A stretch of DNA of 64,000 nt from Saccoglossus kowalevskii (taxonomy: Eukaryota; Hemichordata; Enteropneusta; Harrimaniidae): positions 262,099 through 326,098 of the forward strand of contig NW_003130854.1 of the NCBI RefSeq assembly GCF_000003605.2. Reading direction: 5' to 3'. Within the stretch, counting starts at the first letter, position 1. The number at the start of each line of letters is the position of its first letter. The translations under genes were made by a program, and so were the position numbers. The notes beneath the pieces are model-generated. The model searched no databases. It saw only the letters and a list, made by a program, of their open reading frames with translations, and was not told where the DNA came from. This document shows, piece by piece, positions 1 to 64,000 of this stretch.

Positions 1-234
1 TGAAAAATTATTAGACCATAGTGAGAATGGTCATTGAGATTTTGCTGAGATGAAGACTTTGCTCTCAAATAATGTCTCTTTGTCTCCTTTCATTGCACCC
101 ACTGTGTTCCTGACATATGTAACCATGGCAATTTGAAGCGTGAATAGTAGAAATGTAGAAAATGAAACACTCTCTCAATCTCAACAAAATTTTAAAAACC
201 ATTTTAGTCTAAGGTTTATTCTTGATTCCCATAC

Positions 235-2123
235 CTGTCTTGCATACATGGCAGCTTGCTTTTCTGTAAAACCTCTTTTTTGACTAATCCTGTCAAACAG
301 CTCCCCTCCATCCATCAGCTCCATCACCATTAGCAACCGTGGACGAGGATACTCTTCCCCAGGAAATTGCACATCATTTGCATAGACATCGTACACAGTG
401 ACAATATTAGCATGCCCACTGCACTGTACATGTAAATTGACTTCTGTCTGAGATTTGGGTTTATCCAACAATACCTTAAGAGCAAATCGTTCACCAGTAG
501 AGAGTTTTGTACAGGGTCTCACAGGCCCATTAATTCCTGTGCCTAATTTTTGAGACCAATTGACGGAATAGTCTTCTAATATAGAATAGTTCTGAAGGAA
601 TAAAATTAAAAGAACCGAATAATTAAGAAAAATTAATAACAAGTAATGATTAAAACAAATTGTTCATCAGCCTGCCATGAACAAAATAACGATTCTGGTC
701 AATTCTCAATTGATGCTTTGATTTTGAAATTCATTTATATTGAAATGACAAGTCTAATAAATTTACTAGCTGATTTATATTTGCTGATTTCAATAGGAAA
801 TTGCAATCAATAAATCAGTTACCTCGATATATATTATAAAAACAGCTGTAATTTTTGTAGAAGGCATACTATAGTGAATAAAACTAAAAAGGCTTGTTGC
901 ATTAATATGAGGTTATTACGAGGATACCTTAAAGTATGCACGAAGACAGTACAGTGGAAGTATTTACCGACATGCAACAGAGCTACGTCGTAACTTATGG
1001 CATTTCGGTGACAGATTTACAATAATTATTAATATTATTATTACACTCAAATAAAAAAATGTCAAGCCAAGTGAAAGTCAGCAAGATCACAGTATTAACC
1101 ATATAAATAAAATTACAATAGAATTTGTTTTTACTGAAAAATCTCTATATTTAAAGGAGAGGGTTGTCCCATAGCACATGTTCAAATTTTGTGTAAGTGA
1201 ATGATGATTTTTGCATGTGTTGTACTCTGTAAACTGATTTACTTTCACAACAATAACATGTTTGTAAATCATGAGACAATGGAAATAACGAAGTTTTGTA
1301 GCAGTGATTTTCGCAAATTTTTGTCTTCAAAACACCATCTCTAGCAGTGCCAATTGAACGGTTTGTCGTCTGTTTATTTCTACGGGTTTCATATCAAACA
1401 GGTCAATAAGATATCAAATATCAGTGAATATCCGAAAACAATTTAAAGGTTATAGAGTAGTATTTTCATGCTGCTACTTCGGTCAATTTTAGTGCGCCCT
1501 CATTTCTGGGGTGTTGAAAATGGGCAATGTTATTTTCTAATCAGCTAGGGCATGGAGGTAAAAAGATCTCTTTTTACCTCCATGGCTAGGGCAAGTACCT
1601 ATTCTGATATTGAATTTGAAATTGACAACAATGATCACTGTGCTGGGGAGGCAAATTTGTTTATTTTTTTTTTTTATTATTTTTTTTTGCAAATTACATT
1701 TTATTGTATGATCCTTACCTGGCCAACCCAGGGCTATACGTTTTCCCATTATTATCTATAAGCAAACAAATTTAGAATAACCAAACCTGTCAGATCACAG
1801 ATATATCATGCACAGGAACAGACGAATGAAATTGATTGGAAATTTTAAATTCTACCTAGCTGCAGTTCTGTACTAGCTCGCTTGCTACAGCGAGCTACAG
1901 AACTGCAGCTAAATTCTACCTGGTCGATTTAAATTTAACTGGTCTACATCAGATACAATATTAAAATTAAATATTTGCGTTATTGTGGACAAACAGAATA
2001 ACTGTTTTCACTATTGTGGCAGCCATGACATTTCCGGAAATCATGATTCCATCAGTGCTCCAATCTTACCTTGATTTTCAAAGACGTGTTTGCTGGCATT
2101 CTCATGGAAGACGATCCAGCCAT
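235..2123 (-). CDS. MAPKAPK5: MAPKAPK5 (PRAK) kinase, 5' part (two coding exons, continues off the left edge)
   Basis: Ser/Thr kinase acting downstream of p38 and ERK3/4 MAP kinases. Exon 1 (2070-2123) starts at an ATG at 2123 with an in-frame stop four codons upstream. It encodes 18 residues and ends at a strong donor (GTAAGA). Exon 2 (235-591) follows an acceptor after a pyrimidine tract and encodes 119 residues in phase 0, ending at a GTATGG donor. Exon 2 matches the start of the human PRAK kinase domain: LEDYSVNW before the glycine loop (LGTGINGPV, about residues 34-42), the ATP-binding lysine in FALK (about residue 57), and later NDVQFPGEE, MELMDGGELF and FTEKQA. The catalytic loop, DFG and the C-terminal MAPK-docking region lie left of the window. 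The 18-residue first exon is inferred from splice phase only; exon 2 is certain. The gene is divergent to USP30. Confidence 0.92.
1551..1584. repeat. Perfect 15-bp-arm palindrome flanked by a 7-bp direct repeat
   Basis: Arms CATGGAGGTAAAAAG and its exact reverse complement surround a 4-bp spacer. The unit is bracketed by GCTAGGG on both sides (1544-1550 and 1585-1591). It lies in intron 1 of MAPKAPK5. This looks like a tiny fold-back insertion with a target-site duplication, or a template-switch product. Confidence 0.75.
1847..1921. repeat. 53-bp fold-back sequence flanked by an 11-bp direct repeat
   Basis: AAATTCTACCT occurs at 1847-1857 and again at 1911-1921. Between them, 1858-1910 is a long inverted repeat: outer arms AGCTGCAGTTCTGTA and its complement, inner arms AGCTCGCT and AGCGAGCT. 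It sits about 260 bp from the palindrome at 1551 in the same intron. A small fold-back insertion is the simplest reading. Confidence 0.75.
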
Positions 2124-2573
2124 TTTACTCCGTTATTATTAAAACAGCTGACATCAGTCACTACTGATATTCGTCACATTGGATGGGTGGCAAGAGTGCT
2201 TGTCCACTGATCGACATCGTTCATATATAAGTATCCAGGCACTATTTGTAATGTCACTCGTTTCCTGAACTGTCGACCTATTGACATCTACTTCCGGGTA
2301 AAAGGTGAAAGTTCATCGTTCTTTTTGAGTCGTGTTGTTTTGTGCCGAGGATCGCATGTACAGTTTTGAATTCTACCATCACATTGGTCCTAATTGAATG
2401 CTGAATGTGTTCCCACTTGTCGGGATAGCCTGGAAGAGACTTTACTGAGCTGATTAACTGATTTACCCCCGCGACGATCGTGCGAGAACACGAAAACAGA
2501 TTGCGTAATACACCCCCGGGAATCCATTTTTTGTAACACGCACTTTTGAGTGTGCACCATGTAATGAACAGCA
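2124..2573. promoter_or_regulatory. Putative shared bidirectional promoter, MAPKAPK5 / USP30
   Basis: About 450 bp separate the MAPKAPK5 start codon (minus) from the USP30 start codon (plus). The interval has several CpGs (for example around 2468-2480) and an ETS/GABP-type element, CTTCCGG, at 2291-2297. Such elements are common in divergent promoters and in promoters of nuclear genes for mitochondrial proteins. No convincing TATA box is placed for either gene. Transcription starts are not visible from sequence, so the promoter role is inferred from gene geometry and the motif. Confidence 0.55.
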
Positions 2574-5500
2574 ATGTCATTTTTTAGAGTTTCATCTAAA
2601 GACATTGGACTACTCGGCGGGGTTGCGGCTGCTTTCGCTGTCGGTTTATATGTTTTCTGGGGCCCGCAGTTTCGTGTGACGCACACAAGAAAGAAAAAAG
2701 GTAATGTACAGAATTAATGGAATTTCACTTTCCGCGCAATTTATGTTAGATGTCCCGTTGGTTTGTTCTGATAATCTTTGTTTTGTTGTTCATCTGAAAG
2801 ATTAATTACGTAAAACCATGTTTTCGAAACAAATATTGATTTATAGTAAATACCATATAACAACGGCGTGTTTTTTGTTTGTTTTTTCTATTTATTTTTT
2901 TTCCAAAAATTGAACGTAATTGAAAGGACGATTGTAAAATTATTTGACTCTACAATGACATATCTTAGCAGATGCATATCGTTGCAATACAATTCCACAA
3001 AAGTATGTATCACTTTGATTTAAACTATTATGCAGCTGATAAATATGTTCTGTTAATTTAATACATCTACTCTAGTGAAAACTACTTGTACCATATAAAA
3101 TCAATTCAATTTAAGCTTTTATTATTACATGTATTTTTTATGTGATCTATTTTTAACCATGATATAAGGGGTGTTACCAAAGAGTTTATATAGCCATAAG
3201 TTTAAGATTTTGATATTATTTTAACACCTCAACAACCAGTTACATAATGCATTGGATTTAGGCTCTGTGGCTACTGTAAACAGCATTAATTTTCGCGAAA
3301 TTTTGTCTATCAGTAAAACTAGTGAAATTTTGTAGCAGTGAATATTTTTTAATGTTAGTGATTTTCTCGAGTTTTAGTCTTTTTGAATTTAATAAATCCT
3401 CAAATTGAGAAAATTCAAAGACAGTACATTGATGTGGCGTTAATTAATAAATGTTTCTGGGCAGTCAAACACAGGTTTGTGAAAAGCGTATAATAATTAA
3501 AATATGAGTTTTTCAACCGAAAGACAACCAAATAAAATTGCATCAGGTTGCAGCACAGTATGAGTCTTTATTGATGTGCTTAAATAAATTTATCTCGACA
3601 GGCAAATGCCCCGGCTTAGTGAATCAAGGCAACACATGTTTTCTCAATGCTATCTTACAAAGTTTAGCATCCTGTCCATCCTTTGTTAGCTGGTTAGATG
3701 ACTATATCAATTCACACTCCAATGATGACTGTTCACAGTATATGGCATATACTTTGATCCGAATTATGAAAGGTGAGATTTGAGCCTTTAAGTGTGATTT
3801 TATACAGTGTGGGGGAGTCCTTTATTTCAATTATACCATGGACTGTTGAAAAAAAAAAAAAAATATATAATATATGTGCTGTGGTAGTTTGAGATGTTGA
3901 AAAAAAGTGTGGTTAGTGTGTTGTGAATGTTATGTGTAGAAGTTTACAAGAAATGCAACATGCTCACTGATTGGCCAATGAGAATATGGTGTTTCAACAA
4001 GGGGCAACACGTATTATTATAATTCTACATAATGTGTGCAGTAAATTTAATTTGAAGCCAGGGGATGTTTGAATGATTTTAGAAATACACATTGAATTTG
4101 AATACAACAAATTGTTTTGGTACTAAAATAATTATTATGCTGAAGTGAATAAATATTTAAAAATAAAACTCAAAAATTCTTTTCTGCTATTTTCAGTACT
4201 TTGCAATGACAGTCAGAATTCTGATGATCCATATAATCCTGTTGAAGTGCTAAATGCATTGCGTGTTAGAAACTGGGTGATATCGTGGGAAGAACAGGTA
4301 CGTCACAGAGTCTGCATGTACACAAGGACAGTATGACCCGAGCGTAACTTAAAGCGAGAGGGTTGTCACCTGCACACACGTGGGAATTGAGTCCCAAGCT
4401 ACGATGACAACACACGTTAAAACGCAAAGGCTCTTGGGTAGACGCTTTTTTGTAAACAATGACACGATATGGCCATCTGACGCATGCGCAGGTGACGACT
4501 CCCCCGCTTTAACACTTAACTAACTAAGCTGGCTTTCAAAATGGCTGCATATCTAAATTTTGCTGAGGAGTATGTTTCATATTATTAATATAGGTAGATA
4601 CTACATATGCATAGACAGTGTGGTCCGAACATAACTTAACATTTAGTTAGCTTTGAGCTAAAGCTAGCAATGGTTTGCTTTTTAAAACTGCCACATATCT
4701 TTATATATTATATAATTATGCATAGTTCTCTGACTAAATATGTTTAATATTAGTAACATAGGTAAATATTACAAAAAAGAAAAAAATTGAAATTATTGCC
4801 AGCTGATAGTCAGTTTCAAAGTTGAGTTGCACCAGCACTATACTGTACATTGTATGTACTGAATAACCTACATGCTAAAAACAGGGATCTTATTCGCTCT
4901 ATTAAAAAACACAGCAATAAACTTCACAGAGGCGTAAACAAGCATATATGTGCAAAATTCAGCCATACTATTATTATAATTTGAGGTTGTCATAAAAATA
5001 CTGGAAAGTACAGTATCTTATCCACTGTAAAATGACTAATTTTCACTGGGTTAAAATTTCGCTGATTTACCATTTCAGGCATATTCAGTGGGTTTTACAT
5101 TCACGCTTTTATCATTTAGATAATGTGTTTTATGCTAAATTTTACATATTCACTGGGTTTTAATTTAGCACATTTTCCAGTCAGCGAAATAAGCAAAATA
5201 AAACCCAGTGAGTAATTAACCTTTTTACAGTAATTGCATACTGCTTGTATAGTAAGAATTTAGTGAGACAAGAAAAACCTAAATTTATATGGATTACGTT
5301 TTGTGCTTTGTAAACATTTGTGTTCTGTTATCAAGATGAATTCTATTTTCATCATATGATATTACAATAATTCTGCATTCAATGAAAAGAATACCAGGGG
5401 TTATTTGTAACCAAGACTGGGCAAATCAGTGAAAATCACAAAATTTTGTACTAGAGAAAATTTGTTTTGAATCCTATGACATGAAGAGTCTGTGATTTAT

Positions 5501-8500
5501 GCAATATTTTGCCTACACGAATGCCACCAAAGTCCCAAAATCGTAAAAATTCATAGCAGCCAAAATTTAAATTAAATTACTCAAATAAAGTGTAGGCCAT
5601 TCAAACTGATTATACAAAATCATCTTCCAACTGTAAGGCCTTCGCTGATTTTGGTTTCAAATACTTCTAGAAAATATTCTAGAATGCTGTGTAATGAAGT
5701 GTTAGTATGCAAGGGATTTATATTTATCTATGCAAAACAATGCATGTTATTCTAATGAACCAGTTGCTCGTGAAAGTTTGGTATTTTCCCTCTCATTTGT
5801 TGAAAAATAATAACCTCAATTTGTCCCTTTATTTAGTTTCAAGCCATATTCAAGATGGCTGTCCCCATATTGGTAACCATAATCACATTTATTTTATTAT
5901 CACTTGTAAACCAACTGACTGCATTGTCCATTCATGTGACTCATATTGAGCCGTGAGACTCATGCCGATATTAGCTATGCAACATATGGTTGGAATTAGC
6001 CATGCAATATTTTATAATGTGTTAGAATACATTGTTTTAAATACTAACAATAATTTGTTCATATTTGGTTTGTAGGATGCCCATGAGCTGTTTCATGTTC
6101 TCACAACTACTCTGTCAGAAGAGGCTGATCATTTCACAGCTTATCCATCGTTGTTGGATGTCGGCAAACTTGAAGTAAGTCAGTCATACATCCATGCAGA
6201 GATTTTCGTGATTAGTTCATTTGATGTGTAGTGCCCCCTAGTGTTCATGCCTGATCTAGAGTCATTCCTAAAAAATTAGCTCACATATAAAATGTATGAA
6301 TATTTTGATTGTCTGATATCTTTTTTGTTGTTGGGGCGCTGTTTTTCTAATCAACACACTATATGTTTTACGTTGGGCAATATCATATCAAAGATTATGT
6401 CAAATGAGATGCTCAAAAGCAAATACACTTTAGTCTTTTCACGACCNNNNNNNNNNNNNNNNNNNNNNNNNNNNNNNNNNNNNNNNNNNNNNNNNNAAAA
6501 ATTGTCGAGAAAGTCTGGTTGTGAAAGGTTAAGGTAGAGATGCAGGTTCGTGGGTACTTGGGAGTGAAATTTTTTTTTTTGCTTTTTATTATCCATTTTT
6601 ATTAACAGTCTTGGCTATAGACTGTTAAAATTTTGTAGAATTGTGAATAGTGGAACATACTCAAAAAACCATTTTAAAATATAGATAACAGGTGCAAATA
6701 TTCTCTCTTTTGAATGCTTAGCAAGATTTAGCAAGGCTGTACATAAATAATAAAAAAGAAACATGGTGAAAAAAAGAAATGACGGGATCTCCATATTATG
6801 CACTAGTATTTAACTTTTAACAAAACGATAATACACTTAAATTTGAAACTGTTACAGCCATTTTAATTATGATCATTAGCAAACTTCTTACTGAGTGAAT
6901 TGTTATGCAAATTAGGAATTATCTCGGCTTCTTTTTAGTGCACATCCCAGAACTTTATCTTCAAAACGCCATCGGGGCATAGTTTTTGGTTGAACAGTGT
7001 TACAACAATCGTACAACTAGCCTGGGTGTTAATTTATGCGTAAACTTGAAGTAGTGAAATTTGAGCTGCTGCTGCAAAATTGACAACTGGTTGACAGGAA
7101 ACAGAAGCATGGTTTAGAAGCAAAATTTTTTTAAATCACTTTTAACCAAAAAAGTATATTTTTGTGCATTTATCAAACTACAGTGCCCATAAAAAAAATA
7201 CTAACAACATTTTAAAATTCATACAATGAGCTTTCCGAAAATATATGGTCTTTGGATAAGGGAGGTCATCTTGGTTTCCTAATTAACTAATTAAAATACC
7301 TGTCAGGTAAACTGCATCTCTACCTTAATAACAAAACATACTGAGTACCGATCAAAATTTGCGTGTGTCATTTGTAAAATGAGTATAGACATGATCATAA
7401 CATATGTTTGTTTTGGTGATAATTTGATGCAAGTTAAAACACTTAAAATGGTGGATTTGTAAAATTTATTTATTTCCAATATATTTTATACAAACATTCA
7501 GCTAATCAAGTGAAAACTTATTAGAAGTCCTTCAACTGTTCAATATTGCCACTCACTGGCTCACTTGTAGAAATAACTTTGCATTTCCAGTTTTACAGTA
7601 TATGCACATTTACACAATTATAGACTGAATTGTTTCATTTTGGGAATGACACATGACTTTAAATTGCCCAATCACATGCAATAAGAGTCACTTTCATCAT
7701 GTGGCATCTTAAAATACCTCTTTCCCTGATATGGTACATAGCGCCCTCTGGTGGTAAGGTGAATAAATAATCTCAATTGTGTGTTGTAAAATTAAGCAGG
7801 GATGATTACCACAGATAATTACTCTCACCCTTCAGGCTACATGTGGTATGCAAGACAGGGCTAGAAGCCGCTGTCAGACACAACTTTTAAAATTACCAGG
7901 CAACAAAATGGAGCATCCTTTTGGTGGATCATTTGCTAGTCAGCTAACATGCAAGCAATGTGGATACAAAGTAAGTGTATAACCTGGATGGCTTACCCAT
8001 GATTCCATGCAGCGGTCATGTGATGTAAAATCAGCCAATGAGAATCAGGGAGTAAACTATATGGCTTATCATATTATAAGTATATGTACAAAAGGATTAG
8101 GTTTGACCATAGATGTCAGTGGCAAGCACCACGTCAATATGAAGTACTGTCTGGACTTCATCCATAGTGTGTTTGCTTTCTCAGAAAGTACCAGGTTTGG
8201 TGATGTGGATGTGGTCATGTTTATCACCTATTATCTAATACATACACAGTATTTACATGCACACAGTTTAGAGGCTAGTTCAGTTATAGTAGAACTAGAG
8301 GATCATGACATTTTGTTAAAATTCTCAGCAAACTAGTAGGAAAGTCTCTAATTGGCTTAACAGTTAAGTACATAGACCTGGGTAGCCAATGGTAGACAGT
8401 TTTATATGCCACTCTCATTTCTATTTCAGTGTCCTATCAAGTATGATAACTTTGACAGTATATCGTTGAGTCTGCCTCCCAGATCATCTGGCTGCCTCTC

Positions 8501-10310
8501 GCTTGAGTCCTTACTACATCGCTTTATAATGTCAGAGATTGTGGAAGACGTGGAGTGCAGTGGGTGTGCCCGTCAACTGGCCAAATACACAAGACTTGCC
8601 ACTAAGAAGAATGGTTTGCGAAATGACAGGATTAAACCGAAAGCTACGTTTCTTAAACAGTTGAACATTGGCAAAGTAAGTTAAATTTTATCAATTAGTG
8701 GTTTTGTGTTCAGTTGTTTCACTTATACAGCTCGTTTCATAACACTACCTGCTGTGGTTTATGTTAGATTTCTTGATTAATCTACTTTTGCAATAGTTCA
8801 GGAAGAATTCTATCATAATCATAAACTTGAGATGTTGCATCTGGGCTAAATCTGCAGTCTTAGCCATAAATTTTTGTAATAGCCAAGGTGCAAATTAAGT
8901 CTTGTTACATGATATGAGACACACACGTGTTATTTACTGTGTGGGCAGATACTTTGGAATGCGCTATTAATAAAATACATATAGTTTGTGATTCTATTAA
9001 TCAGTTTCTCTTCACTGACAGCTTCCACAGTGTTTATGTATCCACATTAATAGAAGGATATGGTTGTCAAATGGAATGCCGATGAAACGAGAGGATGTGG
9101 TACAATTTCCGGAAGTTTTAAATATGGATCACTTTCGTTATTGGCCACAGATCAATAACAAGAAAGGTGTATCACATTCACCTATTAATGAGAAACATTC
9201 GCCAATTGAGTGAGTTTTATAATTAATTGATTATTTATGCATATTTACTGTGCCCTATAATTCAGGATGTTAAAATCATGTTTTACGTTTAAATTTACAC
9301 ATATGAAGATCAATTAGCAATATAAAAAAACAAACTAAACCCATACATGGCCAAGATTTTCAAGGGTTTTGTATTTTTTTGACTTTTCATCTAATTTTTT
9401 AAAATTTTTGCTTCCAATGCAAGATTTCACATATATACCAAATTTTGCAATGTATTTAAGTCATGAAAAATGAATTTAATTTGTCTTACAAATCTAAAGT
9501 TGGTAGTATCAATGTTCGTTCAGGTCAAAAATGTGAAAACAACAAAAGAATTTTCTCTCTCAAAACTTTGCTCCAAACTTTCGCTACGTATCTCCTTCAT
9601 AGTTCTTCAACTTTGTCTTTTCACTTAAGCACATCAATCGGAACACAGTATTTTTCAAACGGTGCCTTTGATATGATCAAACCACGCTGTGTGATGAGCG
9701 GCCTCCCACGGCTGTACAGAAATGGTTTCACCCAATCACTGGTGAGGAATAAAGTGTCTGATACGTCCACAGCAATCAATGCTGTATTTCAGAGGTAATT
9801 TTTATTATTGTTTTGCAAAAAAAAAAATGGAGGATTCCTGATCATTTTGTGTAGTTGATCTGTAGTTTATAATCTGTCAATTGTATCAATGGACTGATAA
9901 AATCCATGGCAGGGAATGAATGTTTGAAATGAACTTTGAACCCAGATTGTAGCTTTAACTTAGGTTAGTGGAATTGACCTAAACTGCTTCATGTTCATAG
10001 TTGCCAAGGGTGATCAGTTTTGGGGTTTTGATACACGGCTGTCTTAATCTCCCATACATATTTTGCTTTGTGCTTTTATAGGCAGTTTTCAATGGAATGC
10101 AATTACCGACTAATGTCGGTTGTAGTTCATCGAGGAGACGCATACTCCGGTCACTTTGTGACGTACCGTCGAATACCAACGGCTTTAAATGAAGTGCCTA
10201 GTAACAAGTGGTTGTTCACGTCCGATTCCACAGTCAGGAAAGTGGCATTGCAGGAAGTGATGTCATCTCCAGTCTATATGCTGTATTATGAAAAGATACA
10301 TAGCAGATGA
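2574..10310 (+). CDS. USP30: USP30, mitochondrial ubiquitin-specific protease (complete, nine exons)
   Basis: Deubiquitinase of the mitochondrial outer membrane that opposes PINK1/Parkin mitophagy in mammals. Exons: 2574-2700, 3602-3772, 4197-4297, 6076-6174, 7836-7970, 8430-8675, 9022-9209, 9630-9794 and 10082-10310, all GT-AG and in phase; 486 residues against 517 in human. The ATG at 2574 is the first in frame after a stop (2565-2567). Residues 11-28 form a small-residue membrane segment (GLLGGVAAAF...), followed by basic residues as in human USP30. The Cys box GLVNQGNTCF carries Cys55. Two CxxC pairs (CKQC, CSGC) form the zinc-ribbon positions. The His box YSGHFVTYRR carries His435, and WLFTSDSTV carries Ser458, the USP30-type third catalytic residue. 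The exon 8 acceptor could instead be at 9603, also in phase; similarity to human favours 9630. A 50-base gap lies in intron 4. Confidence 0.95.
4349..4512. mobile_element. TTAA-flanked MITE, family 1, copy A
   Basis: A 164-bp CpG-rich unit in USP30 intron 3 starts and ends with TTAA. Its imperfect terminal inverted repeats read roughly TTAAAGCGGGGGAGTCGTCACC. Internal landmarks are GGGAATTGAGTCCCAAGC, CGCAAAGGCTC, GTAAACAATGACACG and GCATGCGCAG. Copies recur at 11449 (inverted) and 17055. The TTAA target is typical of piggyBac-like and Kolobok-like DNA transposons, so this is probably a non-autonomous relative; no transposase is present. Confidence 0.75.
5035..5232. mobile_element. ACTGTAAA-ended MITE, copy 1
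   Basis: An AT-rich unit of about 200 bp in USP30 intron 3. Its ends are inverted: ACTGTAAAATGACTAATTTTCACTG at the left and the complement of ACTGTAAAAAGGTTAATTACTCACTG at the right. The interior repeats motifs of the type CACTGGGTTTTAATTTCGCTG. The family is unclassified. Confidence 0.6.
6447..6496. other. Assembly gap (50 N) in USP30 intron 4
   Basis: Fifty undetermined bases lie between USP30 exons 4 and 5. The round length suggests a placeholder of unknown true size. No coding exon appears to be missing, because exon phases on both sides match. Confidence 0.99.
7741..7754 (-). promoter_or_regulatory. CTCF-core-like motif in USP30 intron 4
   Basis: GCGCCCTCTGGTGG, reverse complement CCACCAGAGGGCGC, fits the CTCF core. 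Weaker relatives lie at 6231-6244 (same intron) and 10333-10346 (just after the USP30 stop codon). Confidence 0.4.
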
Positions 10311-10734
10311 GTGCATTGTGGGTACTTATTGTGACACTAGAGGGTGCTGTTTAGATAATCGATACTAGTACATAAATCAAGGATGTGTGTCCGCAGTGCT
10401 AGCTTATGGTTACCACCCATATCACCTTGCTCTCAATGGCCTTCCAATCATTTTGTCGAAAATTCTATTGAATTTAAATATGCCTTTAGAACAAATAATT
10501 GATATTGATGAAGTAAATTTATGAATTACAAAAGAAATGTTTTTTTTAATCTTGCATGGGTCAGTTTTTGATGGTTGTATCAAACTAATCGATTCTATTT
10601 TTGTAATTTTAAGTATAAATGAACGTAAGTGAAATGAAGCTATGGAAGTAAATGTATATTTAGTTGTTGGTGACATCAAATATACTATGAAAAAATATGT
10701 CATGCAACTGTGGCAAAGGTCAGTGGAAAATATG

Positions 10735-10740
10735 ATTAAA
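10735..10740 (+). other. Candidate USP30 polyadenylation signal (ATTAAA)
   Basis: An ATTAAA hexamer lies about 425 bases after the USP30 stop codon and is followed within 20-35 bases by a GU/U-rich stretch (10759-10773). A canonical AATAAA occurs further on at 10981-10986. Either could define the 3' end; only transcript data would decide. Confidence 0.3.
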
Positions 10741-11448
10741 ATGTCATGCTACATCTGCTTTGTGTTCTTTTTTCCACTGCATATTGTGAGAACTGTTTAA
10801 ATTCATTTTGTTTTGCAATCAAGCATGTTTTTGCGCATGTGGTACAATGCATTATGGAGGGAAAATTCTCATTGTATATATTGGAAAACTATTATTAACA
10901 CTAGAAAATCCTTACCAGTAATTTAAATTAAATGTGATTTTTTCGTAAATGTTTTTAATAATATTAGGATTTACATCGATAATAAATTTTGTCTTTTTCA
11001 TCAAAAGTTTGAGATATAAAGAAAATAGTTCACTATAGGAACCAGTGCAAAAATGCAAAGTTTTGGTAAGTTCATGATATTTTGTACAGTGTCTGGTAAC
11101 TCCACTTATTGCAATCATGGCATAATCATAAATAAATGACATATACTTTAATTTGGTCTAAACATCCTCTTTTCAACAATAAATATAAAAAAATATGAAT
11201 AGAAATTTATCACATTTCAAAGTTGTTAAATAAGTATTATCTCTCAGTTGACCTCTGACCTCTGTGTATTCTTGTGTCTGTGTTTAACTTCTGTCCATTT
11301 CCAGGACTAACCAAGTTCTAATTTGCATACATTATAAATCATATAGGACGTAAATTCACATACATTTGTTTCAATATGGCTAAATGGCAGCTACTTTAAG
11401 GCTAAAAAGTATGAAAATTCACACTGCTCTACCACATTTCAGATGGTG

Positions 11449-11614
11449 TTTAAAACGGGGGAGTCGTCACCTGTGCATGCGTCAGATGACCATAGCGTGT
11501 CATTGTTTACAAACAACCGTCTATTCTTGAGCCTTTGCGTTTTTAGTGTGTGTTGTTATCGTCGCTTGCGACACAATTCCCGCGTGCGCGCAAGTAACGA
11601 CCCTCCTACTTTAA
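11449..11614. mobile_element. TTAA-flanked MITE, family 1, copy B (inverted)
   Basis: The same ~165-bp unit as at 4349-4512, in the opposite orientation, with TTAA at both ends. It shares the blocks GCGTGTCATTGTTTAC, GAGCCTTTGCG and ACAATTCCCGCG. It lies about 1.1 kb downstream of the USP30 stop codon. Confidence 0.75.
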
Positions 11615-13134
11615 ACTTTAAATGTATGTAACATTGAACATAATATGACTTGTCGCCATTACCATCAAATTTCAAATGGCTGACTGGCAGCCATCTTGTT
11701 CAAATATTTGTTTATTTCTATGCGTAAATATGCTATGACTCGGTTGTTCTGAACTTACAACATCCAGAGCAATTTCAATGACAAAATCTATAGTTTTCAC
11801 TGTAAAATTATCAAAATCAGTCTTCGGATCTGATAACATCACAAGAGCAAGGTTAGGGTTATTGTAAGAAAATATTGCTATCTATCAAGTTAAAAATTTG
11901 ACCCAGCAAGATGCAAAAAATGCCTCTTTAAATTGGCAATTCAGTTTTTGGTTTCAGTTTGAAATGTAGTGAAGCATGAAATTTGAAGCCTAGAGCAGAA
12001 CTTCAGACTTCCTCTGTGCATATCGATATGGCTTCACTGTTAGTCATTAAACGTGTAACAGGTGAAGTAGCTCATGCATTGAAGACTAGAAAGTATATTA
12101 TGAATATTTAACTTAAATTAGACTTTTATTTATGTTTCATCCATTAGGTACAGGTATTTTTTTGAGCTGATGTTTTGATGCTTAATGAGTAAAAAGAGGC
12201 GAACATTCTGGCAATAGTCACTACTCAATACATATGTAAGAAATGTATATCTAACTGCCGATACATCAAAATAATATTAGGCATGGCATCACCCTGTATT
12301 TTATGCATCAGTGTTTATTTTGTGGAATAAAAAAATGTCCAAAAAAAATCAACATATGTAAATGAGCTTACTATTACAATCATTGCCTTGTATGTGGCTT
12401 TTGTGATGTTTGACTTAAATAAAAACTTTGTCAAACAAACTTGATAACTGCTCTTCTTACTGAAGATTATTTGAGTCAGAAACTTGTCCCGGAAAACAAA
12501 TGTGATGGCATTTTTTTGTTGACAATAGTATTATGTCTTATGCATTGTATATACAAATATGTCTATGAAAGGGTTGAGGGGGGCAATTAATTTAAATACG
12601 GGGGACGTAACCAGTATATCTATTAAACACTGACGGATGTTATATAACTTGTTTATAAATTTAATCTCTTTGATTTATTGTGATAAAGTCTACACAGTAA
12701 TGTTATTGGTAACATTCAGAAACTGAAATGCAGTATATACAGTACAGCCAATTTGAAATCAAGTCATAACTCATGGAAATATATTAGTTTGCACGTTTTG
12801 ATACAACCAAATCACCAAATCACCTGAAAATACCTAATTAAAGCTTAGTAACGTCTCAGTTTGTACTCATTGATCTCCGCGACAGTCAAAGCCGCCATCT
12901 TTGTTTGTATGAGACCCATATATCTCGCGCATGCGTTGCGCGATGACTACCGCTACCTTTAAGATGACATTCTTCCTCTAACTTACTGTGATGCATGTCT
13001 TATTCAATGTCTCTGTTTCCTTGGCAACATGCACTGATCATCTTACCACTGACCTGAAGTTGTTTCATTCAAATCGTTCAGTGCTGTAATATGATGACAT
13101 GTTCTTATTAATATATTCAAATCACCCATTCAAG

Positions 13135-13378
13135 GAAACGTGCACGAGTTTCAATTGAAAAAGGATTACAGGAAATATCACCATTTTTTGATACAAGTAT
13201 AGATGGGTGGGTTATTTTGATCAATGAAAAAATGCGTTCAAACTACTGTTGGAAAGTCTTTCCTCCAGAATCAAACTTTAGCCACAAGATACATGTATAT
13301 CATGTTTATAAAACAGAAAGAGGAGTAGTATTTGATGATAAAATATTTTATAATAAATATTCTACCTGCCTATCATGA
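13135..13378 (+). CDS. Unidentified coding-like segment; possible LicD/fukutin-type fragment
   Basis: An open frame of about 80 codons without ATG follows an AG acceptor (13133-13134) and runs to a TGA at 13376-13378. The peptide looks like real protein: EKGLQEISPFFDTSIDGWV, then KVFPPESNF and HKIHVYHVYKTERG. The D-x-x-x-D spacing (FDTSID) followed by K-I-x-V-Y-x-V-Y recalls the metal-binding and following strands of LicD/fukutin nucleotidyltransferases, but this is pattern memory, not a match. Upstream and downstream partners are not found apart from the piece at 13743. No good donor is seen before the stop. It could be a remnant of a gene or an exon pair of an unlisted gene. Confidence 0.3.
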
Positions 13379-13742
13379 TTAAATAGTCCATCCACAAAAG
13401 ATAGTATGTTTACCTTGTTTTAGCTTACCTAGTTGTATGTTTTAATGATTGATACGATTACATTATGCATAACCGTTTAGAAACGCAATTGTAACATCGC
13501 CCTCTACAGGTCAAAATGTTTCCAGAGGGGGATTGAATTCAGAAACGACAGACAACATATATATACATACATCAGATACAGCCCCTTAACCATTGTTTTT
13601 CTTCAATAATTATATATTACAAAATATATTGAATATATCTTTTTGGACAACTGTAATATCGCTGTAGTGTGTTTTTTTTGTGTGTGTGTGTGTTTATTAC
13701 TAACTCGTACTATAACGTTTTTTTTTTTTTTTTTTTACAAAG

Positions 13743-13896
13743 GTTAAAAATAGTTTCTAGATATGAACAATATCTGCAAATCTCCGAGTTGTGGGATTTC
13801 ACGTACATGGGTGTAAATTGCCATGGGACTCATTTCTATATACGCCGCCCAGATGATGTTATCGTCACACGCTTGAATGACCGTTTACTCTTATAA
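13743..13896 (+). CDS. Unidentified terminal-exon-like segment (possible partner of the 13135 piece)
   Basis: After a long T tract and ACAAAG (an acceptor-like site), an open frame of 51 codons ends at TAA (13894-13896). It reads RLKIVSRYEQYLQISELWDF, then MGVNCHGTHFYIRRPDDVI and VTRLNDRLLL. The F/Y-x-G-x(4)-G-x-x-F-Y-I-x-x-P-D-D pattern would suit the C-terminal part of a LicD-like domain. It lies 365 bp after the previous piece on the same strand, so the two may belong to one gene or gene remnant. Function is not assigned. Confidence 0.3.
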
Positions 13897-14889
13897 TTGC
13901 ATTTGTTTCCCAGTAAGACTTTTTTCTTTTATTAATGATTTGAGGATATTAAATACAGTTTCAGAAAATCATTGAGAATTTTTTTATTTTTTGGACACTT
14001 CCAGATTATTATAAACTATTATTAATAATAAAAAGCCGGGAGTACCCTACCTCGTTTCAAATAAAAAAAAGGTAATGTTGAAATTCGGGATAACAACATT
14101 CTCTATAAATAAACATAGTCACTGATCTATCTCAAAATGGTATTCAACTATGAAACTAGGAATTTATTCACAGATCGATTTTGATGACTTTTGCGGGTAC
14201 TTGGGAACAACGAAAATTGTTTTAAAATGACATCACATAAAACGTTGACAACAAACATTTTACAATCAAGTGAGACAAAACGTAAACAAAATTCATAACC
14301 ATTGAACCCTTGTTTCTTTTACTTTTAATTCAGGATAAAAGAAATGCTCTGGTGAATAGTAAATAAAACATGATTTGTGTTTTTTTTAGCTTACAACATG
14401 TTTCACTCTTAAAATCAATAAATGGTAATTTTTCAAATAAGTTCCCAGAAAATTGAAATTATTAATTGATCAATGATTCCCCAAATACACACACAAATTG
14501 TTAAATATTTCTGGGTTAAAAAAGTAGCATTAATTATGCACGACTTGTGTGAGCATATACTTACTAGAACTAAAATGAACTGTGCAACCCCAGTATCGTG
14601 CACACATCGCGAGAGCAAAACTGTTTCAAACTTCCTAAAGTTGTATTGTTCAAGTTGAAAAAAAATGGTTTGAAGCATTTGCCATAATAAGTAATATGTG
14701 TATTATAATAAAGCTTGCATGGTATTCGCAAAACTATACGCGTTGTTTTAAAAACCGAGCATCGCCGTCACGACCCAGGCTACGCGGTCGCCTAGAACAC
14801 ACACTCCCCGGCACACCCACCTATAAGCAAATAGTGTTTATCATGAAAAGCATTGACAACGGCGTGAAACTTGCGCGTCTAAATAAAAA

Positions 14890-15077
14890 ATACTGTAAAA
14901 TACTTTATTTTCGCCGAAGGAGTGATTCAGTGAAAATAAAATCCAGCAAATTTACCTTTTTTCCTAGGTTTTACATTCAACTCACCAAAAATCAGTGAAA
15001 ATAAATTCCACACAAAATACCCAAAAAAGTCTTTTCAGCGAAAATTTATTCCAGTGAAAATAAATTATTTCACAGTA
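14890..15077. mobile_element. ACTGTAAA-ended MITE, copy 2
   Basis: A related unit to that at 5035, with the same ACTGTAAAA end and the CAGTGAAAATAAA motif repeated four times internally. It ends in TTTCACAGTA. It is diverged from copy 1 but clearly of the same family. Confidence 0.55.
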
Positions 15078-15165
15078 TCACAATGCATAACGTAATTCCA
15101 ACAAACAATTTGATTTTCACAATGAATATAAAGAGCAATACTAGTACTTTATTACTCCAAAAAAA

Positions 15166-15291
15166 GAAGTGGTCGTCGCACTGCACGTGTTCGAATTTAA
15201 TGTAAACAAACAGTGTATTTTACACGCGTTGTGTACGTTGCTATGAGTTCCACATCGAACAGGAGGCAACGCGACGACGGCCGCCCTTTAA
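15166..15291. mobile_element. TTAA MITE, family 2, inverted copy
   Basis: Reverse orientation of the 22458 unit: it keeps GTCGTCGCACTGCACGTG, ATTTTACACGCGTTGTG and GCGACGACGGCCGCCC, then TTAA at 15288-15291. The other end has lost TTAA. A partial copy also lies around 12888-12964 (GCGCGATGACTACCG then CTTTAA). Confidence 0.65.
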
Positions 15292-15961
15292 CGTCTATCA
15301 ATATTAGGGTTTTATGAAAGTGCGCCGTCAAACGTTCATATCAGGTTGATCTAAGGCTACAATCTTGTTTAGCTATGAGACTCGTCAAGTGGTCGTGTTA
15401 GGAAAAGGTGTATTTGAACAGGACTGTGTCTGACCCCAGTTACATTGCACGATTTGATACGGTGCACCAAAAAGTTGGATCCATTAATCGGCGTTTCTGT
15501 AACACCATCAACTCGGTCAATTTCAGATTTAAATCGATTTCGCGTTCGATTTTCCACTGACATGAATCACAATACGTGACTTCGTGTTAAATATACCGCG
15601 AGAACGCATCAGAATACGCGCAGTTTTGTTTGATTTCTTTGACATTGAATAAAGGTTTATAGTGGGAATTCGGTCAAGGTATAATGGTGATGCGACGGTA
15701 AAATTAATGATTCTTTGTTGACGAAGGTGAACAAAAGTTCCAATAGAGATGGTTAACGATAAGGATTGAGGCGGGTCATATACATACAGCGTGGGGGGCA
15801 AGGGGATAGGTGGTACAGGTTACATGAAATAAAAAAGGCATTGTACCTTTTTACAGGAAATAAAATGAAATAGTTTTTTACATTTTACGGATAACGCAAG
15901 TTTGTAATTACATTTTACATTGTTATAATTTGTGTTTAAAAATCAAAATTGGAAATTGCGT

Positions 15962-16085
15962 ACGAATTGCGACATATGATGTGGAAAAATGCTTTATACG
16001 CTTACAAAAAATAAAAATTTTGTACAAATTACGAACGAATAAAATAGCTGATTAAATTTTACACCTTGCCAATGTCTACGAATTT
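15962..16085. repeat. Dispersed repeat, copy 1 (partner at 42531)
   Basis: The blocks ATGTGGAAAAA, ACGCTTACAAAAAATAAAA, TTGTACAAATTAC, AATAGCTGATTA and TGCC.ATGTCTACGAA occur in the same order here and at 42531-42650. No terminal repeats or coding content are visible. Class unknown. Confidence 0.6.
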
Positions 16086-17054
16086 ACGTTTTTTATTTAT
16101 TTAAATGAAATTATTTCGAAAATAAAAACAATAAATAAAAACACCTACAAAAATACCCCTTGCCGACCCTCTACAAATGTTTTGCATATTTTATGTCCTT
16201 GCCGAAATGTTAATGATTTTGTTGCTCAAAGAAATTGATTTTTGGTAGGTTTTCAGAAAATTTAATTTGACTAGGGTAATGCTAAAATCCAGATAGTATA
16301 ACACGGGGAATAATTGGGTGTACTGCCAGACTCCTACCCAGGGTAGCAACATGCATTCAACAATTATATTATTTTTTATGTTATACGTGATATTGAGCTG
16401 TGCGCCATTCCCGAGGCTTGTGCAAAAGATTTATTTTATGATTGATTCGACAACGTTTTTTTAGCAATGTGTAATGAATAATTAGAAACAAAATTTAGTA
16501 ATGAATTTTGAGATAGTAGATCCCTGTTCAGAAGAATTAACTTCCTGTTACTCTGATCCGTTCCTCCGTGTGTAATTTGTGTGCAGAAAATCCTCAGCCA
16601 TTTCCCAGTCAGTGAGATTGAACTCAACATGTCACAATACTGACAAATTTCAAATCACGTAGATCTCTGGGAGGCTTGTCGATATCACGCAGAGTTCAGT
16701 ATCATAGATTGACCTACATCAACGACGTTATGTCCCAGACTCCTGCATAGGCTTACAATTGCTGACGGTAACCTGGCACTAATTAAGGTCATCTTACACT
16801 ATTCAACCTTTGTCTGCAAAAATTATGTGGCAAAATAATTGTTACAATAATAGAGCAGCGCTTTGCTATATAACACATGTCTGAAACAAAAGATGTAATG
16901 TTATAGTTTCCAATATACTTTACCCATTGAACTCGGTGAGTAAAGATCACATGTTTCTCAAATTCAGCCATTCACAAATAAAGCAGCACATTGTTTTCTT
17001 TTTTCTAAATAAAAGTGTTATATCTGTAGCTGATAGGAAATTAAAATCAATTGG

Positions 17055-17211
17055 TTCAGCTAGAGGATCGTCATCTGCGCACGCGCGGGAATTGAGTCCC
17101 AAGCGACGATAACAGACGCTAAAAACGCAAAGGCTCATGGGTAGACGCTTGTTTGTAAACAATGACACGCTATGGCTATCTAATGCATGCGCAGATGAGG
17201 ACCCGCTTTAA
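17055..17211. mobile_element. TTAA MITE, family 1, copy C
   Basis: Same orientation as the 4349 copy and very similar inside (GGGAATTGAGTCCCAAGC, CGCAAAGGCTCATGGGTAG, GTAAACAATGACACG). The right end keeps TTAA (17208-17211); the left end has decayed. Confidence 0.7.
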
Positions 17212-19793
17212 AGAAGAAATTATAGAATAAACTAGAAATACGCAAAATGTTGTACAAATATTTTTGAGGGAATTACGGTGTTCGTAAGGCCAATGTGACA
17301 GACAAGGCTGTGTGGAATCAGACACATCAGACCCGGTGAGTTACTAGTACATTCTGGCAAGATGTTTTGCTATATTAAACAACTGTGTATACCCACAAAT
17401 GAAGATCGTATTAACATTGTTTGTATGGAATTGCGATTTCAGTTGACATATTGTAAATTGTGTTACATATGACAGCGAACAATGCAAGCAAGGTGAAATA
17501 TGATGTCAAATGTTGAAGGGGCAAACTAAAAATTTGCATCAATATAAATTTCTATGTTTCGTTCTAGTGATCATAATTTAGATATTAAACTGAGAAGTGG
17601 ATCCTGACAAAACAACTGTGTGTGATAAAAGATAAGAGTCACATATTTGACTGTGAGCGTTATGTATCTAGCAGATTTTTTTTAAAACTGGTCGTGACTT
17701 TATAAAATAAACTATCCATGTTGGTAACAATTATGGAATTTGGAATACAGCTTTCTAAATGGAATTATCATTGCAATTATGTTGTCATTTTCAGAGATAT
17801 ATATGTCTGTTTTAATTGGTTTGTTGTCTAACCATACTTCACTCTCTGATGTTATAGTTGTGGTAACAATATAGAAATATTCAAATCATATATGACAAAC
17901 ACAAAATTATGAAATATAACACGATATATAAATCCACGTACGAGAAATGATACTCAGTATAAAACAGGAAACAAATGCAGATGTGAATGTAAATCGACGC
18001 CATCGTACACGGCAGCTCGCCTGGATGCCAATGTGTGGGTTAGTAATTAGACACTCGACCACAAATATGAACTGTGTGTAGGTGATCACTTTCGTTGTTT
18101 ACGCATTAGTGGGTCCTTGACCCAAATCACGTATCTCATTGCACTCTTCCTGGAGGGCTCTCACCGGCAAACTGGGTTAGAACATGTTGCTGGATCGTTG
18201 TTTCGCAATACAAAATGCACTTATGGTATAAGTATAGGTATATATTTTGTAGTTACCTAGGTGTGAATATGGCCACGTTTTTGGTGTCTCAGTGGCACCC
18301 ACGTCCCACCATTGAATATAAGGAAATCTTACCTCGAATTTTATAGACTACAGATATACATAACAGAAACTGGCCCGATGTGAAATTCATACCCATGCCT
18401 GGGATATCATGCTATGAGTATGCAGGTAATACGAAAATACCCTAACGTATGCGGGGATCGTATCGATTGTTTGAATGCACACTGTGAGGTATTCTCGTGA
18501 TAGTATTATACATTTGTTTCTGTGTGATATAACAATCTGAAATACGTTGCAAGTAAAAGTTTAAGTAATTTGTATGAAGAGTGTATTTATCTCAAAATAT
18601 TGTGTAATTCACTGTTTTCCGTGTCATAATCTCTTAAATATTGAAAAGTACGTCTCTAGACAGCAAGTTATACCGCTCCAAAACTCAATGTTTCGACTAC
18701 ATCTTCTGAGTAGAAACGTACACTCACTCAAACTAACATGCGCAGTGTGGGATCACGCTGCCAGTAATTTAACTGCGCCTGGAAGTTGCGTTTTCACACA
18801 TTAAATAATGCAAATATTATTGGTTCAACATGACGAGATTATCATCTTAGCCAGGGTAATGATGTACATGTGCAGAAAAGAGTTCGAAATTCTGGTCTAT
18901 AAACAACTTGTATTAGTATTAAACAATGTGAGTGACTTGATTGTGAACAATATATATATATATATATTTATTGGCATGGCGAGTATATACAATGATTTTC
19001 TGTCATAAACATGTTCAAACGTACATATTAGATGTAACGGAAACATCAGTATGCAAGAATAGACCACGCGGTCATTATGTTATCTCACCTGATTTTTTAC
19101 TTTAGGTCTGAGCTTTACAAATTTCTCATTGAGTCCAACATTTCATCGATTTTACGAGCATTTCAATACCAATGCATACAATGTATTGTGTAACATTTGT
19201 TGTAAAATACAGTAGAATTACAATATTTTGCTGCGAATAAAATTCAATATATTGGTAAATCGCAAAATTATCGAATTGAGTTTATAATATCAGAGTTCAA
19301 TAAACAAATCATTTATTGGCTTTGTCGTGTCCTGTTAACATATATTTGAAATATCAATTATTAAAATATAAAACAAATAAAAAAGAAATAAACATGTCTC
19401 TTCCTTTTACGCAGCTTCTTATTAATCTAGTTTAATTTGTGATTTATAAACTGTTACTACCCTGTATTCCTCGAAGGAAAGCAAGAAAGAGGAAAAAGGA
19501 AAACTTTTTCCAATAACGTTATATAGAAACTATCACCGCTAGATCTTAAAATTGCAAATATTTTATGCATTTGTTACGAATATATACATTTCAATTTCTT
19601 TCTAAGAAATGTTTAGTGGCATTTGTACAGTGCTTAACAATACGCAATGGCTAGGTAACGTATACTACATGCGTAATAATGTGTATGGGCTGAGTACATA
19701 TGATACGCAGTCACGTAGTGATTGCACAAATATATCAGCATTAACGGATATGCAGCCCCACAGCCTTTGTGCGGCTGTTGTTTCATTCACTTC

Positions 19794-20375
19794 TTATATC
19801 TTTTTAACTTCGTCACTGTTATTTTTTTTATTTTTCATTGCAAGGAAATATCCATCTTTGATGCAATTGATAATGAAATCGAACAATTTATGCCAGACTT
19901 GTCCGACGTCCGGCGTGAAAAGCTCGTTCCCCAGACTCGATCGCCAAGTATGCATCATGCAATCCGTGTAAATGTCAAAGTACGCACCGTCGACTTCGTC
20001 AAAATCTGTGTGTCGTTTCCCCAAGTTGTGTAGTAGAATAGATATGTCGCCGTCCAGGTTATCTATGTTCTCTATAACCGCCCCAACAGATTGCATAAAT
20101 CGCCGCCCGTGCATCTTGAAGATTTCGTTCTGTTGAAGCATATCGTTAGGGACGTAACGGAAGGGAAACAAATCCTTCACATGGGGAGCCACAGCGAAGA
20201 TCTGAAGAAAAATCTTGCCGCCGTTTCTAGTCATATCCGATGCCAATAATGGCCACGTGCTTCGCAATATAGCAGTTTCGCGATCGGTAAAGCTAACCGC
20301 ACTGTCGACTGTTTTCTGTTTTTGTAGCTTCAATGAAGAATTGGTTTGAACATGGTGAGAATTCGCACAACCCAT
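19794..20375 (-). CDS. Globin-X-like globin, predicted membrane-anchored, single exon
   Basis: A 193-residue globin in one uninterrupted frame. The start chosen is the second ATG (20375), giving MGCANSHH: Gly2 suits N-myristoylation and Cys3 palmitoylation, as known for globin X. An upstream in-frame ATG at 20390 would add five lysine-rich residues and hide this signal. Helix landmarks: Trp41 (A12), the CD-corner phenylalanine in DLFPFR (about 70), distal His89 in KMHGRRFM (E7), and proximal His122 in NLGKRH (F8), so haem binding should be intact. The C-terminal tail is Lys/Asn-rich. Globin X is membrane-bound and proposed to act in redox or nitrite chemistry rather than oxygen storage. Vertebrate globin X genes have introns in the globin fold; none is seen here. 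An AT microsatellite lies just upstream. Neuroglobin-like is the alternative, but the MGC start favours globin X. Confidence 0.88.
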   Translation of the reverse strand: MGCANSHHVQTNSSLKLQKQKTVDSAVSFTDRETAILRSTWPLLASDMTRNGGKIFLQIFAVAPHVKDLFPFRYVPNDMLQQNEIFKMHGRRFMQSVGAVIENIDNLDGDISILLHNLGKRHTDFDEVDGAYFDIYTDCMMHTWRSSLGNELFTPDVGQVWHKLFDFIINCIKDGYFLAMKNKKNNSDEVKKI

Positions 20376-20397
20376 GTTTTTTTTTTTCAATGCGTAT

Positions 20398-20416
20398 AAT
20401 ATATATATATATATAT
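20398..20416. repeat. AT dinucleotide microsatellite upstream of the globin
   Basis: About 19 bp of alternating TA directly upstream of the globin start codon, separated from it by an A-rich run on the coding strand. It could act as a TATA-like element but is equally likely a neutral microsatellite. Confidence 0.7.
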
Positions 20417-20699
20417 AGGGTTAACCGTTAAATATAAATCAACGTTCCAAGCGTCGCTGTATAGTATCAACACACTATGCGGTCTCACCATGTATTGGTA
20501 AACTCTGGATACGAATCTTCACGTATATGTCTTCGAAGATTGATAATCGTGATGGGTTTTTACAGGCTTAATCATTCACCTCTGTTTAGGTTTGCGAGCA
20601 CGACTCATCTTCATCTGTAAATTGGAGCAAAAAAAAGTCAAGGTTAATGATGTAGAATCAAATAAGGCTAATATCGTATCTGATGAAAATGATGTTATT

Positions 20700-21345
20700 A
20701 AGTGATGGGATCAGTTCAACATCCTGTCGGGCCTAGCCAATCAAATTACATTCACGCAGCCAACCCACAGCGATAGGAAAGCACTGTAGACAGTTTTTTC
20801 TTGAAACGAACAATTGCCGTCTTGGCCTCCTATCGAGTTATGTGAATCATTAATAGACCAGCATATTGTGAAAATACTGCGCTTACAAACACACAATGTA
20901 TGCTATATATGCTGGACATTCATCTGTGTCCGATGTATTTTTTCTAAAAATCGAATCTGTTTAAATATAATTGCATAAATCATTATTTAAAAAAAAACCG
21001 ACGCTTCGTAGACTAAAACCAGATGGCAATGCCGTGTCGTGGCGTGAATCTACTGTGTTATATATCATCGAGTCACAATTAGCAGCAAGTTACGGGTGCG
21101 TTTGTCAGTCTCGATTATCATTTGAGTCGTAACTACGCGACATGAAGTCAAAGACGACACCTATACACTGTTTTATAATGCAAAAGTGTCCTTCACTATT
21201 GACGTCCACTTAGTTACGTTAATCAGCCAAACATCGAGCTGTTTCGTTACGCTCGATGTTCTTTAGTTCTAACCATGTAGCTCGTATAAGAAAAGGAAGA
21301 CTCTTTATATTTTTTATGCACAAAATCACAATGATGTCGTATACA
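20700..21345. repeat. Diverged duplicated segment, copy 1 (partner near 24.9-25.5 kb)
   Basis: Ordered shared blocks with the second copy include TTC(C)ATTCA.GCAGCCA.CCC, GTGTC..G..GTGACGTGAATC-like sequence, GTGTCCTTC.C.ATTG, TTAATC..CCAAACAT.GAGCTGT and AATGATGT.GTATAC. It lies 0.3-1.0 kb upstream of the globin start. Boundaries are approximate and homology is patchy. Confidence 0.5.
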
Positions 21346-21422
21346 ACTAACAGTGTGTTGTTATTGATCAAAAGTGACTACACTAATAAATGACTGTATA
21401 TCATTTCAATGCTGGGAATATT

Positions 21423-21515
21423 TGTATATTTTCAGAAAATATCTCATATAATTTGTATGTTTTCAGAAAATATCTCATATAATTTGTATGTTTTCAGAAA
21501 ATATTTCAAGTCAAT
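21423..21515. repeat. 31-bp tandem repeat, about three copies
   Basis: The unit TTTTCAGAAAATATCTCATA followed by TAATTTGTATG repeats with period 31. The last copy is partial and diverged. Confidence 0.9.
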
Positions 21516-22457
21516 ACATAGCTACAGGTTATTATATTCTACATGTCCTATACTTATTGAAGAAAATGATATCCTGTCACGTGTTTTTCCGTACCTTACG
21601 TCTTTTAGTTTTGTTAAATATTTTACTGTGTATTGAAGCTACCCGCTATAATACTTAAAATCCTATTTGGCAAACCTTGTTATTATCATATCACAGCGTG
21701 GTATAGTAACTATCATCGAGTTGACCCACCTTCTGCCTTCTTGGTTGCTATTTGCGCAGGTGGTAGATAGATGATACTGACCCAGCAATATCAGATTTAT
21801 TAAACGAGTATAGTACATTTCATTTCTTTAGAGAAATTGACAAATGAAAAATACTACACGAGTAGGTCTGTTGTATGTTCACGAATTCGATATGCCATTT
21901 ATCCTATGTATTCATTTCACTGGTTATAAAGGCTAAAATTAACGCAGAGATCGTAGTTCGTGAGAGCGTATTCTATCCTTAAATGTGATATCAGACAACT
22001 GATGGTATCTCAAGACGTTTTAGGACAATATGCATATGGTAGATTACTATTATGAACACTCACGTGTTCAGTGATATATTAATTTATCACTGGTTTAGTT
22101 GAATTATCACTCATATAAATCACCTCACTGGCGATGAAAACATAAAATCATATTCCACAATGAAGATTTATGTTTAATTTCGACAAAGATGACATGTAAA
22201 TATTTCTCTTGGTAGGCGTGTTCGATGAATACTACTTAACTAATTTTCACAGGTCACGGGACTTCTGCAACGCATCGTTAAGTATAATTATTAGCATGCA
22301 GTGCGTGCACGCATCAAATTGTACAGCGTAGCTAATACTGGGATCACAGTTTACCCATCTCAGTCTATCAGTGAGTATGCAAATACACAAGAATGTGAGG
22401 ATTTTAGAGACTTCAAATACGCGTTAATATACTTGTCAACGTTTTTGTCGATCAATC

Positions 22458-22567
22458 TTAAAGGGCGGCAGTCGTCGTGCCGTAGCGATGTAGACAACGC
22501 GTGTAAAATACGTTGTTTATTTACATGAAATTCGAACACGCGCTGTGCGACGACTACCGCGCTTTAA
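22458..22567. mobile_element. TTAA-flanked MITE, family 2, whole copy
   Basis: A 110-bp CpG-rich unit with TTAA at both ends and terminal inverted repeats near TTAAAGGGCGGCAGTCGTCG. It is shorter than family 1 and has a different core (GACAACGCGTGTAAAATACG, ATTCGAACACG). The ends resemble family 1, suggesting a shared transposase source. Confidence 0.7.
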
Positions 22568-23004
22568 GACGGGGAATGCATTGCGAGCTTGACGTTCACT
22601 TTTGATTACGTGAAACTACGACGGTTTTTTCAACAACGCAAAATGAAATTGGTCTTCGTCAATATCAAATCTAATATGTAGTGATTTAATTTTGTTGAAA
22701 AGTTTTGAGCTGATAACCGAAATGTATGTTATTTATCACAAATGTATGAAATTTCATTTCAGAAAGGTGTCAATGACAGAATATGCTACACACACGTATC
22801 GAGTCAATCCAATATTTCGCAGTCAGTTTGAACAAACGCATTTTTTAAACACTTTAAACATTGCCCTTATTGTCCTGACTCAGATAAAGATTTTGCCGAA
22901 GTAGAAACATGAATTTGCTTACCGAAAGCTCCATCATTCAATAAATCAGCGTGGTAGTTAAGTTGTTTCAACATTACTGCATTGCTTGTCTTCAACTGTT
23001 AACT

Positions 23005-23270
23005 GAAAGTTTTTTTTATTAATATGTAAAACCTTTCCTTTTTTGAATTGTTATACCCCTCTCAGAATTAGAATGGTTTCACCCACTGTGTTCGAATCCC
23101 AGTTATCGCCATAGCACTGTATATTGTCTGTGTGTCGTTATAACATATCATACTCATTCTTTCGCAGTCTTATTATTAAATATAATTGTTATACTAACCA
23201 ATAATCGCAAGTGCAATTTAAAATGGTTTCATCCAATGTGCTCTAATATAGCTATTCACTCGTTTACGAC
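23005..23270. repeat. Diverged ~150-bp tandem duplication
   Basis: TTATTAA.AT..., GAATTGTTATA and AATGGTTTCACCCACTGTG (first copy, ending near 23100) recur as TTATTAAATATAATTGTTATA and AATGGTTTCATCCAATGTG (second copy, near 23170-23245). Homology is imperfect. Confidence 0.4.
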
Positions 23271-24929
23271 GTTTCTCGATCAAAAACGAATTCACACAAA
23301 TCGCAACCTGAATCTGAAATAAAGCACTATCGTGGTGGTTTCTTTTTATAGCTCGAAAATTAGGGGATACGCGTATAAACATGTTGATGTCCTGCTTGGC
23401 ACTTTTATCCGATAAATGTAAACGTGTAAGGACTGCCAAGACAAATTTAAAAAGAGGATCTCTCGTTGGCGATATCTTGACAATGCGGACGTTGATATAT
23501 ACTACGGGTTTCCTACTCCCATTTTAACCGAGCACGCGTTAAAGTGTCATCTCGAAATCTAACGCCATTTTAGAATGTTAGTCATTTTGTACAAATAATT
23601 CTGTCTGTAGTAACGCGTTTAAAAATTCTCGAACATTTTAGGTATTAAGGGGTATTTTCAATGTTACATTACTGAGATTAACCGTGTGAGTATTACTTTT
23701 TATATATACAATTTCAACTCATAATCTTCTGTCTATGGGAAAGAAAATAACTATTTTTCATTAGTAATATCTATTACACTACAAACTGATCGCATTGCTT
23801 AAATAAGTGCCTTAGGCAAATATACTCCTAACGGAGACGACGTGAATGTTGAATTGTCGTATCTTGTACTACAGTGGGATAACCTTAGAGTCGAAGGTTA
23901 CTTTATGATGGTGCTAATCAGCAAATGTTGTCGACATCTGTTTATTTAAAACAAATACTAAATCGAGTGTCGTCAACACGTGTGCAGTATCGCATTCACA
24001 TCCGGGAAGGTCAAATGCCTCAGTAAAACGGAATCAATACAATCCGGGCATATTTGGTTTCACACAGAAACTTGAAAAAACACGTAACTAGTTTCACTAG
24101 GAAATTATGATTTATTCCTTGCGGAAGCAGATACGCACAAACAAATCACTGCGTCATATCTACTGCTGCTGATTCAAAACACCAGTCAAAATCTCAGTTA
24201 TCGAGAGTTTTATAAGCATCATAGTTAACCATTGCTTGTTTATCATTTCTAGCCAATCCCAGGCAATACCCTGTCCTACTAGATGCGTTGTTGTCATAAA
24301 AGCATGCGAGATACACATGTAGTTAGTTGCGTGCAGCGGTATTTGTATTTTTAAACTAAATGTGTATATATTCCATGAAGTAAAACGTGCTTAACATATA
24401 TCCGTGAAATGACAAATGATCGAAAGCGTCATTGACGCTTGATGTTATTCGTATTCAACACGAAAGCAGACGGAAAATTTCACGCATTGCATACTACTTT
24501 TAAACAAAGAAGAAAAACAGTTATTTGAACTATTTCCAAGCTTAAACTGGGATTCGCATTACACTTTGGTCAAAACAACACTGAACAGCTTGGAATTTGA
24601 AGCCATTGTTAGTCGGGTAAGAAGACATTCGTTAAATTTACACACTTGAGTTAACGCGATCTGTATGCGCAGTGAACATTCGAATCGCTCTGGGTGTAGC
24701 GTTCGCTATTAGATGTGTGAAACTTACGAAAGATGCAGAATATATTACTTGCCTGGCAATGGATTGTGGGTAATTTGTAGGCTGAAAATGTGTTGTTCAT
24801 TTCAAATGATGTTTGTGTTCACTTGCTAGTTGTTTGCAACCCACTGCGATGACTTTCGACACGACAGGATTATTTACAACATGCTTCAATTCAAGTATTT
24901 CGACAATATGAATTGTTTGAGTGCACACA

Positions 24930-25505
24930 CCTGTGGTTTAATATTAAATTCCCACAAATTCCATTCATGCAGCCAGCCCGCGGGGTCAGGAAACCATCGT
25001 AGATAATTTTCTTCTAAGATCCAACAACTACAACCGTAATCCCTGTTGAGCTATTGAAGGCATGTGAAATCGCTGATAAATAGGCATATGATATTGAACA
25101 AAAGTGTAACACTCATAAACACATTTATGTTTTTTCCTCTAAAATTCGAGTCCCTCGTACAAAAACAGACTACTGCTTATACGGTCATCCGGTGTCATGC
25201 TGTGACGTGAATCCAAAGTGCCGCGTGCGTTCATCCATCAGCGAAGCATATCGATGACTTTAGCAGCAATTGTACATTTCTATCTGGCGATTCAAAATGA
25301 ACAGATGCACACAAGTCATTATGAGATGTGTCCTTCGCGATTGGCGTTCACCTAATCAAGTTAATCTTCCAAACATAGAGCTGTCGTGTCGCGCCGCGTG
25401 ACGAATTCGAAGCAATCTATCTCTAATAAATGATACTAGGACACTATATACTATACTATACTATACACTATTTTTTTTGCTACAAAAATGATGTATACAG
25501 GCCTT
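24930..25505. repeat. Diverged duplicated segment, copy 2 (partner near 20.7-21.3 kb)
   Basis: Same block order as copy 1 at an offset of about 4.2 kb and in the same orientation. No globin-like coding sequence accompanies this copy in the adjacent 600 bp that I checked by eye. Confidence 0.5.
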
Positions 25506-28500
25506 TTTTATATTAATTGCAGTGAAAGAAGCGTCGTCTACAAAATATATAATAATACATAAGACTAATACTAAAATTATATTGTTGAAATAGTTAGAAA
25601 TAATATTTCAGAATAGGGATCACAATAATTTATCAACACACGAAATAAAGGTATTCTCAATAAACCGGAACATGAAGACATTTTTGTGTAGTTTATAAAC
25701 ATGAAGAAAATGTATTTCGGTCACGTGATATATTCAGTATTTAATGTTTGTTTTTTAGGTCCAGTAAACCGTTCATATATTGTGTACGGAAACCACCCGT
25801 TGTTATACTTCCGACTCCCCGCTTACATATAAAACAAACTCTACCGGTTCACTGTGCCCTAATTGTTTAAATTGGGTTCTTTAAATACAACAGGCATTGT
25901 TAGTAAAAACAAAACGCATGCATTACAATCTATTTTCGACTATTTGTAAAGTACATAATATCTAGCTTCTACTAACAACTTTAAAATGTTACCATCCAGC
26001 TCCAAATTCCAGTACAGTTACGCTTGTATAGTATGTGATGAACTCATTATAATATTCAAACACATTTTACGGAAAAGCTAGTAATGTGATTTATTTAAGT
26101 GTTGCATTGCATCGTGGTTATGTCTTTAATTGAGTCGACTTTGTTTGTTTTTTGAGTTTTGTGGACTGGGTGGTTTTATCCGAGTCGTATACGATGGATC
26201 AATACGTGGTGCTCACAATAATTGATTTTGACGCCACCAAAATCTCGTTGAGAGAGAGAGAGTCACGAATACTATAGTTACATAGGTCGGAATAACAGTT
26301 GACGCTATTACGGGAGAGAATGGAAACATTATTAACTAGTGTCACGATCTCAACAAGATCTCGACCGTCATAGCATCTGAGGTCTGTACGTGACAAGAGA
26401 CAACTTTGTGAGATCATATATATAAAAAGCCAGACGGACAAGCGACAACGTAAAAGAAAATAACAATCACGTGACAAATGCTATATGCTGAATTGTATAA
26501 TTACAAACACGCCTGAAAAATCTCATTTCCGGGTTTGTGTTCTGCTTTTTTTCGATTAAAACTGAAAATGAAAAAATCCCAATCACAACACACCCAAATG
26601 ATGACCGAATTCATAGTCATGAACAAATGACTGCCAAGCAATCGACAAGTACACTACAATCTCTGAGAACGATTCCACGAAAACAAAACAAAATAACATC
26701 ATAATGCTTTATAGTACAATATATTGACCAATTCGGAATAAGTACAATAAATATTAGGCGGACGAATCAGAATTTAAATAGCGTCTTGCATCGATCGATG
26801 GCGTTAACCGGCGTCGATTTGTGTGTTCGTGTATTACCGCGAGACTCGGATGAATGCGCGACAGCTGTTATTTTCTTTTAAAATTAGCAGCTGGATATAA
26901 TGGCAGCCTTACGAAATCTTTACTTAAAGGAAACTATCATTTAGTAAAGGACACAAAATTGATGTTGTAGTCAACAACTACACTTTATACTGATTTACAT
27001 CAAACTTATTCAATATAGACATGAGATTGTAGAACAATAAGTATTAGATCATTAGGTTAACGCATAACGGTCAATATACCCCTGGGTAATACTAATGATA
27101 AATTTAATGTCAATTTTAAATGACGAAACAAATGAAGGCAATTGAAGCCACTAATATAAAGAACGCATTGTAGTAGATGGAAGCACTACTGAATTTTCGG
27201 TTATGTTTGTTCCATCATAACATGGAATATAAAATATGCTTCTGATACATATATAATTTACTGATTGTCTTGCAAATATATTCAAGGACTGATAACCTTT
27301 CGAGATACTATGGTGGTAACATTAGCAGTCCAATGGATAATTTCTGTTACAATGTACCAAAAAAAATCATATCTTTAAGATACTAAAAAAATGCCTTGGG
27401 ATAACTGATTTGATTATCCTAATTACAGGATATTCACTGTAGTTAGTTTTTGGTTTGCTAGCGACCTGTTTTGTACATGAATTGCATGAGACCCGGTTTG
27501 ACTTGTTATGTTTTAAATGTCATTATATTGACATTCACTACATTCCGTTCGTGCATTAGATTGGGCTCTATTAAATAATGTCTGGGTAATCACTGCGATC
27601 AATGCACATCGAGTATGTTACAAAAGGAATCTTACCTGACTAACAGTACTTGCATTCGTTCAACGATTCGTGACATCGCCGCAGGAATTACTCTTAACGA
27701 GAATCGCAATCGAAAAACATGGCAGCGTCAATGCTTAGACGCTGTAGCCTGAAACATGTAGATATATGTTTGCTATTGTGACAATTCATATATCACAATA
27801 CAGCTGTTTCATGGGAGAATGTAACACGATCTCAGAGCCGTAACGTTAATTTCAATTCAGCCGACGAACATACCGCTGTGTTCTATTTTCCCATCGACCA
27901 AAATATATGGGTTACTTACATGAGACTGGAATCTTCCTACAACCATAATCCGAACGCTCCACTCTATAGATTAGGCATCACTTGTAAACTCAATGCTTCT
28001 TAAAATGTCATATATACACGCATCACCCGTATGATCGTAACGCTCGAGCAGTGGCCACCTCACTGTGACAAGGGCGAATCGATAAAACTCGTCTCGCAGT
28101 AGACACGTGACAAATACAGACCTCATTCTAATGCTAGCTCGACCATAACGCGACTATATGCAATAAGAGTAATTATATAGGGCATCAAGTCATCTGAATT
28201 CAATCATTTCATGGTGTCACTTATGACTCTTGGGTTAACTTGTCCCAGATGACAATATGCACATGGATGTATTACGTGTTCATAGTCACAATACAAACGT
28301 CCAGCACACTCCTGACAAGTCAATTCATCCGGCATACATATATATATATACATTTGTGACAGTTTGCTGTCGAATTTCTTGTTCTGGATACATTACAATA
28401 ACAAAATGTTAAAGATTTAATAATGCTACTTAAATATACATCTATCTTTTTAAGTAATAGTGTGTATATTCCTAAGTTAATGATGTTTTCGAACAGTTAC

Positions 28501-31500
28501 AATTGAATTTTGCCGGAAGCTGTATTCGAGGTATGTATCTCAATGGACTACATCACTGCTGTAATTACCAATCATACATCATACTGTGACCGCAAATTTA
28601 TAATGGCCCGCGTGTTTCTGATACATGCATGTAGTCGACTAAATGTTATCCGTGAATTGCCTCAGGAAAAATAAAACAAATAAATGCGGTGCCCTTGTCA
28701 TACATAACATGTGCTTGACACGGTACAATTATTCGTAACCGAATTTCCCACTTCTTAAACGAGGTAAATACACACGTATAGGCAATATATAACCTTAGTA
28801 ACTGTAGTATTAAATTAGAAGTCATCCATCATGACACATTTTGATTAAAATAGACCTAACCTTTCAATCCTATTACAAAAACACATAATGTATGTGTCAA
28901 TAGTGCTTCTATAGACATTATCAGTGAAGCAAGTCACTCTGCTTCTCATTGTATGATAGTCGTTTTGAGCGTGGACGTTGTGTGTTGACTTGGGAGCTAT
29001 TGAACGTGATATCGCAGATAATAACTTGCATATTAACTAACTTTATAAGCTAAATCAAACGCAATCTTCTTGTGAAGATACTCGAGCAATAAGAAAACTG
29101 TTAAGGCAAAAACGCGTTCATAACCAACCAAAAGTAAGACATCAGGGCGAACAAACATGTATAAAGCCTGCTATATCGATACAATGGGTCAGTTGCGATC
29201 AGATTGACTATATATCTATGTCATTAGTTCGTGGTAGATCGTTGTAATCACTAGACTAATGGCAGGCAGATATCACCGAGGAAGCGACGCTATATGTAAT
29301 GACTAACTTATCACCTAACCCGGGAAAAAATGACATATTTCTAGGGTTATACTAGTATTATGATACGCTCACTCCATTGCATATTTTCGTTTATGTCTCA
29401 TTTTGGTAAATATTTAATAATTGCTTGTTTTTGATGGATTTTGAATCAGTGATTTGACTGGCTAATCGTTTGATGTTCGACAGTACTTCCCATATCCAGT
29501 ATACGTATACCAAGACATTACCTAGTACGCGCCCGACGTACGTACACGCACTGTGCTCTCCGACGTTGTCACCCAGACAGGTCTCGATCGCTACTTGTCA
29601 CACCCGTTGTAGTTCTCTTGGTACATTTTGATATTTATATGCCGACATCTGATAAGAATGTCATTCGCGACTAATAACGGAAACTGATAACGTCTGGTAT
29701 TGCTCGAAGCAGTGTTGAAATGATATATAACTACGAAAATTTGAAATACTGCTTCTCACATTAGCACATGTTATCTCAGGTATTTGCCGCGAATTACCAT
29801 ACAAATTTGCAATTACAGCCCGTGGCATTAGACTTATCAAGTGTCGTGCCGCTCTTTCACCTATATCATAATCAACTACGTTGAGGTCAAATCGTATCGG
29901 GTCCTCTGAGATATACATAACGAAGAGGCAGTTTAAATGATTACATGTGCGTCACATCTATCAACGTACTGGGTAACTGCACGTAAAAATGCACGTAGTG
30001 TCAATAACCATAATCCACATAGGTTAATTTAAAAAAATGTGCAAAATTATTTTATTTGTTAAGAAAATAGTTTCTTCGTTAAGCAGTAAAGGGGATGAAA
30101 GACACGGCGTACGACAGATATTAGTTTACTCTAACACACAAATTGTGCTATGGAATTGATATGCGCTAACTAACAGTAATTGATGACAATGGATTCCATT
30201 GAGAAAAAAATCGCATTAGTTATCCGCAATCAAGCTGAACTATCAAATTTCACTGAAATCGATAAACAGGTCAGATTAAAAATACGCAGATTTTATCCCG
30301 TGCTTCAACATTATAATCATACAAAGGAAGAATTAGAGGATCAATCCTTCTGCATGGGGCTGTAATAATGAACTAATGTTTCTTTCGATGTATATTACCT
30401 GTCTATGAAATTGAATGGCACGAATAAAGCAGTATGTTGAAACATATACCCACGATACTAATTGACTACAAGTTACAGAATGAACGAGAGTAAATATAGC
30501 ACAGTATATAGTATTAATTAATTATCGTATTACATCTTCCTTCCTACGGCATATTCCTTGGGAAACACGTCTCGTCGTCCAGCACGAGGAAATATAGGCA
30601 GCACAATCGTACAAAATAAGAACAGTGTATTTTTCATTCGTGTTTTTTTTTCTCTTGTATCACTATAGAGGCATGTGCGCTCAAAGCGACATGCGTGTGC
30701 TGGCTTAAAACAAGAATATGTAATACGTATAATATGAAGTGACTGTGAAATGGGGAAACAGACCCAGCCGATCATTAACCAAACGTACAAGTTTATGGAC
30801 ACCAAAACAACGACACTCACAATACACCGACAGTACATTACGAAACAATGTAAAATTGGTGAACGAATGATACGTAGGCTCAGAGATAAACGACCAATTA
30901 CTCGTGTCATACTATCATTTCGATTCGATTAGAACTAACTACAACTATATTCTAGTCGTACGTGTTGTAACATTTCCTTACCTATAGGATGAATGCCGAA
31001 ATGTTCAATGATTCAGTTTGTCAGTTTCAACGATGGATTCAGTCCGTTCAAGCATGTGATAAGCATGAATCACGTATTTCACGTCCATATATATATTATA
31101 CATATATAGCTATATCTATTGCTGCTTATGTGAGTGACGTCATGTCATACATTACCCAAATATTCATATACGAATTTCGCCATGAAGCATGTTTATGTGA
31201 TACATGTACAATACATATCTACGTCATATGTTTACGTAGTCCACGCATTATTTGTAAATAAATTAACAATTCCAACTATCTATCTTTGTTAACTTCTCGT
31301 AGTTAAATCTAGTTAAATTGAAATTAGTCAATTGAGTTATACATTTGATATTTAGAAAAGCTATTTATTGTAGAGCATGGTTTAAAGTATAGCGACCCCC
31401 GCAATTGAAATGTTACGAGGTCGTCGCTCTTGTTGAAATATTTTTCCTGTATATGATGTACACCAAATACCAAAGAAAGACTATGACATGCATATATTTT

Positions 31501-33463
31501 AATGACCAATTGGCTGAGTTAGCAATTCGCTCTGTTTCTGTGCATGTAATTATGACAGCTTGGATATTTTATTTTATATTGTTTGTTTAAGGTACAAGCG
31601 TGCGCATAAATGTTTGAAAAGGTTGATCATAAATTTCACGTCAATTTATTATTTTTCATGTAAAATCATTGGCTATATACACGCGGTATTGATATTTTTT
31701 AGAACAATATCACATAATACAAAGTTAAGTTATCGAATTTATCGAATTTGTTATCACTTTCTGAAAATCTGATTTTTTTAAATAATTCAGGAAAACAAAT
31801 AACCATCAGTCATGTTATATAATTTACTGTTCTATGTCAATAGTCTACAGCGTTAAATATCGCATAATATCTTTTGGTAGGGAAAAGTCTTGTAACACTG
31901 AGAGAAAGACTGCTATTCACTAAAATACAACTGCCGTGTTTTCATAAAATGACAGATGACTCCAAACTTTTCAATATCATTAATTTGGTCGGGCTACAAT
32001 TCACTACAACATGAATAAATTCTGGGTATTCTACATTTATGAGTAGGCTTTTGTCTTTAAGACATTGGTGTATATACATAAATATAACAACTCATACGCA
32101 TAAAAAAGGCAATTGTCAGTTAAACCTCAGTCTATGAATTTTGGTTGAAAAACCGCATGGGCTGTCTCCCTGATCTTCAATTTCTATTGCTATTATATAG
32201 TGATTCATTCGAATTTCCTAACAATACGTAAACAAATACAAAACAGTCGCCATTAGTATTCAATAACTAACTTAATTTTACTCTGTGTCGCATAATAACG
32301 ATTACGTTTTTGTTTTTGCTAGAATGCATATGACTGATTTGTTTGTGCATCAGTGCACAACTGATTGATATTCCAAAAGTAACATGATAAATTTGATTCT
32401 AAATTCACAAGAGTGTAGTCAATCATACAGTACCTTCAAAAAATAAAACGAAAGATGTTTTTTTTGGAAATCATGGAATAATAACTAAAGGGGAAGTATC
32501 AAACGTTTATATATGTGCATGATATGATATATTCATAGCTTGACACATTCCCATGCATACCATGAATTTTAATGGTGGTGTTGTTTGACGGACATCACGA
32601 CATGATAAAGTCGCTTGATAAAACGCAATATAGAGCTAGACTCAGTTCAGTGAACGGTCATTGTGACATTGCTGTTCGTTATCGGAATCTCCCGGGAGTC
32701 TATAGTTAATTAAACTAGATGCGTCGTTTATTATCTCTACCGCTATGCATACGATTGAAGAGTCGTGATTGAAATGAATCAGACTAATAGTTATAACATT
32801 TCAAGGATGAAATAATTAATATATTTCTTTGAATGAAAATCGAAATATATCGACTGTGTCCTTGTAAAATCTAATATATGTAAATACAATGATACTACGA
32901 AGGACAGCGTGGTTTTCTTCCTCTCACATCGTGTTTAGGCCAAAGAAATTTTCATTTGCATGTTTATTTGGATCAAGCGCTGCGAGTGGTACTGTAATGT
33001 TTAACCCAAATAATATGACGCGCCGCCACTTGAATGTCCCATGACAAATCTAGCTAATTTTGTAACCGTGCTCGTGGTCATAATCAGTGACCAGTTTAAC
33101 CTACGGCGCGCATTCGAGCTCACACGTTACCGTACCTGAACTAAAAACCGCGGCAATGGTTCGTCAGCAGTACCAGCGGTACTGATGATTCTATGGTTTA
33201 ATCCTAACTCAATAAGCCACAAAATGAAAAGCCTCAACGATACATAAGATTCCATTCGGACAAGCCTGTTCCGTATGTTACGAGTGGCAGGGGTGGTTAT
33301 TTCATTTGTTGATACGATTTTATTTTATACATGCGTGACGATCTTCTTACCGAAATAGCACATATCAGTTAACAATGCATTTGACACTGAGTTGAGAGAT
33401 GTATTTCTGTGGGTGCACCCGAATGGGGGCGTAAACTTTAGATTGTTCTACATCATCATTATC

Positions 33464-33835
33464 ATAAAGTCTGTCATTACTTGTAAATTCCTTCACGTAA
33501 TACATAATGTATGACACTGTGGTTGTAAAATGGCGCTCTTCTTCAAGGTGAACATGAAACCTGCTACGTATAAAGTCTGTCATTACTTGTAAATTCCTTC
33601 ACGTAATACATAATGTATGACACGGTGGTTGTAAAATGGCGCTCTTCTTCAAGGTGAACTTGAAACCTGCTACGTATAAAGTGTGTCATTGCATGTAAAT
33701 TCATTCAGGTAATACATAATGTATGACACGGTGGTTGTAAAATGGCGCTCTTCTTCAAGGTGAAGCTGAAACCTGCTACGTATAAAGGTTGTCATTGCTT
33801 GGAAATTCATTCAGGTAACACATGTATTTGACACA
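33464..33835. repeat. 106-bp tandem repeat, about 3.5 copies
   Basis: The unit begins ATAAAGTCTGTCATTACTTG and includes CATAATGTATGACACGGTGG and AATGGCGCTCTTCTTCAAGG. Starts lie at 33464, 33570, 33676 and 33782, exactly 106 bp apart. Copies 1-3 are about 95% alike; copy 4 is partial and diverged. A short palindrome (ACATAATGTATGA region) is in each unit. Confidence 0.95.
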
Positions 33836-36566
33836 ATAGGTTATATTTGTAACTTGGGTATCATACGATAGTACCATACACGATTGAGCACCATATGTAT
33901 TTATACACTTTTATGATTTATTCGGTATAAAATTAAAAAATTTTCGGTATATCAAATATAAAATTAAAACGTTCACTGTAGCCAGTACATGTAGTTAGTG
34001 CTACGACTAATAAGTTAGCCGGTATATAAACCGTTCCATGTAAGCGATCGGGCTGCATAGGTACCACAGTTCCGTTTTGAATCCCGGAAATTTAAGTATG
34101 TATGAACTTTGCCATTTGTTACAATAACCTACATTTATTGAACACATGTTAGTGCTACAGGGTTGTGATTTGACCCGGTATGACCTTTGAACGACTCAGA
34201 TGGTTATGACACAAAAACATCAACTTTTCTTAAATAAATCTTTTTCATGTACAAATAGTGTTGAATTTGAGATTATTATATTGTTTAAATGACCACACAA
34301 AAACAAGTACAGCATTCGACATACATAGACGCGAATGAAAACCTGTCGATTTTACCATCAAATGCTTGTTCTAGCAAGGTCGTACGAGTATATGCATGGT
34401 ATATCTAGATCTTTCTATTCATGCATGACTCTAAACATATTCAATTTTTTTTTTATTGGTTTGTAATGCATCTGATATTATATAATCGCCCAGAAACGAC
34501 CGTTGCTCTACGTTCTCCTAATATCCCTTAATTCAAAAAATTTTTGGTTACCCGTAAAATCAAACAAATGTTTAATCACAAGTATTTGAGACACGCCAAG
34601 AAAATTGGAGACTTTAAGCAGAACCATTTGGGCAAAGACGATCCACATTGTATATGCATTTTTACAGGGATCGAATTACAAGTGACTCACTGTACACGTA
34701 CTGAACTAATCGCCGTACGTACGTAGTTCATTTACCCGAAGTTCTTATTTAGTATTGTGTTAACTAGTTAAATCTCGTACAACTACAGATTAGATCAGTA
34801 ATACATCGAAATAGGCATTTTTCAAATTTCAGTGAAATGGGATTTGTTGCTAAGATTTTCTTTTATTTATGGCTTTCCGGTAATTCTACATGATTGTTGC
34901 CCCCAGTTGGATGGATCTTTATAAGTTACTGGCGTCAAGAATTCCAACGGCGCCTCTAATATAAGTGATACCTGCTGTGAACTCGGGGCATTATGTGAAT
35001 CTCGCAGCAAACACCTCACCGATAACATAATTATCATTGAACGCTTTCATGCTTCATAGAACGTATTATTTTGGAAAACTGTATAAAGTGTTGCAGTGCG
35101 AATGACTTGCTGAGTTTATACAATTTTAACTTTGAATTGCGAACATACAGTGTATATGACGCTCAGTAACTGCGGAACTTAACTACAATATACATTCTGT
35201 CATGAAATGGCCAGAATAAGTGCAATAAATTAAATTTAATATAATCTGTTAATATACCATTACAAATTCAAGATGACGGTGGATTTTTGGTTATTATGTA
35301 ATATACAGTATAAATCCTATTTGAAAAGATTTGTTTATAAACGCAAAGTCACCAATCCATTTATTGCCATCATGTGGAGTAGTCAGTTCACACTCTGCTG
35401 GGGTTATGTTTACTAATGCTTGGCAGAAATCTCATTGCATATTATATAAATTGAACCCATGGAATCCAAGACCAATCGCGGCCGTCGCTTAAGAATCAAG
35501 ACTAATTATCGAATAACACACCTTTTAAATCTTTTGAGCGTTATGGACACCAGTAAAACAAATATCGAAAGGCGCCCGTTTACTCCTTCTGTAAATTTCT
35601 ATTCTAACTTGAAAACTATCAGATTTTATCTTTTTTATCTTACAAAAATGATGTTCGTAGTTTATAAACAATGTGCAATAATGTAGGCATATGGATAACC
35701 AATCATATGCCTTATTGCATACTATATTGAATACATCTTTCGAGTCTTTGGCCCTTTGTAGCATGGTTTCGGCGCCCTGACCGAACGCAATCCAGGTGAC
35801 GCAAAATCATATATTCTGAATTCTTTCTGCAAATACATTTATCATAAAGCATATAACATGTCCCAGTGTTTATCTTGTCTGAGCACCGGGGCTTTGAGTG
35901 ACCTTGTGAAATTGTGCGCATGGGGCGACTATTACGGCTAGTTCAATAAGACGTGAAAGTCATTAGTTTCAATAGAAATAACTGAACATTTGAATTGAAA
36001 GTCCAATCTTGTAGTAAATATAAATTGGTTACAGTAACACATGGTTGATATGATGTTACGGGAAATAAGAAACAAAGAATGTTGAAATAATCGCAATAAA
36101 ATAGTTTCTTTTGTTATTTGTTTAATGAAACTAGTATTATACTCTCTGAGTTTAAATGGTTAATACCTGATAGAATTAATCTCGCCCAGCGTACCGATGC
36201 GAGGCGAAAATCAGAACCGTCAAAGGGTAATAGAGATAGGTAATAACGAATATTTGTGGTTTATATTTGATGGCCGCCATTTGTCACGCCCTTTACGGCT
36301 TGGCTAAATGCATCCGTGTAACGAAATGAATTTTAACATTATTCGTTATATGCCGAAAGAGACAAAGGGGCGTAACAACCAGCACACTCAAAGAGGTAAA
36401 GGGTGTGTTATGTGATATCTCAGACTTGTATTACTAGTCTGAGGTGATATGTAATATCGGTTGCTCTCGATTTGTATGCGAAGGATTCTATAGCGTCAAC
36501 TCTGTATCATATGAACATGACAAATACAACGTGATTTATAGAGTAAAGTGATTTAAGTTGATAGTA

Positions 36567-36589
36567 ACCAAATCAAATCAAATCAAATC
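36567..36589. repeat. AAATC microsatellite
   Basis: A short run of about four CAAAT/AAATC pentamers in the gene-poor stretch. Confidence 0.7.
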
Positions 36590-37256
36590 GAGCTGTCTAT
36601 GCTCGTTAGAAAAATATACAAATAATGAACCAGTAAATTAGTATAAATTGTCGAGAGCGGGCCTTATTTACCACAATGTACCCATTGTAAAGTACGAAAG
36701 CCGTGATCACGTGATATTATATAAATCGACTTTGTTGACTCGCTTGTTAAAATGATGATGAATAACTATAAACACAAACCTCACGTGATGTTGATAGGCC
36801 AATCCGCGCTTATCTCAGCCAATAAGTAATGACATAAAAATGTTGTGTCAAGTAGGTATTTATTTACATGGTGATTCGCAAGGTCATTCTTGCGTGTACT
36901 CAGGGAAGCTTAATTCCAGGCTAGTAGATTACTTCGGCCAGCTTGAATTTGTTTTATGTATAACTCAACTTGTGTACGGATTCAATGAAGCAGTGCTGGT
37001 TGCTACAGGAAACAACTATTTCGGGTATTTTTATTGTTAGCCAAACAATTTATGGATCGATTTTCAGGACAGGTTGTCCTTGAAAACAAGTACTAATCGG
37101 TAAGTGGGTCATAAAAATATCACTTTCTGGAAAGATTTGTCATTTACAAGTCAAAACGTCAATGAATGGATTCTCATAATATTGGTTCAATTTGTCGTAG
37201 CCCCTGGAAACAAGGACCAATCGGTTAGATGTTGGTTGAGATTTATATATGGACTT

Positions 37257-37270
37257 GTTGCCATAGTAAC
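37257..37270. promoter_or_regulatory. X-box-like (RFX) motif
   Basis: GTTGCCATAGTAAC is a near-perfect imperfect-palindrome X-box of the type bound by RFX factors. A weaker relative, GTTGCTACAGGAAAC, lies about 260 bp upstream (near 36999-37013). No promoter is known here, so this is a motif observation only. Confidence 0.3.
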
Positions 37271-39451
37271 AAGAATATTTTCAATAACTATTTGTTGCAA
37301 GATAACAATAGAAGTTACTACAAATTGTCTTACGTTTTCAAGCAGAGGTTGTTCTTCCAACATAAACAAAGCAGTTTGTTATAGATGATTTGTGAAAGTC
37401 ATTGACACATAAGGTCATTGTCTGATTCACGAGTGGATAAACATCGTCAAGACTTAATTCGGCATAGCTTTAGCTTCATCGTAACGCAATGATTTATTCT
37501 ACATCAGATATAGACAACTACCCATCCATATGACAAGCGGGGTGCAATACGTGTCATAACAGGATACATAATACTAAGGCACTGCTTAATGATTTAATGT
37601 GAAAGAACGATTTTTTAATCAATTAACATTGAATATTTAAAAAATGTACAAAAAACACCAGCTGCGATTATCGAAAGCTCTACTATTAATTAATTAGCGG
37701 TGAAGCCTAGGAATTTGATCAAACGTGTAATTACTATTATATCTAAATTGGCAGTTACATCATTATTTCGTTTGTTGATACTATTCTCCCACGATATAAA
37801 GACGACCGTAGCCTGTGTGCATTCTCTGCCTATCGATCGACACGGGTCGCCATTCAATAGCACTACAACTTACCTTAGTGAGGATGATGTGTTCCCTCGA
37901 CCTCCGTAAACACGTCCGTGATCGTTATGGGTTCACCCACACTATGTTTTGTCGCCGTTGTTGGCTTCACAGCATCGAATATATCACTTCTCCTGTATCT
38001 GTGACGTACATGGCCAACTGATTGTATTATTGCCGCGGCACGGATACATAGTTTAAAGCATAAAGAGCTTCAATTTCTTCCGGGATAATTGGTTCAATTA
38101 TGTATAGCCACCGGTGGTTTGTACCAAATGAGGGGCGACAATATTGTTGTAGCGGTACACACTACCGAGACCGGTTAATGCGTTATATGTATCGTAAGTG
38201 ATCAGTTGTATCTGTATTATAGCATACAACATTTTCTGCGATTGACTTGTCAAGTGTCTATTCTATTGAATGCTGTACTTTTCAGAGATACATGTCACAG
38301 TCGTCTGTATTCTGGAAATGATTTGTAACCATCGTCATATCAAATCGCAATTAAATTGACAGCTGCTCAGCTAGTTATACAATAATTTAAAAATCAACAT
38401 ACTTTATATTTGTAGGAGATTCGTATTTTGTTGAAATGCTTTACAGTAGCATACATTTAACTCCATCCTGTCAATACAATAATCATGCAGTAAATTTACG
38501 ATCCGTTACAAAGAACTATTAGTAGGTTCTGCTTGAGTAATATTTTGTTGTGGGATGTTTCATCTATTTGATCATTAATTATTGTGAACTTTTAACTAGG
38601 TCTTTTGGGGGTCTCAAATATTCGAAAGATCTGCTGTATGCAGATTAAAAGGTAAAACATGGAATCGCCGGAATTATTGAACAGAAACGAAGGAACACAT
38701 GCGAATGTACGTGTATTGGAACACTTTTCAATTCAACTCTGACAAGAAATAGCATTTGAACGTTTACCATAATTCTAGCAAATTCAGACTAGCAAGTGTG
38801 TCCTACAGGGTATTTTGAAAAAAGGTGTCAGTCACTATTCACAATTAAATCCCAAACTGTGAATTTCCCCCATTGTTTTAATTCTGGACCCTGTCACGAC
38901 GTACTTGAAATCAAACCAACACTTTTTAGTAGATAAGATAGACATATAGTGATAGGGAAAATAATAAAACATAACTTAGAATAAAAGAAGAGTGAAAATC
39001 GAATACACATACCTACCTATCTCTACAGATAAACAGCTTGCAGCCCAAAAAAGTAAACACGTTAAAAACAACCATTTAAACAATCTTCCCAATGAAATTA
39101 ATTGAAATTCCAACAATATAACCATACAATTTAAAAAAAAAACACTTTGCTTGAAAACAGGGGAGGTTAGCAGCTGATGTTAGTAAAGGGCTGTAATGAA
39201 AAAGTCCCCCCCCCAAAAAATACGCCCTCTAATGTTAATTTTCTATCCCATAATCCTTTGGAAAATCCAATATGGTGTAAACACCTTTCTGCCCTATAGT
39301 CTCAAGATCCCAATATAGCTCGATTATCTGTTTGCTAATTTACCGTGTTGCATTTCGGGTACAGTGTCATAGTTAGCTAAGTAAATTGAGCTCATATAAA
39401 CGGAAATCCCAACAAGGCAAGATGGTAGGCAATACACAAATCCTATGAGTT

Positions 39452-39465
39452 GCGCCCTCTAGTGG
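39452..39465 (-). promoter_or_regulatory. CTCF-core-like motif
   Basis: GCGCCCTCTAGTGG is the reverse complement of CCACTAGAGGGCGC, which fits the conserved bilaterian CTCF core. A one-mismatch relative in the same orientation lies at 39222-39235. Both lie about 1.2 kb beyond the mucin 3' end, in the gene-poor stretch. Confidence 0.4.
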
Positions 39466-40600
39466 CTGAGCGTATTTATGACGTAATTTGGTATCACAAA
39501 AGCCGTTCGAATCATCGATAACGTTTTGATCAGTAGTCGACCTTCAAGAGATAATATTTTATTGTACTGAACACAGTGATCAATTTGAACGACATTGCGT
39601 TCACCCATATACGTCATTTATACGTCATATAAGAGGACGCTATATATATAAATGGAATATGTAGAGATCTGGTTTACACACTGTCAATAATTGTAGAACA
39701 TAACACAAGTCGTCTTTCAGAAGGTTGCCGGATAATGCCTGTCTTCACTTCAATACACAGCAATCATTTCTTGTAAACTGAAGCATATAGTGAAATAATT
39801 GAGTACGAAACACATATTTTGAAAAGAAATGCGCATTTATTAAAACTCGAAGAAGCACGTTGACAGTACCTCCTAGCTGACTCGGTGAATACAGTAAGCA
39901 ACACCTAACAAAAGCGGGTTGCTTCCAAAGAACACACATACCGAGTTAAACTACATAGTTTACCACACCTCCTATATACTATGTAATAGGTGAAATTAGT
40001 GAAAATCACGGAGTAGAGTACGATTAGGTATAAACATCACGATTATAGTTGTTCATGAGTTTTTTAGCATAAAGGTTTTTCGTTCATGATTTTCACGGCA
40101 GTTTCTAATAGGTCAAAACCGCCTTAAGAATAAGTATTACAAAAAATAACTAATAAGGCAGTGAGAAATCTTAATTGTGTATATAAACCTTTGAACCACG
40201 CAGTACAAGTAGCTATGGCAGGCAAGAAACAAAATAATGCATGTATTAGAATACTATAAAAACAGTTTGGCAGTGTGATATGTGCCCATTTTGTTACCCC
40301 CTATGTATCGTAAATGCAATCTAAAGGGCAGAAATCGAGCACAATCTATTGGTCTCACGCCCTAATAGTGTATATACAAATGAATGTCAAGTAATAGTCT
40401 GTTGCGGTCTTCCTCGAACTGGTTCCTAAAAAAGAAAGAGGTGACGAATGATACAATATTAACAGTTCCATCAGTGTCTATTTCAAGCTGTAAAAACAAA
40501 ATTATGTTGGACGGTTTCGGTGTAACTGACATAGTTCTTCATGATAAAGTCATTGTGCATGTTACATGGTTCGAGGTTGTATAGCTTGAAGAAATTGTAG

Positions 40601-40606
40601 TTTAAT
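40601..40606 (-). other. Candidate mucin polyadenylation signal (ATTAAA)
   Basis: On the minus strand ATTAAA occurs about 85 bases after the mucin stop codon. It is the first acceptable hexamer; a canonical AATAAA is seen only near 39.84 kb. Confidence 0.3.
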
Positions 40607-40622
40607 TACTTAAATCACTTAA

Positions 40623-40657
40623 ATTCATTCATTCATTCATTCATTCATTCATTCATT
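40623..40657. repeat. ATTC tetranucleotide microsatellite
   Basis: Eight to nine ATTC repeats lying in the predicted 3' untranslated region of the mucin, about 35 bases past its stop codon. Confidence 0.95.
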
Positions 40658-40689
40658 GTTGACCTTAATAATGATTCGATATTACCATT

Positions 40690-41033
40690 TTATACAAAGA
40701 CTGGCGACAACTCCTCCAGAATGTCACGGACGACCATAGGTGGCGTGGGGACGGTGGTTGGAGCGGTGCAGGCTAGACAGTCACACGCAGTGATGTGTTC
40801 ATACTGTAAATCGTGTACACCGTCTTCGCACAACATAGATGTAGTAAGTGTTTCCGTTCCGGAAGCCGTGCAGCAGTCACAGTTATTCTCCAAGTCTCCG
40901 AAGGCATTAGTGTACGTGCTTGAGTGGCACATGCCAGTACAACGGCTTATTTGTACCTCGCCTATGCTGGTACATGCTCCGATATTAAGAGTCTGAACCA
41001 CGAGTTCAGGATCACACTCTTCGACTTGTGCCA
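40690..41033 (-). other. Mucin: C-terminal cystine knot (CTCK) exon
   Basis: The last coding exon ends in TAA at 40690-40692. It shows the CTCK pattern: an early cysteine, then SRCTGMC, a central NNCDCC, then MLCEDG and a terminal ACDCLAC, followed by a short Pro/Thr tail. In vertebrate gel-forming mucins and VWF this domain makes the first disulphide-linked dimer in the endoplasmic reticulum. Confidence 0.9.
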
Positions 41034-44000
41034 CTGATTAGAAAACAAAAAATAAGACTATAAATACTGTTTGCTAATTGTTTAGAATGTATGTGCGGAA
41101 ATGAATATTCGTATGTAGATCCCCCCCCCCTCGCATGTCAGGAGCAAGTTAATGAATTGGTTTGATTCCTTTATTCATAAATGAAGTATTAACTTAATAA
41201 CGAATATATAGCGTGGTTTACAGAGTATTCGGCAAATATGTTATTTACTGAAAATTGCAATCTGTATTTGTCTCACCTGGCATGCACTGAAAGTAATCAC
41301 AACAATCACTCTTGTAGCTCCACTGCAGCCCTTCTCCATTGCTACAAGTGGGAGGCGGTGGGCAATCCATCGGGTTACAATCTATAAGAATTACATGTCA
41401 TAATAGTTACAAACATTCGGGAAATAATATTGCTTTTTTTGTGTCTATAAGTTAGCTGCGCCATTGTCTTTTGGCACTAACTTGGGGAGTATGATACCAT
41501 ACTATTTCTAGTACGACATATCACGAGCGTTGATTGGCTGAAAGTTGCCGATGATATGATTGTTGTAGTACTCCGCCATGTTTTGCATGACAATACGTTT
41601 GAATAGTGTTTACCGATGGTATGTTATAAATCATAAGCTGACTATTGTTCTATTAATTAAAATGAAAAAAAGTATTCTATTATAATAGCTGCGTGGATGG
41701 GGTTTACAGATCACTCCGAGTCCGCGGAGAAAAAAAGAAGGCAAGCTTAATTACTTGCTTTACTTTCCATGTCAACAGCTACTATGATTTTACAAATACT
41801 TCTCGTAAATCGAGAACTGACGTCCCGTTCATCGTTGTTTGGTGACTGTAAACAACTTATTCCCGCCTGGCAACTGACTGCTATTTCTCCATATCAGTGA
41901 GTACGATTAATGAAAGTATTTTTCAATCCATGAACACGAAGCAACGTTATATCTAACTCATAGTAACTTAACCGACGTACATATACGTGTTACAAACATA
42001 CTGTAATCTCCGAATTCTACGGTGAACGCTGCGAATCTTTGCCGAGTCGCGTCACGGTGCTGTAACGCACGCGCGCGTGTGTGTATTGCTTTCGTACTAC
42101 TTCTACGTCGTTTACGAACGCCAAGGTGAAGCGTTAGTGAGTCTCCAAAAAACAGAACAGCGATCTGACTATCATTGTTACACCCCCACAATGCTATTGT
42201 AGTAAGCTCATTTATTTGTATAATTTTGGTTTAGGATATCTTACACAAAATCCAAGCTGATAAAGCTATGATATATTACTTATAGCTAATGTTTCGGAAG
42301 TGTGTGGCCATGGCTGTAGGCCTGGTTGATTAATAAGGTTTGCCATTTATCGAGGTTGATAATAATCGCATCACGTTGTTAAGTGCTATCTATTAGTATT
42401 TGAATACTCTACACACCGTTTTGTGTAAATTGGTTGTGTTTTTCTTCTATTGAAATTGCGACACATTGTTGGGGAAATAAAATGAAAGTTCCATTTACAG
42501 TAAAAAAAATAGATTTTTTCACTGACGTAGGAATTACGACATTCCATGTGGAAAAAAATATTACACGCTTACAAAAAAATAAAATCTTTGTACAAATTAC
42601 TGACGAATATAATAGCTGATTACATTTTATATCTTGCCCATGTCTACGAAACGTATGTGGATGAAACAGACTGTACATCTGCAGGTGCCAGTGCTAGTCT
42701 ATTTCGGGGGGGACTTGTATTGTCTTTTTAGTCTGATCTTTCTGTAAACTAGTATAACACGTGTGTTGCCGTGAACGACGCGTCAGATCTGTTGAAGCAC
42801 GGCTGTGTTATCAAACCCTCTCAATACACCATACGTATAAGGGGATTAATGACCATCGTCATTCAATGATTGACCAGGGCGTCCCTTGCGAATGCCAAGT
42901 AAGGTAATCTTGTCCTGTTGTCAGATAGCCAATGGAAATAAATCAAAGAATGAGAACGTGATCACCCAATCAGAATGCTGGACTCATGACTAGTTACCGT
43001 CCGCCTGTGGCTTCGTGCGCCATGACACTTGAGGTGGGCACCAGTCAACCCTGGTTGCCTGAGTGCTCATGTATGCCCTCTTACAAAGCCATGTATCCTC
43101 ATCGCACATACTAGATTATTTAACCCCCTCTATATCGGTAATTTGACTATTTACCTGTTGATCTGATTAATAAATAAAATGTGTTCTGGAGAACTCACCT
43201 GGTATACAGATAAAAATGTCGTCGCAATTACAATGACTTATCCCACTTTTACTGCTCTCCATACTATGCCCTGGAGGACACTCAATATCAGGCATGGGAC
43301 ACGCCTCTGGGCAAGCTGTAGAAACAAAATAAAAACAAATGTAGATATTACGTATTGAAATTATTATTAAAATCATTATAATTACATGTAATGTGTCTTG
43401 AAAAGAAAACATATTTCTCTTGCCAAAATGACTAAGCATCCATCAGTCGCATTGCATTGCGGGTTGTATTCTTGGTAACCGCAATGTTACTGCCACGGCT
43501 CCTTTGGTATACACATAAATAATGTATGCATACATATACACAAAACGACGTGTGTTCGCATGTGTACGCCATTATGTATCTGGGAATTGCAACCACATAA
43601 GCCCGGGCTGTTACGATGGTGTAGTCGGAAGTGATGCCCGTAATTGCCGTGGACAATACCGTTTTGAATACCTGCGTAATACAGCGGGGAACGAGGTCGG
43701 AACTCTTTCTCGGGCAAAACATCCGGGCCAGGGTAAAATCCATGTATTTCAGTCCTTTTTTCGGAGGGTGGAGAAATGACTGGTGTGCATTATATTGCAC
43801 GACGTCACGCGACGTTAGTGATACACGACAGTTTACTAAGCATAACAAAGACAAAACTTACTTGGAAGGCATACATAGCTCGGCGGACAGCATTCAGATG
43901 TACCAAATTCGGTCAGTTCATAACCCTCCGGACAAGTGACAGGACACTCTGGCTGTGACGGACAGACTAAAATGAACAAGAGAAATGTTGATTAAATATT

Positions 44001-47000
44001 TTGGTTATTATATTTAACACAATGTAGGACAGAATCTAACTAATACATCGGTCGGTTTCATTACTTGACTGACTTATAGTTTCTTGTCAGGGATTTCTCT
44101 ACACATGGGAGTATAAAATATAGCTATTTATAAATTGCTTATTACATAATAAAAACAAAAGAATCTCATATGCATAGAACATGTGGCCCTAACCCTAACC
44201 CCAACCAGTCTTGTAGTAAATATGCGTATTTTCTTTCCCAACCTTGCTCTCGCCACAAAATGTCGAGAGTGTGACAGAAAACCTTAAGTCGGATCGAAAA
44301 CTCAACCAAATTCTAAACAGCGAACAAGGAAGGCAATCTATTAACTTCCATACAACGACTGGCCTTCGTTATTGGGCAAGAATTAGTTTTACGTCGTTTT
44401 GTTTACGTATACGTTTACGTATATATAGACGGAATATTGTACAAGCCTTGTTCATCATATCGCCCGCTTTCGGCCCTTGTGACTTCAACACTTATATATA
44501 ATTACGTGAGGGAACATTTATGTTTTGGAAAAACACAGTAGAATCGGACTGAAAGCATATTTATTTTGCCAACATACTTACCAGTTGTTGGTGGCCCAGT
44601 AGAGATTGGTGCACCTGTAGTTTTTGATGGCCCGGTAGTTGTTTGTGCTCCTGTAGATGTTGATGGCACAGTAGTTGTTTGTCCACCTGTAGTTGTTGAT
44701 GGCCCAGTAGTTGTTGGTTGTGTACCTGCAGTTGTTGATGGCCCAGTAGGTGTTGGTTGTGTACCTGCAGTTGTTGATGGCCCAGTAGTTGTTGGTGTAC
44801 CTGTAGTTGTTGATGGCCCAGTAGTTGTTGTTTGTGCACCTGTAGATGTTGATGGCACAGTGGTTGTTTGTCCACCTGTAGTTGTTGATGGCCCAGTAGT
44901 TGTTGGTTGTATACCTGCAGTTGTTGATGGCCCAGTAGTTGTTGGTTGTGTGCCTGCAGATGTTGATGGCCCAGTAGTTGTTGGTGTACCTGCAGTTGTT
45001 GATGGCCCAGTAGATGTTGGTTGTGTACCTGCAGTTGTTGATGGCCCAGTAGTTGTTGGTTGTGTACCTGCAGTTGTTGATGGCCCAGTAGTTGTTGGTG
45101 TACCTTCAGTTGTTGATGGCCCAGTAGTTGTTGGTTGTGTACCTGCAGTTGTTGATGGCGCAGTAGTTGTTGGTTGTGTACCTGCAGTTGTTGATGGCCC
45201 AGTAGTTGTTGGTTGTGTACCAGCAGTTGTTGATGGCCCAGTAGTTGTTGGTTGGGTACCTGCAGTTGTTGATGGCCCAGTAGTTGTTGGTGCACCTGTA
45301 GTTGTTGATGGCCCAGTAGTTGTTGGTTGTGTACCTGCAGTTGTTGATGGCCCAGTAGTTGTTGGTGCACCTGTAGTTGTTGATGGCCCAGTAGTTGTTG
45401 GTTGTGTACCTGTAGTTGTTGATGGCCCAGTAGTTGTTGGTTGTGTACCTGTAGTTGTTGATGGCCCAGTAGTTGTTGGTTGTTTACCTGTAGTTGTTGA
45501 TGGCCCAGTAGTTGTTGGTTGTGTACCTGTAGTTGTTGATGGCCCTGCAGTTGTTGCAGAAGTTATTGGAGGTCCAGTAGTTGTTAGTGGCCCAGTAGTT
45601 GTTGTTGCTGGCCCAGTAGGGGTTAGTGGCCTAGTAGCAGTTGAAGGTCCAAATGTTGTTGGTGCTGCTGTTGGACAAATGTACACAGGACAACAAGGGC
45701 CATCATGACTATATTCTGCTGGTTCTCCATTCTCGCAAATTTGTGGCTTCTCGCATGGTGGACAAGCTATGACAAATAAAAGTGTTGATGTGATGAGATG
45801 TTGACCGATTTAAAGTTTTGTGCTAGACAAATTACATAATGATTTTCATATTATGTAGTTATCAGATTCTCAATTGTTTTCTGCAGAGAATGTTTCTAAA
45901 TGTGTAATGTGCATCACCTATGTCTCATGCTTGTTATAACTACTTTTAGAACAAATAAAAAAAAACATTTTCAGGCATGGCATATTTCTGAGCAGTAATA
46001 TCATATATGTGAGAAAAATTAAATTAAATGCATAACACTTACTAGTAACTGGTGGGTTCAGTTCTGTTGGAGATGGCACTATTGTTGTTCTTGGTCCAGT
46101 AGTTGTTGGACCAGTGGACAGTGGTGGCCCAGTTGTTGTTCTTGTTGGGCCACTAATTGTTGGTCCAGTCGTACTTGCTGCTTCAGTAGTTGTTGGTCCA
46201 GTCGTACCTGGTGCTCCAGTAGTTGCTGGTCCAGTAGTTGTTGGCCCAGAAGTTACTGGTGCTCCAGTAGTTGATGGCCCAGTAGTGGTTGATAATGTCG
46301 TACCCGGTGCTCCAGTAGTTGTTGATTCAGTCGTACTTGGTGCTCCAGTAGTTGATGGCCCAGTAGTTGTTGACCCAGTCGTACCTGGTGCTCCAGTAGT
46401 TGTTGATTCAGTCGTACTTGGAGCTCCAGTAGTTGTTGGTCCAGTAGTTGTTGATCCAGTCGTACTTGGTGCTCCCGTAGTTGCTGGTCCAGTAGTGGTT
46501 GATAATGTCGTACCTGGTGCCNNNNNNNNNNNNNNNNNNNNNNNNNNNNNNNNNNNNNNNNNNNNNNNNNNNNNNNNNNNNNNNNNNNNNNNNNNNNNNN
46601 NNNNNNNNNNNNNNNNNNNNNNNNNNNNNNNNNNNNNNNNNNNNNNNNNNNNNNNNNNNNNNNNNNNNNNNNNNNNNNNNNNNNNNNNNNNNNNNNNNNN
46701 NNNNNNNNNNNNNNNNNNNNNNNNNNNNNNNNNNNNNNNNNNNNNNNNNNNNNNNNNNNNNNNNNNNNNNNNNNNNNNNNNNNNNNNNNNNNNNNNNNNN
46801 NNNNNNNNNNNNNNNNNNNNNNNNNNNNNNNNNNNNNNNNNNNNNNNNNNNNNNNNNNNNNNNNNNNNNNNNNNNNNNNNNNNNNNNNNNNNNNNNNNNN
46901 NNNNNNNNNNNNNNNNNNNNNNNNNNNNNNNNNNNNNNNNNNNNNNNNNNNNNNNNNNNNNNNNNNNNNNNNNNNNNNNNNNNNNNNNNNNNNNNNNNNN

Positions 47001-50000
47001 NNNNNNNNNNNNNNNNNNNNNNNNTTCAGTCGTACTTGGAGCTCCAGTAGTTGTTGGTCCAGTAGTTGTTGATTCAGTCGTACTTGGTGCTCCAGTAGTT
47101 GATGGTCCAGTAGTTGTTGATTCAGTCGTACTTGGTGCTCCAGTAGTTGATGGCCCAGCAGTTGTTGACCCAGTCGTACCTGGTGCTCCAGTAGTTGTTG
47201 ATTCAGTCGTACTTGGAGCTCCAGTAGTTGTTGGTCCAGTAGTTGTTGATCCAGTCGTACTTGGTGCTCCCGTAGTTGCTGGTCCAGTAGTGGTTGATAA
47301 TGTCGTACCTGGTGCCCCAGTAGTTGTTGATTCAGTCGTACTTGGTGCTCCAGTAATTGCTGTTCCAGTCGTACTTGGTGCTCCAGTGGTGGTTTGTCCA
47401 GTCGTACTTGGTGCTCCAGCAGTTGATGGCCCAGTAGTTGTTGATCCAGTCGTACCTGGTGCCCCAGTAGTTGTTGGTTCTGTCGTACTTGGTGCTCCAG
47501 TAGTTGCTGGTCTAATAGTTGGCCCAGAAGTTATTGGTACTCCAGTAGTTGATGGCCCAGTAGTTGTTGACCCAGTAGTACCTGGTGCTCCAGTAGTTGT
47601 TGGTCCAGTCGTACTTGCTGCTCCAGTAGTTGCTGGTCCAGTAGTTGTTGGTCCAGAAGTTATTGGTGCTCCAGTAGTTGATGGCCCAGTAGTTGTTGAT
47701 CCAGTCGTACCTGGTGCTCCAGTAGTTGCTGCTCCAGTAGTTGTTGGCCCAGAAGTTACTGGTGCTCCAGTAGTTGATGGCCCAGTAGTTGTTGATCCAG
47801 TTGTGCCTGGTGCTTCAGTAGTAGTTGATTCAGTCGTACTTGGTGCCCAAGTAGTTGATGGCCCAGTAGTTGTTGATCCAGTCGTACCTGGTGCTCCAGT
47901 AGTTGTTGATTCAGTCGTACTTGCTGCTCCAGTAGTTGCTGGTCCAGTAGTTGTTGGTCCAGAAGTTATTGGTGCTCCAGTAGTTGTTGGTCCAGTAGTT
48001 GTTGGTCCAGTCGTACTTGGTGCTCCCGTAGTTGCTGGTCCAGTAGTTGTTGGCCCAGAAGTTATTGGTGCTCCAGTAGTTGATAACCCAGTAGTGGTTG
48101 ATAGTGTCGTACCTGGTGCCCCAGTAGTTGTTGATTCAGTCGTACTTGGTGCTCCAGTAATTGCTGTTCCAGTCGTACTTGGTGCTCCAGTGGTGGTTTG
48201 TCCAGTCGTACTTGGTGCTCCAGTAGTTGATGGCCCAGTAGTTGTTGATCCAGTCGTACCTGGTGCTCCAGGAGTTGATGGTCCAGTCGTACTTGGTGCT
48301 CCAGTAATTGTTGGTCCACTCGTACTTGGTGCTCCAGTAGTTGATGGCCCAGTAGTTGTTGGTTCTGTCGTACTTGGTTCTCCAGTAGTTGCTGGTCCAG
48401 TAGTTGTTGGCACAGAAGTTATTGGTGCTTCAGTAGTTGATGGCCCAGTAGTTGTTGATCCAGTCGTACCTGGTGCTCCAGTAGTTGTTGGTCCAGTCGT
48501 ACTTGCTGCTCCTGTAGTTGTTGGTCCAGTCGTACTAAGTGCTCCAGTAGTTGATGGCCCAGTAGTTGTTGGTTCTGTCGTACTTGGTGCTCCAGTAGTT
48601 GTTGGTCCAGTAGTTGTTGGCCCAGAAGTTATTGGTGCACCAGTAGTTGATGGCCCAGTAGTTGTTGATCCAGTCGTACCTGGTGCTCCAGTAGTTGTTG
48701 GACCAGTCGTACTTGCTGCTCCTGTAGTTGTTGGTCCTGTCGTACTTTGTGCTCCAGTAGTTGCTGGTCCAGTAGTTGTTGGTCCAGAAGTTGATGGCCC
48801 AGTAGTTGTTGATCCAGTCGTACCTGGTGCTCCAGTAGTTGCTGCTCCAGTAGTTGTTGGCCCAGAAGTTATTGGTGCTTCAGTAGTTGATGGCCCAGTA
48901 GTTGTTGATCCAGTCGTACCTGGTGCTCCAGTAGTTGTTGGTCCAGTTGTAATTGCTGCTCCAGTAGTTGTTGGTCCAGAAGTTATTGGTGCTCCAGTAG
49001 TTGATGGCCCAGTAGTTGTTGATCCAGTTGTACCTGGTGCTCCAGTAGTTGCTGCTCCAGTAGTTGTTGGCCCAGAAGTTATTGGTGCTTCAGTAGTTGA
49101 TGGCCCAGTAGTTGTTGATCCAGTCGTACCTGGTGCTCCAGTAGTTGTTGGTCCAGTCGTACTTGCTGCTCCAGTAGTTGTTGGTCCAGTCGTACTTTGT
49201 GCTCCAGTAATTGATGGTCCAATAGTCGTTGGTCCATTCGTACTTGGTGCTTCAGTGATTGTTGGTCCAGTAGTTGTTGCTGGCCCAGTAATTGTTGGTC
49301 CAGTCGTACTTGGTGTTCCAGTGGTTGTTGATTCAGGCGTACTTGGAGCTCCAGTAGCTGCTGGTCCAGTAGTTGTTGGCCCAGAAGTTATTGGTTCTGT
49401 CGTACTTGGTGTTCCAGTAGTTGTTGATACTGTTGTACCTGGTGCTCCAATAGTTGTTGATTCAGTTGTACTTGGAGCTCCAGTAGTTGCTGGTCCAGTA
49501 GTTGTTGGCCCAGAAGGTATTGGTGCTCCAGTTGTTGTTGGCCCAGTAGTTGTTCGTAGTCCAGTTGTACTTGTTGCTCCAGTAGTTGTTGGCCCAGTCG
49601 TACTTGCTGCTCCAGTAGTTGTTGGCCCAGTTGTACTTGGTGCGCCAGTAGTTGTTGGTCCAGTCGTACTTGGTGCTCCAGTAGTTGTTGAACCAGTGGA
49701 CTGTGATGGTCCAGTTGTCAGTGGCCCAGTTGTTGCAGGCCCGGTAGTTGTTGTTTCTGGAGAGAAGTGTGATTATAAATTATTGAACATGTCTCATTAG
49801 TACGAGTATAAATAAGCATGAGAATCATTATAATGACATTAATATTTATTATCAGACATAGATCATTTACTCATACATAAATGTTATTACATTGTGTGTA
49901 CTTACCTTTACATCCATCCCATATAGTACAGCAAGGACCTTCGCCAATAATAACAGGTTCTTGCCCAGGAGGACACTCTGGTTCTGATGGACAAGGTGGA

Positions 50001-53000
50001 CATACTGGTCCACCTGAAGTCGTGCTTGTGAGTGGGGGTCCTGTTGTCACTCCAGGTGTTTCAGACACACTTGTTAGTGGAGGCCCAGTAGTTGATCTAG
50101 CACTTGTTAGTGGCCCAGTCGTACTTGGTGCTTCGGTAGTTGTAGGTCTAGTAGTTGTTGCTGGCCCAGTAGTTGTTGCTGTCACAGTAGTTGTTGGTCC
50201 TGTCGTACTTGCTGCTCCAGTAGTTATTGGTTCAGTCGTACTTGGTGCTCCAGTAGTTGTTGGTCCAGTCGTTGTTGCTGCCCCAGTAGTTGTTGCTGGC
50301 ACAGTAGTTGTTGGTCCAATCGTACTTGCTGCTCCAGTAGTTGTTGGTCCACTCGTACTTGGTGCGCCAGTAGTTGTTGGTCCAGTCGTACTTGGTGCTA
50401 CAGTAGTTGTTGACCCAGTAGTTGTTGAACCAGTCGTACTTGGTGCGCCAGTAGTTGTTGGCCCAGTCGTACTTTGTGTGCCAGTAGTTGTGGGCCCAGT
50501 AGTTGCTGTTGGCCCACTAGTTGTTGCTTCAGTCGTACTTGGTGCTCCAGTAGTTGTTGGCCCGGTAGATAATGGTGGTCCAGTTGTACTTGGTGTTCCA
50601 GTACTTGTTTGTGGTCCAGTAGTTGTTGAACCAGTGGACAGTGGTGGTCCAGTTGTCAGTGGCCCAGTCATTGTTGGCCCTGAAGTTGTTGGTGGAAGTG
50701 TTGTTTCTGGAGAGAATTGTAATTGAAAATCATTGCACATCGCATTAGTATGTGTATAAATATGCATGAGAATCATTATAATAACATTAATATTTCATAT
50801 CAGACATAGATCATTTACTCATACATCCATTATTACATTGTGTGTACTTACCTCTACATCCATCCCATATAGTACAGCAAGGACCTTCGCCAATAATAAC
50901 GGGTTCTTGCCCAGGAGGACACTCTGGTTCTGATGGACAAGGGGGGCATACTGGTCCACCTGAAGTCGTGCTTGTGAGTGGGGGTCCTGTTGTCACTCCA
51001 GGTGTTTCAGATACACTTGTTAGTGGAGGTCCAGTAGTTGATCTAGCACTTGTTAGTGGCCCAGTCGTACTTGGTGCTCCAGTAATTGTTGGTCCAGTCG
51101 TACTTGGTGCGCCAGTAGTTGTGGGCCCAGTAGTTGCTGTTGGCCCACTAGTTGCTGGTCCAGTCGTACTTGGTGCTCCAGTAGTTGTTGGTCCAGTTGT
51201 ACTTGGTGCCCCAGTCGTTGCTGGTCCTGTCGTTGTTGGTGGAAGTGTTGTTTCTGGAGAGAAGTGGGATTGAAAATCATTGCACATCGCATTAGTACGA
51301 GTACAAATATTCATGAGAATCATTATAATAACATTAATATTTCATATCAGACATAGATCATTTACTCATACATAGATTGTATTACATTGTGTCTACTTAC
51401 CTCTACATCCATCCCATATAGTACAGCAAGGACCTTCTCCAATAATAACAGGTTCTTGCCCAGGAGGACACTCTGGTTCTGATGGACAAGGGGGGCATAC
51501 CGGTCCACCTGAAGTCGTGCTTGTGAGTGGGGGTCCTGTTGTTGTCACTCCAGATGTTTCAGATACACTTGTTAGTGGAGGCCCAGTAGTTGATCTAGCA
51601 CTTGTTAGTGGCCCAGTCGTACTTGGTGCTCCAGTAGTTGTTGTTCCAGTCGTTGTTGCTGCCCCAGTAGTTGTTGCTGGCACAGTAGTTGTTGGTCCAG
51701 TCGTACTTGCTGCTCCAGTAGTTGTTGGTCCAGTCGTACTTGGTGCGCCAGTAGTTGTTGGTCCAGTCGTACTTGGTGCTACAGTAGTTGTTGACCCAGT
51801 AGTTGCTGGACCAGTCGTACTTGGTGCGCCAGTAGTTGTTGGCCCAGTAGTTATTGGTTGTCTAGCAGTTGTTGGTGGTCCTGTAGTTGTTGGTGGCCCA
51901 GTGGTTGTTACCACAGGTTTTGTGGGTAACGTGATTATTGGTAGCGATGTAGTTCCTGGGGTTTCTAATTAATTAAAACAAAACAAATCAAATGGAACCA
52001 ATGAATTAGATTAATTGCTGAAAACATATACGTCACATGTACCTGTCATACAAACAATTTTGTTTACATTAGACCTTGCAATATTGTCGTGTGTTCGTTG
52101 TAGACATAGAATGATGTTACTAGACCCAACTGGTGGCGCCAGTTTTGCTGGCATTTCGGGTTTTGAATCTTCACTAATTTGTGACTACATAAAGGAAGAA
52201 TGTTGTTATGTGCCTTTGATGTTCAAGTAGTGTTACATCAGGAATACGAACAATATTCACTGGCTACGTTAAAATTAGCTGTTTCTTGTATTTATTAAGT
52301 GACTTGTACATGCTATTATATAGATATAAAAGGTAACAATGGTCGTCTTAGTTTCATTGTCACTCACCTTCTAGTAAGCACTCGTAAATTGGACAGCCAC
52401 ACTCGTCGTATCCACTGGTCACTGTCGCAGCACCGGTCGGACATGGAGGACTCGTTTCACATACACAGCCTTGGAGAGAAGTTGAGAAAACGTTTAAAAT
52501 GTAGAGCAAATTTGATATATTCAAGTGGATTTAGGAATAAAGTCGGTATTACTGGTGAAGAGCTAGGTTAGAATTTTAAGAAAAAAAAATGTGTAAAAAA
52601 AATGAATGTTGGCTTGGCAACTGCTTTACATGTGTGAGATATTATCAACTATTACGTATGGTAAACTGTAAAAAAACTACCACAATACACACGTGTTTCA
52701 TATATGCAAACGTCATAGTATACATTAGAACATCGGCTGGATTTATTTATGTATTGAATGCAGGGAATAATATGGCGTAACGAAGCAGACTTCTCCCATT
52801 TTTAAACATCTCTCTGCAACAAAGGATACCAGGAGAAATAGCTCTCACCTGGAGGAGTGGTCGAAATAGGCCAGCACCCGGCTGAGTAGTTACAACATCC
52901 GTCATTGTAGTATGTCAATTCTTCTCCTTCTGGACACGTGGGCATCGGAGGACATGTAGGTGGGCATGAGGCTATGAGAGTGATAAGAAATGCAATGGGT

Positions 53001-56000
53001 GTGTATACATCAACACATATTTCCTCTGTCATGCTTTCATGCTTGTGTAATTAGAAGGCAAATATTAGTGATCCACTAATTGTATCCCTTAAACTTTGAA
53101 CCAATCCTGATTAAAACATTGACCTGTTTACTAGGTTATATGATTACACTGGATTATTGTGTTTTTGTAATAAATTTAATGCGATTTGTAACAAGGGATT
53201 ATTACACATTTTCCAAGAAAGAAAGTTATAAAACCATTTATATTTCACTGGCGTTTAATGTCACTGATGCCTTCAGCAATTTTAATAGTCTTTAAGTTAA
53301 AATTCTACTTTACATTTTGACATGCATTTAATTTAGCGTGTTTTACTTATTTGGGAAAATAGTGAAATTAAAACCATCGAAAACATAATGCATGTACAGT
53401 AGTAGAAATGCGTTTCGTCTATAATGCCACTCAGGTTGTAGTGCCTTGCTGTCTAAAATCCTCTCTGTTTACCTTGCGGGTGGCTATAGACTATTATAAG
53501 TGCACTATAACTAACTTACGTTGTCCAGTAGTCGGCTGGAGAGTAGTTGACGGTGTTGTTGTTGGCGCTCGGCATTCGTAGTCACTGCAGCATCCATCAT
53601 AGTCATAAGGGAATGGGTAGTAGCCGGGCGGGCAGGTAGGAATCGTACACGGTGGACATGCTAGTGAAATGAGTGCACACATTACAGATGGTTCGACTTC
53701 AAAATATCACTTTCTTAATATCACAACGATTGTGATTAGCCCATAAGGTTTTTAAGACATGGATGAATAGAACAGTCGATCTAAATTAGCTAGGATATTT
53801 TACATAACATTAAAGTACTGAAATCTACAAATCTTTAATTTCAATGGCGATATCAAATGTGAACAATAATGTTCCGTTTCCCAACAACGCAGACAGTTTT
53901 GATTTTACTCAAAATGTACGTATCAGTGTGTTTGTAAAATAAAATAGTTATATATTTGGTTATAAGGAAATTTGGATCGATGAGATTGTAATATAAAATC
54001 ATACTTGTCGGAAGATATGCTGATGTTGTGATCATCGGCGAGGTGGTGGTGGTCCATACTGTGTGTATAGTTGTTGGTGTAATCCCAGTACTGGAGGTCG
54101 TTGGTGGCGGTGTCAAACATACGAACAAATCGCAACAATTAAGAGGATCGCGCCCTCCATAGTTGAGTTCGTGGCCTTCTGGACACGTTGGAATGGGTGG
54201 ACATGTCGGACAGGCTGCAAGAAACACAGTGTTCAATACCTCTTATCTGTATTATGAGTGGCCATTGCGTAATGTTCGCCGGCTCAATGAACTATTCTGA
54301 GCGCATAGCACTTTTCTCAACAACTCGACATAGAAATGATTAAGGATATATAATTTAATTGCTTTATTGTATATCAATTATACAACAGTAGTTTATACAT
54401 ACATGGGGACAAAGTCGAAGTTGGTCGTTCTGTATACGCCGTCGTCACAATCGGTGTCACCGACGTCGGCAGAGGTCTGGTCGTTATCACAGGTGGTGCG
54501 GATGTCGGTGCGATAGGCTTGCATTTGTACAGCGGACAGCAGCCAGTATTACCCCCGGTGTCTAACTCCCAACCCGGTGGACATGCTGGGGGTGTTGGGC
54601 ACCCAGGTGGGCATGTTCCAGGCGGTGGACACTCGGTGACGCATTCGTTTCCGTTCCATATTTCTCCCTCGGGGCACTGGCAACCTTCGACACACACATC
54701 TACGCATGCGCCGTTATCGTCTTGCCGGTGCTGGTGTTCACATGTTGCCTTGCAGACGGGTAAACACGGGTTGTAGATGAGACATTCTTCGCACTGTATA
54801 GCTGTAGAACACAGTTGTGATATAATTGTTATAATAATAGTATTTCAATGTATAATCATAGACTAATTACTGTCCATAGAAGAGGCATAGAAAACTGGTA
54901 AACAACAAATGAAATCAGCAAGTTTGGTGCACCATCTCTCTTGCAATCCTAGTAGTTCATAATTAGATTAACTTTATAATTAAATTAACATTTTCAGTTA
55001 TTCAGTACTAGCACAGTGTGTTCAACAATAAAACCTTATAGTCCCGATTTAGACATAAGCTGGAAAGCAATGGTCGTAGAATATTAATTATCTGTGTATT
55101 ACTGAGCAATAAATAGTTATGTATATTGGGAACAATTAACGTAGGTTCTTGCCAATATGCAAAACATTTACACATTGACTTTTTTATTGACTTAAGTAAC
55201 AATTTCAATAGAACAAAGAGTAAGTCACGTGTATTTTAGAATCGCTGACACCAATTGAGTGAATTAGTAAATGGGTTACAGGCAACATGGTATCAAAGTA
55301 AATGCCACAGTTTCTTGTATCTTTTCCATATAACAGATTTCGATGATCACGGTTTGAATACTCACGACATAGGTCTTGTGTTCGCCATCTTATCGGCACT
55401 CCATGTTTGTTGCACTCTTGACCATAGGCTGCAATAGCCGTACACAGACATTCGCAGTCGCCACCCATATCGCATCCACAGGCGTCAAACTCACACCTTT
55501 TTAGCCATGGTTCGTAAGGTACACTGGCGTGGCAGGGTTGGAATACTTCCGATTTCAATATGCTGCACTGTTTTCGAGACCACGTCTGTCTCTCCGGGTG
55601 CAGGGCGCAGGTATCTTCTATGACCGGCGCATCCGGACAGTAGTCATACGTTTTCCAACTGTTTCCGAATTCGTCGGGTTTCTCCAAAGCGAAGCCCCCT
55701 GATGGTGGTATGGTGTCGTCGTTCTGGTTGTCATTGTAGTTACCAGCCATGCCCTCAACCTGCCAGTACAATTAACAATATCAGGTTATTCAAATAAATT
55801 CCAATTCATCTCAATTCCAAGTATAACATTCTTAGAATTAGTATATTAATTGATCGATTACTCAAATAATTGATTAAATAATTAAATCAATTAACTAGTA
55901 CATGTACATGTTTAATATATAGTCGAACTAAACTATATCTTGATTTTAAAATTATCCAAATATCGCTACTTTTGTAGCTGCCTGACTGGGACTGAATTAG

Positions 56001-59000
56001 TGAACCGGATTCATTGTTAGCGATATAAAAAAATACACGACCGGTTCCGCCAAAAGCTCCGTCGATCGTTCAATAAATGAAAATGCTATATATATACATG
56101 AGTGTACGGAAGTAATATAAACATCTCTGCTTCAAACCAAGACATAATATCAGTCCCACCGAATAGGTATGATATCCTGATTACGATAGATACATACTCG
56201 TCCTTTGTGGATTGGGTCCAGTTTTACATAGAGCGTCGTCCCATTGTCCCACTGCAGAGTGACTCCTATTCGTGTATGGACAAACACATATAAGCCGACT
56301 TCTGTGACGGTCATCCTGTTAAATGCGCTTTCTCCGTAAGTTATTTCAGGCGGTTTTCCTCGTGTCAGAGTCAGCCTATGTTGATTCTTTCCACTTCCTG
56401 AGAGAAAAAAAAAACGACAATTTTTGAAAACCCCACAGTCGGGTGCTTTGCGTCGTGTTGGAAAATGGTTCCCTGCGATCTATTAAACGCGTGTATAATT
56501 GTTTACTTGAAAACGCGACGACGGCGAAGATTTAACAACAAAGTGAACAAATACGTCATATCGGCTTATAGAATGTTTTGTACACATAATACGGTGTTGA
56601 TTCTTACCTATTGTCATGGTAACGGTTTTCGAGCACGTAACCCCACTTGTACCGCACTGTACGTTTTCTGAAGCAACGCTGAATTCATAGACGTTGGACG
56701 CCGTGCTTCTGGTAACAATGTACGAGCACGCGCCTTGAAAGTCGTACGTCTTGCCGTCAAACGTGATATAATGTGGATCGCCGTACAACGTAGCGACACC
56801 TGGTGGGTAAGATTGTATTAACATATTACGGAAACATTGTTGATGACTTCTCTACAAATCACGCCCTCTAGGTACGAAATGTTCTGAAGTAAACAGGACG
56901 TAGAATGGTTCACATTTTTATTATAGAAAATCAATGATATCTCAAAAAGGTTACTGCCTAATCACAGATCATAACTAGAAGGCACTCCAGAACACCGCCA
57001 CAGCCGCAAAGCAACCTTACGAATATCTCTACCTTATTGGATTACAACATGTATGGCATTTGTTTCTTATGACAAAACACATTTATTATATAGACATAAA
57101 ATTCCAGTTTCTACGCGAAAAGAAAGATCAAATTGAATCTTTAACAGTTAATTCACTCAACGAATTAGATATTGAGTCAATTTAATCCTAATTGACAAAG
57201 GTGAAGAATTTTTCCAAAAATATGTTACCACGGCAATCAAGGCCACTTCTAAAATATAAAACAATTGCGATGAAAATCATGAAAAATTGTTAACCGTGTG
57301 ATGGCTGTTAATGATTAATAAACTCTTATCGAATTGTACTTGTTTCAATTCTTATCCCTTAAAAACGTTCATGAAAACTCCAATGCCATGCTATGCCATG
57401 CCACGCCACGCCACGCCACGCCACGCCACGCCACGTCACGCCACGCCACGCCACGCCGTGCTTTTTTATGTATTTACCTGCACATTCTTCGTTAGCACAT
57501 ACCCACTGATTATTACCAGAGCAGTTACTGAAAAATATAAGCAAAGTGACGTTCAAATTTAAAATAATACCTATTACTAGTATGCGATCCATGGAACTTA
57601 ATCCGAGTAGATTAAACTGGTGACAGCGAACTAACGTGTTGTATTGCTTTTAGAAATATACACGTAAATGATTTAAGTTGTATAATTTAAAAAAGAGAAT
57701 TCTCTCACCATATATTGCAATCGATTTTGATGTTCCCTCCAATTGGATATTCGCGGCCTCCGTGTAGACATGGACACTCTTCTGGTAATACACAACCCTC
57801 CGAGGACCACACATACCCTGGTCGACACTCACACCCGGGCTCACAGATGTCTTCCTCGCACTGTACATAGTTGTAGTTGTTAGCACAAGTGCGCGGACAG
57901 GTAGATGCGCAGCTTGTGTGCACTTCGTTTGTTCCGCAGCTTTGTTGCTCAGAGCATTCGCTGCACTGCCAGTCTCCGTTGATGCACATGCTACGGGGTG
58001 AACGTTAGAAAACTCATTGTTATCAGTTATTGTGAGATTGCTAGCGGGTCATTAGTCTTATCATGTCGTTCCAATAGACCGTTTGCGGTTGTTTTAGTAT
58101 CACTGCGATATTGCTGTCTGAGTATGTTATCAAATCCGCCATCATGCCCGTCATAGATAGTTAATATTCGTTTTTTATCATTATAATAATAGCCTAAATA
58201 TCTATCAGGCAAGTAAACTCACGATTTTCTGTTTCTGGGTGTACATTTGGAAAGAGCCTAATTGGAACAAAATATCACGTGCACCAGAAACTCGCAAATA
58301 TACCCTATAAGATAAATACATGTTCTAGTTTTGTTCACGGGGTGACACTGCGCATGTTGGTTAGAAGAAGTGTTTAGATTTAGATCGGATCTATTTCAAA
58401 CTTGCATTCCCACTTTTCATGATCTGCATAAAACCATCATACGAGCCTTGGGTTTTGTGCAATTCGTGAGTTATCTGATCCAACATAATCCTGAAATCGA
58501 ATTTTGATGGATATCCTAAAAATAAAAGAAGCCATGCAAACATAAATATGCACAAATGAAATTAAGTGATTACAACAAGGACATTTATGTTTGATTTGGC
58601 GATTTGACACCATGAACCTGATTTTGAGTAGATTGATTGCAGTGCTCCAGTTTTCAATGATGAGTTGCCACAGCAACTGATTTCCTAATTTCTCAGAGTG
58701 ATCAAAATAATCAGTGAGAGGCACGTGCATATAATAGGCCCTGGTGCACGTCTCACTAAAAGTACATATCATATCACATCACCTCCTTCTATCTATACCT
58801 ATATAAAGACCGTATATATTTGTATGATTTATTGACTTACCACTCCCCGCATCCTATCTGTATCAGATGGCCCGGTGGGTACCGAGTATTGGAATAGGTG
58901 CATGGGCACTCGCTAACTGACACACAATACCCATACTGACCCATAACCTCTCCGGGTGGGCAAGTGCAACCTTCGACACACTCTTCGTAGCATTCCTCCG

Positions 59001-62000
59001 GACCGTGAGACAGAGCAGTACACGACGTTCCACACGAGCTTCCACACTGCTGGAAGATCATGCCGTGGCTGCACAGTATTTCTATATGCAAATAAAATCA
59101 ATAAAGTACAACTTTTTTAAAATATGGTTTCATGTACATGCGAAATTTGGCGGATGACTTAATACAAAATACAATAGGCCAAAACCTGTTTTCAGCCGAA
59201 GTGTAAATCATGTACGATAGTTTGTTATTTATTGACTCAATGTCAAATAAACACCAATTCTCCACGTCGATGTCCAACACTGGTGCTGAAAAGTGGATGA
59301 TAGAGATATAACAAATTCCCTTCGCATACGAAATCGACTATATCGCACGCATATGATAGGCCAGCATTGGATCATCTGAAAGTGGTCTATTATAATAATA
59401 TACTCTGACCTTCAATATTGAAGCAGCCAGTCACTGAGTACACTGATGTAGCCGTCAAAGAGTGTCACAGTAAACTTTAATTCTGATATATTAACTGTTT
59501 TCTCACCACATCCTGGGGTGTGCTGTCTCCAATCAATAACAACTCCTCTATCGGCACACTTATGCGCATAGTCGGCCATAATCGTGCAATGACAATTCCC
59601 TTCGACATCCGAGCATTTGCAGTAGTCATACAAGCAGCTGTCATAGAATGAGTCTGGGTTGACCACTTCGTGACAAACTAGAGAAAAGAAGACACAGACA
59701 ATATATGTATATATATATATATAACGGAATAACAGATCGTGCCTTTCCCCTCCTGCCCTGACAGTTAATATGAAGCCTATCCTGTGATTTGGGACAATAG
59801 TTATATATGCACCTTGGGAGAACACGAGATGTATCTTACCTTGAAATACCGGATCGTATTTCAGACGTCGACAGATATCACGGGCATTACCGGCTTTCTG
59901 AGAGTAGAGATCACACGGGTGCATTTTGACGGTGGTGTCTGTGTTCACATCCATGCAGTTGGAGTCCGCTTTCCATTTGTTACCGAACGTCTCGGGGCCG
60001 ATTTCAATATCACCTGTTTGAGGGGGAATGTGTTTAGAAATCAATTTTGGAAATATCATAGTTCATTGGAAACTTTGGGGAAATAAATTCCGTAAAATAT
60101 TTTTAAGTCAAGCACAATGTAAAAATAAAATAGGAAGAGCTGTGTTGGCTCTAACGATGCGTGAACACGTGTAGTGCATATATACACAATGTAATCTCAC
60201 TGTATGCTAATACGATAACATGTTCTCACCTGCCATAGTGTAGAAATCATCTGCTTGTACGTTATTAAATGTACCGCATAAACCGCACGTCTTGGAAAGG
60301 TGATCCGGGCTGACAGTGATGTATACACGTGTATCGCCATCCCATAATATCCTAATTCCATTGGGAAGTGATAGCTGTAGAAATTTAATTGTGGTGATTG
60401 TAACAATTGAATACGTCATTCAAATCAACTTTAGAGTCGTGTTAATTGTGCACCTTTCCGTATTTATGTTGATGAGTTGAAAACAAAATGTCGTGAAAGA
60501 TGAACACTGGTACAATTAAAAGATTGTTAGCCAAAATACCACGAATTAATGGTAATTTATGTTAATGAAGAGTTTATGTACATTTTTCGTCAGGATAAAC
60601 AATAGCTCACAATCACCAAATCCCGATCTCCATGATCATACCTTAGTGAAAATTGAGGTGACGCGTTCAATAAAGACTCCATGCTGGTAATGTGGGAAGT
60701 AGAAGACATCGTTACCGTCTACAAGCACTTCGTGATTTTGTTTTAGTTTCACGTGGTGAAACCCCCAATAAACATGCACAGCTCGTGTACATACGCCGCC
60801 ACTTGCACTGCAATCTGAGTTTTCCACATTTATCTTGTACTCGTGGTCTTCCACGAAGCAATTCTGTGCCATCGAGTAGTGACAGTCGCCACTGAAGTCG
60901 TACATCGTTCCGTCGAATGTGGTGTAGTGAGGGTCACCGGTGGCTGAACACTTAGCTGTATTTTAGAAAAGATAATGTCACTTGCGTGTTTTTACAGTCG
61001 TTGATAGAGGGCGTTGTTTTATCACAGTTGAAATGTACATTCCCTTGAATTTACGTAAATAGTAGTTATTTCTATATCGTACGACGACAGACACAGTAGG
61101 TAATCAAACGAATAATAGTCATCAAACATTGTTCCCACGTCTCTAATCGGAAACAAAATACATATATCCTACCTTCACATTGGTTTTGAGTGCAGTTTTC
61201 CCATCTCCCGTTGATGCATTGACTGTAAAAGAATACTAGTACATGTATAACAGTGCAAGGAAAATTCGTGCGAATCAAGCACATAGTGATACAAATCAGG
61301 CACACTGTAATGCGAATCGCAGACACTGTGATGAAAATTCTACACACTGATCGTTATCATGCATATTTTGATACATAATATGCTCACTGGTGTGAATCGT
61401 ATGCACCGTGAAGCAAATCATCATGCTAAAATTCTATGCAGTATACCAACGCTTTTAAGTAAACAACTCAAAACGTGTATATATAATTATTATGCGTGAT
61501 TTTTGTGTTGCTCACACTTACCATTCATTGCAATCCTGGGATATCCACGTACCAGGGGCGTAATTCTGTCCATGGTAGCTACATTCACACTCGAATTCTT
61601 CCACACACTCGCCATTCTGCAAGTATGTATTATCTGGGCAGTGACACCCGTCCACGCAGTGACCATATTCACATATATATTCTTTTCTACTGCATGTCTT
61701 GGGACACATTGAACCACAGTCGTCATAAACCATGCCGGCTGTACAGTTAATGTCTAATAACAAATCAAGTAAAAGAGGAGTTTATTATAAATACAAAAAA
61801 CACAAACAAAAAAGATAAACCCAGATGCATACATTTGCTATCATAAACAATAATACAACACAATTACAAGATTCAGACTGACATACAAAACACTACGCTG
61901 ATAAGCTACTGCGAGTGTGTTTATATTCTAATGCAAATCGCAAGATACATAACTCAAATCAAGTACTTACAGCAGAAACCTGGTGATCGCCAGCCATTGA

Positions 62001-63730
62001 TTGGCACTCCAACCCTGGCGCATGTTCTGGAATACGCAGATATAGCGTTACATGCTGCGTCGTCTCTCCATTCTGCCGACAGACAAACATCAGTTTCACA
62101 GGCTTCGAGGTAATCAACAACATCGACGTGCTGATAAAATTAAAAAAACAGTATTAACAATTTCCAAATTAACTACATATCTCGTAGGATTTTTTAAGTT
62201 TATAAACTCAATTCATAAGAGTGTGACATACAATCACCTTACATAGGCAATCATCAAATCAAATCCTGTTCCGTCCCATATTACACGGCATATTTCCGAC
62301 AAGGTGAATCCACGATGAAAATGGGGGACACGAAAGCCATTTAAAACAATAGTGTTTGATCTGAAGTCGTCCATCAATGGATAATGTTATTGATTGAAAG
62401 TGTTTACTAATTTTCTAGATGATGAATGACTACATAACTGGACAGGTGTCGATTTGAACAGAAGAGTTACGTCAATAGAAATGCGACGTATTGATTGGTG
62501 TATTTCGAGAGATCACATTTGCATACTCTGTACCTGCGTAATGTAATTCTGCGATATAAGTAACTTACCTGGTGGCACGCATCGAATGGCGGATATAACA
62601 GGGTATCGCAGACACCCATAGACCGCACCTGCCTGGCTTGCTCAGTGCACAATGTAGCTGGGTCCCGTATACCCTCGACGCATTGACCTAAAACATATGA
62701 CATATTATTACCAAGACTAGCCCTGTGGAGCGATATAGGAAGCGAGGGGGTCTGCCACTAATTTATCTATGGTGGAAATAAAATGGCGTTGAGTGGGGTC
62801 AGTCATGTTTTTTTTCCTTATTTACAAAGCGATACGAACAACTAAGAGTTTAACTATACTTTCAAGAGTATGCCTCATATATTGCCGTCAACTTTTTCAA
62901 ATATCAGTGGGACAGTGGATGTGATGGTAGAAGAGAATGAAACACTATTTGCTCGTGCTTCTCTCGCTCTGAGCGAGATCTCGTCGGTCATTTCCGTCTT
63001 GTACTCTTATTTTTCGACAAGTGATAAAGAATAGTTACTAGTATTTGAAATTGTAGTGTGCCTAAACTGTGAACTTTGATGTTTGTAATAAGATGGCTAT
63101 AACTCTCACATTAGCTGACTAATTATTGTGTTATTATTATTGTTTTTTCGATTCTTTATTATGTCAACAAAAATAGCTTCATTGTCTTACCGTTGTTATC
63201 GACGACTTCCCATGACTTGGCAAACGTGTAAACACTGTCAGAAAGAACGCCCGTTGAAGTTGTCCAGTCATCGGCGGGATCGTCGTTATAGATACCACAC
63301 AGTCCGCACGTCTTACCAAACATTGAGCTACTAGTGATGACGACATCGACGTACTCGTCACCGTCCCAACGAAGACGGTAACCGGCTCCGCTTTTCACAA
63401 CAATGTAGCCACCCACTTGTTCGATGAGGGCGCCGTTAATGTAAGCAGGTATCGTCAACAACTCGTCGTCGGCGACAGCGCTGGGTCCGTTTTCCGTCTG
63501 AACGAGTAGAATGTTGTCTGCCGCGTTCCCGTTGTCGAGTAAGAGCGATCGCCGACACACATATGTGCCGTCGCAGTCCGGGTCATTGCTCAGGTACACG
63601 TTGAATGTGTTTGCCACGCAGTCCGCCACAAGTTTGTAGCTACAGGGACACTTGAAACTGTAGAGTTTGCCGTCAAATGTGCTGTAATGGGTCTGTCCGA
63701 ATGTGAAGCAAGTACCGGTGGAAGCGACAG
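40690..63730 (-). CDS. Gel-forming mucin, D1-D2-D'-D3 / PTS with cysteine modules / CTCK (29 exons in window; 5' end off right edge)
   Basis: A secreted, disulphide-assembled mucin related to MUC2/5AC/5B/6/19 and VWF. I traced 29 coding exons with GT-AG ends and matching phases, 11,576 coding bases (about 3858 codons). Order of domains: D1 (about residues 1-365), D2 (366-715), D' (716-826), D3 (827-1165), cysteine modules in short exons (1130-1413), Thr/Ser/Pro repeats with further modules (1414-3635), three more modules (3636-3744) and a C-terminal cystine knot (3745-3858). No D4 or B-type region is seen, as in MUC6/MUC19. The signal peptide must lie on an exon right of 63730, since the first exon here needs a donor codon base. 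Expected job: multimeric mucus gel on an epithelium or body surface, heavily O-glycosylated. All introns from the D3 C8 exon onward are phase 1. Sub-blocks are listed separately. The 503-base gap in the biggest exon means repeat number is uncertain. Confidence 0.93.
41277..43966 (-). other. Mucin: three C-terminal cysteine-module exons
   Basis: Exons 43862-43966, 43199-43315 and 41277-41381 (105, 117 and 105 bp), all phase 1-1, each a single module with almost no spacer. They read [14 protein letters not shown] with [23 protein letters not shown] with CNCDDIFIC, and [15 protein letters not shown] with CCDYFQC. They lead straight into the cystine-knot exon. Confidence 0.82.
42531..42650. repeat. 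Dispersed repeat, copy 2 (partner at 15962)
   Basis: Same order of blocks as at 15962-16085, with scattered substitutions and short indels. It lies in the 1.8-kb intron between the two penultimate cysteine-module exons of the mucin. Confidence 0.6.
44582..45766 (-). other. Mucin: cysteine module plus 13-residue PTS minisatellite exon
   Basis: An exon of 1185 bases, phase 1-1. It starts with a module ([10 protein letters not shown] ... GPCCPVYIC) and continues with about 25 copies of a 36- or 39-bp unit encoding [13 protein letters not shown] or the shorter [12 protein letters not shown]. Here the module precedes the PTS run, whereas in the duplicated exons at 49.9-52.0 kb it follows it. Confidence 0.88.
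44640..45560. repeat. 39-bp / 36-bp minisatellite (coding)
   Basis: Tandem units of 39 bp, with 36-bp variants lacking one codon, span most of this exon. All length variants are multiples of three, so the frame is never broken. Confidence 0.93.
46043..49756 (-). other. Mucin: giant 3.7-kb PTS-repeat exon
   Basis: A single exon of 3714 bases, open throughout on the minus strand, phase 1 at both ends, and in the same frame on both sides of the 503-base gap. It encodes Thr/Ser/Pro/Gly/Ala repeats such as [16 protein letters not shown] with [13 protein letters not shown] variants, and no cysteine. It begins with the same acceptor context as the three duplicated exons upstream, so it probably came from the same unit by repeat expansion. 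It should be densely O-glycosylated. Confidence 0.88.
46522..47024. other. Assembly gap (503 N) inside the giant PTS exon
   Basis: Undetermined bases in the middle of a tandem-repeat exon. The size is not round and keeps the reading frame, so it may be an estimate, but repeat collapse is possible. Confidence 0.99.
49906..51964 (-). other. Mucin: three near-identical tandemly duplicated exons (PTS plus cysteine module)
   Basis: Exons 51401-51964, 50852-51253 and 49906-50706 each begin with a Thr-rich run. They end in the same cassette: [14 protein letters not shown], then [29 protein letters not shown] and TIWDGC. The introns between them and before the next exon are 147, 145 and 149 bp and almost identical, as are the acceptor (CTCTCCAG) and donor (GTAAGTAGAC or GTAAGTACAC). 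The exons differ mainly in repeat number (564, 402 and 801 bp). Confidence 0.9.
52368..54214 (-). other. Mucin: four single-module cysteine exons
   Basis: Exons 54005-54214, 53520-53660, 52849-52971 and 52368-52469, each entering and leaving in phase 1. Each carries one ~30-residue module (C-P-x-C, then x-C-P-x-G, then a C-C pair, then C), for example [13 protein letters not shown] with CCDLFVC, and [12 protein letters not shown] with CCSDYEC. The first three end in short Thr/Ser/Pro tails. The fourth is a variant with CGCPIYEC in place of the C-C pair. Confidence 0.82.
54403..57990 (-). other. Mucin D'-D3 block (six exons)
   Basis: Exons 57709-57990 and 57478-57527 form D' (E', TIL', E). 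Exons 56608-56799, 56198-56397 and 55366-55759 form VWD3 and C8-3; exon 54403-54801 carries TIL3, then the first linker module and Thr/Pro sequence. VWD3 starts [18 protein letters not shown]8-3 is strikingly like vertebrate MUC5B ([26 protein letters not shown]). Where D1 and D2 have CGLCG, D3 reads [10 protein letters not shown] (about 55740-55759): both cysteines are gone while the following Asp/Asn-rich, probably calcium-binding, segment is kept. Confidence 0.88.
57383..57460. repeat. CCACG pentanucleotide microsatellite beside a mucin splice donor
   Basis: About 14 CCATG/CCACG pentamers run up to within about 20 bp of the donor of the short D' exon (57478-57527). On the mucin sense strand it reads as GGCGT-type repeats immediately inside the intron. 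Confidence 0.95.
58841..60955 (-). other. Mucin D2 block: VWD, C8, TIL (five exons)
   Basis: Exons 60642-60955, 60230-60374, 59840-60013, 59507-59677 and 58841-59081. The VWD begins [17 protein letters not shown], with GDPH present. CGLC at 60276-60287 lies within [11 protein letters not shown]8 runs over the third and fourth exons ([25 protein letters not shown]). TIL is on the fifth ([14 protein letters not shown] ... CPPGEVMG). The exon pattern differs from D1, where the whole VWD lies in one exon. Confidence 0.88.
61173..63730 (-). other. Mucin D1 block: VWD, C8, TIL, E (five exons)
   Basis: Exons 63191-63730, 62569-62687, 61971-62130, 61522-61753 and 61173-61222. The first carries the VWD fold ([13 protein letters not shown] near its start) and a CGLC motif at 63297-63308 within [10 protein letters not shown]. 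Exons 2 and 3 carry the C8 region. Exon 4 is a TIL module ([16 protein letters not shown] ... ECECSYHG), and exon 5 a short cysteine-rich E piece ([11 protein letters not shown]). In VWF and mucins the D1 and D2 CGLC motifs resemble thiol-oxidoreductase active sites and are linked to multimer assembly. Confidence 0.88.
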
Positions 63731-63793
63731 CTGTAAAAATTAAAAAAAAAAACACGTTAAAAAAGGAGGTCATAGTCTTGTAAATTTGTTATG

Positions 63794-63880
63794 TTTGAAG
63801 GGCGGTAGTCGTCGCGCCGCGCATGTGCGAAATTGTTGTCGATAAACATTGATTTTCCCATAATCCAGTGCGCTTTTCTA
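63794..63880. mobile_element. TTAA-type MITE, family 2, one-ended fragment
   Basis: GAAGGGCGGTAGTCGTCGCG matches the terminal repeat of the family 2 unit. The body resembles it only weakly and no second end is visible. The right boundary is approximate. It lies in the intron upstream of the first mucin exon in the window. Confidence 0.4.
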
Positions 63881-64000
63881 ATGAAATCACGAAAACGAAT
63901 TTTGTCCTGTGGGCCTCACTTGCACTAATTACCCCCGGCGACTCCTTCAATACCTTCTAATCACTAAAAATTATCAAGTTAAATCAAATTAAAGCTTGGT

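Follow-up and report, generated by a model that had tools for sequence, protein, structure and literature searches.

Half-VWC modules, probably C-leaves, spread through the glycosylated region of a hemichordate gel-forming mucin

Among domains that interrupt the glycan brushes of mucins, CysD is the standard example. According to the accessible sections of PMC9169620, CysD1 of MUC2 is carried by a threonine-rich stretch ~40 residues long, and it docks onto the neighboring bead. Another small unit, the truncated VWC' (C-leaf plus Cys-knuckle), has been described for MUC2 and VWF; in the available text of PMC10082768, dimerization of MUC2 is mediated by the N-leaf, the C-leaf is non-dimerizing apart from minor interactions in VWC1 and VWC', and MUC2 lacks a VWB domain. 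In the available part of a review (PMC11207715), VWC' is called the half C domain.

Here we analyze a window of 64,000 nucleotides (the whole stretch of Saccoglossus kowalevskii DNA under study) that carries, on its minus strand, a gene with the layout of a gel-forming mucin: N-terminal VWD-C8-TIL assemblies, a PTS region and a C-terminal cystine knot (Table 1). Among the nine scanned segments of the N-terminal part, VWD was found in three, C8 in two, TIL in three and none of these in one; the single segment scanned from the first assembly did not show its C8. A splice model, built from the genomic sequence alone with splice sites taken as consensus scores, gives a single open frame that spans TIL3 through the cystine knot (2769 aa, of which 168 are unread at an assembly gap), and the linkers between modules contain zero cysteines in the part read.

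A profile search of the window identified 12 full-length copies of a ~30-residue module, m1 to m12, on the minus strand of the mucin gene, each with exactly six cysteines. The preliminary description had placed about twelve copies between D3 and the knot, and a copy is indeed present at all 12 of the listed places; the span that it gave, 45766-52368, extends from the end of the m5 exon to the start of the m9 exon and holds only m6, m7 and m8. Its literal pattern (C-P-x-C ... C-C ... C) fits only 2 of the 12 copies, and a looser form fits 5, but the modules themselves are real by profile. Because literal patterns missed copies, they were replaced as the module definition by a profile based on a hand alignment of the 10 distinct copies, using window sequences only. 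This profile recovers all 12 copies at full length with 31.8-47.4 bits, these being its own training sequences, and the next-best match among 2780 six-frame segments of the window scores 9.5 bits. In the leave-one-out analysis, the 10 distinct copies score 12.2-34.1 bits; full shuffles never reached the observed score for any of the ten, and cysteine-fixed shuffles did so in 0/2000 cases for eight of them, 2/2000 for m10 and 20/2000 for m9. The spacing of the cysteines in the window copies is C-x(1-5)-C-x(3-6)-C..CC or CxC-x(4-5)-C.

Copies m1-m9 are located in or beside the PTS region, after TIL3, m1 being separated from m2 by a PTS linker of 40 residues, and m10-m12 stand in tandem as a stalk immediately ahead of the cystine knot, with m10-m11-m12-knot spacing of 3, 3 and 6 aa. 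The splice model contains no N-leaf ahead of the modules. By consensus scoring, the best acceptor and the best donor are both in phase 1 in 11 of the 12 module exons; the m1 exon has a phase 1 donor and a top acceptor (54748, score 0.4) in phase 0, and the acceptor at 54801 (0.0, phase 1) was picked because it sits before TIL3. The symmetric phase 1-1 exons noted previously for most copies extend to 12 of 12 in the splice model, m1 being included only through the hand-picked acceptor. In 7 of the 12 window copies, a phase 1 intron lies 2 nt upstream of the codon for the first Cys, and in the model the exon preceding these seven holds PTS or a module; m1 comes after TIL3. The knot exon has an acceptor candidate at 41033 in phase 1, and its frame ends on a stop codon.

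Table 1. Features of the mucin gene in window coordinates (PTS, glycosylated region; splice sites by consensus score)
Feature	Positions	Strand	Basis
N-terminal part of the gene: VWD/C8/TIL assemblies	55211..63788	-	Pfam scan of segments; exons between matches left out of splice model
Exon: TIL3 of D3 assembly, m1, PTS start	54403..54801	-	PF01826 TIL E=1.4e-7; acceptor chosen by hand
m1	54613-54521	-	profile 41.9 bits
Exon: m2 then PTS, phase 1-1	54005..54214	-	acceptor 2 nt ahead of first Cys codon; phase 1 donor at 54005
m2	54212-54117	-	profile 39.4 bits
Exon: m3 then PTS, phase 1-1	53520..53660	-	module match, splice sites
m3	53658-53572	-	profile 31.8 bits
Exon: m4, phase 1-1	52849..52971	-	module match, splice sites
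m4	52966-52874	-	profile 44.3 bits
Exon: m5, phase 1-1	52368..52469	-	module match, splice sites
m5, CGC variant	52467-52378	-	profile 34.1 bits
Exon: PTS then m6, phase 1-1	51401..51964	-	module match, splice sites
m6	51497-51405	-	profile 35.5 bits
Exon: PTS then m7	50852..51253	-	module match, splice sites
m7, peptide identical to m6	50948-50856	-	profile 35.7 bits
Exon: PTS then m8	49906..50706	-	module match, splice sites
m8, peptide identical to m6	50002-49910	-	profile 34.5 bits
Large PTS exon, read part without cysteine; assembly gap 46522-47024	46043..49756	-	splice model
Exon: m9 then long PTS, phase 1-1	44582..45766	-	module match, splice sites
m9	45764-45675	-	profile 33.6 bits
Exon: m10, tail stalk, phase 1-1	43862..43966	-	module match, splice sites
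m10, tail stalk	43964-43869	-	profile 33.6 bits
Exon: m11, tail stalk, phase 1-1	43199..43315	-	module match, splice sites
m11, tail stalk, CNC variant	43313-43206	-	profile 37.6 bits
Exon: m12, phase 1-1	41277..41381	-	module match; acceptor score weak, -3.1
m12, last before knot	41379-41284	-	profile 47.4 bits
Last exon: C-terminal cystine knot	40690..41033	-	PF00007 Cys_knot E=1.8e-6; PF03045 DAN E=4.5e-5

Judging from sequence, the module is very likely the C-leaf, that is, the second half of VWC, known as the truncated VWC' in MUC2 and VWF, and is probably not a new domain. The earlier characterization as a cut-down VWC half-domain agrees with the sequence matches, the intron position in sister-gene tails and the layout before the knot; its companion statement, that no named domain has exactly this form, is superseded by the existing descriptions of VWC', as given in the available sections of PMC10082768 and PMC11207715. 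The window profile matches the human MUC2 VWCN leaf with 21.6 bits (0/2000 full and 0/2000 cysteine-fixed shuffles) and MUC2 VWC' with a best domain of 11.1 bits within a segment of 113 residues (0 and 1/2000) or 15.7 bits as a 34-residue piece (0 and 4/2000); the MUC2 match is obtained only with the hand alignment against fragments, the VWC'-VWC3 piece scoring -1.9 bits as a full segment. The match to the MUC2 VWC1 segment is not significant. The controls (TIL1, TIL3 and E1 from the mucin gene itself, plus CysD from a sister) score at most 1.9 bits, and the knot scores 4.8. Like the window copies, MUC2 VWC' has six cysteines, spaced C-x4-C-x6-C..CC-x4-C. With regard to the three-stranded sheet of the C-leaf fold, an AF2 model was of low confidence (pLDDT 66.7), with the CC pair of m10/m11 poorly placed in the input alignment, and the fold comparison was empty.

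For VWF, a stretch taken to represent this protein yields a best domain of 5.0 bits with the window profile, which is not significant (shuffles 32 and 35/2000). The repeats B1-B3 (an older name) are tandem single leaves, like the stalk described here; the presumed B2 scores 11.0 bits (0/2000 shuffles of either kind), the presumed B1 9.1 bits (7/2000) and the presumed B3 6.6 bits (46/2000 cysteine-fixed), and by eye the CxC variant of m5 looks like the presumed B3. These repeats do not lie in a PTS region.

Three sister genes, L033, L037 and L052, contain single-leaf exons before the knot. In seven of nine such tail leaves, a phase 1 intron is located 2 nt before the first Cys, and the best donor is in phase 1 in all nine. 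With the window profile, 4 of 8 tail leaves yield at most 6/2000 cysteine-fixed shuffles, L037b scores -1.3 bits, and L033a, b and d are not significant (74, 40 and 30/2000). Conversely, a sister-tail profile reaches at most 6/2000 for 5 of the 10 distinct window copies, with m12 as its best window match (23.9 bits), and is not significant for m3, m6, m2, m9 and m5 (287, 366, 93, 45 and 25/2000); it scores MUC2 VWC' at 16.9 bits (shuffles 0 and 7) and MUC2 VWCN at 0.6 bits (471 and 947 of 2000). One L052 tail leaf was named by eye and is listed by neither profile above 5 bits. In L033, the leaf exons come after a VWC1 that has a single Pfam match at E<=0.1, to PF00093 at positions 11-57 (E=0.0034, 18.1 bits versus a cut-off of 27.6). 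In the stretches read, the leaves of these three genes are confined to the tail before the knot, the PTS being unread in two of them; reading of the sister PTS regions was partial, with C4504 and C3976 unread and long N stretches in L034, L035, L050 (9104/10000 N) and L051 (10000/10000 N). Protein searches of the same genome with m1, m12 and m6 returned only window copies and L002 (47% identity, E 0.75), which was rejected by eye as an unrelated Cys-rich protein.

Taken together, C-leaf identity, duplicated exons and spacer beads form a reading that we consider likely as a whole; the spacer-bead mechanism itself is proposed tentatively, at somewhat less than an even chance. Symmetric phase 1 single-leaf exons would have been duplicated into the glycosylated region, and each module would fold into a small bead with three internal disulfides. 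The O-glycan brush would be interrupted by these beads, which would serve as compact spacers resistant to proteases and as bending points, and would take the place that CysD has in sister mucins, without intermolecular disulfides; we favor spacer beads closed by disulfides over covalent crosslinkers. What is new is the deployment, with leaves spread through the PTS region besides the tail stalk; searches of the open-licence literature turned up no published case of interspersed half-VWC modules. It is an evenly balanced proposition that this lineage segmented a mucin with the VWC leaves of its own stalk, not with CysD, symmetric exons being duplicated and the leaves scattered through the glycosylated region as non-dimerizing beads, so that sister mucins would differ in the association of their interruptions.

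Alternatively, the modules could be crosslinkers, with beads pairing between chains, non-covalently or by rearranged disulfides, as proposed for CysD, which we regard as unlikely. Two sister mucins, L034 and L035, have CysD in the PTS after TIL3, so the comparison with CysD made in the preliminary description fits with respect to position, while the crosslinking part suggested there is not supported; the 40-residue linker between m1 and m2 resembles the segment carrying MUC2 CysD1 (PMC9169620, available sections), and the minor C-leaf interactions in MUC2 VWC1 and VWC' point the same way. Crosslinking is disfavored by the even number of cysteines in 12 of 12 copies, the cysteine-free linkers and the otherwise non-dimerizing C-leaf of MUC2 (PMC10082768, available text). 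CysD itself spans ~100 residues and has no profile similarity to the module (-2.7 bits); its Pfam family (PF13330 Mucin2_WxxW) has 74 matches in the genome, none on this contig, and 0/10 on module segments.

Slightly less probable still, the interspersed copies could be functionless by-products of exon duplication, tolerated thanks to their symmetric exons. Such exons duplicate easily, and m6-m8 are recent-looking tandem copies, with best blocks 89-90% identical. Their four variable module codons are all synonymous; between m7 and m8, the 43 PTS codons adjoining the module likewise encode the same residues, and the eight nonsynonymous differences are all in the 17 codons beyond. Selection on the m6-m8 modules was dropped as an argument because the adjoining PTS is as unchanged as the module. 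The conservation of six cysteines in 12 of 12 copies and the leave-one-out scores of divergent copies argue against mere by-products.

That the modules are a separate six-cysteine family, resembling the C-leaf by convergence, appears rather improbable. Several of the cross-tests above were not significant, and the copies do not score as ordinary full VWC, an outcome considered in the preliminary description: Pfam VWC (PF00093) matches 0/10 module segments at E<=1, none of its 27 genome matches (25 above the cut-off) is on this contig, and ten of these loci score at most 6.3 bits with the window profile. The sole Pfam match in the module region is cEGF in the m10 segment (E=0.044, 14.1 bits, cut-off 26.6). 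MUC2 (7qcl) was not listed at E<=10 in PDB searches with three profiles and one single copy; the profiles gave only chance-looking matches (collagen IV and, with one alignment, also a carboxypeptidase inhibitor), and TIL3 plus m1, or m12 alone, gave weak chance-looking ones (capsid proteins, a Kunitz domain). Convergence is opposed by the MUC2 and tail-leaf matches, the shared intron position and a tree in which window copies mix with tail and MUC2 leaves, albeit one hardly resolved, the leaves being too short (good support on 1/18 inner branches; p-AU 0.075 when the window copies are held together).

A role in ligand binding, such as that of the chitin-binding domain of a tunicate gel-forming mucin (PMC6109156, accessible part), or as a TIL-like inhibitor is highly improbable, given that chitin-binding and inhibitor families have 0 matches on 9/10 segments at E<=1, the tenth segment has its TIL match upstream of m1, and TIL controls do not match the window profile; chitin-binding, TIL, E-module, knot and CysD readings were all rejected by the Pfam scan and profile controls.

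With the modules read as C-leaves, this mucin resembles MUC2 and VWF in having VWC' before the cystine knot, where m10-m12 are located, and differs in copy number: MUC2 has one VWC' in its stalk and VWF has one (PMC10082768, available text), whereas this mucin has 12, nine of them after TIL3 or within the PTS. In Drosophila Tenectin, PTS domains are flanked by vWC-like domains, half-domains not being described in the available part of PMC3410870. Within the genome, CysD of L034 and L035 offers a parallel, being a Cys-rich domain that, like the module, interrupts the PTS. A paralogue with half-VWC in the place of CysD would amount to a natural swap within one genome, between sister mucins with similar N-terminal assemblies and different interruptions, and would separate what interruption does (spacing, protease resistance) from what association between chains does.

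The minus-strand gene of the window (G000:C2261:262099-326098, in an assembly of 572 Mb) is, judged from its sequence, a gel-forming mucin. Between TIL3 and the cystine knot, it carries twelve copies of a module, m1 to m12 in that order, each with six cysteines. A profile of the ten distinct copies recovered all twelve at 31.8-47.4 bits, the next match in the window scoring 9.5 bits; leave-one-out scores were 12.2-34.1 bits. The preliminary description had placed about twelve copies between D3 and the knot, and all lie where it listed them; its literal cysteine pattern matches just two copies (five when relaxed), and its span covers m6-m8 only.

Features of the mucin gene and of the strand opposite
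Feature	Position	Strand	Basis
VWD, C8, TIL domains	63.8 to 55.2 kb	minus	Pfam
TIL3	exon near 54.7 kb	minus	Pfam
Cystine knot	41.0-40.7 kb	minus	Pfam
Assembly gap, 503 N, within the large PTS exon	46522-47024
Open frame, 1254 residues, opposite the large PTS exon	46036-49800	plus

Symmetric phase 1-1 exons had also been proposed. By consensus splice scoring, phase 1 is the best acceptor and best donor in 11 of the 12 module exons; the exception is m1, where the phase-1 acceptor, picked by hand, scores slightly below a phase-0 alternative. Several acceptors are weak (m3, -0.2; m9, -0.1; m12, -3.1). In the splice model, 14 joined exons form one frame of 2769 residues to the stop, with 168 residues unread at the assembly gap, and all 13 pre-terminal exons have lengths that are multiples of three. 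None of the nine linkers that join m1 through m10 contains cysteine; as parts of the glycosylated (PTS) region, they have PTS fractions of 0.57-0.70, the lowest in the linker containing the gap. The spacings between m10, m11, m12 and the knot are 3, 3 and 6 residues, in order. Because the gap interrupts the large PTS exon, the PTS length in the model is provisional. The plus-strand frame is probably a by-product of PTS repeats. Further open frames at 19794-20420 and 181-663 (minus) are, presumably, globin-like and protein kinase-like, respectively, as judged by eye.

The module is real and repeated, and it is most likely an already known half-domain, unusual in its placement. A full VWC domain is ruled out, since a Pfam scan of 10 module segments gave no VWC match at E<=1 (m10 gave a sub-threshold cEGF match, E=0.044) and none of its 27 genome matches, 25 over the cut-off, lies on the window's contig, C2261. 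The window-only profile matched the C-leaf (second VWC half) of human MUC2 VWCN (21.6 bits; 0/2000 full and 0/2000 cysteine-fixed shuffles) and of VWC' (11.1 bits; 0/2000 and 1/2000), with MUC2 letters taken from alignments. The suggestion of a cut-down VWC half-domain is supported by these matches, but the MUC2 VWC1 segment and a VWF stretch were unmatched, and neither the three profiles nor the one single copy used as queries against the PDB retrieved MUC2 (E<=10). The preliminary description recognised no named domain with precisely this form, but the MUC2 structure paper (PMC10082768) describes a truncated VWC', comprising C-leaf and Cys-knuckle, between VWC1 and VWC3, and reports no VWB domain in MUC2, and a review calls VWC' a "half C domain" (PMC11207715).

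Similar leaves occur in sister genes, read in five 10 kb stretches and then three more, two of these nearly all N. In L033, Pfam scans of eight segments identified VWD, C8, TIL, VWC1 (under cut-off) and the knot; two leaf segments and one VWC-like-looking segment had no Pfam match. Single C-leaf exons lie between its VWC1 and knot, and L037, by inspection, has a similar layout. In L052, leaf exons precede a knot and follow C8 (E=0.00062, under cut-off) together with a TIL recognised by eye; the open segment of this knot continues into PTS repeats (407-1087, minus), and the knot may not be C-terminal. Nine of these tail leaves were compared, a set without L033a, the CxC leaves or the final one of L052: all have a phase-1 best donor, and in seven the best acceptor is phase 1 and sits exactly 2 nt ahead of the first Cys codon. 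The same intron position is found in seven of the 12 window copies (m2, m3, m5, m9-m12); the m4 intron lies at 5 nt, each of m6-m8 has PTS ahead of it within its exon, and m1 lies inside the TIL3 exon. The tail profile matched MUC2 VWC' (16.9 bits), but not VWCN (0.6 bits). Cross-tests of tail and window profiles were uneven (4/8 tail leaves under the window profile and 5/10 distinct window copies under the tail profile at <=6/2000 cysteine-fixed shuffles), and a barely resolved tree intermingles window, tail and MUC2 leaves. In the COX1 of another stretch, L056 (C4830), TGA codons occur in frame and a single AAA falls on an expected Lys site, at odds with the echinoderm mitochondrial code.

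C-leaf modules acting as spacer beads are, in our judgement, the likely explanation overall, the bead mechanism itself being more tentative. Each module would form a closed bead with internal disulfides, as the even cysteine number and cysteine-free linkers suggest; together with the MUC2 C-leaf, reported in PMC10082768 as not dimerising (the N-leaf does; VWC1 and VWC' show minor interactions), these features argue against crosslinking. Crosslinkers therefore rank lower. MUC2 CysD1, according to PMC9169620, docks on a neighbouring bead aided by a threonine-rich segment of ~40 residues, and m2 stands 40 residues after m1, so the modules may still have a part in docking. That the interspersed copies are by-products of exon duplication is improbable. 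Four of the 31 module codons vary among m6-m8, always synonymously, but 43 adjoining PTS codons likewise encode identical residues in m7 and m8, so these codons do not single out the module. We accordingly dropped them as evidence of selection, which slightly lowered our confidence in the spacer beads and overall, and slightly raised the by-product alternative.

CysD (PF13330) occurs with PTS in Deuterostomia, according to PMC9169620. This genome has 74 CysD matches, many clustered (e.g., on C4131), and at least 158 VWD matches, a large set of VWD proteins. None of the CysD matches is on C2261. Both sister mucins of C2922 are among them, as is one match on C3574, the contig of L052, further along at position 1354899. 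On C4504 and C3976, CysD matches sit between VWD matches. In L034-L036 the window profile found nothing above 9.9 bits, L034 and L035 holding long N stretches and L036 showing just the start of PTS; scattered leaves may thus also be present in genes other than that of the window. The sister mucins L034 and L035 have their CysD within PTS sequence beyond TIL3, without an intervening C-leaf. In these two, L036 and L052, the TIL3 exon passes directly into PTS, whereas the window gene has m1 there; among the genes read, m1 is thus peculiar to the window gene.
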